Source: Leeuwenhoekiella blandensis MED217 | Lineage (GTDB): Bacteria; Bacteroidota; Bacteroidia; Flavobacteriales; Flavobacteriaceae | Direction of reading: 5' to 3' | Length of the DNA stretch: 64,000 nt | Assembly: GCF_000152985.1 (NCBI RefSeq) | Contig: NZ_CH672395.1 | Span: 3,569,823-3,633,822 of the forward strand | Part shown: piece after piece, positions 1 through 64,000 of the stretch | Position numbering within the stretch: the first letter of the stretch is position 1 | Layout: every line of letters begins with the position of its first letter | Program-made: the position numbers and the translations under genes | The notes under the pieces: model-generated | Databases searched by the model: none | The model's input: the letters and a program-made list of their open reading frames with translations, nothing else | What the model was told of the DNA's origin: nothing

Positions 1-3000
1 TCTCTGTGTGTTTTACTAAACCTAAACTAACAACACCAATAGTTTTATTTTGATAAATTGGGTTTTTAATAATTTCAATTAAATGCTTTTTTATCGATTC
101 AATCTCGGCATAAACAATTCTATCCTCTAAAAAACTATTTTGAACAAATACAGCTTTTACAGGCTCTAGTCTATTTTCTGTGTTTATTTGTTTTAAAGGT
201 TTTAATGAATTGTCATAAAAATTGTATTTTGAAAACTCAATTATTTCGGAAACGCATCTGAAATGTTCCTTTAAAGCTAAATTGGATGAACCCGCAACCA
301 TTTTTGATAAAGTAAATAAACTATTATCACTTCTAATTTGTATTCTATCGTTTCCTAGAAATTCTAAATATTTATTTTTGATTGACTGAAAATCATTATC
401 ATTTGCTCCTGTTAATGCACTTGGAGAAGTTTGTTTATCATCTCCAACTATAATCATATTTCTTGCATAATAACCCAAGATTAAACTATTAAAATCTAAC
501 TGGCTTGCTTCATCTACAATAATGCAATCAAAAATCTCTGGTTCTGTACCTACCGAGTTTAAAACATCATTAAATTTCATCACCCAGCAAGAAAGCTTAT
601 TGCTTATTTCGGCACTATTTTTTCTCGCTAAAAGTTGAAATTTTACTTTATCTCTTATTCCTCTACTCCCTTGATATAAATTAGTTTGATATTCCACCAA
701 TAGATTAATAAATCTGTCAATTTCATTAGTGTCGAAGTTATTTTTGAAGTTGTTTTTTGCTAAATCAAATAAAATTTCAGATTTCTGTTCATAAATTCTA
801 TCATTTATTTGACTTAATTTTTCTTTCGTTTTTTGCAAGTCAATGACTTCATTCTCTAAAAAATATTGGTTAGCGTGTGCAAATTCAAAATTTTCCTTTG
901 TGATTTTTTCAATTGGTGTTTCGAGCAGAAACTGAAGTGTTTTAGGTAAAATCTTTTCAATAAACGATTTTGAATTGTTAAAGTGATTTTCTTTATCTGC
1001 TTGTTGTAATGTGCCTTTTAATTTTGTTTGAAATTCTTTAAATTTGACTGTTTCTGAAATATTTTCTAAAGGAATAAATTCATCAAAATCATTTAAAAGC
1101 TTTGAGTTTAAAAATGTACTACTGACAGCTTTCAAAGTGCTTATGTCTTTTTTTGCACTCAGTTCTAAATCTTTTAATTTTTCTAAATCCTCCTTGTAAG
1201 AAACCGAAGTAGTATAAATTTCTTCAACATTTGAAATTTCAATATTAAATATCTTAGAAAAATTGATGATGTCTTTGTTCTTTTGTAAAAGGTCAACAAG
1301 TGTAAAGTTTCTTTCAACTTGTTCAATAGCAGTATTTAACAACTTATATTTTGAAGATAAATCTGAATCTTCATTTATTACAATATCAAATCCTGCCTTC
1401 GTAATATTGTTTAGGTTTGAGCTTATTTCTTGGATTTCCTTTAGATAAACTTTTAGTAAGTTTAAAGATGTTTTGTTGTCACAATTTTTAGAATTAAGAA
1501 CAATATTTTCTAGGTAACTTACTTGTTTGTATTTTGCTTTGAATTTTGCTAGAAAACCTATTTTTTCCTTTCCACTTTCAATTTGTGCCAAAAATGATTC
1601 AATATCTCGAAGATATTTTGAGGAATTTTCTACTATTTCAGAATATTTTAAGTTTGAATTAAAATCGGCAGTATTTTTATTCTTTTTTATTAATTTGTTT
1701 TTAAGTTGGTTTATTTGCTGATAACTATTAATTACTATATCTGCATTACTATATTTTTCAGTTGTTTCAGTAACTGAATTTAAGTCAATTTTTAGAAGTT
1801 TATATTTTGAAATATCATCTATATCCAAATGACTTTTTAGTTTTTCAATTTCACTTTTTCGGTTTAAATATTCAGTAAAATTAAAGTCATTTATTTTTTC
1901 GAAAATGCTTTTGAGGTTAAAATCTATTGATTTTAAGATTAAATTATCAAATGAATGTAACTGCTTATAAGTGTTTATTTCGTTCTTTATTTTAACAAAG
2001 TCATCAATTATCTCTAACGTTATTTCATCCTTTATCCAATTCCAATTCTCATCATTTTTTGATTGAAATTTATCCCATAATTTATAGCTTCTTAAATCTT
2101 TAAAACTTTCATTTAAGGAAACTTCATTGTATTCTTTCTCTAAAACTTTATGTATTTCCGATTTATATTGTAAATATTCTCCTTTTAAAATGTTAAGATT
2201 TGAAATTTTCTTTTCAATATTTAAGTGAAAATCATCAATAAGAATTGAACGAATATTATTTATACTTTTTTCAAGGGAGAACCTTGTTTTATCAACTTCT
2301 AGTTGAATTTTTGTAAAAACTAAGTCATCAAAATTTTGTGGGATTTTATCCAATAAAGATTCTAATGCTTTATCCGTTTGTGCAGTTACTAATACTCTTT
2401 TGCCTTGTGCCAATAAAGAACACAATATATTCACGATAGTATGTGATTTTCCTGTACCTGGAGGACCTGTAACAACAGTAATTCTGTTTTTTAGGTAGTT
2501 GTCGTAAATTTGTTTTTGCTCTTTGTTATAGGGTAGTGGGAAGAAAACAGAAAAATCTTGTTCTGCATTTAAGTTGGTATTATTTTCTTTATGTTCTTCA
2601 TACAATTCGTCAATAAAATAATTTGGCTTTACGTGTGAATTTGTATGTTCATTTTCAGGATTCCTTATTAATAAATTAAATAGTTCCGCATTATTTTCAT
2701 CATTTTCATTCTCTTCAATTATTCCTTTTGTAAGCTTATCGAAAAACCGTGGTTTTTGTTTTTTAATATTTATTGAAGGCGAGAAAGAAAACTTGAAGGA
2801 ATCAGTATTTACTGTGTCAGACAAGGGTTTTGTAATTCTACTATCAAACGTAGAGTTTTCAGATATTTGCTGTAAGTTTTTTGCAATTAAATCCTTAAAC
2901 TTTTTGTCATAAATATATTGAAAACCATTTGTTTCAATTTCTTCTTCAAATCTGTCAACAATGTTATTTAATGCGGTTTTCTCAATTGGTAAATTGTTTA

Positions 3001-3625
3001 AAAAAAAGAAATCGACATAAGGTTTTTCCGTTTCTGAAAAAGATAGATTTATTTTGTTTGTTATTGTTAGCTCAATTTTTAATGGGAAATGGAAAAGGTG
3101 TTGATTTGTTTTTGAAACACTACTTGTTTTTCCTCTACCTTGTTTAGAATGCTGAATTAAGCCAACACTTAAAACAATTTCAATGTTAGAATCATTTTTA
3201 ATGTCATTATATGCTCTATAAAGTTTTGAGTAAACGGCTTTGTTACCTTTGAATCTTTGTATTTTATTTATTTCCTGTATTCCAAAAGCTGAATTTCTAA
3301 ATGAAGTAAGTTCATTTTCGCTTTCGCTCTCAAATTTATTTTTAGCATCATTAAATTCAATTATCCCAAAATATTCGTTTGGGATATTTATTTTTGGTTT
3401 TAGTGGTTTGTCAAGAGACAAAATATTTGATTTACTATTTTCATACTCTCCAATAAAAAAGTCAGTTAATGTAGTTTCACAAAGATTGTCTTCAATCAGT
3501 TTTTCAATTTCATCAAGCCAAATGAAACTAGGTGCAACTGTTTTCGCAAAAATGTCTTTAACACCACGCTCCAAAAGTTTTTTATACTCTTGCAGAAAAG
3601 TAATATAGCTGTTTAATATGTTCAT
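1..3625 (-). CDS. Large superfamily 1 (UPF1-like) helicase, C-terminus outside the window
   Basis: I read a minus-strand frame open from ATG at 3625-3623 to the window edge, about 1208 codons with no stop. A Walker A motif GPPGTGKS lies at about residues 387-394 (near 2445-2467). A Walker B/DEAx motif IIVDEASQ lies near residue 1033 (near 507-530), followed by GDDKQ and a late motif IGVVSLG at the edge. This is the AAA_11/AAA_12 arrangement of superfamily 1 helicases, with roughly 640 residues of charged, probably coiled-coil sequence between the ATPase motifs. Such giant helicases are nucleic-acid translocases, and several families are defence-associated, but I cannot assign one. Its place beside mobile cargo fits an accessory role, which is inference. 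The C-terminus, possibly with a nuclease domain, is missing. Confidence 0.85.
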   Translation of the reverse strand, partial: MNILNSYITFLQEYKKLLERGVKDIFAKTVAPSFIWLDEIEKLIEDNLCETTLTDFFIGEYENSKSNILSLDKPLKPKINIPNEYFGIIEFNDAKNKFESESENELTSFRNSAFGIQEINKIQRFKGNKAVYSKLYRAYNDIKNDSNIEIVLSVGLIQHSKQGRGKTSSVSKTNQHLFHFPLKIELTITNKINLSFSETEKPYVDFFFLNNLPIEKTALNNIVDRFEEEIETNGFQYIYDKKFKDLIAKNLQQISENSTFDSRITKPLSDTVNTDSFKFSFSPSINIKKQKPRFFDKLTKGIIEENENDENNAELFNLLIRNPENEHTNSHVKPNYFIDELYEEHKENNTNLNAEQDFSVFFPLPYNKEQKQIYDNYLKNRITVVTGPPGTGKSHTIVNILCSLLAQGKRVLVTAQTDKALESLLDKIPQNFDDLVFTKIQLEVDKTRFSLEKSINNIRSILIDDFHLNIEKKISNLNILKGEYLQYKSEIHKVLEKEYNEVSLNESFKDLRSYKLWDKFQSKNDENWNWIKDEITLEIIDDFVKIKNEINTYKQLHSFDNLILKSIDFNLKSIFEKINDFNFTEYLNRKSEIEKLKSHLDIDDISKYKLLKIDLNSVTETTEKYSNADIVINSYQQINQLKNKLIKKNKNTADFNSNLKYSEIVENSSKYLRDIESFLAQIESGKEKIGFLAKFKAKYKQVSYLENIVLNSKNCDNKTSLNLLKVYLKEIQEISSNLNNITKAGFDIVINEDSDLSSKYKLLNTAIEQVERNFTLVDLLQKNKDIINFSKIFNIEISNVEEIYTTSVSYKEDLEKLKDLELSAKKDISTLKAVSSTFLNSKLLNDFDEFIPLENISETVKFKEFQTKLKGTLQQADKENHFNNSKSFIEKILPKTLQFLLETPIEKITKENFEFAHANQYFLENEVIDLQKTKEKLSQINDRIYEQKSEILFDLAKNNFKNNFDTNEIDRFINLLVEYQTNLYQGSRGIRDKVKFQLLARKNSAEISNKLSCWVMKFNDVLNSVGTEPEIFDCIIVDEASQLDFNSLILGYYARNMIIVGDDKQTSPSALTGANDNDFQSIKNKYLEFLGNDRIQIRSDNSLFTLSKMVAGSSNLALKEHFRCVSEIIEFSKYNFYDNSLKPLKQINTENRLEPVKAVFVQNSFLEDRIVYAEIESIKKHLIEIIKNPIYQNKTIGVVSLGLVKHTE

Positions 3626-3669
3626 TTATATATTTTATTTTGCAGACAGTTCGGTTTTTTCAGCTTGCA

Positions 3670-3800
3670 GGTAACGTCCCGTATAAAAACTGTGCGAGCG
3701 GGTAAACGTGATTGTCCTGCGGACAATCAGGCTTTGCAGGCGAGCACGGAGTTTCGATTCAAGACTGATTTAAGCATTGTTTTTATATAGTGTTGTAGTG
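3670..3800. repeat. Cassette-boundary imperfect palindrome R1
   Basis: The left arm at 3671-3692 (GTAACGTCCCGTATAAAAAC) pairs imperfectly with the right arm at 3775-3801 (GTTTTTATATAGTGTTGT). A perfect internal hairpin, ATTGTCC/GGACAAT, sits at 3711-3729. It lies just downstream of the lipoprotein stop (3807). Its left arm and preceding bases resemble repeat R3 (TTTTCAGCTTG, then GGTAACG and CGTATAA). It resembles an integron attC site in size and fold, but the canonical RYYYAAC/GTTRRRY core is not met, so the type is unassigned. Confidence 0.6.
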
Positions 3801-3806
3801 CGTTTT

Positions 3807-4295
3807 TTATATTTCAATTTCTGCTAAGAAGATAAGGTCAGATTCTTCATTTTCTGATTCTATGTTTTGACTATTAAAAGTAAGTTTAGTCGGAATGAAA
3901 AATGAAACATCACAAGGAAGTTCAGCCAATTTTGCTTCAAACTCCAGAACGATTGTGGTCGACTCGTCCAAATTAATTATATAATCAAACTCTGACTCAT
4001 ATGGAATATAGAGAGATAAAGTATTGTCATATTTTCTTATCTCAGAATCGGGCCCAGCATACTCATTAGGAGGATTAAATCGAAAGCCTGGATTTGAAAA
4101 GTCACCTTCGACAGTTATATTTTCGGGATCTATCGTTCCGTTTTCGAGTAAGTTAGCTCCAGTTTCATCTACTATCCTAATGTATATTTCAGGAAAAGCC
4201 GGGTCAAAAAGTGAACAGTCAATACCTTCATCATCGTCATTAGAACAACTTGAAACTAAAATTCCAATTAATAAAAGAGTAAAAATTTTTTTCAT
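3807..4295 (-). CDS. Predicted lipoprotein of unknown function
   Basis: This is a 162-residue protein with a classic lipobox. The N-terminus MKKIFTLLLIGILVSSC places the lipidated cysteine at residue 17. It is followed by an acidic SNDDDE tether, typical of surface or periplasmic lipoproteins in Bacteroidota. The rest is acidic and beta-rich (for example EIYIRIVDETGANLLENG), and I recognise no catalytic motif. It is a one-gene unit bounded by imperfect palindromes on both sides (3670-3800 and 4350-4480), on the same strand as the neighbouring cargo genes, so it looks like a cassette passenger. It might be a cell-envelope or immunity-type lipoprotein, but nothing in the sequence shows this. 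Confidence 0.8.
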   Translation of the reverse strand: MKKIFTLLLIGILVSSCSNDDDEGIDCSLFDPAFPEIYIRIVDETGANLLENGTIDPENITVEGDFSNPGFRFNPPNEYAGPDSEIRKYDNTLSLYIPYESEFDYIINLDESTTIVLEFEAKLAELPCDVSFFIPTKLTFNSQNIESENEESDLIFLAEIEI

Positions 4296-4349
4296 AATTC
4301 CATAATTTAATAAGAAGTTTAAATATTCTGCTGGTGGAGTTCAAATGCA

Positions 4350-4480
4350 CTACAACGGTCTTGTATATGAAAAGTAGCGGATTTTACGCACGAACTTTTC
4401 GGTTAGACGCAGACCTTAAATTTATAAAATTCATTTCGATTTAGCATCTAAACCGCTATTTTTTATATACGTTGTTACCC
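4350..4480. repeat. Cassette-boundary imperfect palindrome R2
   Basis: The left arm at 4351-4380 (ACAACGGTCTTGTATATG ... AGTAGCGG) pairs with the right arm at 4453-4479 (CCGCTATTTTTTATATACG then TTGTTACC). It separates the lipoprotein gene from the mercury operon. The stretch from 4480 to 4601 is AT-rich and holds no convincing gene. A 63-codon frame there (4475-4666) overlaps the real Cys-rich gene out of frame and looks spurious. Confidence 0.6.
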
Positions 4481-4601
4481 ACTGGCTTTATTCCGTTTAG
4501 CTTGGTTTTCAGCGTTGGCAAAGACATACTCTTTTGCAATTTTTGGTTTATGTGTCGGCTGGCGTGAATTGCAAATGTGTATGGCTTTTAGCGTTGGCTT
4601 T

Positions 4602-4808
4602 TTAGCAACAACTGTTATTTTCTTGAATTGGCGGACAAGGTACAGTTCCATAAGAGCAATAAACACAACAATCTCCTTCGTTTGGTTTTAGAACCGTTTT
4701 ACAATTCTCACACTCGTAAAAGAATTGACAAGCGTTTGTTGGCATATCTTCTACTTTTTTATGTCCGCAGTCTGGACAGGTAATTTCTGATTTTAATATA
4801 GTTTCCAT
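4602..4808 (-). CDS. Small Cys-rich protein of Bacteroidota mercury operons (GDCCVYCSYG family)
   Basis: This 68-residue protein is rich in paired cysteines. CPDCG near the N-terminus and CENC in the middle could form a zinc-ribbon-like metal site. The signature GDCCVYCSYG follows, and the chain ends in SCC. I recall this family as a small ORF accompanying mer genes in Flavobacteria; its biochemistry is not known to me. It lies 11 bp downstream of the MerA-like gene on the same strand and is the last gene of the operon. The C-terminal vicinal Cys pair is notable because the adjacent MerA-like enzyme lacks one. A role in passing Hg(II) to the reductase is my inference. Confidence 0.85.
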   Translation of the reverse strand: METILKSEITCPDCGHKKVEDMPTNACQFFYECENCKTVLKPNEGDCCVYCSYGTVPCPPIQENNSCC

Positions 4809-4819
4809 TGAATTTTTTA

Positions 4820-6166
4820 TTAAAGCATATGTGGTATGTCCGAAGCCAATGTTGGATATGAGAAAATCATTGTTCTAATATCATTAACCTTCATCTTTGT
4901 TTTTATGGCCATTGCAAAGAGATTTATTGTTTCTTCTGTATGTGGTCCTATTAAATGCGCTCCCAAAATTGTTTGAGTTTCTTCGTCAATAATAGTTTTG
5001 AACGCATATTCTTCTACATTCAAACGCTTGGCATTGAACCAATTACCAACCTCCTTATAATTAATTCGAATATTGTAATTCAGCTCTTTCGCTTTCGATT
5101 CAGTACATCCAACAGAAGCCATAGTTGGTAACGTAAACACCACTGTTGGCATTGGCGGATAACTTATTTCTTTAGAATTGCCTTTAATAATATTTGAAGC
5201 AACCGTATGACCTTCCAGAACTGCAACTGGCGTTAAGGGCAAACCTTCTGAATCTGCAGCATCGCCTGCTGCATAAATATGAGGGTTTGAAGTACTTTGC
5301 AAGTATTTGTTCACTGTAACACCTTTATTAGTAAAGGCTATGTTCGCTTTGTCTAATTCCAAATCAAATATGGCTGGTGGTCGTCCGGCAGAGTTAAAAA
5401 CAGCTTCAGCTTCAAAATATGCTGTTTTCTCTTGAGATTTACCTTTTACTCGATACTGGCTATCCACTTTCTCAATAGCCGTAACATCTGTATTAAGAAT
5501 GAGTTTTATGCCTAACTCTTTTGTGGCAGAAACAAGATGTTTTACAATATCCTGTTCAAAATTTTCCAAGGGATTTTCTCTACGATGAACAATAGTGACT
5601 TCTGCTCCGCATCGAGCCGCTATATGTGCAAACTCAAAAGCGATATATCCACCACCGATGAATACTAAAGATTTTGGCAATTTTGCTAAATTCAAGAAAT
5701 CGGTACTGGATTTTGCATAATGACCACCTTCAAATTCTAAAACCCTTGGCTTGGAACCCGATGCGATTACAATTTTGTTAGCCTTTATTTTGTCTGTTCC
5801 AACTTCCAATGTGTTTTCTGACAGGAATTTTGCTGAACTATGAAAGGTGTCTATTCCGTTCTTTTTATATCCTTTTTCAATTTTTGGTGGCATTTCATCC
5901 ACAAAGGATTGTTTAAAGGCCATAATGTCCTTCCAATTGACTTTAGGTATGGTATCAATACCATTTCCTTTAAGCCTATTAGCAAAGTCTCGAACTTCCG
6001 TAGCGCCTATAATCACTTTTTTTGGGTCACAACCTCTCAAAGCACAGGTGCCACCATAAGGTAATTCATCCGTTATTCCTACTTTTAGCCCTTTTGAGGC
6101 ACATTTATTTGCGATGGTCATTCCTGCCATTCCCGAACCAATTATAAATACATCATATTCTTTCAT
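4820..6166 (-). CDS. merA: MerA-like FAD/NAD(P)-dependent disulfide oxidoreductase
   Basis: This is a 448-residue class I pyridine nucleotide-disulfide oxidoreductase. It has an N-terminal FAD-binding GSGMAG motif (about residues 10-15), the redox-active disulfide in GGTCALRGC (Cys41 and Cys46), a second Rossmann motif GGGYIA, a late FAD motif AAGDAA, and a C-terminal dimerisation domain. It probably reduces Hg(II) with NAD(P)H in the cytoplasm, inferred mainly from its operon with ArsR and MerTP genes. It differs from classical MerA: there is no N-terminal metal-binding domain, CALRGC replaces the usual CVNVGC, and no C-terminal vicinal cysteines are visible (the chain ends SDIPHML). A related disulfide or other metal reductase is an alternative. 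It starts 1 bp after merTP ends. Confidence 0.8.
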   Translation of the reverse strand: MKEYDVFIIGSGMAGMTIANKCASKGLKVGITDELPYGGTCALRGCDPKKVIIGATEVRDFANRLKGNGIDTIPKVNWKDIMAFKQSFVDEMPPKIEKGYKKNGIDTFHSSAKFLSENTLEVGTDKIKANKIVIASGSKPRVLEFEGGHYAKSSTDFLNLAKLPKSLVFIGGGYIAFEFAHIAARCGAEVTIVHRRENPLENFEQDIVKHLVSATKELGIKLILNTDVTAIEKVDSQYRVKGKSQEKTAYFEAEAVFNSAGRPPAIFDLELDKANIAFTNKGVTVNKYLQSTSNPHIYAAGDAADSEGLPLTPVAVLEGHTVASNIIKGNSKEISYPPMPTVVFTLPTMASVGCTESKAKELNYNIRINYKEVGNWFNAKRLNVEEYAFKTIIDEETQTILGAHLIGPHTEETINLFAMAIKTKMKVNDIRTMIFSYPTLASDIPHML

Positions 6167-6167
6167 A

Positions 6168-6770
6168 CTAATTGATTTCTTTTTTGTCGGTTACTTTATA
6201 ACCTGTTGAGTTAATTGCTTTCTCGATTTCCGTTTCATTAGATTTGGATTTGTCAAATTCAATGATTGCGTTTCCATTCTCGTAGGACGCTTTTGTATCT
6301 ACAATTCCGTTTAGTTTATTTACTTCGTGTTTGACGTGTTCTTCACAACTGACACAGGTCATTCCGCTGATTGTAAATTCTGTTGTTTTAATATCCGATT
6401 TGTCAACTACGATTATTTGCTTTTCCGTGTTTGGGTAAAAAATTCCTGAATAATATGGGAAAGACAACATTACAATCGCAAATACGGTCACAATTCCTAA
6501 AAACTTTTTCGATTGAATAAATTTTGGTTTTTCGTCCGTCTCACAATCACAGTCGATTTCTTTTTGAGGTTTAAGTTTTTGATACCAAGCAAAGCCAAGA
6601 ACTAAAATTGTCAGACCAATTAAATAAGGTCTAAAAGGTTCAATCCAAGAAAATGTTGAAGCAATTCCGCTTGTTCCTGCGATTAGAGCCAAAACTGGCG
6701 TAATACAACATAATGAAGCTGTAATAGCAGTTAACAAACCTGCACCAATTAATTTGTTTTCGCTTTTCAT
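6168..6770 (-). CDS. merT: MerTP fusion: mercuric ion transporter with a C-terminal metal-binding domain
   Basis: This 200-residue inner-membrane protein has three hydrophobic segments (about residues 7-30, 48-63 and 90-110). The first carries a vicinal pair, Cys21-Cys22 in SLCCITP, as in MerT. A cytoplasmic-loop Cys pair, CDC, lies at 74-76. The C-terminal domain is a MerP/heavy-metal-associated fold with GMTCVSC (Cys139 and Cys142). Known MerT moves Hg(II) across the inner membrane; here the periplasmic carrier MerP appears fused to it, as is usual in Bacteroidota. Its start overlaps the regulator gene by 4 bp and it is followed at once by the reductase gene, so the three are a tight operon. 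Confidence 0.9.
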   Translation of the reverse strand: MKSENKLIGAGLLTAITASLCCITPVLALIAGTSGIASTFSWIEPFRPYLIGLTILVLGFAWYQKLKPQKEIDCDCETDEKPKFIQSKKFLGIVTVFAIVMLSFPYYSGIFYPNTEKQIIVVDKSDIKTTEFTISGMTCVSCEEHVKHEVNKLNGIVDTKASYENGNAIIEFDKSKSNETEIEKAINSTGYKVTDKKEIN

Positions 6771-7141
6771 ATCGTTTCTAAAATTTTGTTTTTGTCAAGT
6801 ATCTCAAAAAATGGGTTCAATAATTTTTCGTATTCAGCCGTAAGTGAGTAAAAAATCGTTTGGGCTTCTCTATCGGTTTCCAATAGATTTCGGTCTTTCA
6901 TTTTTCTCAAATGTTGAGAGATTGCTGAAATGTTCATTCCGAGAATATCGCTTAAATCACAAACACAAAGTCTTTTTTCCTCAAAGAGTAGATAAAGTAT
7001 TTTCAGTCGAACGCTGTTTCCGACTAATGAAAGTCCGTTAGCCAAATAGTCGAACGATTCGTTTAAGTCCGAAACTGTGTCTTTGCAACGATTTATTTGT
7101 TCAATATCGGCTTGTTGTCTTATGCAAGAATTATTTTCCAT
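6767..7141 (-). CDS. ArsR/SmtB-family metal-responsive repressor of the mercury operon
   Basis: This 124-residue winged-helix regulator has the ArsR-family signature around RLCVCDLSDILGMNISAISQ. Cys59 and Cys61 lie in the alpha-3 metal site typical of thiophilic-metal sensors, and extra N-terminal cysteines (Cys6, Cys19) could complete a trigonal site. It probably represses the operon and is released by Hg(II) or a similar soft metal, acting in place of classical MerR. It is the first gene of the operon, and an inverted repeat 24 bp upstream of its start is a natural operator. The assignment to mercury rests on the neighbours; cadmium, lead or arsenite sensing cannot be excluded. Confidence 0.88.
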   Translation of the reverse strand: MENNSCIRQQADIEQINRCKDTVSDLNESFDYLANGLSLVGNSVRLKILYLLFEEKRLCVCDLSDILGMNISAISQHLRKMKDRNLLETDREAQTIFYSLTAEYEKLLNPFFEILDKNKILETI

Positions 7142-7164
7142 AAAACAAAGTTACGATTATTTCT

Positions 7165-7186
7165 TATTTAAGCAAATACTTAAATA
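7165..7186. promoter_or_regulatory. Candidate ArsR-type operator upstream of the mercury operon
   Basis: A perfect 8 bp inverted repeat, TATTTAAG and CTTAAATA, is separated by 6 bp and lies 24 bp upstream of the repressor start. AT-rich imperfect dyads of this size are typical ArsR/SmtB operators. Function is inferred from position and symmetry. Confidence 0.5.
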
Positions 7187-7297
7187 TAATATTTGAAGCT
7201 TTGGCAAAAAAAAGCTCTTTTATTTTTTTTGAGCGTTGGCTTTTTTGCGGTGGGAAAAAATAAATGTGCTGTTTGTGCGGCTGGTTTTCAGCTTGTG

Positions 7298-7428
7298 GGT
7301 AACGGTCTCGTATAACCGTCAGTTACGGATTTAAAGTTAATAATTTTCGGTTAAGCACTGGCGTTAGCAATTCCGAGTGGATTCGGACGTAGTCGAATCC
7401 GCCGTAATTGCGGTTATACATTGTTGCC
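7298..7428. repeat. Cassette-boundary imperfect palindrome R3
   Basis: The left arm at 7298-7318 (GGTAACGGTCTCGTATAACCG) contains TATAACCG, matching CGGTTATA in the right arm at 7411-7428 (CGGTTATACATTGTTGCC). GGTAAC and GTTGCC sit at the outer tips. An internal hairpin GGATTCG/CGAATCC lies at 7379-7400. It separates the mercury operon from the secreted protein gene, whose stop is only 9 bp away. Confidence 0.65.
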
Positions 7429-7437
7429 AGTAGTATT

Positions 7438-8025
7438 TTATTCAACTGTCTTTTCGATTAGTTTTAATTCTCCGTTTTCAACTTTCCAATGTTCGTAATA
7501 TTCTTTGTCTTCCGAATTATGTCCAATAACAAATCGTTCAGTCAATTTTGGAATTCCGTTTGTCAATTCATAAACGTCTCGTCCGTGTTCGCAACAACCG
7601 TTTCTCCAAGTCGAATTAATTTGTTTTTTTTCGTAATCAAATTCAGGCGAAGTTATTTCTCCGTAATCTTTGTTTTCTTCAAAGAGTTCATTTGTCGGAT
7701 TATAAATCCAAAATAGAAAAGGAACATTCGGTCCAGCTGGAAGAAATTCCATTAGCCTAAAATCCATTTTTCCGTCAAAATTCATATCCTCAATTGCGAA
7801 AAGTTGGTCATTTGGAAATGTTTTGCTGAAATAGTTTTCGCTCGGTTTTATTGTTTGCTTTAAGATTCCATTTTTCAGAACCTCAATTTTAGTTATTTCA
7901 CAGTCAGTTTTTCCGCATTTTTTTGTCAGACAAAATTCAAATTCCGCATCTGAAAACTTTATTATTTCTTGTGAATAAAGTTCAAACGAAAACAGAATTA
8001 TTAATATTAGCAGAATTTTTTTCAT
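7438..8025 (-). CDS. Secreted protein of unknown function, possibly XAC2610-like
   Basis: This 195-residue protein begins with a Sec signal peptide (MKKILLILIILFSFELYSQE, cleaved near residue 19). The mature part has a motif MNFDGKMDFRL followed by AGPNVPFLFWIY. That pattern recalls the XAC2610-type beta-propeller-like repeat family (asparagine/aspartate-rich turns before DFR), but the match is from memory and weak. Cysteines occur in KKCGKTDC and GCCEHG, so disulfides are possible in the periplasm. It is a single-gene cassette tightly bounded by palindromes (9 bp from the stop, 6 bp from the start). No enzymatic function can be assigned. Confidence 0.75.
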   Translation of the reverse strand: MKKILLILIILFSFELYSQEIIKFSDAEFEFCLTKKCGKTDCEITKIEVLKNGILKQTIKPSENYFSKTFPNDQLFAIEDMNFDGKMDFRLMEFLPAGPNVPFLFWIYNPTNELFEENKDYGEITSPEFDYEKKQINSTWRNGCCEHGRDVYELTNGIPKLTERFVIGHNSEDKEYYEHWKVENGELKLIEKTVE

Positions 8026-8031
8026 ATTACT

Positions 8032-8158
8032 GGCAACGTGTTTGTGTATGGCTCGTTGCGGAAAATCAGCTATGATTTTCCGCCGTAACCGAAAGATAGC
8101 AAATTGCGATGAATTCCGATTAGGAATTCAGCCGCAATGAGCTATACACGGTGTTGCC
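8032..8158. repeat. Cassette-boundary imperfect palindrome R4
   Basis: This is the clearest member of the series. The left arm at 8032-8061 begins GGCAACGTGTTTGTGTATGG and ends CTCGTTGCGG; the right arm at 8132-8158 runs from CCGCAATGAG to ACACGGTGTTGCC. Two perfect internal hairpins occur: GGAAAATC/GATTTTCC at 8060-8081 and GAATTCC/GGAATTC at 8111-8129. It lies between two single-gene units, 6 bp from the start of one gene and 5 bp from the stop of the next. Confidence 0.7.
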
Positions 8159-8163
8159 ACCAG

Positions 8164-8703
8164 TTATTTTTTCCACTTTGCTCTGTTTTCATTCCATTCT
8201 TTCCAGAATTGTAAATAACCTTTTCGGTCAAATTCGTCTATCGGTATTTCCTTTTCGGGACTTTCTTTATAAAACTGCTCAACTTGGTCGACAAAGTTCA
8301 GCACCTCATTTTTATATTCCACAAAATTTATTTCCGTTTCATTTCCGCTTTCCGTTTTCAGGATTACATTTCCATTCCTGTGTTTTACTTCCCAGTCAAT
8401 TCCTGTCGGACAACTTCCAATATAAACTTCGTCCATATCATTGTCGAAAACTAAAAAGTGTCCGCAACACGGAATTAATTGGTCGCCAACGGGATTCTCT
8501 TTAGTATGATTCCGCTCCAAAGTCCGAAGTAAAAGTTGTGCACTTGCACTTATCGTCCATCCATCATTTTCAGATTGGTCAACTACAATTTCATTTCCGA
8601 TTTTAACTCGCATTTGTCCGTGCGCACATAAATCCGTTTGAGTATCTTTTTCAGATATCCAATTCGTTTTAAGTAAATCAATTTTGAATTTTTGCGAGGT
8701 CAT
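8164..8703 (-). CDS. Hypothetical protein, cytoplasmic
   Basis: This is a 179-residue soluble protein with no signal peptide or membrane segment. I do not recognise the family. Visible features are a Trp/Asn-rich N-terminal part, a short CCGH motif (in IPCCGHFLVFDNDMDEVYIGSCP), and a charged C-terminal helix with NRAKWKK. It is a single-gene cassette bounded by palindrome R4 on its stop side and a partial palindrome (8713-8736) on its start side. The compact acidic composition is like many immunity or cargo proteins found in such arrays, but that is only an analogy. Confidence 0.7.
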   Translation of the reverse strand: MTSQKFKIDLLKTNWISEKDTQTDLCAHGQMRVKIGNEIVVDQSENDGWTISASAQLLLRTLERNHTKENPVGDQLIPCCGHFLVFDNDMDEVYIGSCPTGIDWEVKHRNGNVILKTESGNETEINFVEYKNEVLNFVDQVEQFYKESPEKEIPIDEFDRKGYLQFWKEWNENRAKWKK

Positions 8704-9192
8704 TTTTTAATTGGTGGCAACTTGTTATATCAACACTAAATATATACATATCCCCTCAAAATTTACGGGATATCAACACTTTTAAGTTGTGTTTATAAAT
8801 CTAGTCTTTTCTTTTGGAAGTACTTTACCTAATTCCTTAATCTTATATGAGTGTATTACAATTTCAGGATTTAGAAACCAAAATGTATAGCTATGCTCGG
8901 ACTAAGAGCTATGTTTAAAATGATGAAGATTCCCACGGCACGAGTATACCATCCCCTAGGCAAAGGCTAGGCATCCCCTAGGATAGAGTATGAAGAGTGT
9001 ATGAAAACGCCTCTGGAAACGTAGAAAATTAAGATTTTCTTAACTTTTAACTCCCCACACCAGAAAAAGTAATGCTTTGGAAAGATATAACTATTGACTA
9101 ATGCTAAGTATTAGAATTCATCGCTTTAAGATGTCAAAATCAAAAAATCGATAGCTTTTACAGATAGTTAGACAGGAAAATAGAGTGAGCTT
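8704..9192. other. Gene-free spacer ending the cassette series
   Basis: I find no convincing gene here. 8713-8736 (GGTGGCAACTTGTTATATCAAC) is a left half of the cassette palindrome without its right half, and ATATCAACACT is repeated at 8728-8738 and 8770-8780. ATCCCCTAGG occurs twice, at 8951-8960 and 8973-8982, with starts 22 bp apart. A short dyad GAAAAT/ATTTTC lies near 9023-9040. The region marks the join between the cassette-like cargo and the sigma/Cas12f locus. Confidence 0.6.
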
Positions 9193-9429
9193 TTAAGGCT
9201 TAAGATCCGGGTATTTTTCTTCAACACGTTTAAAAAAATCCGATAGTTTTATTTGACGCGCATCACAAATCTTTTTAAGTGTCTCTACGGGAATACGATA
9301 TTCCTTCTCGTCAAGAATTCTTCTTACAATTTTCTCATCAATGTCATGATTAAGTCCGAAATCTCGGTTTGATTTGGCGTCTTTAATCCATTCGGAAATG
9401 GCATTACTTATGAGAAAATTGATGTTCAT
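9193..9429 (-). CDS. Small XRE/Cro-like helix-turn-helix regulator
   Basis: ATG at 9429 gives 78 residues; the frame extends upstream to 9456 only through a TTG, so the ATG is preferred. Residues about 25-70 (LNHDIDEKIVRRILDEKEYRIPVETLKKICDARQIKLSDFF) read as a compact Cro/C1-type HTH: recognition helix, then a helix ending in the LSDFF motif common in XRE regulators. There is no sensing domain. It is divergent from the structured RNA, sigma and Cas12f-like genes, with a perfect palindrome between them. The simplest model is that it represses itself and gates the sigma/Cas12f locus. Partners and signal are unknown. Confidence 0.75.
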   Translation of the reverse strand: MNINFLISNAISEWIKDAKSNRDFGLNHDIDEKIVRRILDEKEYRIPVETLKKICDARQIKLSDFFKRVEEKYPDLKP

Positions 9430-9460
9430 ACATAACAAAGGAAAAATATCAATCAAAATT

Positions 9461-9484
9461 TAATGCGGAAGATTTTCCGCATTA
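9461..9484. promoter_or_regulatory. Perfect palindromic operator candidate
   Basis: Arms TAATGCGGAA and TTCCGCATTA, 10 bp each and perfectly complementary, are separated by 4 bp (GATT). The site lies 31 bp upstream of the HTH gene start and 13 bp before the first -7-like element facing the other way. It is well placed for one regulator to control both directions. Binding by the neighbouring HTH protein is inferred. Confidence 0.6.
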
Positions 9485-9497
9485 AATAAAAGAATAC

Positions 9498-9524
9498 TAT
9501 ATTTGACTCATAATTATATATTTG
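9498..9524 (+). promoter_or_regulatory. Tandem Bacteroidota -7 elements before the structured RNA
   Basis: Two exact TAnnTTTG elements (TATATTTG) occur at 9498-9505 and 9517-9524, immediately before the first hairpin of the structured region. The known Bacteroidota consensus is TTTG, about 19 bp, then TAnnTTTG. The -33 elements are poor here (a TTTT run at 9473-9476 for the first), so the -7 match is the main evidence. Confidence 0.5.
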
Positions 9525-10116
9525 CGAAACTTCTTAGCATAACATATTAGAAGCATTCGCTTTGAATCTCGAATCAAAAACTGGTAATTTTTAGCAACGA
9601 GAGGATAAGCAGGGATGCTCACGACCCGGGCGTGGGCTCTCGCTTATTGTTGCGCGGTATACCAGTACCTTGATTCAATAAGTTGAGACCTGCGCCTTTT
9701 TGTATTAGGCCCACTACTTCACGTTCAGAGCCTTTGTATTCTTCTTTATCAAGCTTCGCATCCTTTTCCCCCTACATCATATAGGCTATAGTGGCCGGTA
9801 ACTTGTATGAGTTGTAGTCAACTAACAGCAAAAGCACTACTACCTATGCACAAAGCTCGTGTTTACGGGTACACGTAATCATCCGCTAAGTCACCCGTGG
9901 GTTATGGGTTGCTTCCCTACGAAGTAACCTGTAGTTGGGTGGGAAACGCCACTGTAACAGCGGCCTGGGCTTATACCGGGTAGGTTTAAGCACACCGGTG
10001 AATTAGCCATAAAAAAGTGCCGCAGCCCCTAGGGTCTGCGAAAAAGAGAAGCTGTTAAGTTCAAAAACCTTCCCGGTTGTGATTGGAGTCCGGCGGGAAG
10101 GTTTGAGCTTAACTAA
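9524..10116 (+). ncRNA. Large structured untranslated RNA upstream of sigma/dCas12f
   Basis: About 590 bp without a good reading frame, visibly richer in G+C than its surroundings and dense in nested complementary stretches. An opening hairpin (GCGAA/TTCGC) spans 9524-9560. A rod is built from 9571-9577/9670-9676, 9581-9586/9660-9665, 9594-9598/9649-9653, 9604-9610/9642-9648 and 9617-9623/9631-9637. Further hairpins are CACCC/GGGTG at 9892-9896/9937-9941, GCC-CTGT/ACAG-GGC at 9948-9964, CGCAG/CTGCG at 10021-10040, and a long stem at 10054-10113 (GTTAAG.. ACCTTCCC with GGGAAGGT.. CTTAAC). It does not look like tmRNA, RNase P, SRP RNA or a group II intron. It ends about 50 bp before the sigma start, so it may be a separate RNA, a long leader, or both. 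Strand is inferred from the promoter elements. Confidence 0.6.
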
Positions 10117-10166
10117 AACGCCCTTAAAAAGAATAGAATGTAAACGAAATACAGAACACTTAGCTT

Positions 10167-10961
10167 ATGAAACGATTCCAACTTGATACTAACTACAATG
10201 CCTTCAAAAAAGGTTGTCCACACGCATTTGAAGCGATTTACACGCAGTATTACCATAGTGTCTACTGGATGGGCAGGAGCATACTTAAGGATGTCTATGC
10301 AGTTGAAAATATTCTTCAGGATACCTTTCTCATCTTATGGGAAAAAAGGGATCGCATACAATCCCCAGAACATCTAAATGCGTTCGTACACTTTGTCATG
10401 AAAAGCGAGTGCATTTACCAGTATAGCAAGCCCCGGAATGCGTTTCAACGCAACCTAAGCAGATTAGACTATTTAGAGAATTATCAGGATTATTTAGGCG
10501 GCTATGACGAGGATGAAGAAGCTGCACACCTACGAAGACAGGAAGCAGATCAGAAGGCTTTAGACCAGATTCAAAGGGTACTTCCCTTACTAAGCAGTGA
10601 AAGAAAGCTTCTTGTGGAACTGTGCTTAAAATACGGCTTTCAGTATAAAGCTATTGCTCAGGCAATGGGAACCAGCACTGCTAAAACCAGTATCGGAGTA
10701 AAAGGCGCTATTAAAGATATTAAGAATATCATTACTAATGGAAGTACACCGGAAGCTAAAACCACACCGATCCGGGCGTTAAAGGCTCAGGCTAATATGA
10801 CCCGCAAACAGAAAAAAGTCTTGCAGCTTCGTACAGAAAAGCAGTATTCCTTTGCAGCCATTTCCAAGGAGCTAAACCTTTCTATACAGGAAGTACATCA
10901 GCAATTTATGGCTGCCTATAAACTGTTACAGCATAAACAAAATCAACAACAATCCGCTTAG
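10167..10961 (+). CDS. ECF-like sigma factor with extra C-terminal HTH, partner of the Cas12f-like protein
   Basis: This 264-residue protein has a sigma-70 region 2 at about residues 17-85 (AFEAIYTQYYHSVYWMG, then ENILQDTFLILWEKRDRI). An acidic linker follows (GGYDEDEEAA), then region 4 at about 133-188 (LPLLSSERKLLVELCLKYG, then YKAIAQAMGTS). This is the extracytoplasmic-function layout without sigma-3. Unusually, residues about 210-255 form a second region-4-like helix-turn-helix (MTRKQKKVLQL, then FAAISKELNLSIQEV), making it longer than a typical ECF factor of about 190 residues. No anti-sigma gene is adjacent. The Cas12f-like gene begins 2 bp after the stop, implying co-translation. It probably recruits core RNA polymerase to sites chosen by the RNA-guided partner. 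Confidence 0.85.
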   Translation: MKRFQLDTNYNAFKKGCPHAFEAIYTQYYHSVYWMGRSILKDVYAVENILQDTFLILWEKRDRIQSPEHLNAFVHFVMKSECIYQYSKPRNAFQRNLSRLDYLENYQDYLGGYDEDEEAAHLRRQEADQKALDQIQRVLPLLSSERKLLVELCLKYGFQYKAIAQAMGTSTAKTSIGVKGAIKDIKNIITNGSTPEAKTTPIRALKAQANMTRKQKKVLQLRTEKQYSFAAISKELNLSIQEVHQQFMAAYKLLQHKQNQQQSA

Positions 10962-10963
10962 TC

Positions 10964-12061
10964 ATGGAAAAAGAAACGATAAAACTCACCCGAAAGATCC
11001 AGCTACAGGTGAATGCGCCTACCAAAGAGGAAAAGAAGGAGGTCTACGACACGCTCTACCGCTGGCAGAACAGAAGCTTTAGGGCAGCCAATCTCATTAT
11101 TTCACATCTGTACATACAGGAACGGGTCAAAGAATTCTTTTACTTATCAGAAGGAATACGCTATAAGTTAGCGGATGAAAAAAAAGCGGAAGACGGCATG
11201 CTCAATAGGTCAAAAATGAACTGTACCTACCGGGTGGTATCCGATCGTTTTAAAGGGGAAATCCCTACTAACATTTTAGCCAACCTGAACAATACCATAA
11301 TCAATAACTTTCGTAACAACCTGTCGGAATATAGTAAAGGAGAACGCGCGCTTGCCAATTTTAAAAGGAATATCGCGTTTCCTTTTGGGCCGGTAGCCAT
11401 TCATGGATTATCCTATAACGAAAACCAAAAAGCATTTTGTTTTCGTTTGTTTTCCATTCCCTTAAAAACCTATTTAGGGAAGGATCATACCGATAAACGA
11501 AAATTGCTGGAACAGTTAGTCGCCGGAAAAATCAAACTATGTACTTCTAGAATCCAACTGAAGAAGCAAAAAATTTATTGGTTAGCCACCTTTGAATTCG
11601 AAAAAGAAATACATAACCTGAAACCGGAAGTAATTGCTGAAGCTTCTTTATCCCTTGAATATCCTATCACTGTGAAATCCGGAAAAGCTACACTTCGTAT
11701 TGGCAACAGAGAGGAATTTCTATACAGAAGGCTAGCCCTGCAGGCTGCTCAAAAAAGAGCCCAAAGCGGAGCCACCTATTGCAGACCTGGAAAAGGCTTT
11801 AAACGCAAAACTAAAGCAGTAGAAAAATTTTACGAAATGGAAAAAAACTACGTAAGTAACCGCTTGCATGTGTACAGCCGAAAGCTCATTGATTTTTGTA
11901 TCAAACAACAAGCCGGCACCTTAATTCTGCTCAATCAGGAAGCTAAGATCGAGGCCGCACAGCAAGAACGTTTTGTGCTTAGAAACTGGAATTATTATGA
12001 ATTGACTAAGAAAATAGAATACAAAGCCAAAAAAGCAGGTATTGAATTACTTATCGATTGA
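10964..12061 (+). CDS. Nuclease-dead Cas12f/TnpB-like RNA-guided DNA-binding protein
   Basis: This 365-residue protein has the general layout of Cas12f/TnpB: an N-terminal beta/helical DNA- and RNA-binding part (IKLTRKIQL, residues 6-14; CTYRVVSDRF, 87-96) and a RuvC-like second half. The RuvC skeleton is recognisable: LSLEYPITV at 229-237 aligns with the DLGIKYP motif of active enzymes, then IGNREEFLYRR, GKGFKRK, LHVYSRKLIDFC and NWNYYELTKKIEYKAKKAGIELL. The catalytic residues are gone: Ser228 replaces the first Asp, Asn324 replaces the Glu (LILLNQ for IxLEN/D). The chain stops where the zinc ribbon and third Asp should follow. DNA binding without cutting is expected. No TnpA or IS200/605 ends are nearby. 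A tracr-like RNA follows the stop. Confidence 0.88.
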   Translation: MEKETIKLTRKIQLQVNAPTKEEKKEVYDTLYRWQNRSFRAANLIISHLYIQERVKEFFYLSEGIRYKLADEKKAEDGMLNRSKMNCTYRVVSDRFKGEIPTNILANLNNTIINNFRNNLSEYSKGERALANFKRNIAFPFGPVAIHGLSYNENQKAFCFRLFSIPLKTYLGKDHTDKRKLLEQLVAGKIKLCTSRIQLKKQKIYWLATFEFEKEIHNLKPEVIAEASLSLEYPITVKSGKATLRIGNREEFLYRRLALQAAQKRAQSGATYCRPGKGFKRKTKAVEKFYEMEKNYVSNRLHVYSRKLIDFCIKQQAGTLILLNQEAKIEAAQQERFVLRNWNYYELTKKIEYKAKKAGIELLID

Positions 12062-12175
12062 TACGAAAATAAATAATTGGCCCTTAGGGTCTGAGGGTGC
12101 TTGTACACCCGTAAGGTGAGGTATTTTAATAGCACTCACTAAATGCAGGCAGCATATACAACCCTTCCCTAAAAG
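12062..12175 (+). ncRNA. Candidate guide RNA scaffold for the Cas12f-like protein
   Basis: Directly after the stop codon is a short structured stretch. CCCTTAGGG lies at 12081-12089, a hairpin GGGTG/CACCC with loop CTTGTA at 12095-12110, CGTAAG, then a stem GTGAG/CTCAC at 12116-12120/12135-12139, followed by TAAATGCAGG. The order of elements (CCCTTAGGG, a G-C stem with a GCTTG-type loop, a GTGAG/CTCAC-type stem, then AATGCA) matches my memory of Cas12f tracrRNA/crRNA scaffolds. TnpB and TldR guide RNAs are likewise encoded at or after the 3' end of their genes. The guide would follow, probably starting around 12145-12152, but I cannot fix the boundary. A weak dyad (TTCCCT/AGGGAG, about 12165-12192) could end the transcript. 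Confidence 0.65.
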
Positions 12176-12298
12176 ATTAAATAAACAGGGAGTGTTATGA
12201 ACAGATAAATAACATAAAATGCAAAAACTTATACAACAGACGTGAGTGAACCATCCATTTAAAGAGTTAAATTATAAATATAGAACACACTTGTTCAT

Positions 12299-12625
12299 CT
12301 ACCTAAATTTCCGCTCAACAAACTTGGGTTGTTCTTCTTCCTGTTGATTAAAAAGTCGATCCAATAGTACCTTGGTCGGTTTGGTTTGTTCCGTTTCTAT
12401 TCTTCGTAATATAGCTTCTACCCCATCCATGCGTTTATTAATTAGTGTTTCCAAGCGCTGTTTAGAATCATCAAAGGGCTCAAACGGACTGATGGAATTC
12501 CGCTCAAAAAAGTCTAAAAGAGCCTCCAAGGTTTCGGTATAATTCGCATCATTTGCTAGGGCGTACTTTTTAAAGCGCTCCACGGTTTCGGTGTGAAAAT
12601 TTATTCGGGAAAATCGTTTAGGCAT
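12299..12625 (-). CDS. BfmA/BtgA-family mobilisation protein
   Basis: ATG at 12625 gives 108 residues beginning MPKRFSRINFHTETVERFKKYA. The frame extends to 12655, but the internal start matches the family better. The N-terminal 50 residues look like a ribbon-helix-helix or short HTH DNA-binding fold (TETVERFKKYALANDANYTETLEALLDFF). The C-terminal part is charged and probably coiled-coil (INKRMDGVEAILRRIETEQTKP). BfmA/BtgA proteins are accessory relaxosome or mobilisation proteins of Bacteroidota mobilisable elements. No relaxase is visible next to it, so it may be a remnant of a transferable element or act with a relaxase encoded elsewhere. Confidence 0.75.
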   Translation of the reverse strand: MPKRFSRINFHTETVERFKKYALANDANYTETLEALLDFFERNSISPFEPFDDSKQRLETLINKRMDGVEAILRRIETEQTKPTKVLLDRLFNQQEEEQPKFVERKFR

Positions 12626-13291
12626 CACTAGATTTTTAAAGATTAGGATAATCAATCGCCCTGTTTATAAGGGCTTTGAAGCGTTTCACGGAAAATCGCT
12701 ACAAAGCAGTTGTTTTCAATACTTTACAAGAATCACACAACTCACTTAAAAACAGTTATTTACAAATAAAAATGAGCTATATAACCTCGCGCAGCGGGTT
12801 ATCCTCTTGCTTCTCATTTTTGTCCGCTTCGCTACTCAAAATGATAACTTTTACACCCTAAGTTATCAATTAAAATCCGCATTAATTTTGACATCAAATG
12901 CGTTCAAATTTTATGGAGGATAAAAACCATTTACTTGATATATCTGGAGCGCTTTTCTTGAAGTTTGATAGAAAAATAGAAGCTCCATATTAGATAGATT
13001 TCAATATACATCCAAACGAAAATTAGCTACTTCTAAGCATCCATTTACTTTCCATAGCGCCATCGCGTTTCCTTTTCGATTACCTACATTTAAAATTTAG
13101 TATTGAGGAAAGCTTTTATAAAAAGAGCGACAGCGGAGCCTGGTTATGCAAAGCGGCTCAATCTAAATTTTAGTTCTTTCGAAAAAAGGAAATGAGCGTT
13201 TGAAAAAGTGTGTTGGTAGTTTTTTGAGTTTGACTCAGCCTCTTTTTGAGCAATCATTTTATAGTGCACTAGAATCAAGCGAACCTAATCC

Positions 13292-13307
13292 TCCCGAAGT
13301 TTCGGGA
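13292..13307. repeat. REP-like palindrome, copy 1
   Basis: TCCCGAAGTTTCGGGA is a near-perfect palindrome. A sister copy lies 58 bp downstream (13350-13365). Palindromes of this family are common in intergenic DNA of Bacteroidota. Confidence 0.65.
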
Positions 13308-13349
13308 TCGGGATTGGGTTCAAGATTTTTGAATGAACCGCTTTTACCG

Positions 13350-13365
13350 TCCCGAAATTTCGGGA
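13350..13365. repeat. REP-like palindrome, copy 2
   Basis: TCCCGAAATTTCGGGA is a perfect palindrome, the partner of the copy at 13292-13307. Confidence 0.65.
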
Positions 13366-13683
13366 GAAGCTTTTTGCGGAATGGAGGAAAATGGGGTTTA
13401 TTCCTCTTACCCAAATCATTTCTTTTGGTGATTTTTAGAGTTTCGCATTGGAGCCTGGAGGTGTATTTCAATACCCTCGGTTTTTCTAAATCGTTGTGAT
13501 TTACAGTTTTCTGTAAAAATGGGTAAAATCTTTTAAGTACTTTTAATTGATAATTACTAGCAAAGCTAGGAATACCTCTACGAAGAGGAATTTGATGCTG
13601 CTCTTTCGCAAAGTAGCACTTACCCTTTCAGTCATTTGGTCATAGCAAAACTTAGGGAAATTAGAGTTTTATTAAAAAAAGAA

Positions 13684-15528
13684 ATGAAAAAAATAGAATT
13701 CAATAAAACATCAAACATTTTCATAAACACAGGTATAATTGCCCTGTATCGTTATCTAGTTAAGTTTGAAAGAAAAAATCCTGCAGTAAATCTGAATTAT
13801 CAGCTTTATGATGACAAATTGATTATTGAGTCAGACGACATACTTCATCTATTAGAAGAAGCATATTATTTTATGGGGAAGGAAATTTATGACACTTCCT
13901 CTAAAAGGCAGTTAAGAGATGCTGATAAATATTATTTTGTGGAAAAGCCTTTTAAATACGGTAAATTCCCAAAAATGTCATCATTTGGCTTAGCTGGTTT
14001 TATTACGAAAGCACCATTTGGACCAGCTCCTACACCAAGAATCAAACCAGTGAAATTTTCAAATCTCTTTAACGAAAATCCTGAATTTGCTCACAATATC
14101 GCCAAAGTTTATTCTGAAAATAATTTGAAACTTAAAGGATTTGTTATAGAAAATGAGAAGATCAAACCCGATGAGAAACAAAGTAAAGGAGATTCTAATA
14201 TTTATTTAAATGAACCTTATACTAAAGCACCTAGGCTTGAATTTAAGAAAAAGTATTTTGAAAAAGGAGATAAATATTGCGTGGTTACTAAAGAATCTTT
14301 CAAAGATTTAGTATCAAGTAAAGGAAGTTTTGCTTTTACTTCAAGTGTCACAAGTTTTAATTCTTTTTTACAAACCGATGACAGTATAAAAATAAGTTTT
14401 AAAGCGAAATATCTTGCTCTTTTCTCTCCTTCTTTGGCTATGTATGCATATATTGACGGGTATGACTCATTCATATCCTCTTTTTTTAATACTAGTTCAT
14501 TAAAAAAATTACTTTCACTTTATCCTGAAGAGTTTTTCTATGAAAAGAGAGAAATGCAATCGTGGGCTTTTTCTTTTCAACAGAATATAAGAATACACAA
14601 TTTTGGTTATTCAAAGAAAGACGATGTCAAATTCTCAAATCCTTATAGTGATGCATACTCACCTCAAGAAATCGTATTCCTTATTCTCCTCACTTTCTAT
14701 AAAAAGAAATTTGCAGATGAACTTGCTTACAAGAATATTGAAGAAGTTGATTCAGATGAGCTTTTAGGTTTACTTGAAATTGACAAGAGCCCAATAAGTC
14801 TGGTAACTTTTAAAGCCGATAAATTTGCTTCAACCCTCAGACCAAATTTTTATGAAGAATATTCCAATGTGAAATTCATTATTCAGCTTATTCATAAACT
14901 GGAATCCAATAAGAAGAAACGAGTACCTATTGGAGAATTATGGCGGGGGTTAACTTTTAAAAATTCAAAGATAGAAGCTATTAATGATTTTAGTAAAAAA
15001 ATGAAGCTTCAAAGACAGATCAGGATCAAAGTAATAGATCACCTCCTGAGAGGGAAATCAATTTTGACCGTCATCGAATCTTTATTTCAAAAAAGCTATT
15101 TGCTGTTAGCAAATAATGATAATCCAGGTTCAAGAAGATATGACCTTGTCTTGGAATTTTTAAAAATATATGAACAATCAATCAATTTTGGAACTACAAT
15201 TATGGAAGAATCGCTACAACAGAGGGCTATTGGTCTAGGAAAAAGTATTGGCTACGCCATTATTAATTACGAGAATCCTAAAAATGATAATGAAAAAAAA
15301 GCCAATGCAAAAAATGGAAGAAAATACTTAATAGGCCTTCATAAGGCACGAACGATAGAACAGTTCAGGGAAACCTTAATTAGAATTCAGCGTAAATATC
15401 AGGTTTCTGTTGCCAATGAAATTTTAGAAAGTTTGAATGAAAAAAATTACGTGGCAATTAAACAGTACGCACAAATAGGTGCTTTAAATAGTTTGAATGT
15501 TGTTTTATCTAACCAAAAAGATTATTAA
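13684..15528 (+). CDS. cas8b: Cas8, large subunit of the type I-B Cascade complex
   Basis: ATG at 13684 gives 614 residues starting MKKIEFNKTSNIFINTGI, which matches the usual Cas8 opening in which a target-nucleotide-like protein begins with a short beta strand and FINxGI. The frame is open to 13636 only through a TTG. The protein is lysine-rich and otherwise divergent, as Cas8 proteins are; assignment rests on position (first cas gene before cas7 and cas5), size and the N-terminus. Cas8 recognises the PAM and stabilises the R-loop with Cas5 and Cas7. The next gene, cas7, starts 1 bp after its stop. Subtype naming (Cas8b against a Cas8a/Cst1 relative) is uncertain. Confidence 0.8.
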   Translation: MKKIEFNKTSNIFINTGIIALYRYLVKFERKNPAVNLNYQLYDDKLIIESDDILHLLEEAYYFMGKEIYDTSSKRQLRDADKYYFVEKPFKYGKFPKMSSFGLAGFITKAPFGPAPTPRIKPVKFSNLFNENPEFAHNIAKVYSENNLKLKGFVIENEKIKPDEKQSKGDSNIYLNEPYTKAPRLEFKKKYFEKGDKYCVVTKESFKDLVSSKGSFAFTSSVTSFNSFLQTDDSIKISFKAKYLALFSPSLAMYAYIDGYDSFISSFFNTSSLKKLLSLYPEEFFYEKREMQSWAFSFQQNIRIHNFGYSKKDDVKFSNPYSDAYSPQEIVFLILLTFYKKKFADELAYKNIEEVDSDELLGLLEIDKSPISLVTFKADKFASTLRPNFYEEYSNVKFIIQLIHKLESNKKKRVPIGELWRGLTFKNSKIEAINDFSKKMKLQRQIRIKVIDHLLRGKSILTVIESLFQKSYLLLANNDNPGSRRYDLVLEFLKIYEQSINFGTTIMEESLQQRAIGLGKSIGYAIINYENPKNDNEKKANAKNGRKYLIGLHKARTIEQFRETLIRIQRKYQVSVANEILESLNEKNYVAIKQYAQIGALNSLNVVLSNQKDY

Positions 15529-15529
15529 A

Positions 15530-16453
15530 ATGAAAGTTAACAGTATTACCCTTACGTATTTATCAAAAGTATCTTTTGCCAGCCTGAATGGTGGCGATAA
15601 AGAAGTAGATAATATTAACCCTATAAAAAAAGTAACCTTACAAAATGGAGAAGAACTTCCTTATGTCTCATCACAGGCAATTCGTCGGGCGCTGCGCGAC
15701 AAGCTGGAAGAGTTGGGTAGTGAAATTTCACCGGTGGGAACGTCTAGTACAGATAAAGGGGCGCCTAAAACCGAAATGAATCCAATTAAATATATTGACG
15801 ATGATTTATTTGGATATATGGATGCATCCAAAGGGAAGGATGGTGCAGCAGGTACATCTACTGTTAGGACATCTCCCATACGTGTAGAATCTTTATTGGC
15901 ATTAGCCACTTATAAGGGAGATTTAGACTATGCCACCAATTTTATGGGTAAGAAGATAGAGCTTAATGCCAATATTTTTGAGACCGAAATCCATTCTGGA
16001 GTTTATCGAGGAACCATCCTTATTGAACTGGATCGAATAGGTAAAGAAACTAAATTAAAAGATGAGAAAACCCGTGAACTGGAAACAGTAGATTTAGTCG
16101 ATAACAAAGAAAAAGCAGCTAGGGTTATTAGTTTTCTAAATGCACTACAAATGCTATGGAGTCAGGGTAGACAAACCCGTTTTTTAGCTGATATATCTCC
16201 TAAGTTTATAGCAGCAGGCTTAATGAAATCAAAAAATCCAATTTTCTTAGAAGCTGTTGAGCTTACCGAGGAAGGAAACGTAAACATTGATAAGTTGAAA
16301 ACTGTTTTATCTGACTACGGGAAGTTTATGGAAGATCACGTGTTCGCCGTTCAAGAAGCTGTTTTTAAAAAAGAAGAGGGAATGTCTAGTTTAAAAGAGG
16401 GGTTCGACAAGCTTGAAAATTGGGTAAATACTTACTATGAAGTTAATTCATAA
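15530..16453 (+). CDS. cas7: Cas7, Cascade backbone subunit (Cst2/DevR family)
   Basis: ATG at 15530 gives 307 residues (MKVNSITLTYLSKVSFASLNGGDK). The frame extends upstream to 15497 inside cas8, but the internal ATG fits the family. It is a RAMP protein with the Cas7/Cst2/DevR hallmarks: an N-terminal ferredoxin strand, PYVSSQAIRRALRDKL at about residues 44-60, and a glycine-rich thumb-like segment. Several copies coat the crRNA spacer in the type I-B complex. It lies between cas8 and cas5, 1 bp and 3 bp from each, so the three are translationally coupled. Confidence 0.92.
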   Translation: MKVNSITLTYLSKVSFASLNGGDKEVDNINPIKKVTLQNGEELPYVSSQAIRRALRDKLEELGSEISPVGTSSTDKGAPKTEMNPIKYIDDDLFGYMDASKGKDGAAGTSTVRTSPIRVESLLALATYKGDLDYATNFMGKKIELNANIFETEIHSGVYRGTILIELDRIGKETKLKDEKTRELETVDLVDNKEKAARVISFLNALQMLWSQGRQTRFLADISPKFIAAGLMKSKNPIFLEAVELTEEGNVNIDKLKTVLSDYGKFMEDHVFAVQEAVFKKEEGMSSLKEGFDKLENWVNTYYEVNS

Positions 16454-16456
16454 AAG

Positions 16457-17188
16457 ATGAAAAATTTTATCATCGAAATACAATGTCAAACAGCCTCCTT
16501 TAGAAATCCTGATTTTCAAAACTTTCATAAGTCTTTAGAATTACCTCCTCCTACGACAGTAATTGGGATAGCTGGAGCAGCTTTAGGATACAGTCCATTA
16601 AGAGCGCAAGAGTTTTTTGATGAGTCAAAATTTGAAATTGGAATCTATGGTACTTATTTGGGAAAATGTAAAGACACATGGAAATATAACAAAGGTATTC
16701 GTGATATGCGATTATATGACCCTGGATTGGATGGAAGCATTATTCAAAGAGAATTTTTAATCTTTCCGACCTTCATTATTGCTTTTTCATCTGAAAATAT
16801 AAAAGCCGTTGAAAAACTTTATAAAGCTTTCACATCTCCAGTTTATGCGTTAACAATGGGCAATAGTGATTCTTTGGCTTCTATTAAAAATATTGAAATC
16901 AACCTAGAAATCTCTGAAGCAGATAAAATTGAAAATTGCTTCGTTCAAGGAGATGTAGTTAATGAAGTGATGAGCCTTGCAAATAGTGGAAACTTTGAAT
17001 TCTCCATTTATACAAATGACACATTAACTTATGATTTACCTATTCGGTTTGAGTATGAAAACGACTATGGAAGACGAACTGTTTCCAAAATCGACACCTA
17101 TTCTCTAATTGGTGATCTAATGAAAATCAATTATAATATAAAAGGTCTGCAATATAAAAACCACTTTATTCCCTTGTTCTCAATATGA
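16457..17188 (+). CDS. cas5: Cas5, crRNA 5'-handle-binding Cascade subunit
   Basis: This 243-residue RAMP protein has the Cas5 N-terminal signature: a ferredoxin strand followed by ASFRNPDFQNFHKSLELPPPTTVIGIAGAALG. The PPPTTVxGIxGAALG stretch is the typical Cas5 fingerprint. It caps the crRNA 5' handle in Cascade and contacts Cas8. It begins 3 bp after cas7 and overlaps the cas3 start by 4 bp (17185-17188). Length and sequence resemble the Cas5t/Cas5b group. No frameshift or other damage is visible. Confidence 0.92.
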   Translation: MKNFIIEIQCQTASFRNPDFQNFHKSLELPPPTTVIGIAGAALGYSPLRAQEFFDESKFEIGIYGTYLGKCKDTWKYNKGIRDMRLYDPGLDGSIIQREFLIFPTFIIAFSSENIKAVEKLYKAFTSPVYALTMGNSDSLASIKNIEINLEISEADKIENCFVQGDVVNEVMSLANSGNFEFSIYTNDTLTYDLPIRFEYENDYGRRTVSKIDTYSLIGDLMKINYNIKGLQYKNHFIPLFSI

Positions 17189-18424
17189 ACGGACTCGAAG
17201 AAATATGGGCAAAATCTGAACCTGTTGAGACATTAACGCAGCATACTAAAAAGGTTCTTGAAATTTGGTTTGAATTGAAAGAGCGATATTCCGATGAGAT
17301 AGAGAACGAGCAATTTTGGAATACATCTTTCAACGCCGTCGCTTATCACGATTTTGGTAAAATCTGCAATCTTTTTCAAGAAACTATAAAGAAGGAAAAA
17401 ATTGTAGAATTTGATTCACGTGTTCGGCATGAATTTTTTTCAGGTATGTTTTTATATTTAGATAATATCAAATTCTATGAACAACATCCTGAAAGTTTAA
17501 TTGCCGTTTTTTCTCATCACAAAGCATTTAATGATGAAGGTTTTGTTCAACAGATTTCAGAAAATAGAAATAAAGAGACAAAACTTGATGAGAATGTCAT
17601 AAATAATTTCATTCATTTTGCAAATCAAATTGCAGAAAACTATAATTTTTCTAAAATAGAAATTGACACTTCTAGTAAAAATCTAATTAATTTAGAATAT
17701 GGAAAATTGGTTTTATTCTTTAGGAAAAAGATATATGAAGAATTGAGTAAATTAAATTTCTTAACTCCAAAAAGCAGAAAGAATTATATTTATCACAAAG
17801 CAATTCTTAATATTTCCGATTGGACAGCTTCTGGCCATCTTTCCCTAGAAAAAGGAATCGCTTACGACACAGATTTTTTAGCTCAAAAGATCATTACAAA
17901 AATTAGAAAAGACGGCAAAAATGAAATAGCCAATAAGTTTCAGTTCAAAACTTTTCAACAGGAAAGTTTAACAGAAAAAAATGTAATTGCTATTGCACCT
18001 ACCGGAAGCGGCAAAACAGAAGCAGCGTTGATCTGGGCTTCTTCAAAAAAGGATTGGGAGCGTATAATATATTTATTACCCACACGCGTAACCTCCAATG
18101 CAATTTACAGCAGATTAACCGATTATTTTGGAGAGGAATACACTCAACTAATCCATTCTTCGGCACGCCAATACATCAAAGAACAATTTGATAATTCTTA
18201 TGACCAAAAGAAATATTTTAGAGATAAGTCTTTCTTTAAGAATATAAATATCTGCACAATTGATCAATTGTTGACTCTCGGTTTTAATTTGGGTTTTTGG
18301 GAAGTAAAAACCTTTCACCTTCTCAATGCCCGAATAATCATTGATGAAATACACTTATATAGCCCGTATACATTAGGTTTAATTATCTCGACAATAATCT
18401 ATTTGAAAGAGAATTTTAATACGC
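17185..18424 (+). pseudogene. cas3: cas3, 5' part (HD nuclease and first helicase domain), interrupted by an IS element
   Basis: The first 413 codons plus one base of cas3, up to the insertion point at 18424/18425. An HD nuclease domain occupies about residues 1-230, with His20, the VAYHDFGK motif (His55, Asp56) and SHHK at 110-113. The first helicase domain has Walker A APTGSGKT at 271-278 and a DEAD-box-like IIDEIH at 385-390. Reading on, the frame enters the IS and stops at 18441. Cas3 is the nuclease-helicase that degrades DNA after Cascade binding, so interruption should abolish interference while leaving crRNA production and target binding. A product ending shortly after residue 413 might be made but would lack the second helicase domain. 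Confidence 0.93.
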
Positions 18425-18492
18425 TGGAATTACTACATTAGACTGGACATAGAGTTGAATGAATATTATTGCAAGTTGTTAACTTAGCAATC

Positions 18493-18807
18493 ATGAGACG
18501 TAAAGCCAAACATTACACTTTAGAGTTTAAGCAAAAAGCAGTAGAATTAAGTTACGCCAAAGGCAGTGTAGCACAGGTTTGTGAGGACCTGGATATCTTA
18601 CCTGCTGTTCTTTACCGGTGGCGTAAAGAGCAAAAGAATTATGGTAAAAATAGTTTTCCCGGCCGTGGTAACCCTAAAATGACCGATCAACAAAAAGAGA
18701 TAGCCCGTTTAAAGAAACAGCTCAAAGAAGCCGAATTAGAACGTGATATCTTAAAAAAGGCGATTGGCATCTTCTCCGCGAGCGACAAGAAAAATACAGG
18801 TTCATAA
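18493..18807 (+). CDS. IS3-family transposase OrfA (HTH domain)
   Basis: ATG at 18493 gives 104 residues (MRRKAKHYTLEFKQKAVELSYA). An HTH_Tnp_1 fold at about residues 8-45 recognises the IS ends (GSVAQVCEDLDILPAVLYRWRKE), and a leucine-zipper-like helix follows (QQKEIARLKKQLKEAELERDILKKA). The reading frame meets A6G at 18753-18759, the usual IS3 -1 frameshift site. Slippage there would join OrfA to OrfB to make the OrfAB transposase; OrfA alone commonly acts as a regulator. The frame continues to a stop at 18805-18807. Confidence 0.93.
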   Translation: MRRKAKHYTLEFKQKAVELSYAKGSVAQVCEDLDILPAVLYRWRKEQKNYGKNSFPGRGNPKMTDQQKEIARLKKQLKEAELERDILKKAIGIFSASDKKNTGS

Positions 18808-18818
18808 AACAGCATCGT

Positions 18819-19673
18819 ATGAAATTTCCTGTTGAGAAGATGTGCACTATGTTAGCCGTGAGTAAAAGCGGTTATTACCACTGGTTGAAATCTGGTCCTA
18901 GCACCCTTTGGAAAGAAAATCAGAAGCTCTCTTCATTAATCAAAGATATATTTGAAGATAGTCACCAAAGCTATGGAGCTCCTAGAATAAAGGCTGAATT
19001 GAAAGCTTTGGGCTTTAAGGTATCAAAGCCTCGGGTAGCCCGTATAATGAAGGCAAACTATTTATACGCTAAGAGGAAGCGTAAGTTTAAAGCCACCACC
19101 GATAGTAACCATAAATATCCCATAGCACCAAACTTGTTGAACCAATGCTTTAATGTAGCCAGGGCTAATCAAGTATGGGTAAGCGATATTACCTATGTTC
19201 AGACCAATCAGGGTTGGAGTTACCTAACAGTGATCATTGATCTATTCAATAGAAAAGTTATAGGATGGGCTTTAAGTGATACCCTAAATACTGAGGATAC
19301 TGTTATAAAAGCTTGGCAGATGGCTATTAAAAATACCACACTAACACAACCTTTGATATTCCATTCAGACCAAGGTATCCAATATGCCAGCCAAAGATTT
19401 ACTAATCTACTTAAAAGCTATAATGACCTGGTAAAACAATCGATGAGTAGAAAAGGTAATTGCTGGGACAATGCCGTAGCTGAATCCTTTTTTAAATCTC
19501 TGAAAGTAGAATGGGTATATTGGCATAAATACAAGCTTAAATCACAGGCAGAGTTATCTATCTTTCAGTGGATAGAAACCTGGTACAATACCAGAAGAAG
19601 ACATTCCTACTTAGGAAACAGAACTATTAAAGAATTTGAAATAGATATGTATAATCAAAAACTAGCAGCATAG
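18819..19673 (+). CDS. IS3-family transposase OrfB (DDE integrase core)
   Basis: 284 residues from the listed ATG, but the functional product is probably the OrfAB fusion made by -1 slippage: the frame upstream of the ATG reads KYRFIKQHR, which continues the OrfA chain. An HTH_21 segment (SYGAPRIKAELKALGFKVSKPRVARIMK) precedes the rve catalytic core. The core has the DDE triad in WVSDITYV, FHSDQGIQYAS and NAVAESFFKSLK. The C-terminus YNTRRRHSYLGNRT is typical of the family. It catalyses transposition by a circular intermediate in known relatives. No stop or deletion is visible. Confidence 0.95.
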   Translation: MKFPVEKMCTMLAVSKSGYYHWLKSGPSTLWKENQKLSSLIKDIFEDSHQSYGAPRIKAELKALGFKVSKPRVARIMKANYLYAKRKRKFKATTDSNHKYPIAPNLLNQCFNVARANQVWVSDITYVQTNQGWSYLTVIIDLFNRKVIGWALSDTLNTEDTVIKAWQMAIKNTTLTQPLIFHSDQGIQYASQRFTNLLKSYNDLVKQSMSRKGNCWDNAVAESFFKSLKVEWVYWHKYKLKSQAELSIFQWIETWYNTRRRHSYLGNRTIKEFEIDMYNQKLAA

Positions 19674-19714
19674 TCACTCAACTTAAAGTCCAGTTTTTTG
19701 TTGCAAGTCCACGC

Positions 19715-20709
19715 GCTTTTATATTATGACAGCGACGATGCCATTGAAATTGCAGCTTTTATTGGAAAAATCTTTAGGAAATGTTTCACTCATACAAGAC
19801 ACGGAACTTTTAAATGAAGCTAGAAACAGATTTGAAAGTCGAGATAATTTAATTGAAAAATCTCTTGAAGAAATTACGTTTAAAATAGAAGAAGGAAAAA
19901 AAGTTTTGATTGTCGTCAATACAGTTGATAGAGCAATAGAACTTTACGAAAAGTTAAAAGATCTTGCAGAAGATTCAGGTGTTGATGCAATCTGCTATCA
20001 TTCGCGTTTTATTAAAAAAGATCGGTTTCTAAAAGAGAAAGAAATTTTTGCCTTAGACAATAAGAATGAAGGAGGTGTTTTGATTGCAACACAAGTCGTA
20101 GAAGTTTCTTTAGATATTGATTTTGATATTCTCTATACGGAAAATGCGCCAATTGATGCGATTATTCAAAGAGCCGGAAGGGTTAACCGTAAGCGTCAAA
20201 AAGAAAATTCTAAGGTTATTCTTTTTCAACACTACGAAATAAGTGAGAAAATTTATGATGTAAAAGGAGTCTTAGAAAATACGTTCAGGCATTTCAAGGA
20301 ATTAAATGGGCGAAGACTGACTGAAAAAAAATTAAATGAATTGGTAGATGTGGTTTATAAAGACTTGGATATTGAATCTAATGATAAATATTTAGAAGGC
20401 CTCAACAAACATTCAGATATTCAATATAAATACAACTTCATCAAAGATTTAACCACAGATGAAAAGGTGTTCACACGAGAAGGTCTAGATACGATTTCAG
20501 TCATACCAGATCGATTTTACCCTGAACTTTACAATAGCAAAGACCGAGATAAGCTTAGTAATCACGAATTATCAATTAGTAAAAAAAGAGCTAACTCTGT
20601 AAAAATTATTTCTGGTCCATTAGGCTTTAAGTTTATCGATGCAAATTATGATGATAAAAAAGGATTAAATTTTAAAGAAAAAAACGAAAATAAAAGCCTG
20701 CTCTATTAA
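19715..20709 (+). pseudogene. cas3: cas3, 3' part (second helicase domain)
   Basis: This continues cas3 after the IS. Joined to the 5' part it gives codon 414 (CGC, Arg) and then FYIMTATMP, so motif III is restored, and the total is 744 residues, a normal Cas3 length. The second RecA-like domain shows IATQVVEVSLDIDFD (motif V) and QRAGRVNRKRQ (motif VI). An internal ATG at 19726 could start a separate fragment, but it would lack the nuclease and Walker A. The remaining C-terminal part is lysine-rich. It ends 30 bp before cas6. Confidence 0.93.
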
Positions 20710-20739
20710 GATCAGCCCATCCACTAAAACTAGGAGAAA

Positions 20740-21423
20740 ATGACCGAAACCACCACCCAAAAGTTGCAGATCTGCCGTATCAAATTCCCCGAAATCCAAT
20801 TACAAACCCGTGATGCTCATAAACTACGCGGGTATTTTGGCAATTTATTTAAGCAACACTCCCCTATCCTTCACAACCATTACGAAGATGGCAAGTTTCG
20901 ATACAAATACCCAAGTATTCAGTACAAAATAATCAATAAAGTCCCCACCTTAATCGGCATCAAGGATGGCGCTGCTTTATTACCCCAACTCTTTCTTAAA
21001 ATTAAAGAATTGGATATTTCAGGGCAATCCTATCCCATCAGCAGTAAAAATATTGAGTTGCGTAATGAAAGGACGGGCTACAGTGATCAGTTGCACCAAT
21101 ATAAATTTGGAACACTTTGGATGGCTTTAAACCAAAAGAACTATCCTAAATATCAAAATCTAAAGACAGAAGCCGAAAAAGAAGCGATGCTCAACGCAAT
21201 CTTAGTAGGCCATATACTCAGCTTTTTTCGAAATACTGGGATTGAACTAAGTGCCAATGAACGCCTGATGGCTAAAGTTCAAGTTCAGGAAAAAAGTACC
21301 ATGTTTAAAGAAAACCGTATGATTGCCTTTTCCGGCAGTTTTGTGGTCAACGCACTCTTGCCTGCTGAAATTGGTCTTGGCAAGTCTGTAAGCCGTGGCT
21401 TTGGCACCCTAATACCCACCTAA
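20740..21423 (+). CDS. cas6: Cas6, pre-crRNA processing endoribonuclease
   Basis: 227 residues. The C-terminal glycine-rich loop GLGKSVSRGFGTLIPT is the Cas6 fingerprint, and the chain otherwise reads as tandem ferredoxin-like folds. Cas6 cuts the repeat to leave an 8-nt 5' handle, which for this array would be ATTGAAAC. The catalytic histidine cannot be placed with confidence. The gene lies after the interrupted cas3; if it relies on the same operon promoter, the IS could reduce its expression. It overlaps the cas1 start by 1 bp (TAATG). Confidence 0.92.
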   Translation: MTETTTQKLQICRIKFPEIQLQTRDAHKLRGYFGNLFKQHSPILHNHYEDGKFRYKYPSIQYKIINKVPTLIGIKDGAALLPQLFLKIKELDISGQSYPISSKNIELRNERTGYSDQLHQYKFGTLWMALNQKNYPKYQNLKTEAEKEAMLNAILVGHILSFFRNTGIELSANERLMAKVQVQEKSTMFKENRMIAFSGSFVVNALLPAEIGLGKSVSRGFGTLIPT

Positions 21424-22421
21424 TGCAAATTTTCATCAATACATATGGTACCTACCTCCACGTTAAAGACGATATGTTTGAGATCAAAGTGCGTGAGGAT
21501 AAAAAGCAACCTTTTAATGTAAATCATATTGCTGCTCACAAAGTAACCTCCTTTATTGTTTCAAAAGGTGCCGCACTCACTACAGACGCTATTGCCCTTG
21601 CCTTAAAGCATAATATTGATATTGTTTTGGTAGAAAACAATGGGCACCCTATGGGACGCTTTTGGCACAGTAAGTTGGGCAGTACCACAAAAATCAGAAA
21701 ACAGCAACTGGTTGCTTCGTTAAACCAGACCGGTGTTTACTGGATTAAGGAGTGGCTATCCCAAAAACTGGAAAATCAGGCCGATTATTTAAACGACCTT
21801 AAAAAGCACCGTAAAAACCTTCACGTCTATCTGGATGAGAAATCAGCGGCGATACTCGGTTTTAGGAAAAAAATCAAGGAAGCCGACGGAGCTGATATCA
21901 ATCAGTTGGCTGAAAGTTTCAGGGGTTGGGAAGGTTCGGCAGGAAGACATTATTTTGAAGCCCTTGCCACCTGTATTCCCGATGCTTATTCCTTTAAAGG
22001 CCGAAGTTTCCGCCCAGCTCAGGACGAATTTAATGCATTGCTCAATTATGCTTACGGTATTTTATACAGCCGGGTGGAGCGGGCTTTAATGCTGGCCGGA
22101 CTGGATCCGTTTGTTGGTTTTATGCATCGGGACGATTATAATTCCAAAAGCTTGGTTTATGATTTTATTGAACCCTACCGTATTTATGCAGAGCGGTTCG
22201 TGTTTAAATCCTTTTCTTCCAAAAAGATGAACAAATCCTATTTTGAGGTATTTGAAGGAGGTGTAAGCCTCAATCCGGATGGAAAAGCATTTTTCGTTCC
22301 GGAATATCTTGAATATCTGGATAGCGATAAAATTAAATATAAAGGCCGGTTACAGACCCGTCTGAATGCCACGCAGCTGGAAGCGCATCGATTTGCTAAT
22401 ACTTTAATAGAAAAATTATGA
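21423..22421 (+). CDS. cas1: Cas1, spacer-integration endonuclease
   Basis: 332 residues, the usual type I-B Cas1 size. The N-terminal beta domain ends near residue 80, and the helical catalytic domain carries the metal ligands: a Glu in FRGWEGSAGRHYFEAL, a His in PFVGFMHRDDYNSKSLVYD and an Asp in VYDFIEPYR. With Cas2 it integrates new spacers at the leader end. Start and stop overlap cas6 and cas2 by 1 and 4 bp, implying coupled translation. It appears intact, so adaptation could continue despite the cas3 insertion. Confidence 0.97.
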   Translation: MQIFINTYGTYLHVKDDMFEIKVREDKKQPFNVNHIAAHKVTSFIVSKGAALTTDAIALALKHNIDIVLVENNGHPMGRFWHSKLGSTTKIRKQQLVASLNQTGVYWIKEWLSQKLENQADYLNDLKKHRKNLHVYLDEKSAAILGFRKKIKEADGADINQLAESFRGWEGSAGRHYFEALATCIPDAYSFKGRSFRPAQDEFNALLNYAYGILYSRVERALMLAGLDPFVGFMHRDDYNSKSLVYDFIEPYRIYAERFVFKSFSSKKMNKSYFEVFEGGVSLNPDGKAFFVPEYLEYLDSDKIKYKGRLQTRLNATQLEAHRFANTLIEKL

Positions 22422-22708
22422 TCACTTGGGTACTTTATGATATTAAGAATAACGCTGCACGCAGTCAGGTCTCCAAAGCCTGTAAACATGCCGGCCTATA
22501 TAGAGTACAATATTCTTGTTTTTTAGGAACTTTAAATGCCAATGAAAAAGACAGTCTCGAGTTACAAATTGAAAAAGTAATCAACGAAGAGACCGATAAG
22601 GTTTACTTGTTTCGGATGAACAAAGAACAACTAAAGGATTGCAGTATGCTGGGGCAGGCTTTTGATGAAAAGCTTGTAACAGATGAAGTAAAAGCTTTGT
22701 TTTTTTAA
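22418..22708 (+). CDS. cas2: Cas2, structural subunit of the Cas1-Cas2 integrase
   Basis: 96 residues with the Cas2 ferredoxin fold opening: MITWVLYDIKNNAARSQVSKACK, where the aspartate follows the first strand, then GLYRVQYSCFLG. It bridges two Cas1 dimers and sets the spacer length, consistent with the 35-38 nt spacers seen. The gene overlaps cas1 by 4 bp and cas4 by 1 bp. Confidence 0.96.
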   Translation: MITWVLYDIKNNAARSQVSKACKHAGLYRVQYSCFLGTLNANEKDSLELQIEKVINEETDKVYLFRMNKEQLKDCSMLGQAFDEKLVTDEVKALFF

Positions 22709-23283
22709 TGACCAGTTTTTATCCATCTCAGGTTATAGAATATTTGTATTGTCCGCGATACACCTACTTTGAATATGTACTGCGTATTCCTCAAAATGAA
22801 GAGAAATACCACAAAGTGCAACGCGGTCGTGAAGTGCATGATGAGAAGTTAGAGCAAAACAAGAACTATTTACGTAAAAAAATAGGGGTACAGCAAAAAT
22901 GGATTGACCATTATATGGGGAGTCCTCAACTTAGAGGTAAGGTTGATGAAGTCTTGTCGTTAGAAGATGGTAGTTACGCCCCTCTGGATTATAAGTTTGC
23001 GGTTTGGAAAGACAGGGTATTTGAGACCTATAAACAACAGCTTTACTGTTATGCCTTATTGATTGAAGAAACTTTTGGAGCCAATGTCAATAAAGGCTTT
23101 TTGGTTTACACACGTAGCAAACATAAATTGGTAGAAATACCTATTAACCAAACTTCAAAAAATGAAGTGATGGAAAGCACGGAGAAAATGCTTGAAATCA
23201 TTGAAAGGAATAAATTCCCTAAAGCGACGACATATAAAAAAAGATGTTTAAATTGTACCTACAGAAATATCTGCATAAAGTAG
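22708..23283 (+). CDS. cas4: Cas4, PAM-selecting exonuclease of adaptation
   Basis: 191 residues. An N-terminal YLYCPRYTYF supplies one Fe-S cysteine, and the C-terminal cluster CLNCTYRNIC supplies three, giving the usual four-cysteine site. RecB nuclease motifs GKVDEVLSLEDGSYAPLDYK and the QLYCYALL helix lie between. Cas4 trims prespacers and sets PAM orientation. Its place last, after cas1-cas2, differs from the common cas4-cas1-cas2 order. It ends 194 bp before the first CRISPR repeat. Confidence 0.95.
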   Translation: MTSFYPSQVIEYLYCPRYTYFEYVLRIPQNEEKYHKVQRGREVHDEKLEQNKNYLRKKIGVQQKWIDHYMGSPQLRGKVDEVLSLEDGSYAPLDYKFAVWKDRVFETYKQQLYCYALLIEETFGANVNKGFLVYTRSKHKLVEIPINQTSKNEVMESTEKMLEIIERNKFPKATTYKKRCLNCTYRNICIK

Positions 23284-23477
23284 GTTTTCCGGGTAACAAT
23301 TTATTTTAACAACGACTAAAATAAGCATCTATGTCAGGCTATTGTGGACTTCAGCAATACGGAACTGTATTGAAAATGACTATAAAAGCGTTCTTTGACA
23401 TATTGAAAATTAAGAAAGTAAAAGTTGAAGAATTAAGCTTAAGCATTATAGACAGTAAACATCTGGAGGTTATCGGC
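23284..23477 (+). promoter_or_regulatory. CRISPR leader
   Basis: 194 bp of AT-rich non-coding DNA between cas4 and the first perfect repeat. The A/T-rich run near 23400-23460 (TTGACATATTGAAAATTAAG) is typical of leaders that hold the array promoter and integration signals. The other end of the array decays, which confirms that this is the leader end. Confidence 0.75.
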
Positions 23478-26400
23478 TTCCAGATGCATCCATTTAGAAA
23501 CTAGGATTGAAACAAACTCCCTACTTGATACGGTTTTTTAGGTTCAACAACTTCCAGATGCATCCATTTAGAAACTAGGATTGAAACACCGGTGCGGTGT
23601 AAACTACACCGTCGCTAGTTTTGTCTTCCAGATGCATCCATTTAGAAACTAGGATTGAAACCTTCCTCTTGAGGTTTCTCGTCTTTTTTCTTTGTAGCTT
23701 CCAGATGCATCCATTTAGAAACTAGGATTGAAACAAACCAACCCTATCTATTAATGTATTACTGAGTTCTCTTCCAGATGCATCCATTTAGAAACTAGGA
23801 TTGAAACAGCATATTCTCAATCTCATTAGCTACAATTTGAGTGCTTCCAGATGCATCCATTTAGAAACTAGGATTGAAACGGTGAATTCAACCCTGACAA
23901 TACAGGAGTAAATGACTTCCAGATGCATCCATTTAGAAACTAGGATTGAAACGCGCACCCGCTTATTTATCTGATTGGTACTTCATCACTTCCAGATGCA
24001 TCCATTTAGAAACTAGGATTGAAACTTCAAGGATATTCTTGAAAAAAGATATGCTGATAACCTTCCAGATGCATCCATTTAGAAACTAGGATTGAAACCC
24101 TTCTCCTTTTTTCCGTCTTGATCTACCTCGTAATCTTCCAGATGCATCCATTTAGAAACTAGGATTGAAACAGTAAAACATATTTGAAGAACTCCCATTG
24201 CCGTAATCTTCCAGATGCATCCATTTAGAAACTAGGATTGAAACTAGCTTTTTGAACGTCTATAACGGTCTCGCATATGCTTCCAGATGCATCCATTTAG
24301 AAACTAGGATTGAAACTAAATAAAGACCGAAACACAGTAAGGCATAGTTATCTTCCAGATGCATCCATTTAGAAACTAGGATTGAAACGAATTGACTAAG
24401 CCTGTAGGAGAAACTACTAAAATCCTTCCAGATGCATCCATTTAGAAACTAGGATTGAAACTGGGAATTAGATTTTGGTAAAGAAAACTACAGATTCTTC
24501 CAGATGCATCCATTTAGAAACTAGGATTGAAACCAAATATGGACTTACGTAAAGAGTTAATTGATTTTTCTTCCAGATGCATCCATTTAGAAACTAGGAT
24601 TGAAACCTGATGTTATCCCAGGTGTAATTTTGTGAAGTACCCTTCCAGATGCATCCATTTAGAAACTAGGATTGAAACATGCCTATGCAGCAGTTTTTGC
24701 AGATGGTTTCTAAACTTCCAGATGCATCCATTTAGAAACTAGGATTGAAACCTGTCTGGGAAAATAGCGTCTAAGGTTAATTTTGATCTTCCAGATGCAT
24801 CCATTTAGAAACTAGGATTGAAACAGTTTTAGGATCTAGTGGCGGCGGTAGCGCTGCTGCAGCTTCCAGATGCATCCATTTAGAAACTAGGATTGAAACT
24901 GGCCGGTGATAAAGAACTGGCAAAAAACAGCGTGCGCTTCCAGATGCATCCATTTAGAAACTAGGATTGAAACTCCATATGTAAAAGAAAGCAATGCTGG
25001 GGTTATGGCTTCCAGATGCATCCATTTAGAAACTAGGATTGAAACAAAGTAGCTTAATTAAGTGCCGTTAAATAAAAACGGCTTCCAGATGCATCCATTT
25101 AGAAACTAGGATTGAAACATTATGCACGTTCACGTGATCGCGTGAAGGGTTTCACTTCCAGATGCATCCATTTAGAAACTAGGATTGAAACAAAAAGTTT
25201 ACTAACAATCTAAATGATGTTGAACAGGCTTCCAGATGCATCCATTTAGAAACTAGGATTGAAACGAAAAGCAGGAGTTTGGCGGTGTTATTAAAGGCCG
25301 TCTTCCAGATGCATCCATTTAGAAACTAGGATTGAAACCTAATAATCGCAGCCGGAGTAGTTTATTCTGCTGCAACTTCCAGATGCATCCATTTAGAAAC
25401 TAGGATTGAAACAAATACTTTGCTTCTATATCGCTAAAGCATAAAGACTTCCAGATGCATCCATTTAGAAACTAGGATTGAAACTCAAGTGTTGACTTTC
25501 GATGTGTTAATGAAATTCCTCTTCCAGATGCATCCATTTAGAAACTAGGATTGAAACTTTAAACGTCATTGAATCTGAATTGAAAATATTTACTTCCAGA
25601 TGCATCCATTTAGAAACTAGGATTGAAACTCCTTCTCCAGTGTTTACCGGATTATTAGAAGGTACTTCCAGATGCATCCATTTAGAAACTAGGATTGAAA
25701 CGATAAGCTACCTGCTCAAAACACAATTCAAGTTACCTTCCAGATGCATCCATTTAGAAACTAGGATTGAAACCTACTTGCATCTGTCACCAATGTCCTA
25801 AGCATATTCGCTTCCAGATGCATCCATTTAGAAACTAGGATTGAAACAACCAGAATACGGTTACATACCAGTTGACTAATGAACTTCCAGATGCATCCAT
25901 TTAGAAACTAGGATTGAAACATTACTTTCTGATACCTCATATCACGCGCAAGATTCTTCCAGATGCATCCATTTAGAAACTAGGATTGAAACCAAACAGT
26001 TCTTTCGCACCTTTTGAAGATGGAATGCTTCCAGATGCATCCATTTAGAAACTAGGATTGAAACCTTGGTGGTGGTGACTTCAAAAAATCGGTTATTGAT
26101 CTTCCAGATGCATCCATTTAGAAACTAGGATTGAAACAAAAATTAAAAGACTTTGCTTATCAAGAATATGGTACTTCCAGATGCATCCATTTAGAAACTA
26201 GGATTGAAACAAAGAAGCTTGGAGAGGAGCAAGAAAAGCTGTAAGCTTCCAGATGCATCCATTTAGAAACTAGGATTGAAACATTCTGCCTGCACATCTG
26301 CGTTTGCCGTCCAGTTTCTTCCAGATGCATCCATTTAGAAACTAGGATTGAAACTGACTACCCCTTAATTCAAATGATGCTTGATCCTGCTTCCAGATGC

Positions 26401-29400
26401 ATCCATTTAGAAACTAGGATTGAAACGATTTACCTGAACCAAAGCCGCCAACAATACCCGTGTCTTCCAGATGCATCCATTTAGAAACTAGGATTGAAAC
26501 TTACTTCATTGGCGATGAAGAGAACTTTGTAAGATCTTCCAGATGCATCCATTTAGAAACTAGGATTGAAACAAAAGTATGTGTAGCTCATTAGTTGAAG
26601 TTTTCAGGTCTTCCAGATGCATCCATTTAGAAACTAGGATTGAAACCAATCTCTAACCGGATTGAAGCGATTTGAAACCTTCTTCCAGATGCATCCATTT
26701 AGAAACTAGGATTGAAACTGAAAGTGCCTATGGTTACCCACCGGGCCCAAGCCGCTTCCAGATGCATCCATTTAGAAACTAGGATTGAAACTTGTCCGCT
26801 TTTTTGCCGGTGGTTTTCTCTTTCACTCTTCCAGATGCATCCATTTAGAAACTAGGATTGAAACTGAGTTGGGGACCACTGGATGCAAAAGGGAAGCCGG
26901 CTTCCAGATGCATCCATTTAGAAACTAGGATTGAAACATTAAAAATTAACCTTAAAAAAGACCACAAGCACTCTTCCAGATGCATCCATTTAGAAACTAG
27001 GATTGAAACAAGGACTGATATAAATCAATATAAAAAAGCTCTAACTTCCAGATGCATCCATTTAGAAACTAGGATTGAAACAGAAATGTATGGGCGTTAT
27101 TACAAACGGATCTCATTCTTCCAGATGCATCCATTTAGAAACTAGGATTGAAACAATTAACCGCTTTTGCTGTTATACGGTCCTGCATAGCTTCCAGATG
27201 CATCCATTTAGAAACTAGGATTGAAACGAAGTTTCGCCTGGTTTCCATAGCGGTGTAAAAACTCTTCCAGATGCATCCATTTAGAAACTAGGATTGAAAC
27301 TGGTTCTGAATGTTGTTAAGTTCTCATCTGTAGGCCTTCCAGATGCATCCATTTAGAAACTAGGATTGAAACGCTACTTCACCGTTTGAATAATAGATTT
27401 CATTTTTACTTCCAGATGCATCCATTTAGAAACTAGGATTGAAACGGTAACGCTTCCGGTTTCTTCTATGTAAATCTGTGCACTTCCAGATGCATCCATT
27501 TAGAAACTAGGATTGAAACGATAATGCTACATGGGATTATGAATTTTGCGGAAGCCTTCCAGATGCATCCATTTAGAAACTAGGATTGAAACTTTAAAAA
27601 GCAATTTGGAAACAATTGTAGTCGAAAAGCTTCCAGATGCATCCATTTAGAAACTAGGATTGAAACGCAAAAACCTTATTTAAGGTGAAATTTGAAGGCG
27701 TCTTCCAGATGCATCCATTTAGAAACTAGGATTGAAACGTCCACGTTTACCTAACACCGCATATCTTCAAGACGCTTCCAGATGCATCCTTTTAGAAACT
27801 TGGATTGAAACCCCTTTACCAGTAGTTTTACTGTTGCCATTTCCCGCTTCCAGATACATCCAATTAGAAACTAGGATCGAAACAAATGAAAATAAGAAAG
27901 TTGAACAAAAAGACCGGTTCTTCCAGATGCATCCATTTAGAAATTAGGATTGAAACGGGGCGTTTGTAACCGGTTTAAACGACAATTTAAGCTTCCAGAT
28001 ACATCCATTTAGAAACTTGGATTGAAACTGACACCGGAGGAAGCTAAAGAGCTGCGGGAACTATTTTCCAGATGCATCCATTTAGAAACTAGGATTGAAA
28101 CACCGCATTGTTATACCCGCTAGCGATCCAGTTTGCAACTTCCAGATGCATCCAACTAGAAACTAGGATTAAAACAATTGAATGAATACTGCTGTGTAGT
28201 ACGGCGGGCGGTCTTCCAAATGCATCCAATTAGAAACTAGGATTAAAACAATTGAATGAATACTGCTGTGTAGTACGGCGGGCGGTCTTCCAAATGCATC
28301 CAATTAGAAACTAGGATTGAAACACGCTTGCTGTTGTAGTTGTCGGCTCTGTAATGTACTTCCAGATGCATCCAATTAGAAACTAGGATTGAAACAGACG
28401 ATCAATTATTAAACCCTCATCATCATTCACTAACTTCCAGATGCATCCAATTAGAAACTAGGATTGAAACTCAGCCTTCTTTTTTGCGCCTGTGGTAACT
28501 GTGGTTCTTCCAGATGCATCCAATTAGAAACTAGGATTGAAACCCATTTGCCGTTTACTTTAACGGTTGGGGCTATGTAGTCTTCCAGATGCATCCAATT
28601 AGAAACTAGGATTGAAACGGATTATGGGTTGAAGAGAACAAAGACATCTTGAAACAATCTTCCAGATGCATCCAATTAGAAACTAGGATTGAAACTCAAT
28701 ACCAAAACCTCTCACCATTTCTTGAAGCTTCTTCCAGATGCATCCAATTAGAAACTAGGATTGAAACCCGTTATGCTTAATTGATTTTGAGTAAACGCCC
28801 TCCCTTCCAGATGCATCCAATTAGAAACTAGGATTGAAACATAGCTTCAGACCATTCTGAATCATTTCTTAAGTTTCTTCCAGATGCATCCAATTAGAAA
28901 CTAGGATTGAAACCTCACTAGGCCGCCTTGCTCCAGATCAAAATAAGCACTTCCAGATGCATCCAATTAGAAACTAGGATTGAAACTTAGGGTTGGTGAT
29001 GGGTTTGGATATATGGGAGTTCTTCCAGATGCATCCAATTAGAAACTAGGATTGAAACGGGCTTTGGTTTTTAGCAATTATTCTCAAATAAGGGCTTCCA
29101 GATGCATCCAATTAGAAACTAGGATTGAAACTAGTGTACCGAGATTCTAAACAACAAACGGTATATCTTCCAGATGCATCCAATTAGAAACTAGGATTGA
29201 AACTTATTACTTGTAGTCGTATTTACTTTTCCTATCATACTTCCAGATGCATCCAATTAGAAACTAGGATTGAAACACGAGATAATAACAGAGATTGAAA
29301 ACGAACTTAAAGCTTCCAGATGCATCCAATTAGAAACTAGGATTGAAACTAGAATACCCGTGGACATATGCCGATTGTGCACAGTCTTCCAGATGCATCC

Positions 29401-30875
29401 AATTAGAAACTAGGATTGAAACACCGGTATTACGCTTACTTATACCTTGCTGAGGTTCTTCCAGATGCATCCAATTAGAAACTAGGATTGAAACACGTAC
29501 TTTAGTTTCTCAGCTTCAGTAAGTGAAGAACTTCCAGATGCATCCAATTAGAAACTAGGATTGAAACTAGATCGTTCTAATTCGCTGCGCATACGGGTGG
29601 TGATCTTCCAGATGCATCCAATTAGAAACTAGGATTGAAACTTAGAAACTTTCTCAAGCTCCTTAAGCGCAGATTTACTTCCAGATGCATCCAATTAGAA
29701 ACTAGGATTGAAACACACTTTGCGCGCTTGCGGGATCTCTTTTGACGAACCTTCCAGATGCATCCAATTAGAAACTAGGATTGAAACAATTCTGCGTGTG
29801 ACTGGTCCTGTTTGATGATGAGTCTTCCAGATGCATCCAATTAGAAACTAGGATTGAAACTAGTAGTCGGCATTCAATGAAAGCCCGCTATTTATCTTCC
29901 AGATGCATCCAATTAGAAACTAGGATTGAAACACCTTTGGTGATGCATACCGTACAGAAGAGCAGCAGCTTCCAGATGCATCCAATTAGAAACTAGGATT
30001 GAAACATGATGAGGAAGCGTGGTTTTCAAAGGATAAAAAGGCTTCCAGATGCATCCAATTAGAAACTAGGATTGAAACTGGACCGTGCGCGCAAAGCGAC
30101 CGTGCCGGGAGCGCTTCCAGATGCATCCAATTAGAAACTAGGATTGAAACTCGTTAACATCAACAGCCAACAGTTTTTCTTCCGCCTTCCAGATGCATCC
30201 AATTAGAAACTAGGATTGAAACCGGCAATTTTTTCTTGATCAATTAAAGCAGCCTCATCTTCCAGATGCATCCAATTAGAAACTAGGATTGAAACAAACC
30301 TCATCATTCGCATTAAATGAATAATCGCGGCTTCCAGATGCATCCAATTAGAAACTAGGATTGAAACAATACATCATAATCATCTTCATATAAAGGGTAC
30401 ATCTTCCAGATGCATCCAATTAGAAACTAGGATTGAAACACCTAAACAACATATCGCCCCTTGAGTTCTTGAGACCTTCCAGATGCATCCAATTAGAAAC
30501 TAGGATTGAAACGCCGTGCGCTGAAGTTGTCATAATCATTATAGATCCTTCCAGATCCATCCAATTAGAAACTAGGATTGAAACGTGAGTTCATTAACCC
30601 AGTTATTAAAAGCTCTTAAAACTTCCAGATGCATCCAATTAAAAACTAGGATTGAAACAAGCCCTCAGACCTTTTAAAACAGACTGAAAAACGACTTCCA
30701 GATGCATCCAATTAGAAGCTAGGATTGAAACCCGTAATGATAAAATCAAAAAGCATCAAGAGCAATTCTTCCAGATGCATCCAATTAGAAACTAGGATTG
30801 AAACAAGCCCTTACCCTGAGGAGCAACAGGCTTTTCTGCTTCCAGACCCATCCAATTAGAAATCAAGATTTAAAT
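23478..30875 (+). CRISPR. Type I-B CRISPR array, about 102 repeats
   Basis: I counted 102 repeat copies and 101 spacers over 7398 bp, with a 37-nt repeat and spacers of about 35-38 nt (period about 73). The repeat opens CTTCCAGATGCATCC and closes GAAACTAGGATTGAAAC; the ATTGAAAC end is typical of type I-B handles. Position 17 is T (CCATTTAG) in nearly all of copies 1-64 and A (CCAATTAG) in nearly all of copies 66-102. Copies 60-67 (27775-28323) are unusually mutated. The last copy (30839-30875) is strongly degenerate, marking the trailer. The short frames seen inside the array are artefacts of the repeat. The same strand as the cas genes is taken as the transcribed strand. Confidence 0.98.
28176..28286 (+). 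repeat. Tandemly duplicated spacer inside the array
   Basis: The 37-nt spacer beginning AATTGAATGAATACTGCTG occurs twice in a row, at 28176-28212 and 28250-28286. The repeat between them and the one before both carry the rare ending GGATTAAAAC. A repeat-spacer unit was therefore duplicated within the array. Confidence 0.9.
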
Positions 30876-31197
30876 TACCGTCCTTATCCTATCAGTGTTC
30901 ATGTAAATCTTTCAATTTTAACCAATAAAAATTATAGATAATTTTTGATTTAGTCCATTACTCTCGCAGACGGTAAACGAAGGGTATTAGTCAGGAAATA
31001 GCTGTAACTGCTAACTCGAACAGCGCCGGGATAAGTACCCTGAAAAATAAAGAGGCTTTCCTGAGTAATCAGGCAGCCTCTTCTAGTTTTACAATTCGTA
31101 AATAAGAATAAATATTTAAAAAGTATTTGTTTTCCTTTAGAGTGAATACTATTGCCCCACCAATTGAATTCAAATGGAGATTCTCTGATTCGCTAAA
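30876..31197. other. CRISPR trailer and gene-free gap
   Basis: 322 bp with no gene between the last degenerate repeat and the recombinase stop. It holds AT-rich sequence up to about 30960, a more GC-rich patch at 30966-31042 (CAGACGGTAAACG.. AACAGCGCCGGGATAAG), and a strong hairpin terminator at 31051-31081. Nothing else recognisable. Confidence 0.7.
31051..31081. terminator. Bidirectional hairpin terminator
   Basis: AGAGGCT pairs with AGCCTCT, and CCTGA with TCAGG inside, with loop GTAA. On the minus strand the stem is followed by a T-rich run (TTTATTTTT), suiting the recombinase gene; on the plus strand CTAGTTTTA follows. It separates the array from the recombinase. Confidence 0.75.
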
Positions 31198-32466
31198 TCA
31201 TCTGATAATTTTTAAATTAGAAATTGGCCGTTTAGGTGTTTTACTTTTGGATTGCAAAACTTCTTGAAGTTTGTTCATATCCTCTTCTACTTTTTTGTCT
31301 AAAACACGGGCATAGATCTGTGTAGTTGCTATTTTGGTATGTCCTAAAAGCTTAGAAACGGTTTCTATGGGCATTCCATTACTCAGTGTCACCGTTGTAG
31401 CAAACGTATGACGTGCCATATGGAACGTCAGATTCTTGGTAAGTCCACAAGCCTCCGCAATTTCTTTTAAATATAAATTGGCGCGCTCATTGGTTATAGG
31501 TGGGAATAAAGTACCTGAAACTTCTGTTAATGGATGCTCCCTATACTTTTCAATAAGCCTAAGAGCCGTAGGCATTAAAGGTACTTTTACACGGGTATTT
31601 GTTTTCTGTCTATTCGTGACAATCCATTTTTTATCGTCTTCACCCTTCCAGATATTATTAGGTGTTAGCTTGTTTAAATCCGCATAACTGATTCCGGTAT
31701 AACAACTAAACAAAAAAAGATCACGAACACGCTCTAAACGCTCTAATGGAAATTCATAGGTAGCCAAATTAGACAATTCGTGTTCAGAGAGGAATTCACG
31801 ATCTGTTTTTTCAAAGGTCGTTTTCCAGCGTCTAAACGGATCCTTGTCCAGCCACTCTAAATGATAAGCGAGTCGAATCATTTTGCGTAGCCGCTGAATG
31901 TGTTTCATCACCGTATTGTGACTCATAGCTCTTGGATGCCCTTTAGGATAGTATTGCACCAAAAAGCTCTCAAAATCGCAAATAAACTTATAATCCAATC
32001 GCGAAAGAAAGATATCCTCAAGCTTATTTGATTTTAAGAATTTGAGAACATAGTTTTCCGTAATTTGAAAATTCCGAATAGTGCCCTTAGCAAGTGTGCC
32101 CTTGATTTTCTCACTGTGATAATCGATCAATTGAACAAGTGTTTTAGTGCTTTTATCATCCCCCATAAAATAATCCTTGATCATTTGAGCCGTTAGCACC
32201 TTATCTGCTGCTTTCAGCTCCATATAGCTTTGATACAATTGAGATTTGGTCAGATCAAGATATTGATTCAGTTGTTTAGCCATAACCGAGTTACCAAGAA
32301 CCCGTTTACTTTGACTATCCCATAATTCTAGAGGAACATTTCGTTTGAGACTAATGCTTAATCTCTTTTGATCCATGGTGATTCGTGCATAAATAAGCAC
32401 TTCTCCATTTTTGTTTTTGCGTGTATCAGCCCAAAACTGAATTGAAAAGGTTTTTGAAGTTCGCAT
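31198..32466 (-). CDS. Tyrosine recombinase/integrase beside tRNA-Arg
   Basis: 422 residues. An N-terminal arm-binding domain (FSIQFWADTRKNKNGEVLIYARIT) and a SAM-like core-binding domain (about 105-205) precede the catalytic domain. Catalytic residues seen are Lys in QKTNTRVKV, His349 and Arg352 in FHMARHTFA, His376 in LLGHTK, and Tyr385 in QIYARV. The first catalytic Arg is replaced by Ser260 (YTGIS rather than TGLR), a known feature of IntDOT-type recombinases of Bacteroidota conjugative elements. It sits 234 bp from tRNA-Arg and points away from it, suggesting integration of an element at this tRNA, with the CRISPR-Cas region as cargo. Target use is inferred. Confidence 0.9.
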   Translation of the reverse strand: MRTSKTFSIQFWADTRKNKNGEVLIYARITMDQKRLSISLKRNVPLELWDSQSKRVLGNSVMAKQLNQYLDLTKSQLYQSYMELKAADKVLTAQMIKDYFMGDDKSTKTLVQLIDYHSEKIKGTLAKGTIRNFQITENYVLKFLKSNKLEDIFLSRLDYKFICDFESFLVQYYPKGHPRAMSHNTVMKHIQRLRKMIRLAYHLEWLDKDPFRRWKTTFEKTDREFLSEHELSNLATYEFPLERLERVRDLFLFSCYTGISYADLNKLTPNNIWKGEDDKKWIVTNRQKTNTRVKVPLMPTALRLIEKYREHPLTEVSGTLFPPITNERANLYLKEIAEACGLTKNLTFHMARHTFATTVTLSNGMPIETVSKLLGHTKIATTQIYARVLDKKVEEDMNKLQEVLQSKSKTPKRPISNLKIIR

Positions 32467-32644
32467 AGCTTTTGATTTAAATTAAACTTGATTGTTACGA
32501 AAGTCAAATCCAATCCCATCAAAACTCGTAAAGAGGTAGTTTTCTCAGCGGTTAAAAATTGTTACCGCGAAGGAAAAACGTTACCATATTGCTACCATTT
32601 AAACTGAAATCACTTCAAATTAAATGATAGCCTAAAAACTTGAA

Positions 32645-32673
32645 AACCACGTATTTAATAAAAATACGTGGTT
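32645..32673. terminator. Terminator after tRNA-Arg
   Basis: ACCACGTATTT and AAATACGTGGT form a perfect stem with a short A/T loop, flanked by A and T runs on both sides. It lies 28 bp beyond the tRNA 3' end on the minus strand and would end the GIY-YIG/tRNA transcript. Confidence 0.75.
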
Positions 32674-32700
32674 TTTGCATCCATTTATTTGGACCTTTTG

Positions 32701-32774
32701 TGACCCCGGAGGGATTCAAACCCCCAACCCTCAGAGCCGAAATCTGATGCGCTATTCAGTTGCGCCACGGGGCC
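32701..32774 (-). tRNA. tRNA-Arg (anticodon TCG)
   Basis: 74 nt. The acceptor stem GGCCCCG (32774-32768) pairs with CGGGGTC near 32702-32708, with one G-U pair. The D arm is GCGCAACTGAATAGCGC. The anticodon stem TCAGA/TCTGA encloses the loop TTTCGGC, giving anticodon TCG for Arg. The T arm GGGGGTTTGAATCCCTC is standard. CCA is not encoded. It is the only complete copy; three 5'-half copies lie upstream. Confidence 0.95.
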
Positions 32775-32776
32775 AG

Positions 32777-33013
32777 TTACACTATTCTTCTTAAAAATTC
32801 ACGCCCAACTCCAGATTTCAAATATTTCTCATATTCTCTTGCTTCTAATCTGGAAGTAAAGCCCTTACTATAAACCAATTTCCACGGGAGAAATCCTTTT
32901 GTTGATCTATTTTCTCCTCGGTTATGCTGTATTAGTCTTTCTTCTACATCTTCAGCCATGCCTTTATAGAGCCGACCATCTTTTAAACTTTGTAAAACAT
33001 AGACAAAATACAT
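32777..33013 (-). CDS. GIY-YIG nuclease-domain protein, copy 1
   Basis: 78 residues forming a stand-alone GIY-YIG domain: strand YVLQSL, then DGRLYKGM (the YVL-x9-YKG variant of GIY-YIG), the conserved Arg in EERLIQHNRGEN, then PWKLVYSKGFTSRLEAREYEKYLKSG with the catalytic-type Glu. Small proteins of this type are common in Flavobacteria and often annotated as UvrC-like. Its stop lies only 2 bp from the tRNA-Arg 5' end. It is the nearest of three copies at exactly 327 bp spacing and differs from copy 2 at one residue (MAED against MSED). Confidence 0.88.
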   Translation of the reverse strand: MYFVYVLQSLKDGRLYKGMAEDVEERLIQHNRGENRSTKGFLPWKLVYSKGFTSRLEAREYEKYLKSGVGREFLRRIV

Positions 33014-33039
33014 CCTTACAATATTTCAATCTTAACCCC

Positions 33040-33101
33040 AGAGCCGAAACCTGCCTGCCGGCAGGCAGGTCTGATGCGCTATTCAGTTGCGCCACGGGGC
33101 C
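33040..33101 (-). pseudogene. tRNA-Arg 5' half with palindrome in the anticodon loop, copy 1
   Basis: 33070-33101 repeats tRNA nucleotides 1-32 and 33040-33049 repeats nucleotides 33-42. Between them, at 33050-33069, sits the 20 bp perfect palindrome CCTGCCTGCCGGCAGGCAGG. The rest of the tRNA is absent or unrecognisable. It lies directly upstream of GIY-YIG copy 1. Confidence 0.9.
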
Positions 33102-33103
33102 AG

Positions 33104-33340
33104 TTACACTATTCTTCTTAAAAATTCACGCCCAACTCCAGATTTCAAATATTTCTCATATTCTCTTGCTTCTAATCTGGAAGTAAAGCCCTTACTATAA
33201 ACCAATTTCCACGGGAGAAATCCTTTTGTTGATCTATTTTCTCCTCGGTTATGCTGTATTAGTCTTTCTTCTACATCTTCAGACATGCCTTTATAGAGCC
33301 GACCATCTTTTAAACTTTGTAAAACATAGACAAAATACAT
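33104..33340 (-). CDS. GIY-YIG nuclease-domain protein, copy 2
   Basis: 78 residues, identical to copy 1 except Ser for Ala in KGMSED. The reading frame and all motif residues (YVL..YKG, Arg, Glu) are intact. It lies 327 bp upstream of copy 1 in the same orientation, between tRNA 5'-half copies. Near identity of coding and non-coding parts indicates recent tandem amplification or homogenisation of the whole unit. Confidence 0.88.
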   Translation of the reverse strand: MYFVYVLQSLKDGRLYKGMSEDVEERLIQHNRGENRSTKGFLPWKLVYSKGFTSRLEAREYEKYLKSGVGREFLRRIV

Positions 33341-33366
33341 CCTTACAATATTTCAATCTCAACCCC

Positions 33367-33428
33367 AAAGCCGAAACCTGCCTGCCGGCAGGCAGGTCTG
33401 ATGCGCTATTCAGTTGCGCCACGGGGCC
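33367..33428 (-). pseudogene. tRNA-Arg 5' half with palindrome in the anticodon loop, copy 2
   Basis: Same layout as copy 1: nucleotides 1-32 at 33397-33428, the 20 bp palindrome at 33377-33396, nucleotides 33-42 at 33367-33376 with one substitution (AAAG for AGAG on the plus strand). Confidence 0.9.
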
Positions 33429-33430
33429 AG

Positions 33431-33667
33431 TTACACTATTCTTCTTAAAAATTCACGCCCAACTCCAGATTTCAAATATTTCTCATATTCTCTTGCTTCT
33501 AATCTGGAAGTAAAGCCCTTACTATAAACCAATTTCCACGGGAGAAATCCTTTTGTTTATCTATTTTCTCCTCGGTTATGCTGTATTAGTCTTTCTTCTA
33601 CATCTTCGGACATGCCTTTATAGAGCCGACCATCTTTTAAACTTTGTAAAACATAGACAAAATACAT
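33431..33667 (-). pseudogene. GIY-YIG nuclease-domain gene, copy 3, nonsense mutation
   Basis: Same 237 bp unit as copies 1 and 2, but codon 37 is TAA instead of TCA (33557-33559), so only a 36-residue fragment with the first motifs would be made. The catalytic-type Glu would be lost. A few other substitutions are present. It is the copy furthest from the intact tRNA and, if units were added next to the tRNA, the oldest. Confidence 0.88.
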
Positions 33668-33693
33668 CCTTCCAATATTTCAATCTCAACCCC

Positions 33694-33755
33694 AGAGCCG
33701 AAACCTGCCTGCCGGCAGGCAGGTCTGATGCGCTATTCAGTTGCGCCACGGAGCC
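33694..33755 (-). pseudogene. tRNA-Arg 5' half with palindrome in the anticodon loop, copy 3
   Basis: Nucleotides 1-32 at 33724-33755, the 20 bp palindrome at 33704-33723, nucleotides 33-42 at 33694-33703. The acceptor end has one change (GAGCC for GGGCC on the plus strand). As the outermost copy it probably carries the original 5' half and promoter of the ancestral tRNA gene. Confidence 0.88.
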
Positions 33756-33782
33756 TATTTATTTCGCTAATGCGAAAAATCG

Positions 33783-34232
33783 TTATGCTAATTTACGTTT
33801 TACAATTGTAGAAATTGTTTTTCCATCTGCTTTTCCGGCAAGTTCCTGAGACGCAAGCCCCATCACCTTGCCCATATCCTGCATGCCTGATGCTCCGGTC
33901 TTCTCGATAATTGAAGCGACTACTTCTTCTATCTTCTCCTCGCTCAACTGCTCTGGTAAAAACTGCTCGATAACCGCAGCCTGATCCAGCTCTTCCTGAG
34001 CCATCTCCTCTCGACCTTGCTCTTGATATACCGCTGCACTATCCTTGCGCTGCTTAACCAATTTTTGAAGCATCTTGATCTCTTGTTCTTCAGACAATTC
34101 TTCTCCTGCTCCACTTTCAGTTTGAGCAGTAAGAATAGCCGATTTAATAGCGCGTAAAGAAGCAAGTGCATTTTGATCTTTTGCTTTCATTGCTGCTTTC
34201 ATCGCCGTCATTACTTCGGTCTGTAAACTCAT
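33783..34232 (-). CDS. yqeY: GatB/YqeY-domain protein
   Basis: 149 residues, all helical. The opening SLQTEVMTAMKAAMKAKDQNALASLRAIKSAI, the LSEEQEIKMLQKLVKQRKDSAAVYQEQGR segment and the C-terminal MQDMGKVMGLASQEL.. ADGKTISTIVKRKL match the YqeY family, which resembles the tRNA-binding tail of GatB. Its cellular role is not well established; a link to tRNA-dependent amidation is inferred from the domain. It lies between the dcw terminator and the GIY-YIG units and is the first housekeeping gene after the accessory region. Confidence 0.93.
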   Translation of the reverse strand: MSLQTEVMTAMKAAMKAKDQNALASLRAIKSAILTAQTESGAGEELSEEQEIKMLQKLVKQRKDSAAVYQEQGREEMAQEELDQAAVIEQFLPEQLSEEKIEEVVASIIEKTGASGMQDMGKVMGLASQELAGKADGKTISTIVKRKLA

Positions 34233-34305
34233 GATCTTCTATTTTTTTGGAGAGCGAATATAGCCAAAATTCAGCTTTCACACTATAGTAAAATTAAAAA
34301 AGAAA

Positions 34306-34329
34306 GGCCGCTAGTTCTCACTAACGGCC
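34306..34329 (-). terminator. Terminator of the dcw operon
   Basis: On the minus strand GGCCGTTAGT pairs over 10 bp with ACTAGCGGCC (loop GAGA), followed by a T-rich run (TTTCTTTTTT). It lies 24 bp beyond the ftsZ stop. Confidence 0.85.
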
Positions 34330-34352
34330 GCTCCTACATCGGTTTTTACTAA

Positions 34353-36389
34353 CTAATCGACATTATCGTGTAAAAATGAATTGTTTCTACGCAATTGCAT
34401 TTCGTCATTTTCATCTGTACTTAATGAGGTACGCGAAATAGATCCTTTTGAATTCGGGGCGTCATCCAGGTTTACACCCATACGCTTATAAGCCGGTTGC
34501 TTTTCTATCTCATCAATACGAGACTGATTGCTATGAAACTTATAATTGAATTCTTTCATCATACGTCTACGCTCTGCCGCACGCTCTGTGAGCAATTGAG
34601 AAATAGGTGTATTCATAGGATTCTCATCCTCCTCTTTGATCGCTTGTTCTTCTTTTTCAGCAGGCGCTACAACTTTACGCTCAAAAGCAATCTCTTCTTC
34701 TTGCTTTTTTGGCGCCTCAACCGGCTTCTTTTGAGTAGGCTGCGCTGTGTTAAGATGATCTTCCATCTCCATATAATCATCAAGGCTATAACGCTTTTCT
34801 CCGTTTTCATTCACTTCGGTAACCGAAACGATTTCTACCGGATTATTGACCTCTATATCATTAATATCATCATCAAGACTGTATACAATTTCCTCTTCTT
34901 CTTCAAAAGCTTCAGTAATTTGTGGCTCTTCCTTTTGCTCTTCATTTAATGGAAGGTCAAAAGATAGCGTAAATTGCTCCTCTTCTTCCTGACTGAAAAG
35001 ATCTACTTGCTTTTCCTGAGGCTCTTCAACGCTTACTATTTTAAATTCTAATTCCTCCTCTTCGGGTTCGTAAACACTTTCGATCTCTGGTTCTGAATGG
35101 TCTAGAACCTCTTCATAAACCACTTGAAGATTTCTGATCAACTCGGTGGTAGGAATCAAATCCATTTGTGATTTTGGAGCTTCTTTCTTAGGCTTGTTTA
35201 CCATCAAATCCATTGGATCATCAGTATCATCAAGCGTGTGAACGATAGGCTTTTTTTCTGGCGCAGGCGCTTCCTTTTTAGGAGCAGGTGTGTCAAAATT
35301 TAACGTTCCACCGGTATTTTTAGGAGATAAATCGTGTTGTGCACGTTGTTCATCTTCTAAGGTGTGAATGATCTTCTTGGTTTCGGTATTAACGATATCA
35401 TTTTGTTGTTCTACGTTAAACCCCGTAGCGATAATCGTTACCGAGATCGCATCTCCAAGACTTTCTTCTTCACCTACACCCATAATGATATTCGCGCTGT
35501 GACCTGCTTCATCTTGAATGTGATCGTTGATCTCACCGATCTCATCAATAGTGATCTCTTCGGTTCCTGAAACGATAAGCAACAATACGTTCTTGGCACC
35601 GGTAATTTTATTGTCATTCAATAATGGTGAGTCTAATGCTTTCCTGATGGCGTCCTGAGCACGACTTGCACCACTAGCATTAGCACTACCCATAATAGCG
35701 GTTCCACTATTACTCAATACGGTTTTTGCATCACGAAGGTCAATGTTTTGCGTGTAGTGATGCGTGATCACTTCGGCAATACCTCTTGAAGCTGTAGCAA
35801 GAACTTCGTCTGCTTTGCTAAATCCCGCCTTAAAACCAAGATTTCCATATACCTCTCGCAATTTATTGTTGTTGATCACGATAAGCGAATCAACGTGAGA
35901 ACGTAATTTTTCAACTCCTAGCTGCGCTTGTTCATTACGCATTTTACCTTCAAACTGAAACGGAATCGTCACAATACCCACGGTAAGTACATCCATCTCT
36001 TTTGACATTTTTGCAATCACAGGAGCTGCTCCGGTCCCGGTACCACCGCCCATTCCGGCAGTGATAAATACCATTTTGGTATTGGTTCCCAGCATCTGTT
36101 TTACATCTTCAGAGCTCTCGATAGCTGCTTTCTCACCAACTTCTGGATTGGCTCCTGCACCTAGACCTTCGGTTAGGCTCACACCCAACTGAATTTTAAT
36201 AGGCACCGGACTGTTCTCTAAAGCTTGTGCATCTGTGTTACAAACTACAAAGTCTACTCCTTTAATTCCTTGGCTAAACATATGGTTGATGGCATTACTA
36301 CCTCCACCGCCTACGCCAATCACTTTGATGACGTTGCTCTGATTTTTTGGTAAATCAAACGAAATGTTTTCAAAATCTGTGTTGCTCAT
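34353..36389 (-). CDS. ftsZ: FtsZ, tubulin-like cell-division GTPase
   Basis: 678 residues. The GTPase and tubulin-C domains fill about residues 15-330: GVGGGGSNAINHM at the start, the signature GGGTGTGAAP, then NNKLREVYGNLGF and DEVLATASRGIAE. It polymerises at mid-cell to form the Z ring. The remaining roughly 350 residues are a low-complexity Glu/Pro/Lys-rich linker, much longer than in E. coli FtsZ (383 residues in total) but common in Flavobacteria. The end RNNSFLHDNVD is probably the conserved tail that binds FtsA. It is the last gene of the dcw cluster, 83 bp after ftsA. Confidence 0.97.
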   Translation of the reverse strand: MSNTDFENISFDLPKNQSNVIKVIGVGGGGSNAINHMFSQGIKGVDFVVCNTDAQALENSPVPIKIQLGVSLTEGLGAGANPEVGEKAAIESSEDVKQMLGTNTKMVFITAGMGGGTGTGAAPVIAKMSKEMDVLTVGIVTIPFQFEGKMRNEQAQLGVEKLRSHVDSLIVINNNKLREVYGNLGFKAGFSKADEVLATASRGIAEVITHHYTQNIDLRDAKTVLSNSGTAIMGSANASGASRAQDAIRKALDSPLLNDNKITGAKNVLLLIVSGTEEITIDEIGEINDHIQDEAGHSANIIMGVGEEESLGDAISVTIIATGFNVEQQNDIVNTETKKIIHTLEDEQRAQHDLSPKNTGGTLNFDTPAPKKEAPAPEKKPIVHTLDDTDDPMDLMVNKPKKEAPKSQMDLIPTTELIRNLQVVYEEVLDHSEPEIESVYEPEEEELEFKIVSVEEPQEKQVDLFSQEEEEQFTLSFDLPLNEEQKEEPQITEAFEEEEEIVYSLDDDINDIEVNNPVEIVSVTEVNENGEKRYSLDDYMEMEDHLNTAQPTQKKPVEAPKKQEEEIAFERKVVAPAEKEEQAIKEEDENPMNTPISQLLTERAAERRRMMKEFNYKFHSNQSRIDEIEKQPAYKRMGVNLDDAPNSKGSISRTSLSTDENDEMQLRRNNSFLHDNVD

Positions 36390-36472
36390 AATATGTCGTT
36401 TTACCGGTTGTTTCTTGTGTTTTCTCTTTTTCTATTGGCTTTAATAAACGTATTTCGCTTATCTCTTTTTTT

Positions 36473-37819
36473 CTATTCTGCGTTATCTAAGAAGTCTTTA
36501 AACTTCTCTGCCCAAGTATCAAAAATGCTTTTACGCTGTTTCTTAGGCTCTTGAGGGTTTTCTTCTTCCTCGTTAGTTTCATCTTCCAAAAGGGGCTCGA
36601 TCACAGGCTCTTCTTCTACAACTGCCGTATCCTGAGGCTCGTCATCCTCACTATTATGCTGATGCTCTAAGCTATTCATCACCAAACCGACTGCCGTCGC
36701 GTACAACGGACTCGTAGTTTCAGAATCGCTATCGCCTGCCAAGTGTTCGTTAGGATAGCCAATACGCGTATCCATCCCGGTGATGTACTCTACCAGTTGC
36801 TTTAAATGCTTCAGTTGTGAACCCCCACCGGTAAGTACAATCCCTGCAATAAGTTTTTTCTTTTGTTCCTCGTGACCATAATTCTTAATCTCGAGATACA
36901 CTTGCTCAACGATCTCTACCACGCGTGCGTGAATGATCTTAGAGAGGTTTTTAAGCGTAATTTCTTTAGGCTCTCTACCACGTAATCCAGGGATAGAAAC
37001 GATCTCGTTATCTTTATTTTCACCCGGCCACGCTGAACCAAATTTTATTTTAAGAAGCTCTGCCTGCTTTTCTATAATGCTGCATCCCTCTTTAATATCT
37101 TCAGTGATCACATTACCACCAAAAGGAATTACCGCCGTATGCCGAATGATTCCATCCTTAAAAATGGCAAGATCTGTTGTACCACCTCCTATATCAATAA
37201 GTGCGACTCCCGCTTCTTTTTCTTCCTGACTCAACACTGCATTTGCTGACGCTAACGGCTCTAGTGTAATTTTATCAAGGTTAAGCCCCGCACTTTTTAC
37301 ACAACGACCAATGTTGCGTATGCTGCTCACCTGACCTACAACCACGTGGAAATTGGCCTCTAACCTCCCACCATACATCCCGATAGGTTGTGTGATTTCA
37401 GCTTGACCATCCACTTTATATTCCTGCGGAAGCACGTGAATAATCTCTTCTCCCGGAAGCATCACCAGTTTATGCACCTGGTTACAAAGCATATCGATAT
37501 CCTTAGGACCAATAACTTGATCTGCATCTGCCCGAGTGATGTAATCGCTATGTTGCAAGCTGCGTATGTGTTGACCTGCGATACCTACAACCACATCTTC
37601 AATTTTCATCCCAGAAACACTCTCAGCTTCCTGCACAGCTTGTTGGATAGACTGAATCGTCTGAGTAATATTATTTACTACACCACGATGCACGCCTAAA
37701 CTCTTGGATTTACCAATACCTAAGATCTCAAGCTTCTGATACTCGTTGTACCGGCCTATCATCGCCACAATCTTAGTGGTACCAATATCCAATCCTACTG
37801 CTATGTCCTTATGCTCCAT
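36473..37819 (-). CDS. ftsA: FtsA, actin-like Z-ring membrane anchor
   Basis: 448 residues with the actin/Hsp70 ATPase signatures: VGLDIGTTKIVAMIG (phosphate 1), ALIDIGGGTTDLAIF (phosphate 2) and GIVLTGGGSQLKHL (adenosine). The SHS2/1C subdomain lies between them. A Glu/Pro-rich linker leads to a C-terminal amphipathic helix (KSIFDTWAEKFKDFLDNAE) that should insert in the inner membrane. It tethers FtsZ filaments. It lies 3 bp after ftsQ and upstream of ftsZ in the same operon. Confidence 0.96.
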   Translation of the reverse strand: MEHKDIAVGLDIGTTKIVAMIGRYNEYQKLEILGIGKSKSLGVHRGVVNNITQTIQSIQQAVQEAESVSGMKIEDVVVGIAGQHIRSLQHSDYITRADADQVIGPKDIDMLCNQVHKLVMLPGEEIIHVLPQEYKVDGQAEITQPIGMYGGRLEANFHVVVGQVSSIRNIGRCVKSAGLNLDKITLEPLASANAVLSQEEKEAGVALIDIGGGTTDLAIFKDGIIRHTAVIPFGGNVITEDIKEGCSIIEKQAELLKIKFGSAWPGENKDNEIVSIPGLRGREPKEITLKNLSKIIHARVVEIVEQVYLEIKNYGHEEQKKKLIAGIVLTGGGSQLKHLKQLVEYITGMDTRIGYPNEHLAGDSDSETTSPLYATAVGLVMNSLEHQHNSEDDEPQDTAVVEEEPVIEPLLEDETNEEEENPQEPKKQRKSIFDTWAEKFKDFLDNAE

Positions 37820-37822
37820 AAC

Positions 37823-38539
37823 TTACTTTTTTGTCCCTACGACCTGCCCTTTAAAACGCAAATCAATACTTTTATAAACTTCAAGACTATTGTCTTTAAT
37901 CGCCTTTTGATAGAATGCCTTGTAATTTGAAAACTTACTCGACAACTGCTCTATCTTGCCTACGATAACTTTATAATTCAACACGCGAAGTGTTAGGCTA
38001 TAATCGCCGGTTTTATCTCTAGAAATACCAACAACCTGAGTTGCAAGTACATTATCTTCTTGTAAATAGTTTAAAAGTGGATAAATCTCATTCACCTGCT
38101 CTTTTGAAACACCGGTCACCAAAGGCACACGGGCAGAATAATTAGTTGACAAAGGCATGGTTTTACCTTCTTCATCGATATAAAATGGGGTCTTTGTCTG
38201 AACTCGAGCTAATGGTTTTCTCTGCTTTACGGTCGCTCCCACCACACCATCTAATGTCATATAAACATCTGCATCGGCGATCATAGCATGCGCATCGAGT
38301 TTATCTTCGAGGTCTTTCAAATCTAAAATTTCTTTGTTCTGTCCCTCAATAGGTTTCCCGTTTTGTATCAACAATTTATCAACCGATTCGGCTGTAACAA
38401 AGAGGTTTGCACCTGCTTCAAAATTTACTTTAACTTCTTTTACTTTTCGGTTTGCATTGCGTTTGTGCGTAAAGGCAACCAAACCCAAGGTAACCGCGAC
38501 CAAAACCAACATCCTTATGTAAAACCAATTGATTTTCAT
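37823..38539 (-). CDS. ftsQ: FtsQ/DivIB-like division protein
   Basis: 238 residues: a short basic cytoplasmic start, one membrane segment (about 8-24, MLVLVAVTLGLVAFTHK) and a periplasmic part with a POTRA-like region (SVDKLLIQNGKPIEGQNKEILDLKDLEDKLDAHAMIADADVYM) and the FtsQ beta domain. It links early and late divisome proteins with FtsL. Sequence identity to classical FtsQ is low, so position between murC (4 bp overlap) and ftsA is a main argument. Confidence 0.88.
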   Translation of the reverse strand: MKINWFYIRMLVLVAVTLGLVAFTHKRNANRKVKEVKVNFEAGANLFVTAESVDKLLIQNGKPIEGQNKEILDLKDLEDKLDAHAMIADADVYMTLDGVVGATVKQRKPLARVQTKTPFYIDEEGKTMPLSTNYSARVPLVTGVSKEQVNEIYPLLNYLQEDNVLATQVVGISRDKTGDYSLTLRVLNYKVIVGKIEQLSSKFSNYKAFYQKAIKDNSLEVYKSIDLRFKGQVVGTKK

Positions 38540-39885
38540 ACCGCTAATGTTTTAGTCAGTTTTAAAATCTCCTCACCTATATCTCCAGCTCCCATCATCA
38601 CTTTTACAGTGGCTTTTGACGCCTGCAACTTCTCTTCCAGTTGTGCTTTTGAAATAACTTCTTTTCGCGTAAGCGGAATTAACTCCAATAACTTTTCAGA
38701 AGTAACATCTTCTATAGGTTCTTCCCGAGCCGGATAGATATCTAAAAGCAGCAACTCATCAAACTGTGCTAAACTTGCTGCAAAATCTTCCATAAAATCA
38801 CGCGTACGACTGAATAAATGCGGCTGAAAAACTGCCAAAACCCGCTTGTTTGGGTACATCTCTCGTACAGCGCTATGCACTGCATTTATTTCGGCAGGGT
38901 GATGCGCATAATCATCAATAAGCACCTCATTTGCCTTTTTAATACGATACGTAAACCTGCGATTAACACCTTTGAATGCAAACAGAGCTTTGGCGAGCTT
39001 ATCGGCAGGGCAGCCGTAATGTAAAGCCATCGCCAAAGCGGTTGTCGCATTAGACAAATTATGTCTACCAGGCAGGTTAAGCACTAAATCTTCAATAAGC
39101 CCATCGGGATGTTTTAAATCAAAATGATAGGCCCCGTTTTCTATTTTTATATTTAAAGCCGCATAGACGGAATCGTCTTCTATACCTACGGTAATTCCGT
39201 CTAGTGGTAGTCCGTTTTTTACAAACAGCACACCATCTTCTTTGACTTGAGCTGCAAAATCTCTGAAGCTTTTGTGCAAGGCTTCGGCATCGCCGTAAAT
39301 ATCCAAATGATCTGCATCCATCGAAGTGATTGCTGCGATATTAGGGTACAGTTGCATAAACGAGCGATCAAACTCATCTGCTTCTACCACCACGATTTCC
39401 TCACCGTGCTGAATCAAATTACTTTGATAATTTTCTGCAATTCCGCCTAAAAAAGCGGTAACCGGCAGCTTACAAAATGCCATCAAATGACCAAGCATCG
39501 CACTGGTTGTGGTTTTGCCATGAGTTCCTGCGACTGCTAAGCAGAATTTCTCCTGAGTCAACCAGCCTAAAACTTCAGCGCGCTTTTTAATTTGAAATCC
39601 TTCAGCCAAATAAAACTGATAGGCTTTATGTGCTTTAGGAACCGCAGGCGTATATACCACCAGCGTTTTTTCTGAGGTTTTAAATTCCGTAGGAATCGCT
39701 TCAGCAGCATCTTGATAACTTATGACGATTCCAAGCTCTTCAAGCGATTTTGTGATCTGCGAAGGTGTTTTATCATAGCCCGCCACTTTCTTCCCGGCAG
39801 CTTGAAAATATCGCGCGAGCGCGCTCATCCCAATTCCGCCTATGCCGATGAAATAAATATGCGATATGTGATCAAGCGTTTTCAC
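38536..39885 (-). CDS. murC: MurC, UDP-N-acetylmuramate-L-alanine ligase
   Basis: 449 residues. The N-terminal Rossmann-like domain binds the UDP substrate (YFIGIGGIGMSALARYF), the central domain has the ATP loop AGTHGKTTTSAML, and EADEFDRSF and YAHHPAEI are typical Mur-ligase residues. It adds L-Ala to UDP-MurNAc in the cytoplasm, the first step of the peptide stem. It starts 1 bp after murG ends and overlaps ftsQ by 4 bp. Confidence 0.97.
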   Translation of the reverse strand: MKTLDHISHIYFIGIGGIGMSALARYFQAAGKKVAGYDKTPSQITKSLEELGIVISYQDAAEAIPTEFKTSEKTLVVYTPAVPKAHKAYQFYLAEGFQIKKRAEVLGWLTQEKFCLAVAGTHGKTTTSAMLGHLMAFCKLPVTAFLGGIAENYQSNLIQHGEEIVVVEADEFDRSFMQLYPNIAAITSMDADHLDIYGDAEALHKSFRDFAAQVKEDGVLFVKNGLPLDGITVGIEDDSVYAALNIKIENGAYHFDLKHPDGLIEDLVLNLPGRHNLSNATTALAMALHYGCPADKLAKALFAFKGVNRRFTYRIKKANEVLIDDYAHHPAEINAVHSAVREMYPNKRVLAVFQPHLFSRTRDFMEDFAASLAQFDELLLLDIYPAREEPIEDVTSEKLLELIPLTRKEVISKAQLEEKLQASKATVKVMMGAGDIGEEILKLTKTLAV

Positions 39886-40980
39886 CTACTGCTTTAATAA
39901 TTTTTCTACTTCGTTTACAATATGTTGCGTTGCCTGTGGCAATGCGATCTTTTTAATGTTTTCACCCAAAAGCTGTTGCTTAGCTTCATCGTGCACAAGC
40001 GCTTTAAAAACAGGTTCAAAATCTGCTTTTACATCTTTTTCTTTGAGCAGGATCGCTGCATCCTTAGACACAATCGCCTCTGCATTTTTGGTCTGATGAT
40101 CTTCAGCCACATTGGGAGACGGTATAAAAATTACCGGTTTTCCTACCAACGCCAACTCTGATACCGATCCCGCACCTGCTCTGCTTATAATGATATCAGC
40201 AGCTGCATAAGCCAGATTCATCGTGTCGATGTATGGCAACACCTGCACATCCTCAACGACATTATGCTTTTTATATTCTTCATAGTACAACTGCCCACTT
40301 TGCCAGATGATTTGCACCTCTTGATCAAGAATAAACTGCAGCTCGCTATCGATCAATTTATTAATCGCTCTAGCACCAAGACTTCCGCCTAAAATCAACA
40401 AGGTTTTTTTATCCTTTTTTAGACCGAATTTTTCTATGCCCTGTTCGCGCATCGTTTCAATAGCCAACAAATCCTGTCGCACCGGATTTCCTGTTTTTAC
40501 AATTTTTTCCTGCGGAAAAAACTGCTGCATCCCATCGTAGGCGACACAGATCTTCTGTACTTTTTTTGCCAAAAGCTTATTGGTAATTCCCGCAAAACTA
40601 TTTTGCTCTTGAATCAATGCCGGTACGTTGTATCGTGTTGCCATCTCAAGCAAAGGACCACTTGCAAAACCACCGGTACCAATTACTGCATCGGGTTTGA
40701 ATCTTCTGATAATTCCTGCCGACTTGAATAAACTACTGATCAGTTTAAATGGAAACATCAAATTTGACCAGGTCAACTTTCGTTGAATTCCGGCTATCCA
40801 AAGTCCTTTGATCTCGTAACCTGCTTTAGGCACTTTTTCCATTTCCATACGATCTTGAGACCCCACAAAAAGGAATTCCGCTTGCGGATACTTTGCTTTC
40901 AAAGCATCAGCAATCGCAATCGCCGGATAAATATGCCCCCCGGTTCCGCCTCCTGATAGTATAAATTTATAGTTCTTCAA
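39886..40980 (-). CDS. murG: MurG, lipid II-forming N-acetylglucosaminyltransferase
   Basis: 364 residues of a GT-B glycosyltransferase. The N-terminal loop [21 protein letters not shown] and a second Gly-rich loop [13 protein letters not shown] are the family hallmarks, with [24 protein letters not shown] forming the UDP-GlcNAc site. It acts on the inner face of the membrane, transferring GlcNAc to lipid I. It is placed between ftsW and murC, as in most dcw clusters. Confidence 0.97.
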
Positions 40981-40994
40981 ATCTTTATCTTCGT

Positions 40995-42197
40995 TTACAT
41001 CGCTTCGCTTAATACATCAAGCGGATTCATTTCCTCTTCTTCCTTCACACGCACTTCTTCGCGCTTTGCACTTACGCTTAAAATAATCCCTATCGCCAAG
41101 CAGGTCATCCAGATCGAGGTCCCACCACTACTTACAAGTGGCAAGGTTTGCCCGGTCACCGGAAATAATTCTACCGCAACCGCCATATTAATCAATGCCT
41201 GAAACACAATAGGCAAGCCTACTCCCATTACAGCGAGTTTTCCAAAAACTGTATCGGCTTTATGCGCTACTACTAAAATTCTAAACAGCAAGAGCAAATA
41301 CATTAGCAACAACATTAAACCACCTACCAAACCAAATTCTTCTACGATGATCGCATAAATAAAATCTGATGAGGATTGGGGCAAAAAGTTTTTCTGAACA
41401 CTTTTCCCCGGCCCTAAACCGGTTAGACCGCCGGTCGCAATCGCAATTTTTGCTTTCTCTATCTGATAATCCCCTTCACTATCTTCATCATCTGCAAAGC
41501 TGTCTATACGACTCATCCAGGTATCCACACGGTTAGGAAACACTCCCGGAAAAGCCTTGGCTGCCAAAATAAACATCGTAAGGGCCAGCAAACCGGTCGC
41601 AACGATTATCGCTAAATATTTAAAGGGATAGCCTCCCATAAAAACCAAGGTGAGCACCATCGCAAAAATGATCGCTGTAGTTGAAAAGTTGGCCGGAAGA
41701 ATCAATCCTAAGATCAAAGCCACTGGTACCCAAAGCGGCAAAATGCTTTCTTTAAAAGTGATTTGCTGATCTTTAATTTTTGAAAGGTAGCGCGCGATAT
41801 AGATCATCAACACCACCGAAGCCAAAGTCGAGGTTTGAAACGTGATCCCAACAAAAGGCACTTTAATCCATCTACTGGCGTTGGCTCCATCAATGGTGGT
41901 TCCTTGTGCCATCGTGATCAACAAAAGAATGATCACTATTGGAACTCCAATGATCGACAAGCCTTTAAAATAATGCGCAGGTACTTTGTGCACCCCATAA
42001 ATGATCGCAAAACCTAGAACCAAATGCATGAAATGGCGTACCAAAAACGGCAGCGTCTCCCCATTACCGTATAAATAGGCAAGGTTGCTGCTCGCACTAA
42101 ATACCGGCAAAAAAGAAAACAGCGCTAAAAAGGCAGTGATTGCCCAGATCGCCCGATCTCCTTTTAGGGTTGAAAATATGTTTTTGGTTTTACTCAA
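40995..42197 (-). CDS. ftsW: FtsW, SEDS-family septal peptidoglycan polymerase
   Basis: 400 residues with about ten membrane segments. SEDS landmarks are visible: [19 protein letters not shown], the loop [59 protein letters not shown], and [20 protein letters not shown]. It polymerises lipid II at the septum with FtsI as its partner transpeptidase. The tail is short and charged. It lies 13 bp after murD. Confidence 0.96.
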
Positions 42198-42210
42198 ATC
42201 TCAATCTTAT

Positions 42211-43545
42211 TTATAGATTACGTACTGCCTCTTTAAATTGACGCCCGCGATCTTCATAGTTCTCAAACAAATCAAAACTTGCGCACGCCGGAGACAACAA
42301 CACATTATCGCCTTTATCGCTCAACTTATAAGCGATCTTTACCGCTTCGGTAATAGACTGGGTTTCAATAATGGTTTCTACCATTCCTGAAAACGTATTT
42401 AAAAGCTTTGCATTATCAACACCCAGACAGATGATTCCTTTTACTTTTTCATTCACCAAAGGAAACAAATCGGTATAATCATTTCCTTTATCAACACCGC
42501 CAACAATCCAAACCGTTGGAGCACTCATACTATCTAAGGCATAAAATGTAGCGTTCACGTTGGTCGCTTTTGAATCATTGATGTAAGACACGTGATTGAT
42601 CTTAAGCACCTGCTCTAATCGATGTTCAACCCCTTGAAAACCTTCTAGAGATTCTCTAATGGTCGCCTTGCGAATGCTTAATAATCGAGCAGCAGTTGCT
42701 GCAGCCATCGCATTCTTAGTGTTATGCGCACCTTTAATAGTTAAGTTTTTTGTTGACATAGTCATCGTTGTATCGTCAATTAAAATGTTTATTTCTTCTT
42801 GAGCGTAATACGCTCCTTTTTCTAGTTGTTTTGAAATGGAAAAGGGGATGCATTGTGATCGCACGGGATGCTTTGCTAACCAGTCTGTAATCACAGGATC
42901 GTCTGCGTCATAGATCAAGTAATCCTTTTCTGTCTGGTTTTCCGCTATGCGGAATTTTGACTTGATATAATTTTCAAACTTGTACTCGTAGCGATCCAAA
43001 TGGTCTGGTGTGATGTTGGTCAAAATCGCGATATGCGGGGCAAAATCAACAATGCCATCCAGCTGAAAACTGCTAATTTCTAATGCATAAAAATCTTGAT
43101 CATCAAGCGCCACCCATTTTGCAAAACTGTCTCCAATATTTCCCGCAGCCACACTTTTCAACCCGGCTTGCTTGAGCAGATGCGCCATAAGCATTGTTGT
43201 GGTGGTTTTACCATTGCTTCCGGTGATCCCCACCAAAGTTGCCTTGGTATAGCGGGCTGCAAACTCAATTTCTGAGATCACTGAAATACCTGCTTCAACC
43301 AACTTTTTAATGAGTGGTGCTTTATCAGGAATTCCCGGACTCTTCATCACGAGGTCTGCATTGAGAATTTTTGCTTCGGTGTGACCACCGTCTTCCCATT
43401 CAATTTCATTGTTTTTAAGAACGTCAAGGTATTTTGGTTTTATCTTCCCAAAGTCTGAGACAAAAACTTCAAAACCTTCTTTTTTACCCAAAATGGCTGT
43501 GCCAATTCCGCTTTCACCACCTCCCAAAATCACTAGCCGCTTCAT
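42211..43545 (-). CDS. murD: MurD, UDP-MurNAc-L-alanine-D-glutamate ligase
   Basis: 444 residues. It opens RLVILGGGESGIGTAILGKKEGFEVFVSD, and the central ATP loop is GITGSNGKTTTTMLMAHLL, followed by the lysine-bearing segment and NDSKATNVNATFYAL (typical MurD). It adds D-Glu to the peptide stem in the cytoplasm. Its start abuts the mraY stop with no gap. Confidence 0.97.
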   Translation of the reverse strand: MKRLVILGGGESGIGTAILGKKEGFEVFVSDFGKIKPKYLDVLKNNEIEWEDGGHTEAKILNADLVMKSPGIPDKAPLIKKLVEAGISVISEIEFAARYTKATLVGITGSNGKTTTTMLMAHLLKQAGLKSVAAGNIGDSFAKWVALDDQDFYALEISSFQLDGIVDFAPHIAILTNITPDHLDRYEYKFENYIKSKFRIAENQTEKDYLIYDADDPVITDWLAKHPVRSQCIPFSISKQLEKGAYYAQEEINILIDDTTMTMSTKNLTIKGAHNTKNAMAAATAARLLSIRKATIRESLEGFQGVEHRLEQVLKINHVSYINDSKATNVNATFYALDSMSAPTVWIVGGVDKGNDYTDLFPLVNEKVKGIICLGVDNAKLLNTFSGMVETIIETQSITEAVKIAYKLSDKGDNVLLSPACASFDLFENYEDRGRQFKEAVRNL

Positions 43546-44778
43546 CTATCTTACTTTTAGCGTTACGATTGTGATGATCGCGAGTAAAATGCCTATAATC
43601 CAAAAGCGCGTCACGATCTTACTCTCATGAATACCCTTTTTCTGATAATGGTGATGCAACGGTGACATTAAAAAAATGCGACGGCCTTCACCTGTTTTTT
43701 TCTTAGTGTATTTAAACCAACTCACCTGCAGCATTACCGACAGGGTTTCGATAAAGAATATTCCGCATAAAAGCGGGATGAGCAATTCTTTACGGATGGC
43801 AATCGCGATAACCGCGATTATGCCTCCGATAGTCAAACTTCCTGTATCACCCATAAAAACCTGCGCCGGATACGTATTGTACCATAAGAATCCGATCAGC
43901 GCTCCTACAAATGCAGTGATAAATATTACCATCTCACCAGATCGTGGGATGTACATCACATCGAGGTAATCACTAAAAATGATGTTACCAGAAACCCATG
44001 CGAAAATCCCCAACGTGAGCACGATAATCGCTGAAGAACCGGCAGCTAAACCATCGATTCCATCAGTGAGGTTAGCTCCATTTGACACTGCGGTAACAAT
44101 GAAAATGACTATAGGAATAAACAGCAACCAGGCATATTTCACATAATCTTCCCCTAGCCAGCTCACTAAAATGCTATAATCGACCTCATTATTCTTTACA
44201 AAAGGGATGGTGGTAGTCAAGGCTTTTTCTTCCGTAGAAAATTCAGTGGTAGCACTATCTACCAGTTCTTCCTGTTGCGCCGGCTTGTTTGCCAGTTCGT
44301 CTTTTACAGTCACACCTGGATGAAAGAAAATTGTCGCCCCAACGATAATCCCGAGTCCAACCTGACCAAATATTTTAAACTTTCCTTGAAGGCCTTCTTT
44401 ATCCTTTTTTCTGATTTTCAAAAAATCATCCATAAACCCGATCGCACCCATCCAGAGTGTGGTTACAATCAGCAGGATCACATAGATATTCTCTAGCTTA
44501 GCCAGCAAAAACACCGGAATCAAGGTTGCCAGGATGATGATCAAACCACCCATTGTTGGCGTCCCCGCTTTTTCTACCTGACCTTCTAAGCCTAGATCGC
44601 GTATAGATTCTCCAAGCTGCTTTTTCTGCAAATACAGGATAATGCGCTTTCCCCAAATGGTAGAAATCGCCAACGACATGATGATCGCGATCGCTGCACG
44701 AAACGTAATAAAGCCAAACAAACTTGCCCCGGGGAAGTTGTATGCACGCTCTAAATATTCAAAAAGGTAATACAGCAT
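43546..44778 (-). CDS. mraY: MraY, phospho-N-acetylmuramoyl-pentapeptide transferase
   Basis: 410 residues with about ten membrane segments. Family motifs are [11 protein letters not shown], the Asp-rich [29 protein letters not shown] and the loop [12 protein letters not shown]. It transfers the MurNAc-pentapeptide to undecaprenyl phosphate, making lipid I at the inner membrane. It is about 50 residues longer than E. coli MraY (360) owing to an insertion near 165-215 ([18 protein letters not shown]), which I recall as usual in this phylum. Confidence 0.96.
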
Positions 44779-44802
44779 TTAAATTTTGTTTTCGCCTTTG
44801 GC

Positions 44803-46266
44803 TTATTTATTCAGCTCGGTTAATAGTTCTTTTACAATCTTAAAATCGTCAAAATCGGTACGCTCCCCGTTTACCTCTTGGTAGGTTTCGTGTCCCTTTC
44901 CGGCAATTAAAATGATGTCATTTTCTTCTGCCATTTGGCAGGCTGCTTTGATTGCTTGCTTACGCGAAGTGATCGCTACAGTCTTTTTATAATCTACAGG
45001 CTCCACGCCCGCTTCTATCTCTTCAATAATCGTATCCGGATCTTCGCTACGCGGATTATCGCTCGTAAAAACCACTTTGGTACTTAGCGCCGCAGCGATT
45101 TTCCCCATTTTTGGTCTTTTGGTTCGATCCCGATCACCACCACAACCCACAACTGTGATCAATTCTTCGTTTTTAGTACGGATGTCATTTATAGTTTCCA
45201 GTACATTTTTGAGTGCGTCAGGAGTATGTGCATAATCAACAATTGCCGTGATCTTTTTTGCCGAAATCATATATTGAAATCTGCCGCTAACACTCGTTAA
45301 TTCTGACAAATACTGAAGGGCTTCAAGCTGACTCAAGCCTAGCAATTCTGCAGCTGCATAAATGGCCAATACGTTGTAGGCGTTAAAAGAACCTATCAAC
45401 TTCACCCAAACTTCCTGATCGTTCACTTTAAGCAACAAGCCGGTGAATTGATTTTCTAGTATCTGCGCGCGATAATCGGCAAAAGACTTTAACGCATAGG
45501 TCACCTTTTTAGCCCGTGTATTTTGCAACATTACCTGGCCGTTTTTATCATCAATATTTGACAATGCAAATGCCGTCTTCGGCAGGTTATCAAAGAAAGA
45601 TTTCTTCACATCGCGGTACTCTGCAAAGGTTTTATGATAATCCAAGTGATCGTGGCTTAGATTGGTAAAAATCCCGCCTTCAAAGTGTAAGCCTTCGGTA
45701 CGTTTTTGATGAATCCCGTGCGAGCTCACTTCCATAAAGCAATATTCAACACCGGCTTCATTCATCATCGCCAGGTATTTATTGATCGTAAGTGAATCTG
45801 GCGTGGTATGTGTCGCCGGAAATTCTTCATCTCCCACAAGAACTTTTACCGTAGAAAGCAATCCAGCTTTAAAACCAGCTTTGGTAAACAACTGATGTAG
45901 CAATGTCGCAATAGTGGTTTTACCGTTTGTCCCGGTAATACCTACCAACTTTAGGTTTTCTGAAGGATTCTCATAATAATTTGAAGCCATCACCGCCAGT
46001 GCTTGTGCCGTATCTGAAGTTTGTACGTAGGTAATTCCGTTGACAAAATCTTCAGGCATTTGCTCACAAATGATCGCGATCGCGCCTTGCTCTTCGGCCT
46101 TTTTTATAAAATCATGGCCGTCACTTTGCGTACCGCTTATCGCGACAAAAACATCATTAAGTCCTACTTTGCGCGAATCAAAATGAATCGCGTTTACCGG
46201 CACATTGGGATTACCGGTAACAGACTCTAACGTCACTTTATACAATATGTCTTTTAAAAGAATCAC
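44803..46266 (-). CDS. murE: MurE, UDP-MurNAc-tripeptide ligase
   Basis: 487 residues. It has the three-domain Mur ligase layout with ATP loop GITGTNGKTTIATLLHQLF and the DNPR motif within VFTSDNPRSEDPDTI, which in known enzymes marks meso-diaminopimelate as the added amino acid. It acts in the cytoplasm. It overlaps ftsI by 4 bp and is 24 bp upstream of mraY. Confidence 0.97.
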   Translation of the reverse strand: MILLKDILYKVTLESVTGNPNVPVNAIHFDSRKVGLNDVFVAISGTQSDGHDFIKKAEEQGAIAIICEQMPEDFVNGITYVQTSDTAQALAVMASNYYENPSENLKLVGITGTNGKTTIATLLHQLFTKAGFKAGLLSTVKVLVGDEEFPATHTTPDSLTINKYLAMMNEAGVEYCFMEVSSHGIHQKRTEGLHFEGGIFTNLSHDHLDYHKTFAEYRDVKKSFFDNLPKTAFALSNIDDKNGQVMLQNTRAKKVTYALKSFADYRAQILENQFTGLLLKVNDQEVWVKLIGSFNAYNVLAIYAAAELLGLSQLEALQYLSELTSVSGRFQYMISAKKITAIVDYAHTPDALKNVLETINDIRTKNEELITVVGCGGDRDRTKRPKMGKIAAALSTKVVFTSDNPRSEDPDTIIEEIEAGVEPVDYKKTVAITSRKQAIKAACQMAEENDIILIAGKGHETYQEVNGERTDFDDFKIVKELLTELNK

Positions 46267-48257
46267 GACAGTTGCAAAATGATTTTTTGATTTTTACTAA
46301 GTTTTTGTCCGGCTTTAAGCGACTGACTTTTAACTTTTCCGCTTCCTGAAAATTCTACTTTCAAACCTAAATTCTCTAATAAGGAAACCGCATCCATGCC
46401 ACTCATTCCTCTTACATTAGGAATGGTCTCTGAGGCCTTCTGTGCCTTTTCAAAATAATTCTCAAAGTCTTTCTCAACCGAAGCCGTATTGGCTTCGGCA
46501 AGTTTAACCTCATCAATTATAGGCGTGTCACTATATATCTTTTGTGCGATTTTTCTAAAGACAGGAGCCGCTACAACACCTCCGTAATAACCAATCTTTT
46601 TATTCGGTTTATGAATCACGACAATGCACGAATACTCCGGATTGTCTGCCGGAAAATACCCCGCAAAAGAAGCGATATACTTACCCTCTTCCTTCCAATA
46701 TTCAGTCTGACAGGTTCCTGTTTTACCGGCCATTGAAAAGTTTTTGGAATAAATATCTTTTCCTGTTCCTCGTTCTACCACGTTTTTCATCATCTCCTGC
46801 GCTTTATCTATGGTCGCTTGCGAACAAATCGCCGGATTGATCACTTCTTTATCAAATTTTTCAATAGAGACATCCCACTTTTTCACCTCTTTAATAAAAC
46901 GCGGCTTTACCATTTCCCCATCATTTGCGATAGCATTATAAAATGTCAAGGTTTGCAATGGCGTAAGCGAAACTCCATAACCAAAAGCCATCCAAGGCAA
47001 AGTAGTTCCGTACCAATTAGAATCTCCGGGATACGGAAACTTAGGACTTCCTTCTCCTTTGATCTCGAGCCCTAACTTGTCGTTAAGCCCCATATTATAA
47101 AGGCGTTTTAAAAAACGCTTAGGATCATCTTTATACCCTTCATTTATGATTTTTGCAAAAGCCGTATTTGATGAAAGTTCGAATGCACGCGCCGCCGAAA
47201 TTTTACCGTAACCACCCCAATGCGAGTCATACACTGTTCTGTTGTAAAAACGCACACGACCATTTTCGGTATCTACCACATCACTCGTATCGATCACCCG
47301 ATCTTCAAGCGCTGCGACCATAGCCATCAACTTAAAGGTAGAACCCGGTTCAGCCGACTCGTAAACGGCATAATTACGATCTTCATAATAACCATCACCA
47401 TCTTCGGTACGACCTAGATTTGAGATCGCTTTGATCTCACCGGTTTTCGTTTCCATAACCACCACACAACCGTGGTCTGCTTCAAACTTTTCTAACGAAG
47501 CTAACAATGCATGGTGAGCAATATCTTGAATATTCACATCGATCGTAGAGATCACATCATAACCATCCTGAGGCTCTACAATATTATCATCGCCAATGGG
47601 CTTCCATTGTCCTTTTGCAATGCGTTGCTTAAGACGTCTTCCTTCCTTACCTCTTAAATAAGGACCAAAAGCTCCTTCTAAACCTGCCTCGCTGTAACGA
47701 CCGTATTCCGTAAGGCGATCGTAACCTATGGTTCGCTCTGCGATTTTATCGAGTGGATGCTCACGCACCGTACGCTGCTCGGTGATAATACCTCCTTTAT
47801 AAGGACCCTTATTAAAAAGTGGAAGTTTCTTGATCGCGAGATATTTTGAATACCCCAAGTTGCGCGCTAGCAATAAGTAGCGGTTTTTATTTACCCGAGC
47901 TTTGCGCAATAGGTCTATATAATAAGACTGCGATTTACCCAGTTGCTCAGCAAGTCCCTTTGAAAGCCCTTGAATATTTTCTTCAAAATCAGCTTGCTTT
48001 GGAGCCAAGGCATCAAAACGAATATCATACTTAGGCACTGAAGTAGCCAGCAAGCTACCGTCACCGGCATAGAGATTACCGCGATTCGCCGGAATCGTAA
48101 ACATACGCTCGGTACGCGCCTCTGCAAGCTCTTTGTATTTATCACCTTCAGCCAACTGAATGTTGCAAAGTTTAAACGCAACAAAAAGGGCGAAGAGAAA
48201 CATACCTCCTGCCACTAAATACATCCGGTTCAATATGTTCTTTTCGCTGGTAGCCAT
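46263..48257 (-). CDS. ftsI: FtsI, septal penicillin-binding protein with a PASTA domain
   Basis: 664 residues. One N-terminal membrane anchor (about 10-30), a PBP dimerisation domain, then the transpeptidase with active-site SxxK (EPGSTFKLMAM), SxN (FELSSNTAFAK) and KTG (MAGKTGTCQT). The last 60 residues form a PASTA domain (IPNVRGMSGMDAVSLLENLGLKVEFSGSGKV). It crosslinks septal peptidoglycan with FtsW. A C-terminal PASTA makes it more Spo0V/PbpX-like than E. coli FtsI. It lies 7 bp after the ftsL-like gene. Confidence 0.95.
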   Translation of the reverse strand: MATSEKNILNRMYLVAGGMFLFALFVAFKLCNIQLAEGDKYKELAEARTERMFTIPANRGNLYAGDGSLLATSVPKYDIRFDALAPKQADFEENIQGLSKGLAEQLGKSQSYYIDLLRKARVNKNRYLLLARNLGYSKYLAIKKLPLFNKGPYKGGIITEQRTVREHPLDKIAERTIGYDRLTEYGRYSEAGLEGAFGPYLRGKEGRRLKQRIAKGQWKPIGDDNIVEPQDGYDVISTIDVNIQDIAHHALLASLEKFEADHGCVVVMETKTGEIKAISNLGRTEDGDGYYEDRNYAVYESAEPGSTFKLMAMVAALEDRVIDTSDVVDTENGRVRFYNRTVYDSHWGGYGKISAARAFELSSNTAFAKIINEGYKDDPKRFLKRLYNMGLNDKLGLEIKGEGSPKFPYPGDSNWYGTTLPWMAFGYGVSLTPLQTLTFYNAIANDGEMVKPRFIKEVKKWDVSIEKFDKEVINPAICSQATIDKAQEMMKNVVERGTGKDIYSKNFSMAGKTGTCQTEYWKEEGKYIASFAGYFPADNPEYSCIVVIHKPNKKIGYYGGVVAAPVFRKIAQKIYSDTPIIDEVKLAEANTASVEKDFENYFEKAQKASETIPNVRGMSGMDAVSLLENLGLKVEFSGSGKVKSQSLKAGQKLSKNQKIILQLS

Positions 48258-48264
48258 TTTGAAC

Positions 48265-48582
48265 TTAAGGTGTTTTTGTTACTTTAATTTTTTTGGGCGG
48301 TGTTAACGAAGGCGCCAAACCTTGTTCTGCCACTTGCCGCGTTACTACGGTTTCCATTTTTAACCGGCGTGCTTCAAGCCGGGTATCTACAAATTCACTA
48401 TGCAACTCTTTCACTTCAGCATTTAACTGCGAGATCAGGTGCACTTTTTTATCTGCGCGATGCGAACTCCCGATCATCACTATTGCCAAAACCGACAAAA
48501 AGATGATCATACGCCAGTTCTTGACCGCATCATCGCTAAACAGGAATCTTCCTTTGAGTATATTATAAACTCCTTCTTTCAA
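48265..48582 (-). CDS. ftsL: FtsL-like division protein
   Basis: 105 residues: a cytoplasmic start, one membrane segment (about 24-41, MIIFLSVLAIVMIGSSH), and a heptad-rich coiled coil (LISQLNAEVKELHSEFVDTRLEARRLKMETVVTRQVAEQGL). This is the FtsL architecture; sequence conservation in this family is always low. It would form a complex with FtsQ-type and FtsB-type partners. It sits in the usual FtsL position, between rsmH (5 bp) and ftsI (7 bp). Confidence 0.85.
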   Translation of the reverse strand: MKEGVYNILKGRFLFSDDAVKNWRMIIFLSVLAIVMIGSSHRADKKVHLISQLNAEVKELHSEFVDTRLEARRLKMETVVTRQVAEQGLAPSLTPPKKIKVTKTP

Positions 48583-48587
48583 TTCCG

Positions 48588-49484
48588 TTATAATTTTTCA
48601 GCAACACGCAATTTTGCACTGCGCGCTCTGTTGTTTTGTTTTATCTCTTCTTTAGATGGAACAATCAAACCGCCAACCTTTTTAAAAGGCACGGTGAAAT
48701 TTCCAAAAATGTCTTTCTCAGGCTCTCCCTCAAAAAGACCATTACGCATATAACGCTTTACCAACCTATCTTCAAGCGAGTGATATGAGATCAAGCTCAA
48801 GCGCCCGCCCGGTTTCAACATTTCTTCGGTTTGCTGAAGAAACTCCTTCAACACCTCTAACTCTTGATTCACTTCTATACGAATCGCCTGATAGATCTGC
48901 GCCAATAATTTATGCTCACGCCCCTTTGGCAGATACGACTGAAGCGCTTGTTTTAAGTCTTCGGTAGTTTCTATAGCTTTATCCTTTCGCACAGAAACCA
49001 AAGTTCTCGCCAACTTAGGAGCACTTCTCAATTCTCCATATTGTAAAAGCACACGCCCCAGATCTTCTTCAGAATATTCATTCACCACGTGATATGCAGA
49101 AAGTTTATCATCTTGATTCATGCGCATATCGAGTTTCGCATCAAAACGCGTCGAGAATCCGCGCTCCGCAACATCAAACTGATGTGACGAAACCCCAAAA
49201 TCCCCTAAAATACCATCAACTTTTGCCGCCCCATAAAATCTCAAAAAGCGTTTCGCAAAGCGAAAATTCTCATTGATCAACGTAAACCGCGGGTCGTCAA
49301 GTGCATTATCAAGCGCATCTTTATCTTGGTCAAAAGCAAACAGTTTACCCTGATCGCCAAGCCGTTTTAAGATCTCTCGGGAATGACCACCACCCCCAAA
49401 AGTCACATCTACGTAAACGCCGTCTGGTTTGATCGCCAAACCATCAACAGTCTCTTTTAGTAAAACCGGGTTATGATAATCCAT
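48588..49484 (-). CDS. rsmH: RsmH (MraW), 16S rRNA m4C1402 methyltransferase
   Basis: 298 residues. The SAM-binding fold begins with YHNPVLLKETVDGL and the Gly-rich motif GVYVDVTFGGGGHSREIL, then GILGDFGVSSHQFD, GFSTRFDAKLDMRM and SYHSLEDRLVKRYM, all hallmarks of the family. It methylates N4 of C1402 in the ribosomal decoding centre. Its start overlaps mraZ by 14 bp, as in many dcw operons. Confidence 0.97.
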   Translation of the reverse strand: MDYHNPVLLKETVDGLAIKPDGVYVDVTFGGGGHSREILKRLGDQGKLFAFDQDKDALDNALDDPRFTLINENFRFAKRFLRFYGAAKVDGILGDFGVSSHQFDVAERGFSTRFDAKLDMRMNQDDKLSAYHVVNEYSEEDLGRVLLQYGELRSAPKLARTLVSVRKDKAIETTEDLKQALQSYLPKGREHKLLAQIYQAIRIEVNQELEVLKEFLQQTEEMLKPGGRLSLISYHSLEDRLVKRYMRNGLFEGEPEKDIFGNFTVPFKKVGGLIVPSKEEIKQNNRARSAKLRVAEKL

Positions 49485-49944
49485 CTGGCACGTCGTTTTG
49501 ATCTCCCATTACTTCTTCTGCTAACGCTGCAAAATCTCCATCCTCATTACTTACCGCCTCTTCATAACCTACAGCATCCCAAATCTCAATGATATTCCCT
49601 CCGGAAGTCAATACGATATCTTTAGTGATTGACGCGAACGCGATCAAATCTTTAGGTATCAAAAGCCTCCCGGAAGCATCAGCTTCAACTAACTTTACAC
49701 CTGCCGTAAACTTCCTAATGAAATCAACATTCTTTTTAACAAAGCGATTGAGTCCGTTTAATTTTTTCATCATCACCTCCCACTCAGACATCGGCCACAA
49801 TTCAAGACAAGAATTAAAAACCGATCGCTTCACCACAAAGCCCTCCTGCAACTCTTTTGCAAGTTGTTTTTTCAACGCAGACGGCATCATGAGCCTTCCT
49901 TTTGCGTCAACTTTACACTCATATGTTCCTATAAGGCTGAGCAA
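49471..49944 (-). CDS. mraZ: MraZ, transcriptional repressor of the dcw cluster
   Basis: Two AbrB-like half-domains are present: IGTYECKVDAKGRLMMPSALKKQL, and further on VEADASGRLLIPKDLIAFASITKDIVLTSGG, each with the DAxGR motif. I choose TTG at 49944 (157 residues, LLSLIGTYECK). The frame extends to a TTG at 49977, but that codon overlaps the -7 promoter element (49975-49982), so it cannot lie in the transcript. No ATG is available. MraZ oligomerises and binds tandem repeats at its own promoter, here 49989-50039. First gene of the cluster. Confidence 0.88.
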   Translation of the reverse strand: MLSLIGTYECKVDAKGRLMMPSALKKQLAKELQEGFVVKRSVFNSCLELWPMSEWEVMMKKLNGLNRFVKKNVDFIRKFTAGVKLVEADASGRLLIPKDLIAFASITKDIVLTSGGNIIEIWDAVGYEEAVSNEDGDFAALAEEVMGDQNDVPDGLS

Positions 49945-49974
49945 GAATACAGTAGGTTTTAGGTATAATAAATT

Positions 49975-50039
49975 CAAATATATAGAATTTTATACCACAT
50001 TCTCCCACATTCTACCACTTTGTTGATAAATTCTCCCAC
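49975..50039 (-). promoter_or_regulatory. dcw promoter with MraZ boxes
   Basis: On the minus strand a perfect -7 element TATATTTG lies at 49982-49975. Upstream are tandem 10 bp repeats, seen on the plus strand as ATTCTCCCAC (49999-50008) and ATTCTACCAC (50009-50018), preceded by a partial unit TTTATACCAC (49989-49998). A fourth unit, ATTCTCCCAC, lies at 50030-50039. The minus-strand reading GTGGGAGAAT contains the TGGGA core known for MraZ boxes. The boxes cover the -33 region, which suits repression. Confidence 0.8.
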
Positions 50040-50202
50040 TTGTTAATTATTCTGAAAACCTTAACATTAAGCTAGTAGCCTGTGTCAAAACCTCTTGTTA
50101 TCGCAGACTGGCTGTAGCTTTGCAGACAACTGTATTTTTAGATTTTCAATTTGGTCTAAATGTCTATATTTGTGGCAAAGCCGCTTGCCGACCTAATTAA
50201 TT

Positions 50203-50967
50203 ATGAAGCACCAATTAAAAACCGAGGGAAAATTCACCTACTTAGAAGTTGGTGAAGGAACTCCTATAGTAATTCTTCACGGACTGATGGGCGGCCTGAG
50301 TAATTTTGACGCAGTAACCGATCATTTTTCTGAAAGCGGATACAAAATTGTAATCCCCGAGTTACCATTATATTCTATGCCTCTTATTAAAACAGGGGTA
50401 AAAACCTTTGCTAAATACCTTAATGACTTTATAGTTATGAAAGGGTTTAAGGAAGTGATTTTATTAGGCAACTCTCTTGGCGGACATATCGCACTTTATC
50501 ACACCAAATTATATCCGGATGTGATGAAAGCATTAGTGATTACCGGAAGCTCTGGTCTTTATGAAAGCGCGATGGGCGAAAGCTATCCAAAGCGCGGGGA
50601 TTATGAGTATATCAAGAAAAAAGCAGAAGACGTCTTTTATGATCCCGCGGTTGCTACCAAAGAGATTGTAGACGAAGTATACGAGACCGTAAACGATCGC
50701 AACAAGCTTATCAAGACTTTAGCGATTGCCAAAAGTGCCATACGCCACAACATGGCTCAGGACCTACCTCACATGAAAACCTCTACATGCATCATCTGGG
50801 GCCGCAATGACAATGTCACTCCTCCAGAAGTTGCTGAAGACTTCAACAAGCTGTTACCCGATTCTGATCTTTTCTGGATTGATAAATGTGGACATGCAGC
50901 TATGATGGAACGCCCTGAAGAATTTAATGAGATTCTTTCAGGATGGCTTAAAGACCGAAACATCTAA
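50203..50967 (+). CDS. Alpha/beta-hydrolase
   Basis: 254 residues of the alpha/beta-hydrolase fold: oxyanion-hole motif LHGLMGG at 25-31, nucleophile elbow GNSLGGH with Ser91, an acid in WGRNDNVTPPEV, and the catalytic His in DKCGHAAMMERP. It is a soluble, cytoplasmic esterase, lipase or C-C hydrolase type; the substrate cannot be told from sequence. A TATATTTG -7-like element at 50165-50172 precedes it, divergent from the dcw promoter. engB follows after 12 bp. Confidence 0.9.
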   Translation: MKHQLKTEGKFTYLEVGEGTPIVILHGLMGGLSNFDAVTDHFSESGYKIVIPELPLYSMPLIKTGVKTFAKYLNDFIVMKGFKEVILLGNSLGGHIALYHTKLYPDVMKALVITGSSGLYESAMGESYPKRGDYEYIKKKAEDVFYDPAVATKEIVDEVYETVNDRNKLIKTLAIAKSAIRHNMAQDLPHMKTSTCIIWGRNDNVTPPEVAEDFNKLLPDSDLFWIDKCGHAAMMERPEEFNEILSGWLKDRNI

Positions 50968-50979
50968 AACCTTTTTCCC

Positions 50980-51588
50980 ATGCATATTAAATCTGCAGAA
51001 TTTCTCGTAAGTAATTCTAATGTTGCCAAGTGCCCTAAAAATAAGATGCCGGAATATGCATTTATAGGTCGATCTAATGTGGGAAAGTCGAGCTTGATCA
51101 ATATGCTTACCGATCGTAAAAATCTGGCTAAAACATCAGGACGCCCGGGAAAAACACAGCTCATCAATCACTTTGTGATCAACCAAACATGGTATCTTGT
51201 TGATTTACCGGGATATGGTTATGCGCGTGTTTCTAAAAAGGTAAAGAAAGAATTTCAAAAATTCATCACGCAGTATTTTGAGGAGCGTGAACAGCTGGTT
51301 TCTGCTTTTGTGCTTATTGACTGTAGACACGAGCCGCAACCTATTGACCGGGAGTTTATGCAATATTTAGGCGAAAAACAGATTCCGTTTTCTATAATTT
51401 TCACCAAAGCAGATAAACTGAAACCAAAAGCCTTAGAACGCAATATCGAAAATTACAAACAGGAATTACTAGCCGGGGCCTGGGCCGAAATGCCCAATTA
51501 TTTTATAAGTAGCGCTACAAACAGCACCGGCAAAGATGAAATTCTCGATTATATTGATGCTATAAACGCGCAGCTCAAAGAGTCTTAA
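50980..51588 (+). CDS. engB: EngB/YihA, ribosome-assembly GTPase
   Basis: 202 residues with the GTPase motifs in order: G1 GRSNVGKSSLIN, G2 Thr in TSGRPGKTQLIN, G3 DLPGYGYA, G4 TKADKL and G5 SSATNS. The family acts in 50S subunit maturation and is usually essential. It is co-oriented with the hydrolase upstream, and its 3' end overlaps the convergent gene at 51575 by 14 bp. Confidence 0.96.
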   Translation: MHIKSAEFLVSNSNVAKCPKNKMPEYAFIGRSNVGKSSLINMLTDRKNLAKTSGRPGKTQLINHFVINQTWYLVDLPGYGYARVSKKVKKEFQKFITQYFEEREQLVSAFVLIDCRHEPQPIDREFMQYLGEKQIPFSIIFTKADKLKPKALERNIENYKQELLAGAWAEMPNYFISSATNSTGKDEILDYIDAINAQLKES

Positions 51589-51943
51589 TTCTAGCGTTTA
51601 TTCGCTTTATAAGTTCAGTTTCAGAAGAAAGCGCATTTAATTCTTCCTTAGTCATAAAAACCTCAAGCCTTTCTTCGGTTTTCCTCAAGATCACCGGATA
51701 GCTGAATTTCGCTTCTAAAACTTCACCGTATTTCTGAAGAAACTCGTCTCGGTGAAAAAAAAGCATTTCAATACCGCTATTTTCTCTAAAATCTTTCCAA
51801 AGACTTCGCTCTTGAAATGCGTCGTGCGTAAGCGTGCACAACCTACAGGAATACGTAGACGGACTCATAATTTTATGAACACTATCAAAAAACGCATTCA
51901 ATTTTCCGGAACGTGCATTATAGACAAACAAGAGCTGCATCAC
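51575..51943 (-). CDS. Conserved small protein of unknown function
   Basis: 122 residues beginning MMQLLFVYNARSGKLNAFFDSVHKIMSP. It carries SCRLCTLTHDAFQERSLWKDF, where two close cysteines (CRLC) and a nearby His could form a metal or redox site. I do not recognise a named family, though similar short proteins beside gld genes and engB are common in Flavobacteria. It is cytoplasmic by composition. It overlaps the convergent engB gene and is 17 bp from gldC on the same strand. Confidence 0.75.
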   Translation of the reverse strand: MMQLLFVYNARSGKLNAFFDSVHKIMSPSTYSCRLCTLTHDAFQERSLWKDFRENSGIEMLFFHRDEFLQKYGEVLEAKFSYPVILRKTEERLEVFMTKEELNALSSETELIKRINARIKTL

Positions 51944-51960
51944 CTTCCGGAAAAATTCAA

Positions 51961-52284
51961 TTACTTTTTCAACTCTAACTTTTCAGCAAAATAATCACAG
52001 AAATCCATCATCGTAGCAGACATCTTATCATCATCTGTAGCACGCTTAAAGGTATTAGCCATACTCACCAAAGTTTGATGAAAAAACACTTTCATCTCAT
52101 CTACAGGCATATCTTTGGTCCATAAATCTATACGCGCAGCTTCTTGTTTATTATGATCCCAAAGTGAAAGCATTAACGCCTTTGCCGGCTCGTGCGAAAC
52201 ACCACCATCAGGCGCATTCCAAGAGATTTTTTCTGGCACTCTGTTTTCGTCTAATTCTACACTTAGTTTTATTTCTGTTTTCAT
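51961..52284 (-). CDS. gldC: GldC, gliding-motility protein
   Basis: ATG at 52284 gives 107 residues (MKTEIKLSVELDENRVPEKISWNAPDGGVSHEPAKALMLSLWD), matching GldC; the frame extends to 52335 into the end of gldB without homology. GldC is a small cytoplasmic protein that supports gliding in Flavobacteria and has no known enzymatic activity. It lies directly downstream of gldB (7 bp), the classic gldB-gldC pair. Confidence 0.9.
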   Translation of the reverse strand: MKTEIKLSVELDENRVPEKISWNAPDGGVSHEPAKALMLSLWDHNKQEAARIDLWTKDMPVDEMKVFFHQTLVSMANTFKRATDDDKMSATMMDFCDYFAEKLELKK

Positions 52285-52291
52285 CAACCGT

Positions 52292-53308
52292 TTATTTGCG
52301 GGGTTTGTAATTTGCTTGTTTAAAAATCTCTTCACTGCTCTTTTCTGGCAATAATTGCAAAGGTATGTTATTGCGTTGCATATAGGCCTTGACCATTTGC
52401 CAGCCGATATAACGCCCTAATCGCGGCGGACTCTCATTATCGAACTCCAAGTAAAACTTTGAGAATGGCGCCGGATTGATAAAGCGGCTGAGGAGCTTAC
52501 TATCGGTATCAAACAACACCTCATTTTCTATAAAATAGGTCCAGATGTCTACCTCATTTGCTTCAGCCCAATCGAGTTGTTCTGGCGTATAGCCTATAAT
52601 TTCATTTTCAGCTTCCAGCGTTAAGAGTTGCTGCATCATATACAGTCGCTTCCCGTGATAAATCATTTCATCTAAAAAGCGTCGGTTTCCCATTTTACGT
52701 ACACGCTTTTGCACAAAAGCATCAGCCACATCAACATCGATCTGCTCTTTTCTAAAATTTTGCGTGTAAAAACGCTGAATCCCGTTATAGAAATGATGCT
52801 CCTCGCCCAGGTAGTTATCTAAGCCTATTACCAGTAAACTATCTGTCAAAATCACCGGAGTTCTATAAGCTACGTCAGAAGTTATGGTCACCACCTTAGG
52901 TACAGGTGTTTTAGGGTAGTAATATTTTATATGCTTAAAAAGATTGTCGAGCGCAACCAACTCCTCATTAAAATCAGGAAATGCAGCGGTAACTTCCTTA
53001 TTCAACTCCAGCTGAATTGTGTCTTGCACTTTGGTCACCCAAAAATCATAGGTATATTGTTCAGGAAACAAATAAGGATAAGAACGCATCAAATCTTTTA
53101 ATCCTGAAGAATCGGTTTTTGCGAATTTTTGATCAAATCGATCCAACTCCAATTCGATTGGAATCTGCGAAATTTCATCAGGGATTTTTACGTCATCACC
53201 ACATCCCACGACCAAAAACACAAGAAGCCCTAAAAAAAAGCTAAATCGTACACTTAACAAGCGCGACACCCTTTTAAACATTTGAAATTTTAGTAAATTC
53301 ACCATCAT
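52292..53308 (-). CDS. gldB: GldB, gliding-motility lipoprotein
   Basis: 338 residues, with a lipobox around FLVVGCGDD (Cys36 from this start). An internal ATG at 53281 (MFKRVSRLLS) would give 329 residues and an equally good signal peptide. The body contains TSDVAYRTPVILTDSLLVIGLDNYLGEEHHFY and GYTPEQLDWAEANEVDIW, typical of GldB. It is a membrane lipoprotein required for gliding in Flavobacterium. It is divergent from nadE, with 48 bp between starts. Confidence 0.92.
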   Translation of the reverse strand: MMVNLLKFQMFKRVSRLLSVRFSFFLGLLVFLVVGCGDDVKIPDEISQIPIELELDRFDQKFAKTDSSGLKDLMRSYPYLFPEQYTYDFWVTKVQDTIQLELNKEVTAAFPDFNEELVALDNLFKHIKYYYPKTPVPKVVTITSDVAYRTPVILTDSLLVIGLDNYLGEEHHFYNGIQRFYTQNFRKEQIDVDVADAFVQKRVRKMGNRRFLDEMIYHGKRLYMMQQLLTLEAENEIIGYTPEQLDWAEANEVDIWTYFIENEVLFDTDSKLLSRFINPAPFSKFYLEFDNESPPRLGRYIGWQMVKAYMQRNNIPLQLLPEKSSEEIFKQANYKPRK

Positions 53309-53356
53309 AAATTGCTGCGCAAAGGTAGTATTTACAAACTATAAATCCTGTTTCTT

Positions 53357-54151
53357 ATGCAAACCGAAAAAGTAATCGATCATATTGTTAATTGGCTAAA
53401 AACCTACGCTACAAACGCAAACATACAAGGCTTTGTTGTAGGCATTAGCGGTGGAATTGACAGTGCCACCACCTCTAGCCTCTGTGCAAAAACAGGATTA
53501 CGCGTACTTTGTGTAGAAATGCCTATTCATCAGCCTGAAAGTCACGTAACACGTGCTCAAGAGCATATCGCACAACTCAAAAAACGCTTTGCAAATGTAT
53601 CTGATGTGCGTGTTGATCTTACCCAAACTTTTGAAACCTTTAAGACCGCATTACCTGCCGCTGAAACTGAAACCAATCCAGGACTAGAGCTTAGCTTGGC
53701 AAATACACGTGCGCGACTACGCATGAGTACGCTTTATTATTTTGCTGGTCTACACGGTTATCTTGTTGCCGGTACCGGCAATAAAGTGGAAGATTTTGGA
53801 GTAGGTTTCTATACGAAATACGGCGATGGCGGTGTTGATTTGAGCCCGATTGCTGATCTTATGAAAAGTGAAGTTTACGCTCTAGCCAAAGAACTTGGTG
53901 TTCCTGAAAGTATTCAGGTGGCAAAACCTACAGACGGACTCTGGGGAGACGACCGCAGTGATGAAGATCAAATTGGCGCTACCTACGACGAACTTGAATG
54001 GGCAATGTACCAAGATGAAAAAGGTAAAACCGTTGATGATTTTGAAGGTAGAGAGCAAAAAGTCTTTTCGATCTACAAAGGCTTTAATAATGCCAACAAA
54101 CATAAGATGGAACCTATTCCTGTGTGTGAAATTCCTAACGAATTAAAATAA
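53357..54151 (+). CDS. nadE: NadE, NH3-dependent NAD synthetase
   Basis: 264 residues. The P-loop pyrophosphatase motif SGGIDSATTSSLC, then NPGLELSLANTRARLRMSTLYYFAG and GTGNKVEDFGVGFYTKYGDGGVDLSPIADLMKSEVY, which form the NaAD and ammonia sites. It makes NAD from nicotinate adenine dinucleotide. No glutaminase domain is present, so free ammonia is the likely donor. It stands as a single gene with its own upstream gap. Confidence 0.95.
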   Translation: MQTEKVIDHIVNWLKTYATNANIQGFVVGISGGIDSATTSSLCAKTGLRVLCVEMPIHQPESHVTRAQEHIAQLKKRFANVSDVRVDLTQTFETFKTALPAAETETNPGLELSLANTRARLRMSTLYYFAGLHGYLVAGTGNKVEDFGVGFYTKYGDGGVDLSPIADLMKSEVYALAKELGVPESIQVAKPTDGLWGDDRSDEDQIGATYDELEWAMYQDEKGKTVDDFEGREQKVFSIYKGFNNANKHKMEPIPVCEIPNELK

Positions 54152-54249
54152 AGCATTCGTTCATCCTGTAAATTAATTCTTACAGCGAAAAGCATTTTCA
54201 TTTACAAATAATGGTTATAATTTAGTTGGCATAAACCTTAAATTCCAAC

Positions 54250-54888
54250 ATGATTACAATAACCGTTGCAGATCATCACCCTATAATTGTAGATGGATTA
54301 ACCCATATTCTTAAAGACACGCCACACGAAATTATCGATGTGGTTTCTGACGGAAAAGATTTAATTCCATCGCTTGAAGAGCAAGTTCCTGACCTTGTCA
54401 TTATGGAAATTGATATGCCCAACCTTCAAGGATTATCTGCGATCAAAGAATTGCGTAAGCTCTTTCCCGGAATTAAAATCATGGTGTTTAGTACGCATCC
54501 TGAAGGCATGTACGCATTAAGCGCAATTAAAGCGGGAGCGATGGGATATATTGGCAAAATTGCCGAAACACAAACCGTGCATAAAGCGGTTGTACAAGTT
54601 GCTCGAGGAGGTATTTACCTCAACAATAATTTGGTTGAAATGCTTTCAAATACTGATTCTGCGCAAAACAACTCATTAGCATACCGCTACAAAAAATTAT
54701 CTACTCGAGAGACCGAAGTTTTGAATATGCTTTCTTCAGGAAAAAGGAATAAAGATATCGCTGAGTCTCTAGATATTAACGAGAAAACCGTAAGCACTTA
54801 CAAAACCCGACTTCTTAAGAAACTTGATGCAGGCAGCCTTGCAGAATTGATACAGCAGGCGCGTTTACTTCAAACTTCAGACCTTTAA
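54250..54888 (+). CDS. LuxR/NarL-family response regulator with Glu at the phosphorylation site
   Basis: 212 residues: a receiver domain (1-120) and a LuxR HTH (about 147-205; LSTRETEVLNMLSSGKRNKDIAESLDINEKTVSTYKTRLL). The usual phospho-Asp is replaced by Glu53 in DLVIMEIDMP, and the acidic pair is reduced to Asp8 (ADHHP). The switch residues Ser81 and Lys103 remain. Asp-to-Glu often mimics phosphorylation, so the regulator may be constitutively active. No histidine kinase is adjacent. Targets are unknown. It ends overlapping the convergent dnaG by 4 bp. Confidence 0.9.
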   Translation: MITITVADHHPIIVDGLTHILKDTPHEIIDVVSDGKDLIPSLEEQVPDLVIMEIDMPNLQGLSAIKELRKLFPGIKIMVFSTHPEGMYALSAIKAGAMGYIGKIAETQTVHKAVVQVARGGIYLNNNLVEMLSNTDSAQNNSLAYRYKKLSTRETEVLNMLSSGKRNKDIAESLDINEKTVSTYKTRLLKKLDAGSLAELIQQARLLQTSDL

Positions 54889-56867
54889 CGCATAAAAGGC
54901 ATAATCACCAGATTGCGCTTTTTTGCGATGAGTACCTCTAAGGTTTTATAGTCCTTAAAGTCTTCCATAAACTCTTGAGCATTTTCCGGTAATTCTCCGG
55001 TTTTTAGTTGCTCACCAAATTCAGCCATTTTACGCTGAATGAGGAAGTGCCTTAGATTCAGTAAGGTTTGTACGGTTTCTAACCCGGCATTGTCTTTTAA
55101 AGTCTTTACATAAATCTCGTGGCGATCCCAGGCGTGTAACTCATGCTTTTCAGGCTCAAAAGCTATCGATGAAATTTTTTCCATTTGGGCAGCCTCGAGT
55201 AATTCGCCCAACTTATCGAGTTTGATCTCACCCTCTTCCTGCGTTAAGTGCTCTATAAGTAATGGATAGATCTTTTTAAAATCATCATTTGCAAACTCGA
55301 CTTCATCTTCCTGTAGATCGAGATAAATTTTCTCGTAGATGATTAGCTCGCGCTTTTCTTCGCGCTCAATGAGTTTGCCTTCTTCGTCTTCATCATAAAC
55401 AAGATCTACAAACTCTACCGGTTCTTTAGCAAAGGTGATGAGTAATTTTATAATGTTCTGCTCCAACTCGTACTGCCGCTCAAACTTGATTTTCTCTTCA
55501 TTCTTAAGCGGTACCATCTCGCCTCCAGAAGGTCTTTTTTCCGCGGGCTTTGCTACTTCTTTCTTCCCTTTATTGCGTATTTGAGCAAGCGTATTAAAAA
55601 GTACATCCTCCTTGATATCCATAATGCGTGCACATTCTTGCACATAGATTTCCCGCTTGATGACATCAGGTATTTTAGCAATACTCTCTACCATATCACG
55701 CACCAAACCTGCCTTCTTGATCGGATCACCCTGAGCTTCCTTTACTAACAACGAAGCTTTATACTGAATAAAATCCTTAGCATTTTCCTTTAAAAAATCT
55801 TCAACTTCGGTGAGCGTATGCGCTTTTGAAAAACTATCAGGATCTTCTCCTTCAGGAAAACTACACACCTTCACGTTCATGCCTTGCTCCAGGATCAAAT
55901 CGATTCCGCGTAACGAAGCACGCTGTCCAGCCGCATCTCCATCAAAAAGCACGGTAATATTTGGCGTAAGCCTGTTGATCAAACGTATTTGCTCTGGAGT
56001 CAAAGCAGTCCCAGAAGAAGAAACCACATTTTCGATCCCCAACTGATGCAATTGAATCACATCGGTATACCCTTCAACCAAGTAGCAATTATCTTCTTTG
56101 GCGATCGCTTGCTTGGCATAATAAATACCATAAAGCACTTTTGATTTGTGGTAAATCTCACTTTCCGGACTATTTAGATACTTTGCCGCTTTTTTCTCGT
56201 TAGTAAGAATTCGGCCTCCAAAACCTAAAACACGTCCGCTCAATGAATGAATAGGAAACATCACCCGGCCTTTAAAGCGGTCAAACTGCTTCTCTTCCTT
56301 GACAATGGTAAGTCCGGTTTTTTCTAAGAATTCCAGCTTGTAGCCTTTGCGAATGGCTTCTGAAGTAAAAGCGTCCCAAACATCTGGAGAATATCCCAAC
56401 TGAAACTTTTCAATCGTTTCTTCGGTAAATCCGCGTTCTTTAAAATAAGAAAGCCCAATCGCTTTTCCCTGTTCAGAATTGATAAGGGTTTTATGAAAGT
56501 AGTCTTTTGCAAACTCTGAAACCACATACATACTCTCGCGCTCGTTGGCCTGCTCCTTTTGCTCATCGGTTTGCTCTGTTTCTTCAACCTCAATGTTGTA
56601 CTTTTTTGCGAGATATTTGATCGCTTCGGGATAGGTAAAATGCTCGTGTTCCATCAGGAAAGCAACCGCATTACCTCCTTTTCCACTAGAGAAATCTTTC
56701 CAAATTTGTTTAACCGGTGACACCATAAAACTGGGTGTGCGCTCATCTGAGAACGGACTCAAACCTTTAAAATTGGATCCTGACTTCTTCAGCTGAACAA
56801 AATCACCAATCACCTCCTCAACGCGAGCAGTCTCAAATACGGCATCTATGGTAGTTTTTGAAATCAA
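54885..56867 (-). CDS. dnaG: DnaG primase
   Basis: 660 residues. The N-terminal domain retains the fold words of the CHC2 domain but not the zinc ligands: LSPFSDERTPSFMVSP and KDFSSGKGGNAVAFLM stand where CPFH and CFGCG are usual. The TOPRIM catalytic core is intact (EGYTDVIQLHQLGIENVVSSSGTALT, LFDGDAAGQRASLRGID). A C-terminal helicase-interaction-like domain follows. It makes RNA primers at the replication fork. The lost zinc site is probably a lineage trait. Confidence 0.96.
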   Translation of the reverse strand: MISKTTIDAVFETARVEEVIGDFVQLKKSGSNFKGLSPFSDERTPSFMVSPVKQIWKDFSSGKGGNAVAFLMEHEHFTYPEAIKYLAKKYNIEVEETEQTDEQKEQANERESMYVVSEFAKDYFHKTLINSEQGKAIGLSYFKERGFTEETIEKFQLGYSPDVWDAFTSEAIRKGYKLEFLEKTGLTIVKEEKQFDRFKGRVMFPIHSLSGRVLGFGGRILTNEKKAAKYLNSPESEIYHKSKVLYGIYYAKQAIAKEDNCYLVEGYTDVIQLHQLGIENVVSSSGTALTPEQIRLINRLTPNITVLFDGDAAGQRASLRGIDLILEQGMNVKVCSFPEGEDPDSFSKAHTLTEVEDFLKENAKDFIQYKASLLVKEAQGDPIKKAGLVRDMVESIAKIPDVIKREIYVQECARIMDIKEDVLFNTLAQIRNKGKKEVAKPAEKRPSGGEMVPLKNEEKIKFERQYELEQNIIKLLITFAKEPVEFVDLVYDEDEEGKLIEREEKRELIIYEKIYLDLQEDEVEFANDDFKKIYPLLIEHLTQEEGEIKLDKLGELLEAAQMEKISSIAFEPEKHELHAWDRHEIYVKTLKDNAGLETVQTLLNLRHFLIQRKMAEFGEQLKTGELPENAQEFMEDFKDYKTLEVLIAKKRNLVIMPFMR

Positions 56868-56926
56868 AAAATGAGAATTTCTTCAGTTAACAATATGAAA
56901 AGGTGGTCGCAAATTTACTAATAAAA

Positions 56927-56958
56927 AATACCTGTACAGATTTAATCGTACAGGTATT
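56927..56958 (-). terminator. Terminator of the outer-membrane protein gene
   Basis: AATACCTGTAC and GTACAGGTATT form a perfect stem, with a T run on the minus strand. It lies 29 bp beyond the stop at 56987. Confidence 0.8.
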
Positions 56959-56986
56959 CTAAATACTTTACTAGGGCCGCCAACGC

Positions 56987-58024
56987 CTAGTCCATATCAA
57001 AGCGCAGACCTACTGAAAAGTTGCGTTGTTCTACCGGATTATTCTTAAATATTGGGTTTAGATCATACTTCACATACAGCGCAGTATCTCCAAAAGCGAT
57101 ATAGCCGCTCAAGCCGTAAATAAAATTGTTTGTATTATAATTCTGCTTGAATTTATCCTTGCGATCATCGCCATTTTCTTCATATTTTAATTTCTGAATC
57201 GTGAGCAAATTGAATCCCGCATACCCACCAAATCCTAACTTAAACTGATTGTGCGTAGAATATCTAAAGTAATCATCGTGTACTTTTTTTGTTGAAGGAC
57301 CTATTTCAAAATGTACAGGAAATACCAGATGATCCATTCTAAATTTTGATTTATCCAGATCTAGCGGATAAGTTTCTAATACGGTCTGATCACCTTGGTC
57401 TACCAAATATTGATTGTTATCCATTTTCAACCCATTAAACTGAAAGCTAAACCCGTACTTCAGGCGTAAAAAATTGGTATTTGTAAACACGCGGGTTTTC
57501 CAGGCGACTCCCAATTCAAAAAAGCGGCTTCCTCCTATTTTATAAGGCGAGTCATTAAGCGATTGGCCATCAATGATCGCATTATTAAAACCTATTCCCA
57601 GCACGAGATCAGAAGTTGTACGGCGGTCGTACACCACCTCTCTTTCATCGGTTTTACCTAGCGTTAATTTATCTCTACCAATAAAAATCCCAAAGATAGA
57701 ATCATCATCAAGATCGGTCTCGTTGCGCTCTAGTAAATCTATTTTACTTTCTAAAATGGCGAGTTTATCTTCAATATTTCTAGCGTGTTTTTTTGCAGCT
57801 TCCTTCTTTAAAATAGTAGCTTCTTCTTCGGTTAATTCTCCATTTTCAAAACGCTTGTTTATGGCAAGCACTTCGATTTTTAGTGCTTCTTTTTCTGCGC
57901 GTACCACTTCTTCTTTTTTAGCGTTTAAAGTAGCGATCGTCTCTTCTTTTTCGGTCTGCTGCGCAAAAGTTTCTTGCGGCAAAACACTTAATAACGTGAT
58001 TAAAAGTAATAGTAAGAATCTCAT
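56987..58024 (-). CDS. Outer-membrane beta-barrel protein with periplasmic coiled coil
   Basis: ATG at 58024 gives 345 residues with a clean signal peptide (MRFLLLLLITLLSVLPQETFAQ). The frame extends to 58081 only through a palindromic repeat, so that start is rejected. Residues about 25-110 are a charged coiled coil (EKEETIATLNAKKEEVVRAEKEALKIE, then KLAILESKIDLLE). The rest shows alternating aromatic strands typical of an outer-membrane barrel, ending in Phe-containing FSVGLRFDMD. It follows the membrane protein and sigma factor genes; their combined layout suggests a regulated envelope system. No specific family is recognised. Confidence 0.8.
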   Translation of the reverse strand: MRFLLLLLITLLSVLPQETFAQQTEKEETIATLNAKKEEVVRAEKEALKIEVLAINKRFENGELTEEEATILKKEAAKKHARNIEDKLAILESKIDLLERNETDLDDDSIFGIFIGRDKLTLGKTDEREVVYDRRTTSDLVLGIGFNNAIIDGQSLNDSPYKIGGSRFFELGVAWKTRVFTNTNFLRLKYGFSFQFNGLKMDNNQYLVDQGDQTVLETYPLDLDKSKFRMDHLVFPVHFEIGPSTKKVHDDYFRYSTHNQFKLGFGGYAGFNLLTIQKLKYEENGDDRKDKFKQNYNTNNFIYGLSGYIAFGDTALYVKYDLNPIFKNNPVEQRNFSVGLRFDMD

Positions 58025-58051
58025 AATTTTTGATTTAAGTAAAGGTTGCAG

Positions 58052-58076
58052 CTTCCCGTCCCGCCGAGACGGGAAG
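58052..58076. repeat. REP-like palindrome
   Basis: CTTCCCGTC and GACGGGAAG, 9 bp perfect arms around CCGCCGA, lie between the outer-membrane protein gene and the membrane protein gene. It belongs to the GTCTCGGCGGGAC-type palindromes often seen between Bacteroidota genes. Confidence 0.6.
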
Positions 58077-58151
58077 ACCAACTTCCTTTAGATTGATGGA
58101 TGAATTTTTATTAGTACCGGCAAAGGATAGAGTAACCCCAAGCTAGTTTAT

Positions 58152-58916
58152 TTAATTATTGCGAGAAACAATGGCTTCGCGGGCTTTCATAAAGCCGTCT
58201 TTAAGCGCTTCAAAAATGCGGTCTCTAAAAGAAGGATCCAGTTCTTCTTCAACCTCATAAAGCAAAGCTTCTGCACTTATCGTATTACGCTCGCGGTCAA
58301 ACATTTTTTCTGAAATAATATCCCGCTGTGCGTCTCGTAAAAGTTTATCAATCTCAGCATCAGAATAGGCAACTCCAGTATTTTGCTGCTCCTGCACTTT
58401 ACTGATCAAATCATTTACTTCGGCATCTATTTGACTTTGCGTCGTTTTATCTAATTTCTCGTCAGTAGGTTGCTCTTGCGATTCCTCTACAGCTACTGCA
58501 TTTTCATACTTTTTAAGAACCGGAAGCGCTAAAGATTGTTTTTCTGGTTCAGCAACTTGCTTTTCTTCTTGAACTGCCACAGTTGTTTCTTCTTGTGGTA
58601 CGATCTCTTGTTGCTTTTGCTGAAGAGTTTCTACAGGTTCAGTTTTTTGCTCTTCTTTATTTTCAACCGGAATTTCCACCAATTGATTTACAGGGTTTTT
58701 ATCCATCTCATCTTGAAAAACATAACGCCCAGCTAGAATTAGAATTCCGATAAAACTAGCTGCGATCAAAACCCAACCGTAGCCTTTTCTGCTTTTTGCA
58801 GGTTTAGCTTCTTGATCAAGCGCAGCCTCTAGCTTCTCCCAAGCTTCAGCAGAAGGTTTGATCTCCCGTTGCTCCAGGCGCGCTCTAATATTATCTTCAA
58901 ACTTTATCGGTGCCAT
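58152..58916 (-). CDS. Single-pass membrane protein, candidate anti-sigma factor
   Basis: 254 residues: a cytoplasmic N-terminal part (about 1-44; FEDNIRARLEQREIKPSAEAWEKLEAAL), one membrane segment (46-66; YGWVLIAASFIGILILAG), and a long Gln/Glu/Val-rich periplasmic part. The start overlaps the sigma factor by 20 bp. Anti-sigma factors of the FecR/RseA style share this layout, and coupling to an ECF sigma gene is the main argument. No ZAS motif is visible. A structural envelope protein is an alternative. Confidence 0.7.
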   Translation of the reverse strand: MAPIKFEDNIRARLEQREIKPSAEAWEKLEAALDQEAKPAKSRKGYGWVLIAASFIGILILAGRYVFQDEMDKNPVNQLVEIPVENKEEQKTEPVETLQQKQQEIVPQEETTVAVQEEKQVAEPEKQSLALPVLKKYENAVAVEESQEQPTDEKLDKTTQSQIDAEVNDLISKVQEQQNTGVAYSDAEIDKLLRDAQRDIISEKMFDRERNTISAEALLYEVEEELDPSFRDRIFEALKDGFMKAREAIVSRNN

Positions 58917-59466
58917 ACTGATAGGTATTGAGTTCGTTTAACTTTTGCTGAAGCAGTTTACGCGCTTTAAAAAGCTGAGATTTAGAAGTATTTTCAGAAA
59001 TATCAAGCATTTTTGCGATCTCCTGATGCTTATAGCCTTCTACCGCATACATCACAAACACGGCGCGATAACCTTCCGGAAGCTGATCTATCAACAATTG
59101 AATTTCTTCAGCATCGAGTTCGCTATCCACAGGATTATAGGTTGCATCGTCCGCCTGATGCTCATAATCTGTAAACGTGATTTTCTGCTCCTTTCTTAAG
59201 TAAGAGATCGACTCATTAACCATAATGCGTCGCACCCAACCTTCAAAACTACCTTCATCTCTAAAGCGATCCAGATTTTTAAACACCTTTAAAAACCCGT
59301 TACACATCGCTTCTTCAGCTTGCATCACATCATTTAAATAACGGCGACAAACTCCCAGCATTTTAGGTGCGTGCGTATCATAAAGCTTGCGCTGCGCTTC
59401 ACGATTGCCCTGCGCGGCTTTCTTTATGAGTTGTTTCTCGCTGTTAAAGAATGTAATGACTTTCAC
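58897..59466 (-). CDS. ECF (RpoE-like) sigma factor
   Basis: 189 residues. Region 2 at about 20-85 (LYDTHAPKMLGVCRRYLNDVMQAEEAMCNGFLKVFKNLDRFRDEGSFEGWVRRIM) and region 4 at about 125-178 (LIDQLPEGYRAVFVMYAVEGYKHQEIAKMLDISENTSKSQLFKARKLL) are the complete two-domain ECF layout. It directs RNA polymerase to promoters probably linked to envelope stress; its own target may include the downstream membrane protein and barrel genes. It is a normal-length ECF factor and serves as a contrast to the longer sigma at 10167. Confidence 0.95.
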   Translation of the reverse strand: MKVITFFNSEKQLIKKAAQGNREAQRKLYDTHAPKMLGVCRRYLNDVMQAEEAMCNGFLKVFKNLDRFRDEGSFEGWVRRIMVNESISYLRKEQKITFTDYEHQADDATYNPVDSELDAEEIQLLIDQLPEGYRAVFVMYAVEGYKHQEIAKMLDISENTSKSQLFKARKLLQQKLNELNTYQYGTDKV

Positions 59467-59585
59467 AAATCCTGTTTAAAACTGTCTTCATTAATAAAGA
59501 CGCAGAAAAGTTTAAAATGGTTGCCCGGAAGATAAAATAATTTGAAATAAGTTTTTAAAACAATGAATGTCAGTACTTTAAAAAT

Positions 59586-60563
59586 TTATTTTTTTCGCTC
59601 AATTACGTAATTCACCATAAGCACAAGTGCCTCTTTGTACTTAGATTCAGGATATTTATCGAGAATTTTTAATGCCTCTTGCTGTAATGCTTTCATTTTT
59701 GCCACTGCGTAATCTAGTCCGCCAGATTCTTTCACGTAAGCAATCACCTCATTCACCCGCTTCTTATCTTTATTGTGATTTTTGACGGAATTGATGAGCC
59801 ACTTGCGTTGCTTGTCGTCGCTGTTGTTCACTGCATATATAAGCGGAAGCGTCATCTTTTGCTCTTTGATATCTATCCCGGTAGGCTTTCCGATTTTTTG
59901 CGAACCGTAATCAAAAAGGTCATCTTTAATCTGAAACGCAAGACCTATGAGTTCACCAAACTTACGCATCGCCTCTACATCCTTTTTGCTGGCGTGAATG
60001 GCGCAAGCACCCATCGCGCAACAGGCAGCGATAAGCGTTGCGGTCTTTTGTCTAATGATCTCAAAGTACACTTCTTCGGTAATATCGAGATCACGGGCTT
60101 TTTCAATTTGAAGTAATTCACCCTCACTCATCTCTCTAACGGCTACCGAAATGATCTGCAGCAAATCAAAATCTTCGTTATCTATAGAAAGTAACAATCC
60201 TTTAGAAAGTAGAAAGTCACCGACGAGCACGGCAATTTTATTTTTCCATAGTGCATTTAAGCTGAAGAAACCGCGACGACGGTAGCTGTCATCAACCACA
60301 TCATCGTGCACTAAAGTTGCGGTATGAATAAGCTCTATAACCGAAGCACCCCGATAGGTACGATCGTTAAGACGCTCGTCGCCCAGCATTTTGGCCACAA
60401 GAAACACAAACATCGGGCGCATTTGCTTTCCCTTTCGGTTTACGATATAATGCGTAATTCGGTTAAGGAGCGGAACTTTAGATTTCATCGAAAGCGAGAA
60501 CTTCTGCTCAAAAAGTTCCATTTCGTGAGCAATAGGCTGCTTAATTTGTTCGACTACTTTCAA
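59586..60563 (-). CDS. ispB: Trans-isoprenyl diphosphate synthase (octaprenyl/IspB-like)
   Basis: 325 residues. The first Asp-rich motif LVHDDVVDDSYRRRG and the second FQIKDDLFDY, with the GKQMRPMFVFL helix, are the marks of long-chain trans-prenyltransferases. It condenses IPP units into the side chain of menaquinone in this phylum. Chain length cannot be read reliably. It stands between the sigma factor and rlmN on the same strand. Confidence 0.92.
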   Translation of the reverse strand: MKVVEQIKQPIAHEMELFEQKFSLSMKSKVPLLNRITHYIVNRKGKQMRPMFVFLVAKMLGDERLNDRTYRGASVIELIHTATLVHDDVVDDSYRRRGFFSLNALWKNKIAVLVGDFLLSKGLLLSIDNEDFDLLQIISVAVREMSEGELLQIEKARDLDITEEVYFEIIRQKTATLIAACCAMGACAIHASKKDVEAMRKFGELIGLAFQIKDDLFDYGSQKIGKPTGIDIKEQKMTLPLIYAVNNSDDKQRKWLINSVKNHNKDKKRVNEVIAYVKESGGLDYAVAKMKALQQEALKILDKYPESKYKEALVLMVNYVIERKK

Positions 60564-60632
60564 GTTCTCGTTTTAGTGCAGTTATGTTGGATTTAAAACC
60601 TATTCAATATTAGCAAAAATAGCGCTTATACG

Positions 60633-61676
60633 CTATGCATTTTTGTTTGCAAGTTGCCCGCAAGCCGCATCGATATCCTTTCCGCGCGAGCGACGTACGG
60701 TAACAGTGATTCCGCGATCCTCGAGTTTAGCTACATAACGATCGATCGCTAACGGATCTGCCTGCTGAAACTGTCCGTCATCGATAGGATTGTATTCTAT
60801 CAAATTGACTTTACTAGGCACCGCCAGACAGAAATCTATCAAGGCCTCGATATCTTTATCCTGATCGTTAATACCGCGCCAAACCACATATTCATAGGTG
60901 ATGCGTTTTTTGGTCTTCACGTACCAATACTGCAAAGCTTCTTTCAATTCTTGTAGTGGCATTTGCTCATTAAACGGCATAATATCGGTTCGTACATCGT
61001 CTAACGCCGAGTGGAGTGAAACCGCAAGATTGAATTTCACCTCATCATCTGCCATCTTCTTAATGATCTTAGGCACACCCGATGTAGAAACCGTAATACG
61101 TTTGGGAGACATCCCCAAACCTTCAGGATCTGTAATTTTTTCAATTGACTTAACCACATTTTTATAGTTCATAAGCGGTTCGCCCATTCCCATAAAAACA
61201 ATGTTAGACAGCGGCCTGTTGTGATACAACCTACTTTGCTGATCGATCGCCACCACCTGATCAAAAATTTCGTCCGGATTAAGATTCCGCATACGTTTCA
61301 ATCGGGCGGTTGCACAAAACTTACAATTCAAACTACATCCTACTTGAGAAGAAACGCAAGCCGTAATACGCGACGCCGTAGGTATCAAAACCGATTCTAC
61401 CGTAAGGTTGTCGTGAAGTTTTACCGCATTTTTGATCGTGCCGTCTGAACTGCGCTGCATTTGATCAACTTTGATATGATTGATCACAAAATGCTCATCG
61501 AGAAAAGCACGAGTTTCTTTTGAAATATTGGTCATATCATCAAAAGAATGGGCACCTTTTACCCAAAGCCACTCATACACCTGATTTCCACGGAAGGCTT
61601 TTTCGCCTTGCGAAACAAAGAAATCGCGCAGTTCTTCCCGCGATAGTGCTCGTATGTCTTTTTGTGTATTTTTCAC
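60633..61676 (-). CDS. rlmN: RlmN, radical-SAM rRNA/tRNA adenine C2-methyltransferase
   Basis: 347 residues. The radical-SAM cluster is in CSLNCKFCATARLKRMRNL (C-x3-C-x2-C), followed by FMGMGEPLMNYKNV, SLHSALDDVRTDIMP, and the conserved C-terminal Cys in DAACGQL. It methylates A2503 of 23S rRNA and A37 of some tRNAs. The CATA (for CATG) variant is minor. Confidence 0.95.
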   Translation of the reverse strand: MKNTQKDIRALSREELRDFFVSQGEKAFRGNQVYEWLWVKGAHSFDDMTNISKETRAFLDEHFVINHIKVDQMQRSSDGTIKNAVKLHDNLTVESVLIPTASRITACVSSQVGCSLNCKFCATARLKRMRNLNPDEIFDQVVAIDQQSRLYHNRPLSNIVFMGMGEPLMNYKNVVKSIEKITDPEGLGMSPKRITVSTSGVPKIIKKMADDEVKFNLAVSLHSALDDVRTDIMPFNEQMPLQELKEALQYWYVKTKKRITYEYVVWRGINDQDKDIEALIDFCLAVPSKVNLIEYNPIDDGQFQQADPLAIDRYVAKLEDRGITVTVRRSRGKDIDAACGQLANKNA

Positions 61677-61729
61677 CTTGCAAAGTTATCAATTAAGTCG
61701 CTCTCTAAGACCGGAATTTTGATTATAAA

Positions 61730-61756
61730 AAAATCCCCGTTTGCGCGGGGATTTTT
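61730..61756 (-). terminator. Terminator of queA
   Basis: CCCCG (61735-61739) and CGGGG (61746-61750) form the stem core, extended by A and T runs on both sides, 21 bp after the queA stop. It is symmetrical enough to act in both directions. Confidence 0.8.
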
Positions 61757-61776
61757 AATATTGAATAGAAAAGTGA

Positions 61777-62832
61777 TTAGATGATCAACATCGCATCACC
61801 ATAGCTGTAAAACTTATATTTTTCTTTTACTGCTTGCTCATAAGCCTCTTTCATAAAGTCGTGTCCTGCAAATGCAGAAACCATCATCATCAAGGTTGAT
61901 TTTGGCGTATGGAAGTTGGTGATCATACAGTTTGCAATACTGAAGTCGTATGGAGGGAAAATAAATTTATTGGTCCACCCGCTGAATTCATTAAGCGTTC
62001 TGTTAGAGCTTACCGAACTTTCTAAAGCACGCATTACAGTAGTTCCTACTGCACAAACTTTACGATTCTCTCCAATAGCTTTATTGATGGTAGAAGTCGC
62101 AGTTCTATCGATATACGCTTCCTCGCTGTCCATTTTATGCTTAGAAAGATCTTCAACCTCAACCGGGCTAAACGTCCCTAAACCTACGTGAAGTGTTACT
62201 TCTGCAAAGTTCAATCCTTTGATCTCTAAACGCTTCAATAAGTGTTTACTAAAGTGTAAACCAGCAGTAGGAGCAGCAACCGCACCTTCGTTTTTAGCAA
62301 AAATCGTCTGGTAACGTTCTGCATCTTCCGGCTCCACATCACGCTTGATGTATTTAGGAAGTGGCGTTTCTCCAAGTTCAGTCAATTTATTTCTGAATTC
62401 CTGATACGAACCGTCATATAAGAAACGTAAGGTTCTTCCTCTAGAGGTAGTATTGTCAATTACTTCAGCAACTAGACTTTCATCATCACCAAAATACAAT
62501 TTATTACCGATACGTATTTTACGTGCAGGATCTACAAGCACATCCCAAAGACGTGTTTCTGAATTTAATTCACGTAGCAAAAACACCTCGATACGCGCTC
62601 CGGTTTTTTCTTTATTACCATAAAGACGCGCAGGGAATACTTTGGTATTGTTCAATACCATCACATCATTTGGCTCAAAATAGTCGATCAAATCTTTGAA
62701 CAACTTGTGCTCTATAGTTTGTGTCTTGCGGTTAAGAACCATTAAACGCGCCTCATCTCTGTTTTCTGCAGGATACTCAGCAAGTAGTTCTTTAGGCAAA
62801 TCAAAGTTAAAATGTGAAAGTTTCATTCCCAT
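61777..62832 (-). CDS. queA: QueA, tRNA queuosine ribosyltransferase-isomerase
   Basis: 351 residues beginning [21 protein letters not shown]; the second ATG at 62826 is an equally good start. Family motifs are [11 protein letters not shown], the segment [26 protein letters not shown] and VGLGTFSPV. It moves the ribose of SAM onto 7-aminomethyl-7-deazaguanine in tRNA during queuosine synthesis. It lies between aroA and rlmN on the same strand, with its own terminator. Confidence 0.95.
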
Positions 62833-62961
62833 GGGACCTCTGTTTTTTAGGTATTTAAAATAGCGTGCAAATATACAACCTCAAGGTAGGGGTTGTCAAG
62901 TAAATCGACGATTAATTTGATCACCGCACTGACTGCCTGAATTTACAAGCGAAATGATGTG

Positions 62962-64000
62962 CTAAACCTCTGAAATCTTAAAGCCTAAAGCGTGTAGGTC
63001 TTCCCAGAAATCAGGATACGATTTATTGACCACTTCGGCATCTTCAAAAAGAATTGGAGCGCGCAAAGCGAAAGGCGCAAACGCCATAGCCATACGATGA
63101 TCCTGATAGGTTTTTATGGTCACGTCTGACTGAAAATTGGTTTCTCCTTCTAAATGCAAAGATTTATCGGTCACCGAAATATGCGCACCTAATTTTGTCA
63201 ATTCGGCTTTAAGCGCTTCCAGTCTATCGGTTTCTTTGATTTTTAATGTATGCAACCCATAAAGGTCACAACCAACGCCCAGACCATAACAGGTTACTGC
63301 GATCGTCTGCGCAATATCCGGACTGTTTGCCAAATCAAACTCTACACGTCTGGGTTTAGGTTTTTCAACTTTCTCAAGCGTTACAGCATTTGCTTCAAAA
63401 GTGGTTTCAACACCCAATTTCTGATATAATTCTGCCAATACAGAATCTCCTTGTAAGCTATTTTCTTTATAGCTTGAAATTTTCAGCTTTGCCTTATCAC
63501 AAAGCGCTACCAGACTGTAATAATACGACGCGCTACTCCAGTCTGATTCTACGACCATTTCTGAAACGTTGATCGCACCGGCTGGTTTAATATTAATCTG
63601 CTGCCCTTCAAAACTGCTTTCGATTCCTAACTGCGTAAGAAGCGATCGGGTCATTTCGATATAAGGTACAGAAGTGATCTGGCCTACGAGGTCAATTTCA
63701 ATTCCGTTAGGCAAAGAAGCGCCTACCATCATCAATGCAGAAATGTATTGACTGCTCACATTTGCAGCAAACGAGACTGTACTCTTGGTGAGTTTTTTTC
63801 CTTTGATCAAAAGCGGTGCGTAACCTTCATTATTCATATAGGAAATATCTGCACCCAAATCTCTTAACGCATCAACAAGTAAACCAATAGGACGCTCTTG
63901 CATACGCGAACTTCCTGTAAGGATGGTTTCTCTACCTTCAAAAGCAGCGAAATACGCCGTTAAAAAACGCATTGCGGTACCCGCGTGATGTATATCTACA
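62962..64000 (-). CDS. aroA: AroA, EPSP synthase, N-terminus outside the window
   Basis: The frame continues past the apparent ATG at 63972: upstream codons read VDIHHAGTA, so the sequence VDIHHAGTAMRFLTAYFA is the conserved EPSP-synthase loop and the true start lies beyond 64000. GSSRMQERPI, NVSSQYISALMM, SDWSSASYYY, KETDRLEAL and YQDHRMAMAFAP are further family words. It joins shikimate-3-phosphate and PEP. The first roughly 70-80 residues are not visible. Confidence 0.95.
   Translation of the reverse strand, partial: VDIHHAGTAMRFLTAYFAAFEGRETILTGSSRMQERPIGLLVDALRDLGADISYMNNEGYAPLLIKGKKLTKSTVSFAANVSSQYISALMMVGASLPNGIEIDLVGQITSVPYIEMTRSLLTQLGIESSFEGQQINIKPAGAINVSEMVVESDWSSASYYYSLVALCDKAKLKISSYKENSLQGDSVLAELYQKLGVETTFEANAVTLEKVEKPKPRRVEFDLANSPDIAQTIAVTCYGLGVGCDLYGLHTLKIKETDRLEALKAELTKLGAHISVTDKSLHLEGETNFQSDVTIKTYQDHRMAMAFAPFALRAPILFEDAEVVNKSYPDFWEDLHALGFKISEV

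Follow-up and report, generated by a model that had tools for sequence, protein, structure and literature searches.

The window analysed here is a stretch of 64,000 nucleotides from Leeuwenhoekiella blandensis MED217. It contains a locus in which a divergent HTH gene and a palindromic operator are followed by a structured leader, an ECF-type sigma gene, a RuvC-dead Cas12f gene, a guide-RNA (gRNA) scaffold and a guide (Table 1). The sigma and Cas12f ORFs are separated by only 2 bp. This layout had been proposed in an earlier note on the same DNA, and the ORFs, profiles and models computed here confirm it. As the note had also stated, no TnpA-like ORF was seen adjoining the locus (ORF list, by eye), and no repeat array was seen within it. 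Downstream lies a type I-B CRISPR-Cas cluster whose large array (from about 23.5 kb onward in the window) belongs with the type I-B genes beside it and has a repeat unrelated to the locus.

Table 1. Features of the sigma-dCas12f locus (positions in the window)
Feature	Position	Strand	Basis
HTH (Cro/CI-type) regulator gene, divergent	9193..9429	-	Pfam HTH_26 over cut-off
Palindromic operator, between HTH gene and leader	9458..9487	.	28/30 positions symmetric; self-inverted match
Leader-1, structured element, putative attenuator	9520..9726	+	model R1, 218.3 bits; covariation in 54 homologues; no Rfam match
Leader-1 switching strand (terminator 5' strand), matched in sense by class B guides	9629..9647	+	
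Leader-1 terminator 3' strand and T-run	9678..9701	+	
Second leader segment, common to leader of SusC gene C1:3167298-3170201	9880..10119	+	three pieces, 78-81% identity
Module-2 hairpin (CCTTCCC...GGGAAGG), counterpart of hairpin before SusC	10068..10101	+	
ECF-type sigma factor, 264 aa	10167..10961	+	Pfam, TIGR02937; 241.4 bits to 9n9q_C RpoE
Nuclease-dead Cas12f, 365 aa	10964..12061	+	alignment to PDB homologue; 12-homologue alignment
Guide-RNA scaffold, ends in TATACAAC	12089..12162	+	model R2, 88.7 bits; 21-scaffold alignment
Guide CCTTCCCTAAAAGATTAAAT	12163..12182	+	length inferred
Possible second gRNA 3' end remnant (TATACAAC + AGACGTGAGTG...)	12220..12252	+	by eye; weak, missed by model R2

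The sigma protein scores over the cut-offs of Pfam Sigma70_r2, r4_2 and r4 and of TIGR02937, and its residues 8-262 align with the chain named RpoE in PDB 9n9q. The earlier note had considered it a longer sigma factor, but the solved homologue has 261 aa against 264 aa here. The Cas12f-like protein reaches no curated cut-off of Pfam or NCBIfam (its top profile is NF040570 guided_TnpB, E 1.3e-14), and it matches the 'Nuclease-deactivated Cas12f' of PDB 9n9c with 549.9 bits over residues 1-364, in a single ungapped alignment of 364 residues between two proteins of 365 aa each. At the position of the RuvC motif GVDLG of the active-type Cas12f 9nzo it carries EASLS, which is invariant across all 12 aligned homologues. 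The alignment to 9nzo stops at residue 414 of 506, which indicates that the C-terminal part is missing. Judged from these alignments, the window Cas12f is catalytically dead, as the note had claimed. In 14/14 related loci examined (L011-L024; a fragmentary 15th, L025, is left out of the count), the dCas12f homologue is immediately preceded by a sigma ORF, so the adjacency is more than chance. In one of these loci, L024, the dCas12f frame is split across two ORFs. By sequence homology, then, this is a system of a known kind, since its nearest solved homologues, 'Nuclease-deactivated Cas12f' and 'RpoE', occur together in PDB 9n9q; the assignment of a dead Cas12f, a sigma factor and an adjacent gRNA to RNA-guided transcription was thus well placed, and the homology counts for that model.

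The element upstream of the sigma gene, leader-1, folds with an MFE of -47.9 kcal/mol (z -2.92), a stability reached by 3 of 200 shuffles. The first RNAalifold structure consisted of the terminator helix plus another 5' fold; hand-drawn nested antiterminator helices were then tested for pairing and covariation. Among 54 homologues, the antiterminator-type helices are 93.8% paired with 155 both-side changes (52.4 when shuffled), and the terminator helix is 95.5% paired with 19 (3.8 when shuffled). The two sets of helices overlap at columns 90-97 and 111-115, and the folds are mutually exclusive. At least five T within 9 nt past the terminator 3' strand are present in 54/54 homologues, as a raw count taken without a control. 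Pairing is poor in two inner helices (53% and 74%), where the alignment is variable. Rfam covariance models matched neither the leader nor the gRNA with any family. From comparative sequence analysis, the core of leader-1 appears to be a new covarying attenuator with two alternative folds.

Leader-1 is not confined to sigma-dCas12f operons. Its 33 matches in 12 genomes lie before such operons (18), before SusC operons (12) and in other contexts (3). Among 249 genomes drawn from the family, 44 carry leader-1 and nine carry dCas12f; all nine of the latter have leader-1, and 35 have leader-1 but no dCas12f match at E 1e-40, which suggests that leader-1 has another function and is not dedicated to dCas12f, a point against the main model proposed below. 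The large upstream RNA, which the earlier note took as distinctive of this locus, is also present at 11 of the first 16 loci.

The scaffold model R2 finds matches in 19/19 genomes searched, and the guide follows directly upon the scaffold, 18 nt downstream of the start at about 12145 that had first been given. The end of the guide was inferred by eye from tandem gRNA copies in relatives, in which dCas12f-derived sequence follows the guide; there, gRNA units appear, again by eye, to have been duplicated in tandem together with the dCas12f 3' end. Guides fall into two classes. Class A guides (CCTTCCC...), which include that of the window, match a hairpin located 76-85 bp upstream of SusC, in its 5' arm, and class B guides (GCGTGGG...) match the 5', switching strand of the leader-1 terminator. 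The spacing after CCTTCCC differs by about one base between class A guides and their targets, an observation that counts against the main model proposed below.

In the genome of L. blandensis itself the full 20-nt window guide matched only itself at up to 3 mismatches, and likewise no other match was found for the GGCGTGTTC guide of a paralogous locus. The GGCGTGAGTT guides gave four 3-mismatch matches, none in SusC leaders. These results count against the main model. The first 8 bases of the window guide match upstream of a single one of 30 SusC genes, at a distance of 78 bp and with a G preceding the site; this evidence is thin. The earlier note would have taken guides lacking a genomic match upstream of any gene as a refutation; the full 20-nt guide, at up to 3 mismatches, is such a case, whereas its first 8 bases are not. 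The gRNA of the paralogous locus has a 9-nt sense match to the window leader-1 at 9630. The guide matches upstream of SusC/SusD operons that had been predicted were thus found in related genomes, and in the own genome only over those 8 bases.

Before matching to leaders, 65 guides were reduced to 51 by dropping one that was mis-parsed (L097), ten from three genomes without fetched leaders (L014, L015, L017) and three duplicates. A uniform 16-nt guide score was rejected, as it ranked noise with targets, and the longest common stretch was used instead. Leaders of the same genome share a sense stretch of at least 9 nt with 22/51 guides and an antisense one with 6, relatives' guides not being independent samples; shuffled controls gave a mean of 2.2 and a maximum of 7 in 200 rounds. 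The other 29/51 guides match over less than 9 nt, which counts against the main model, as does a guide in one genome (G173) whose base 2 disagrees with its own sigma leader. T-rich guides of the Chryseobacterium type, searched in seven genomes with a degenerate pattern, gave 3-mismatch matches not above the reversed-pattern control, again a point against that model; the same search exposed leader copies upstream of SusC.

The short matches, the tandem duplication of gRNA units and the frequency of leader-1 in genomes without dCas12f would all be expected if guides had recombined from leaders or scaffolds and were mostly non-functional now, with leader-1 acting alone. We consider such a by-product very unlikely, since nearly all matches begin at guide base 1 and two whole-genome searches imply maintained matching. 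In genome G011, one guide deviates from the consensus, and its 16 specified bases find a perfect match only in the own gRNA and one deviant SusC leader-1 (next best genomic match, 3 mismatches). In genome G105, a 16-nt guide finds eight places at up to 2 mismatches, all of them gRNA (2) or leader-1 (6). In both, the best matches beyond gRNAs are leader elements only.

The same matches could be read at the RNA level, the gRNA pairing as a copy of the switching strand with the opposite attenuator strand of the leader transcript and so blocking termination (or antitermination), and the sigma factor activating elsewhere. The class B guide does coincide with the strand paired in both alternative folds, class A guides show complementarity to their own hairpin's 3' arm, and some guides have long antisense matches (12, 11 and 10 nt). 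However, the best class B guides have 6-7 nt of contiguous complementarity to leader RNA against 12-16 nt to DNA (16 versus 6 nt for the G105 guide, 12 versus 7 for that of L134), and the sense matches extend beyond the terminator arms, which favours DNA pairing. Moreover, by eye, the downstream strand of the matched G011 leader offers no complement to the guide's matched bases TCATCC, and in the solved homologue dCas12f is in complex with RpoE. Thus, action on the transcript seems improbable.

Taken together, we propose, with a probability of roughly 70%, that the locus encodes a dCas12f-sigma system for RNA-guided transcription, whose targets would be the leaders of SusC-SusD operons and of its own operon. 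We infer that the scaffold RNA is loaded onto dCas12f, that the guide picks the DNA site, and that the partner sigma brings RNA polymerase, so that transcription would start past the R-loop, on the guide-sense strand. A transcript begun at such a conserved leader would lack the terminator 5' strand, escape attenuation and allow expression of the operon; as the leader of sigma-dCas12f operons also carries a guide site, the system should amplify itself. Control of the ordinary upstream promoter may fall to the divergent HTH protein with its operator. The target-adjacent motif of dCas12f-sigmaE is reportedly a 5'-G. Immediately before GGCGTG, 28 of 48 leaders have G, 14 have A and 6 have C (3/51 did not fit this search pattern), which counts against the model; a G motif suits all 48 only with an R-loop starting one base later, where the G (48/48) is given by construction of the pattern and is not counted as evidence.

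With guide sites located within transcribed leaders and past a likely promoter, dCas12f R-loops might instead stop elongation, with the sigma factor merely titrating or autoregulating. TldR repressors are exapted TnpB homologues, according to PMC13418256, and the site of one 11-nt guide (L133), at about -45 of SusC, would be too near for a normal 5' UTR if transcription started ~46 nt downstream. Nevertheless, repression is not a likely reading, given the adjacent sigma factor conserved in 14/14 loci examined and the solved dCas12f-RpoE complex.

Within the RNA-guided activation model, we tentatively suggest, at less than even odds, that leader-1 represents a new attenuator class of Flavobacteriaceae SusC-type operons that is opened from DNA by dCas12f-sigma. 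An R-loop on the terminator switching strand and a restart between the terminator strands would shift the start, which would amount to antitermination for the targets and, in a positive loop, for the own operon. If this is true, RNA-guided transcription would gain natural targets and a regulatory logic, namely the attenuator leaders of nutrient-uptake operons and the system's own leader. The model predicts transcription start sites between the leader-1 terminator strands, and the trigger of this leader can now be sought.

The dCas12f-sigmaE system of RNA-guided transcription is reportedly described in 2025 preprints (PDB 9n9c, 9n9m, 9n9o and 9n9q), with transcription said to start about 46 nt from the TAM. 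Our literature search for dCas12f-sigma papers found none and that on SusC attenuators only loosely related items; absence from print is not claimed for either. The window locus resembles this system in its dead RuvC, protein lengths, sigma adjacency and a gRNA encoded beside dCas12f, and differs in being described with a conserved attenuator leader common to the operon and its targets. With CRISPR-Cas12f (type V-F) it shares the protein fold, by sequence, and the CAAC that precedes the guide in Cas12f crRNAs also ends the window scaffold; unlike type V-F, it has neither its own array nor cas genes, and the catalytic motif is lost. TldR proteins, too, are exapted nuclease-dead TnpB/Cas12f-type proteins that act on transcription with a guide RNA, but they are stand-alone repressors for which the accessible part of PMC13418256 describes no sigma partner, whereas the window type has one in 14/14 loci examined. 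Finally, like attenuators and riboswitches, leader-1 has two covarying folds that exclude each other, with a T-run after them; in contrast to them, it matches no Rfam family, and its switching strand is equalled by a guide RNA.

In an alignment of 54 leaders, leader-1, the structured attenuator element upstream of the sigma gene, supports two mutually exclusive folds. Pairing in one helix set reaches 93.8%, and both-side changes number 155 against 52.4 after shuffling; the outer helix of this set is 99.4% paired, with both-side changes at 6/6 pairs. For the competing terminator helix, pairing is 95.5% and both-side changes number 19 against 3.8 after shuffling. Shifting the partners by 1-3 columns lowers pairing to 30-44% for the first helix set and 38-54% for the terminator. 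Alignment column 96 covaries with column 74 and also with column 167. The switching strand is the terminator 5' strand. Folded alone, the window leader adopts the terminator fold. At least five T lie within 9 nt past the terminator 3' strand in 54/54 leaders, a count made without a control.

Using a covariance model from 11 leaders (E <= 0.01), we found 33 leader-1 copies in 12 genomes: 18 upstream of sigma-dCas12f (one, L132, with a sigma fragment only), 12 upstream of SusC (11 identified with tblastn, and L112 from the start of its protein), and three (L146-L148) upstream of other genes. Among 249 genomes of the family, leader-1 occurs in 44 (E <= 1e-6) and a dCas12f match in nine (E <= 1e-40), all within the 44. 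Leader-1 clearly also has an existence apart from dCas12f: of 19 stretches sampled from 17 genomes without dCas12f, 10 run into SusC, four into an ORF of about 111-122 aa, and five, all weak matches, into other genes. The four stretches with this ORF (L192, L193, L199, L200) come from two genomes, and in L192 an ECF-sigma-like fragment follows it. Diverged leader-1-like elements (L146, L147, L148, L202-L206) precede genes other than SusC and sigma-dCas12f, and the leader-1-like element may represent a wider RNA class. By eye, a small divergent ORF lies ahead of the leader in 14 strong dCas12f-less cases; Pfam places all four divergent proteins tested as HTH, over cut-off for one only.

The window genome is a single 4.24-Mb contig (C1), of which the window covers C1:3569823-3633822. 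The nearest relatives by protein are from Leeuwenhoekiella genomes (98, 97 and 91% identity), which probably places the window in this genus.

Features of the sigma-dCas12f loci in the window genome
Feature	Position	Strand	Remark
HTH gene	9193-9429	minus	first in locus order
Palindrome	9458-9487		between HTH gene and leader
Leader	from 9520		upstream of sigma gene
Sigma gene	10167-10961		between leader and dead Cas12f gene
Dead Cas12f gene	10964-12061		after sigma gene
gRNA scaffold	12089-12162		after dead Cas12f gene
Guide	from 12163		directly after gRNA scaffold
Paralogous sigma-dCas12f locus	C1:1329405-1331661		five gRNA scaffolds beside

A BfmA/BtgA-type mobilization protein N-terminal domain at 12302-12625 (-) (NF041200, over cut-off) hints at a mobile neighbourhood. 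Elsewhere in the window, NCBIfam identifies Cas7/Cst2, Cas5 and Cas1 among type I-B CRISPR-Cas genes at 13636-23283; a direct-repeat family numbering 102 copies begins at about 23456, and the Cas3-like frame is split, by eye, around an IS3-type transposase-like ORF (18819-19673). At 32743-33696, a 300-nt direct repeat occurs in three nearly identical copies spaced 327 nt apart, the first adjoining a tRNA gene. In Chryseobacterium soldanellicola, two ORFs make up a split dCas12f gene (L024 6001-7094).

An alignment of 21 gRNA scaffolds contains three covarying stems, with both-side changes at 7/17 pairs, and the scaffold model has matches in 19/19 genomes searched. The window genome carries six scaffolds, one at the window locus and the others at the paralogous locus. 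In several relatives, sequence resembling the dCas12f gene end follows the guides (by eye), so the arrays seem, from sequence, to grow by tandem duplication.

Of 65 guides read, 36 start with GGCGTG, GCGTG or GCGCG, 17 have a CCTTCCC-type word (class A, including the window guide), four have TTAG and eight are other. Among 51 distinct guides compared with leaders of their own genome, a set in which guides and leaders of relatives share common ancestry, 22 have at least 9 bases in common with the sense strand and six with the antisense strand, and 29 share <9 nt with these leaders; 200 rounds of shuffled guides gave a mean of 2.2 and a maximum of 7 against the 22 sense matches. In the whole genome of G011, GGCGTGTCATCCNACTT occurs with zero mismatches only in one gRNA and in a leader-1 ahead of a SusC gene (L138) whose sequence deviates from the consensus GGCGTGGGCTC. 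In G105, GCGTGGGCTCTCTTAT with <=2 mismatches is confined to two gRNAs and six leader-1 elements: three upstream of sigma-dCas12f, one upstream of SusC-SusD, one upstream of a set comprising an ECF sigma gene, a FecR-like gene (by eye) and SusC, and one upstream of a HEPN-domain gene. In G111, a class A guide matches 15 nt in the leader of a SusC gene. TAM bases are variable. A further guide class (L135 TTAAGTCAATTAGCC, L015 TTAATTCGATTAGCC) is similar to GAATTAGCC, a segment present in sigma and SusC leaders, with 9 nt matched in L138; this segment lies in the 9994-10003 region of the window. One gRNA (L256, G155:C18), with no dCas12f on the stretch retrieved, carries guide GGTGGGAAACGCTTGC, whose first 12 bases equal window leader 9938-9949; its own-genome leaders examined match 6 bases only.

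Class A guides match a hairpin 76-85 bp ahead of the SusC start codon (by eye, five SusC leaders from Leeuwenhoekiella and Salegentibacter compared), and most folded SusC leaders without dCas12f have a hairpin at about the same place. The window genome has 58 SusC matches in all, 30 genes being over the family cut-off, and among these 30 only C1:3167298-3170201 has CCTTCCC <=700 bp upstream. There, the first 8 bases of the window guide are matched after a G; this leader is related to window leader 9880-10119, so the match and this homology are not independent. In the window genome, the guide match upstream of SusC that the earlier note proposed to look for amounts to 8 bases before one gene, and searching this genome with the guides returned no full-length target. 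The window leader's own site is A|CCTTCCCG, with 7 bases matching the window guide.

The long contiguous sense matches are better accounted for by pairing at the DNA level than by pairing with leader RNA. Transcription in dCas12f-sigmaE systems reportedly starts ~46 nt downstream of the TAM. The starts of the terminator 5' and 3' strands are 54-64 nt apart (median 55), and such a start would fall between them; this spacing points to transcription beginning between the two strands of the terminator. We further infer activation, autoregulation and a role of the HTH protein.

Passages in PMC13418256 and PMC12803034 deal with TldR and TnpB. The dead Cas12f protein matches 'Nuclease-deactivated Cas12f' of 9n9c (549.9 bits), and the sigma factor matches 'RpoE' (241.4 bits), chain C of 9n9q, which contains both proteins. 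By these protein matches, the kind of system is already known. We take the window locus to be a dCas12f-sigmaE system; 2025 preprints reportedly describe RNA-guided transcription from a defined distance by such systems, and a minimal 5'-G TAM.
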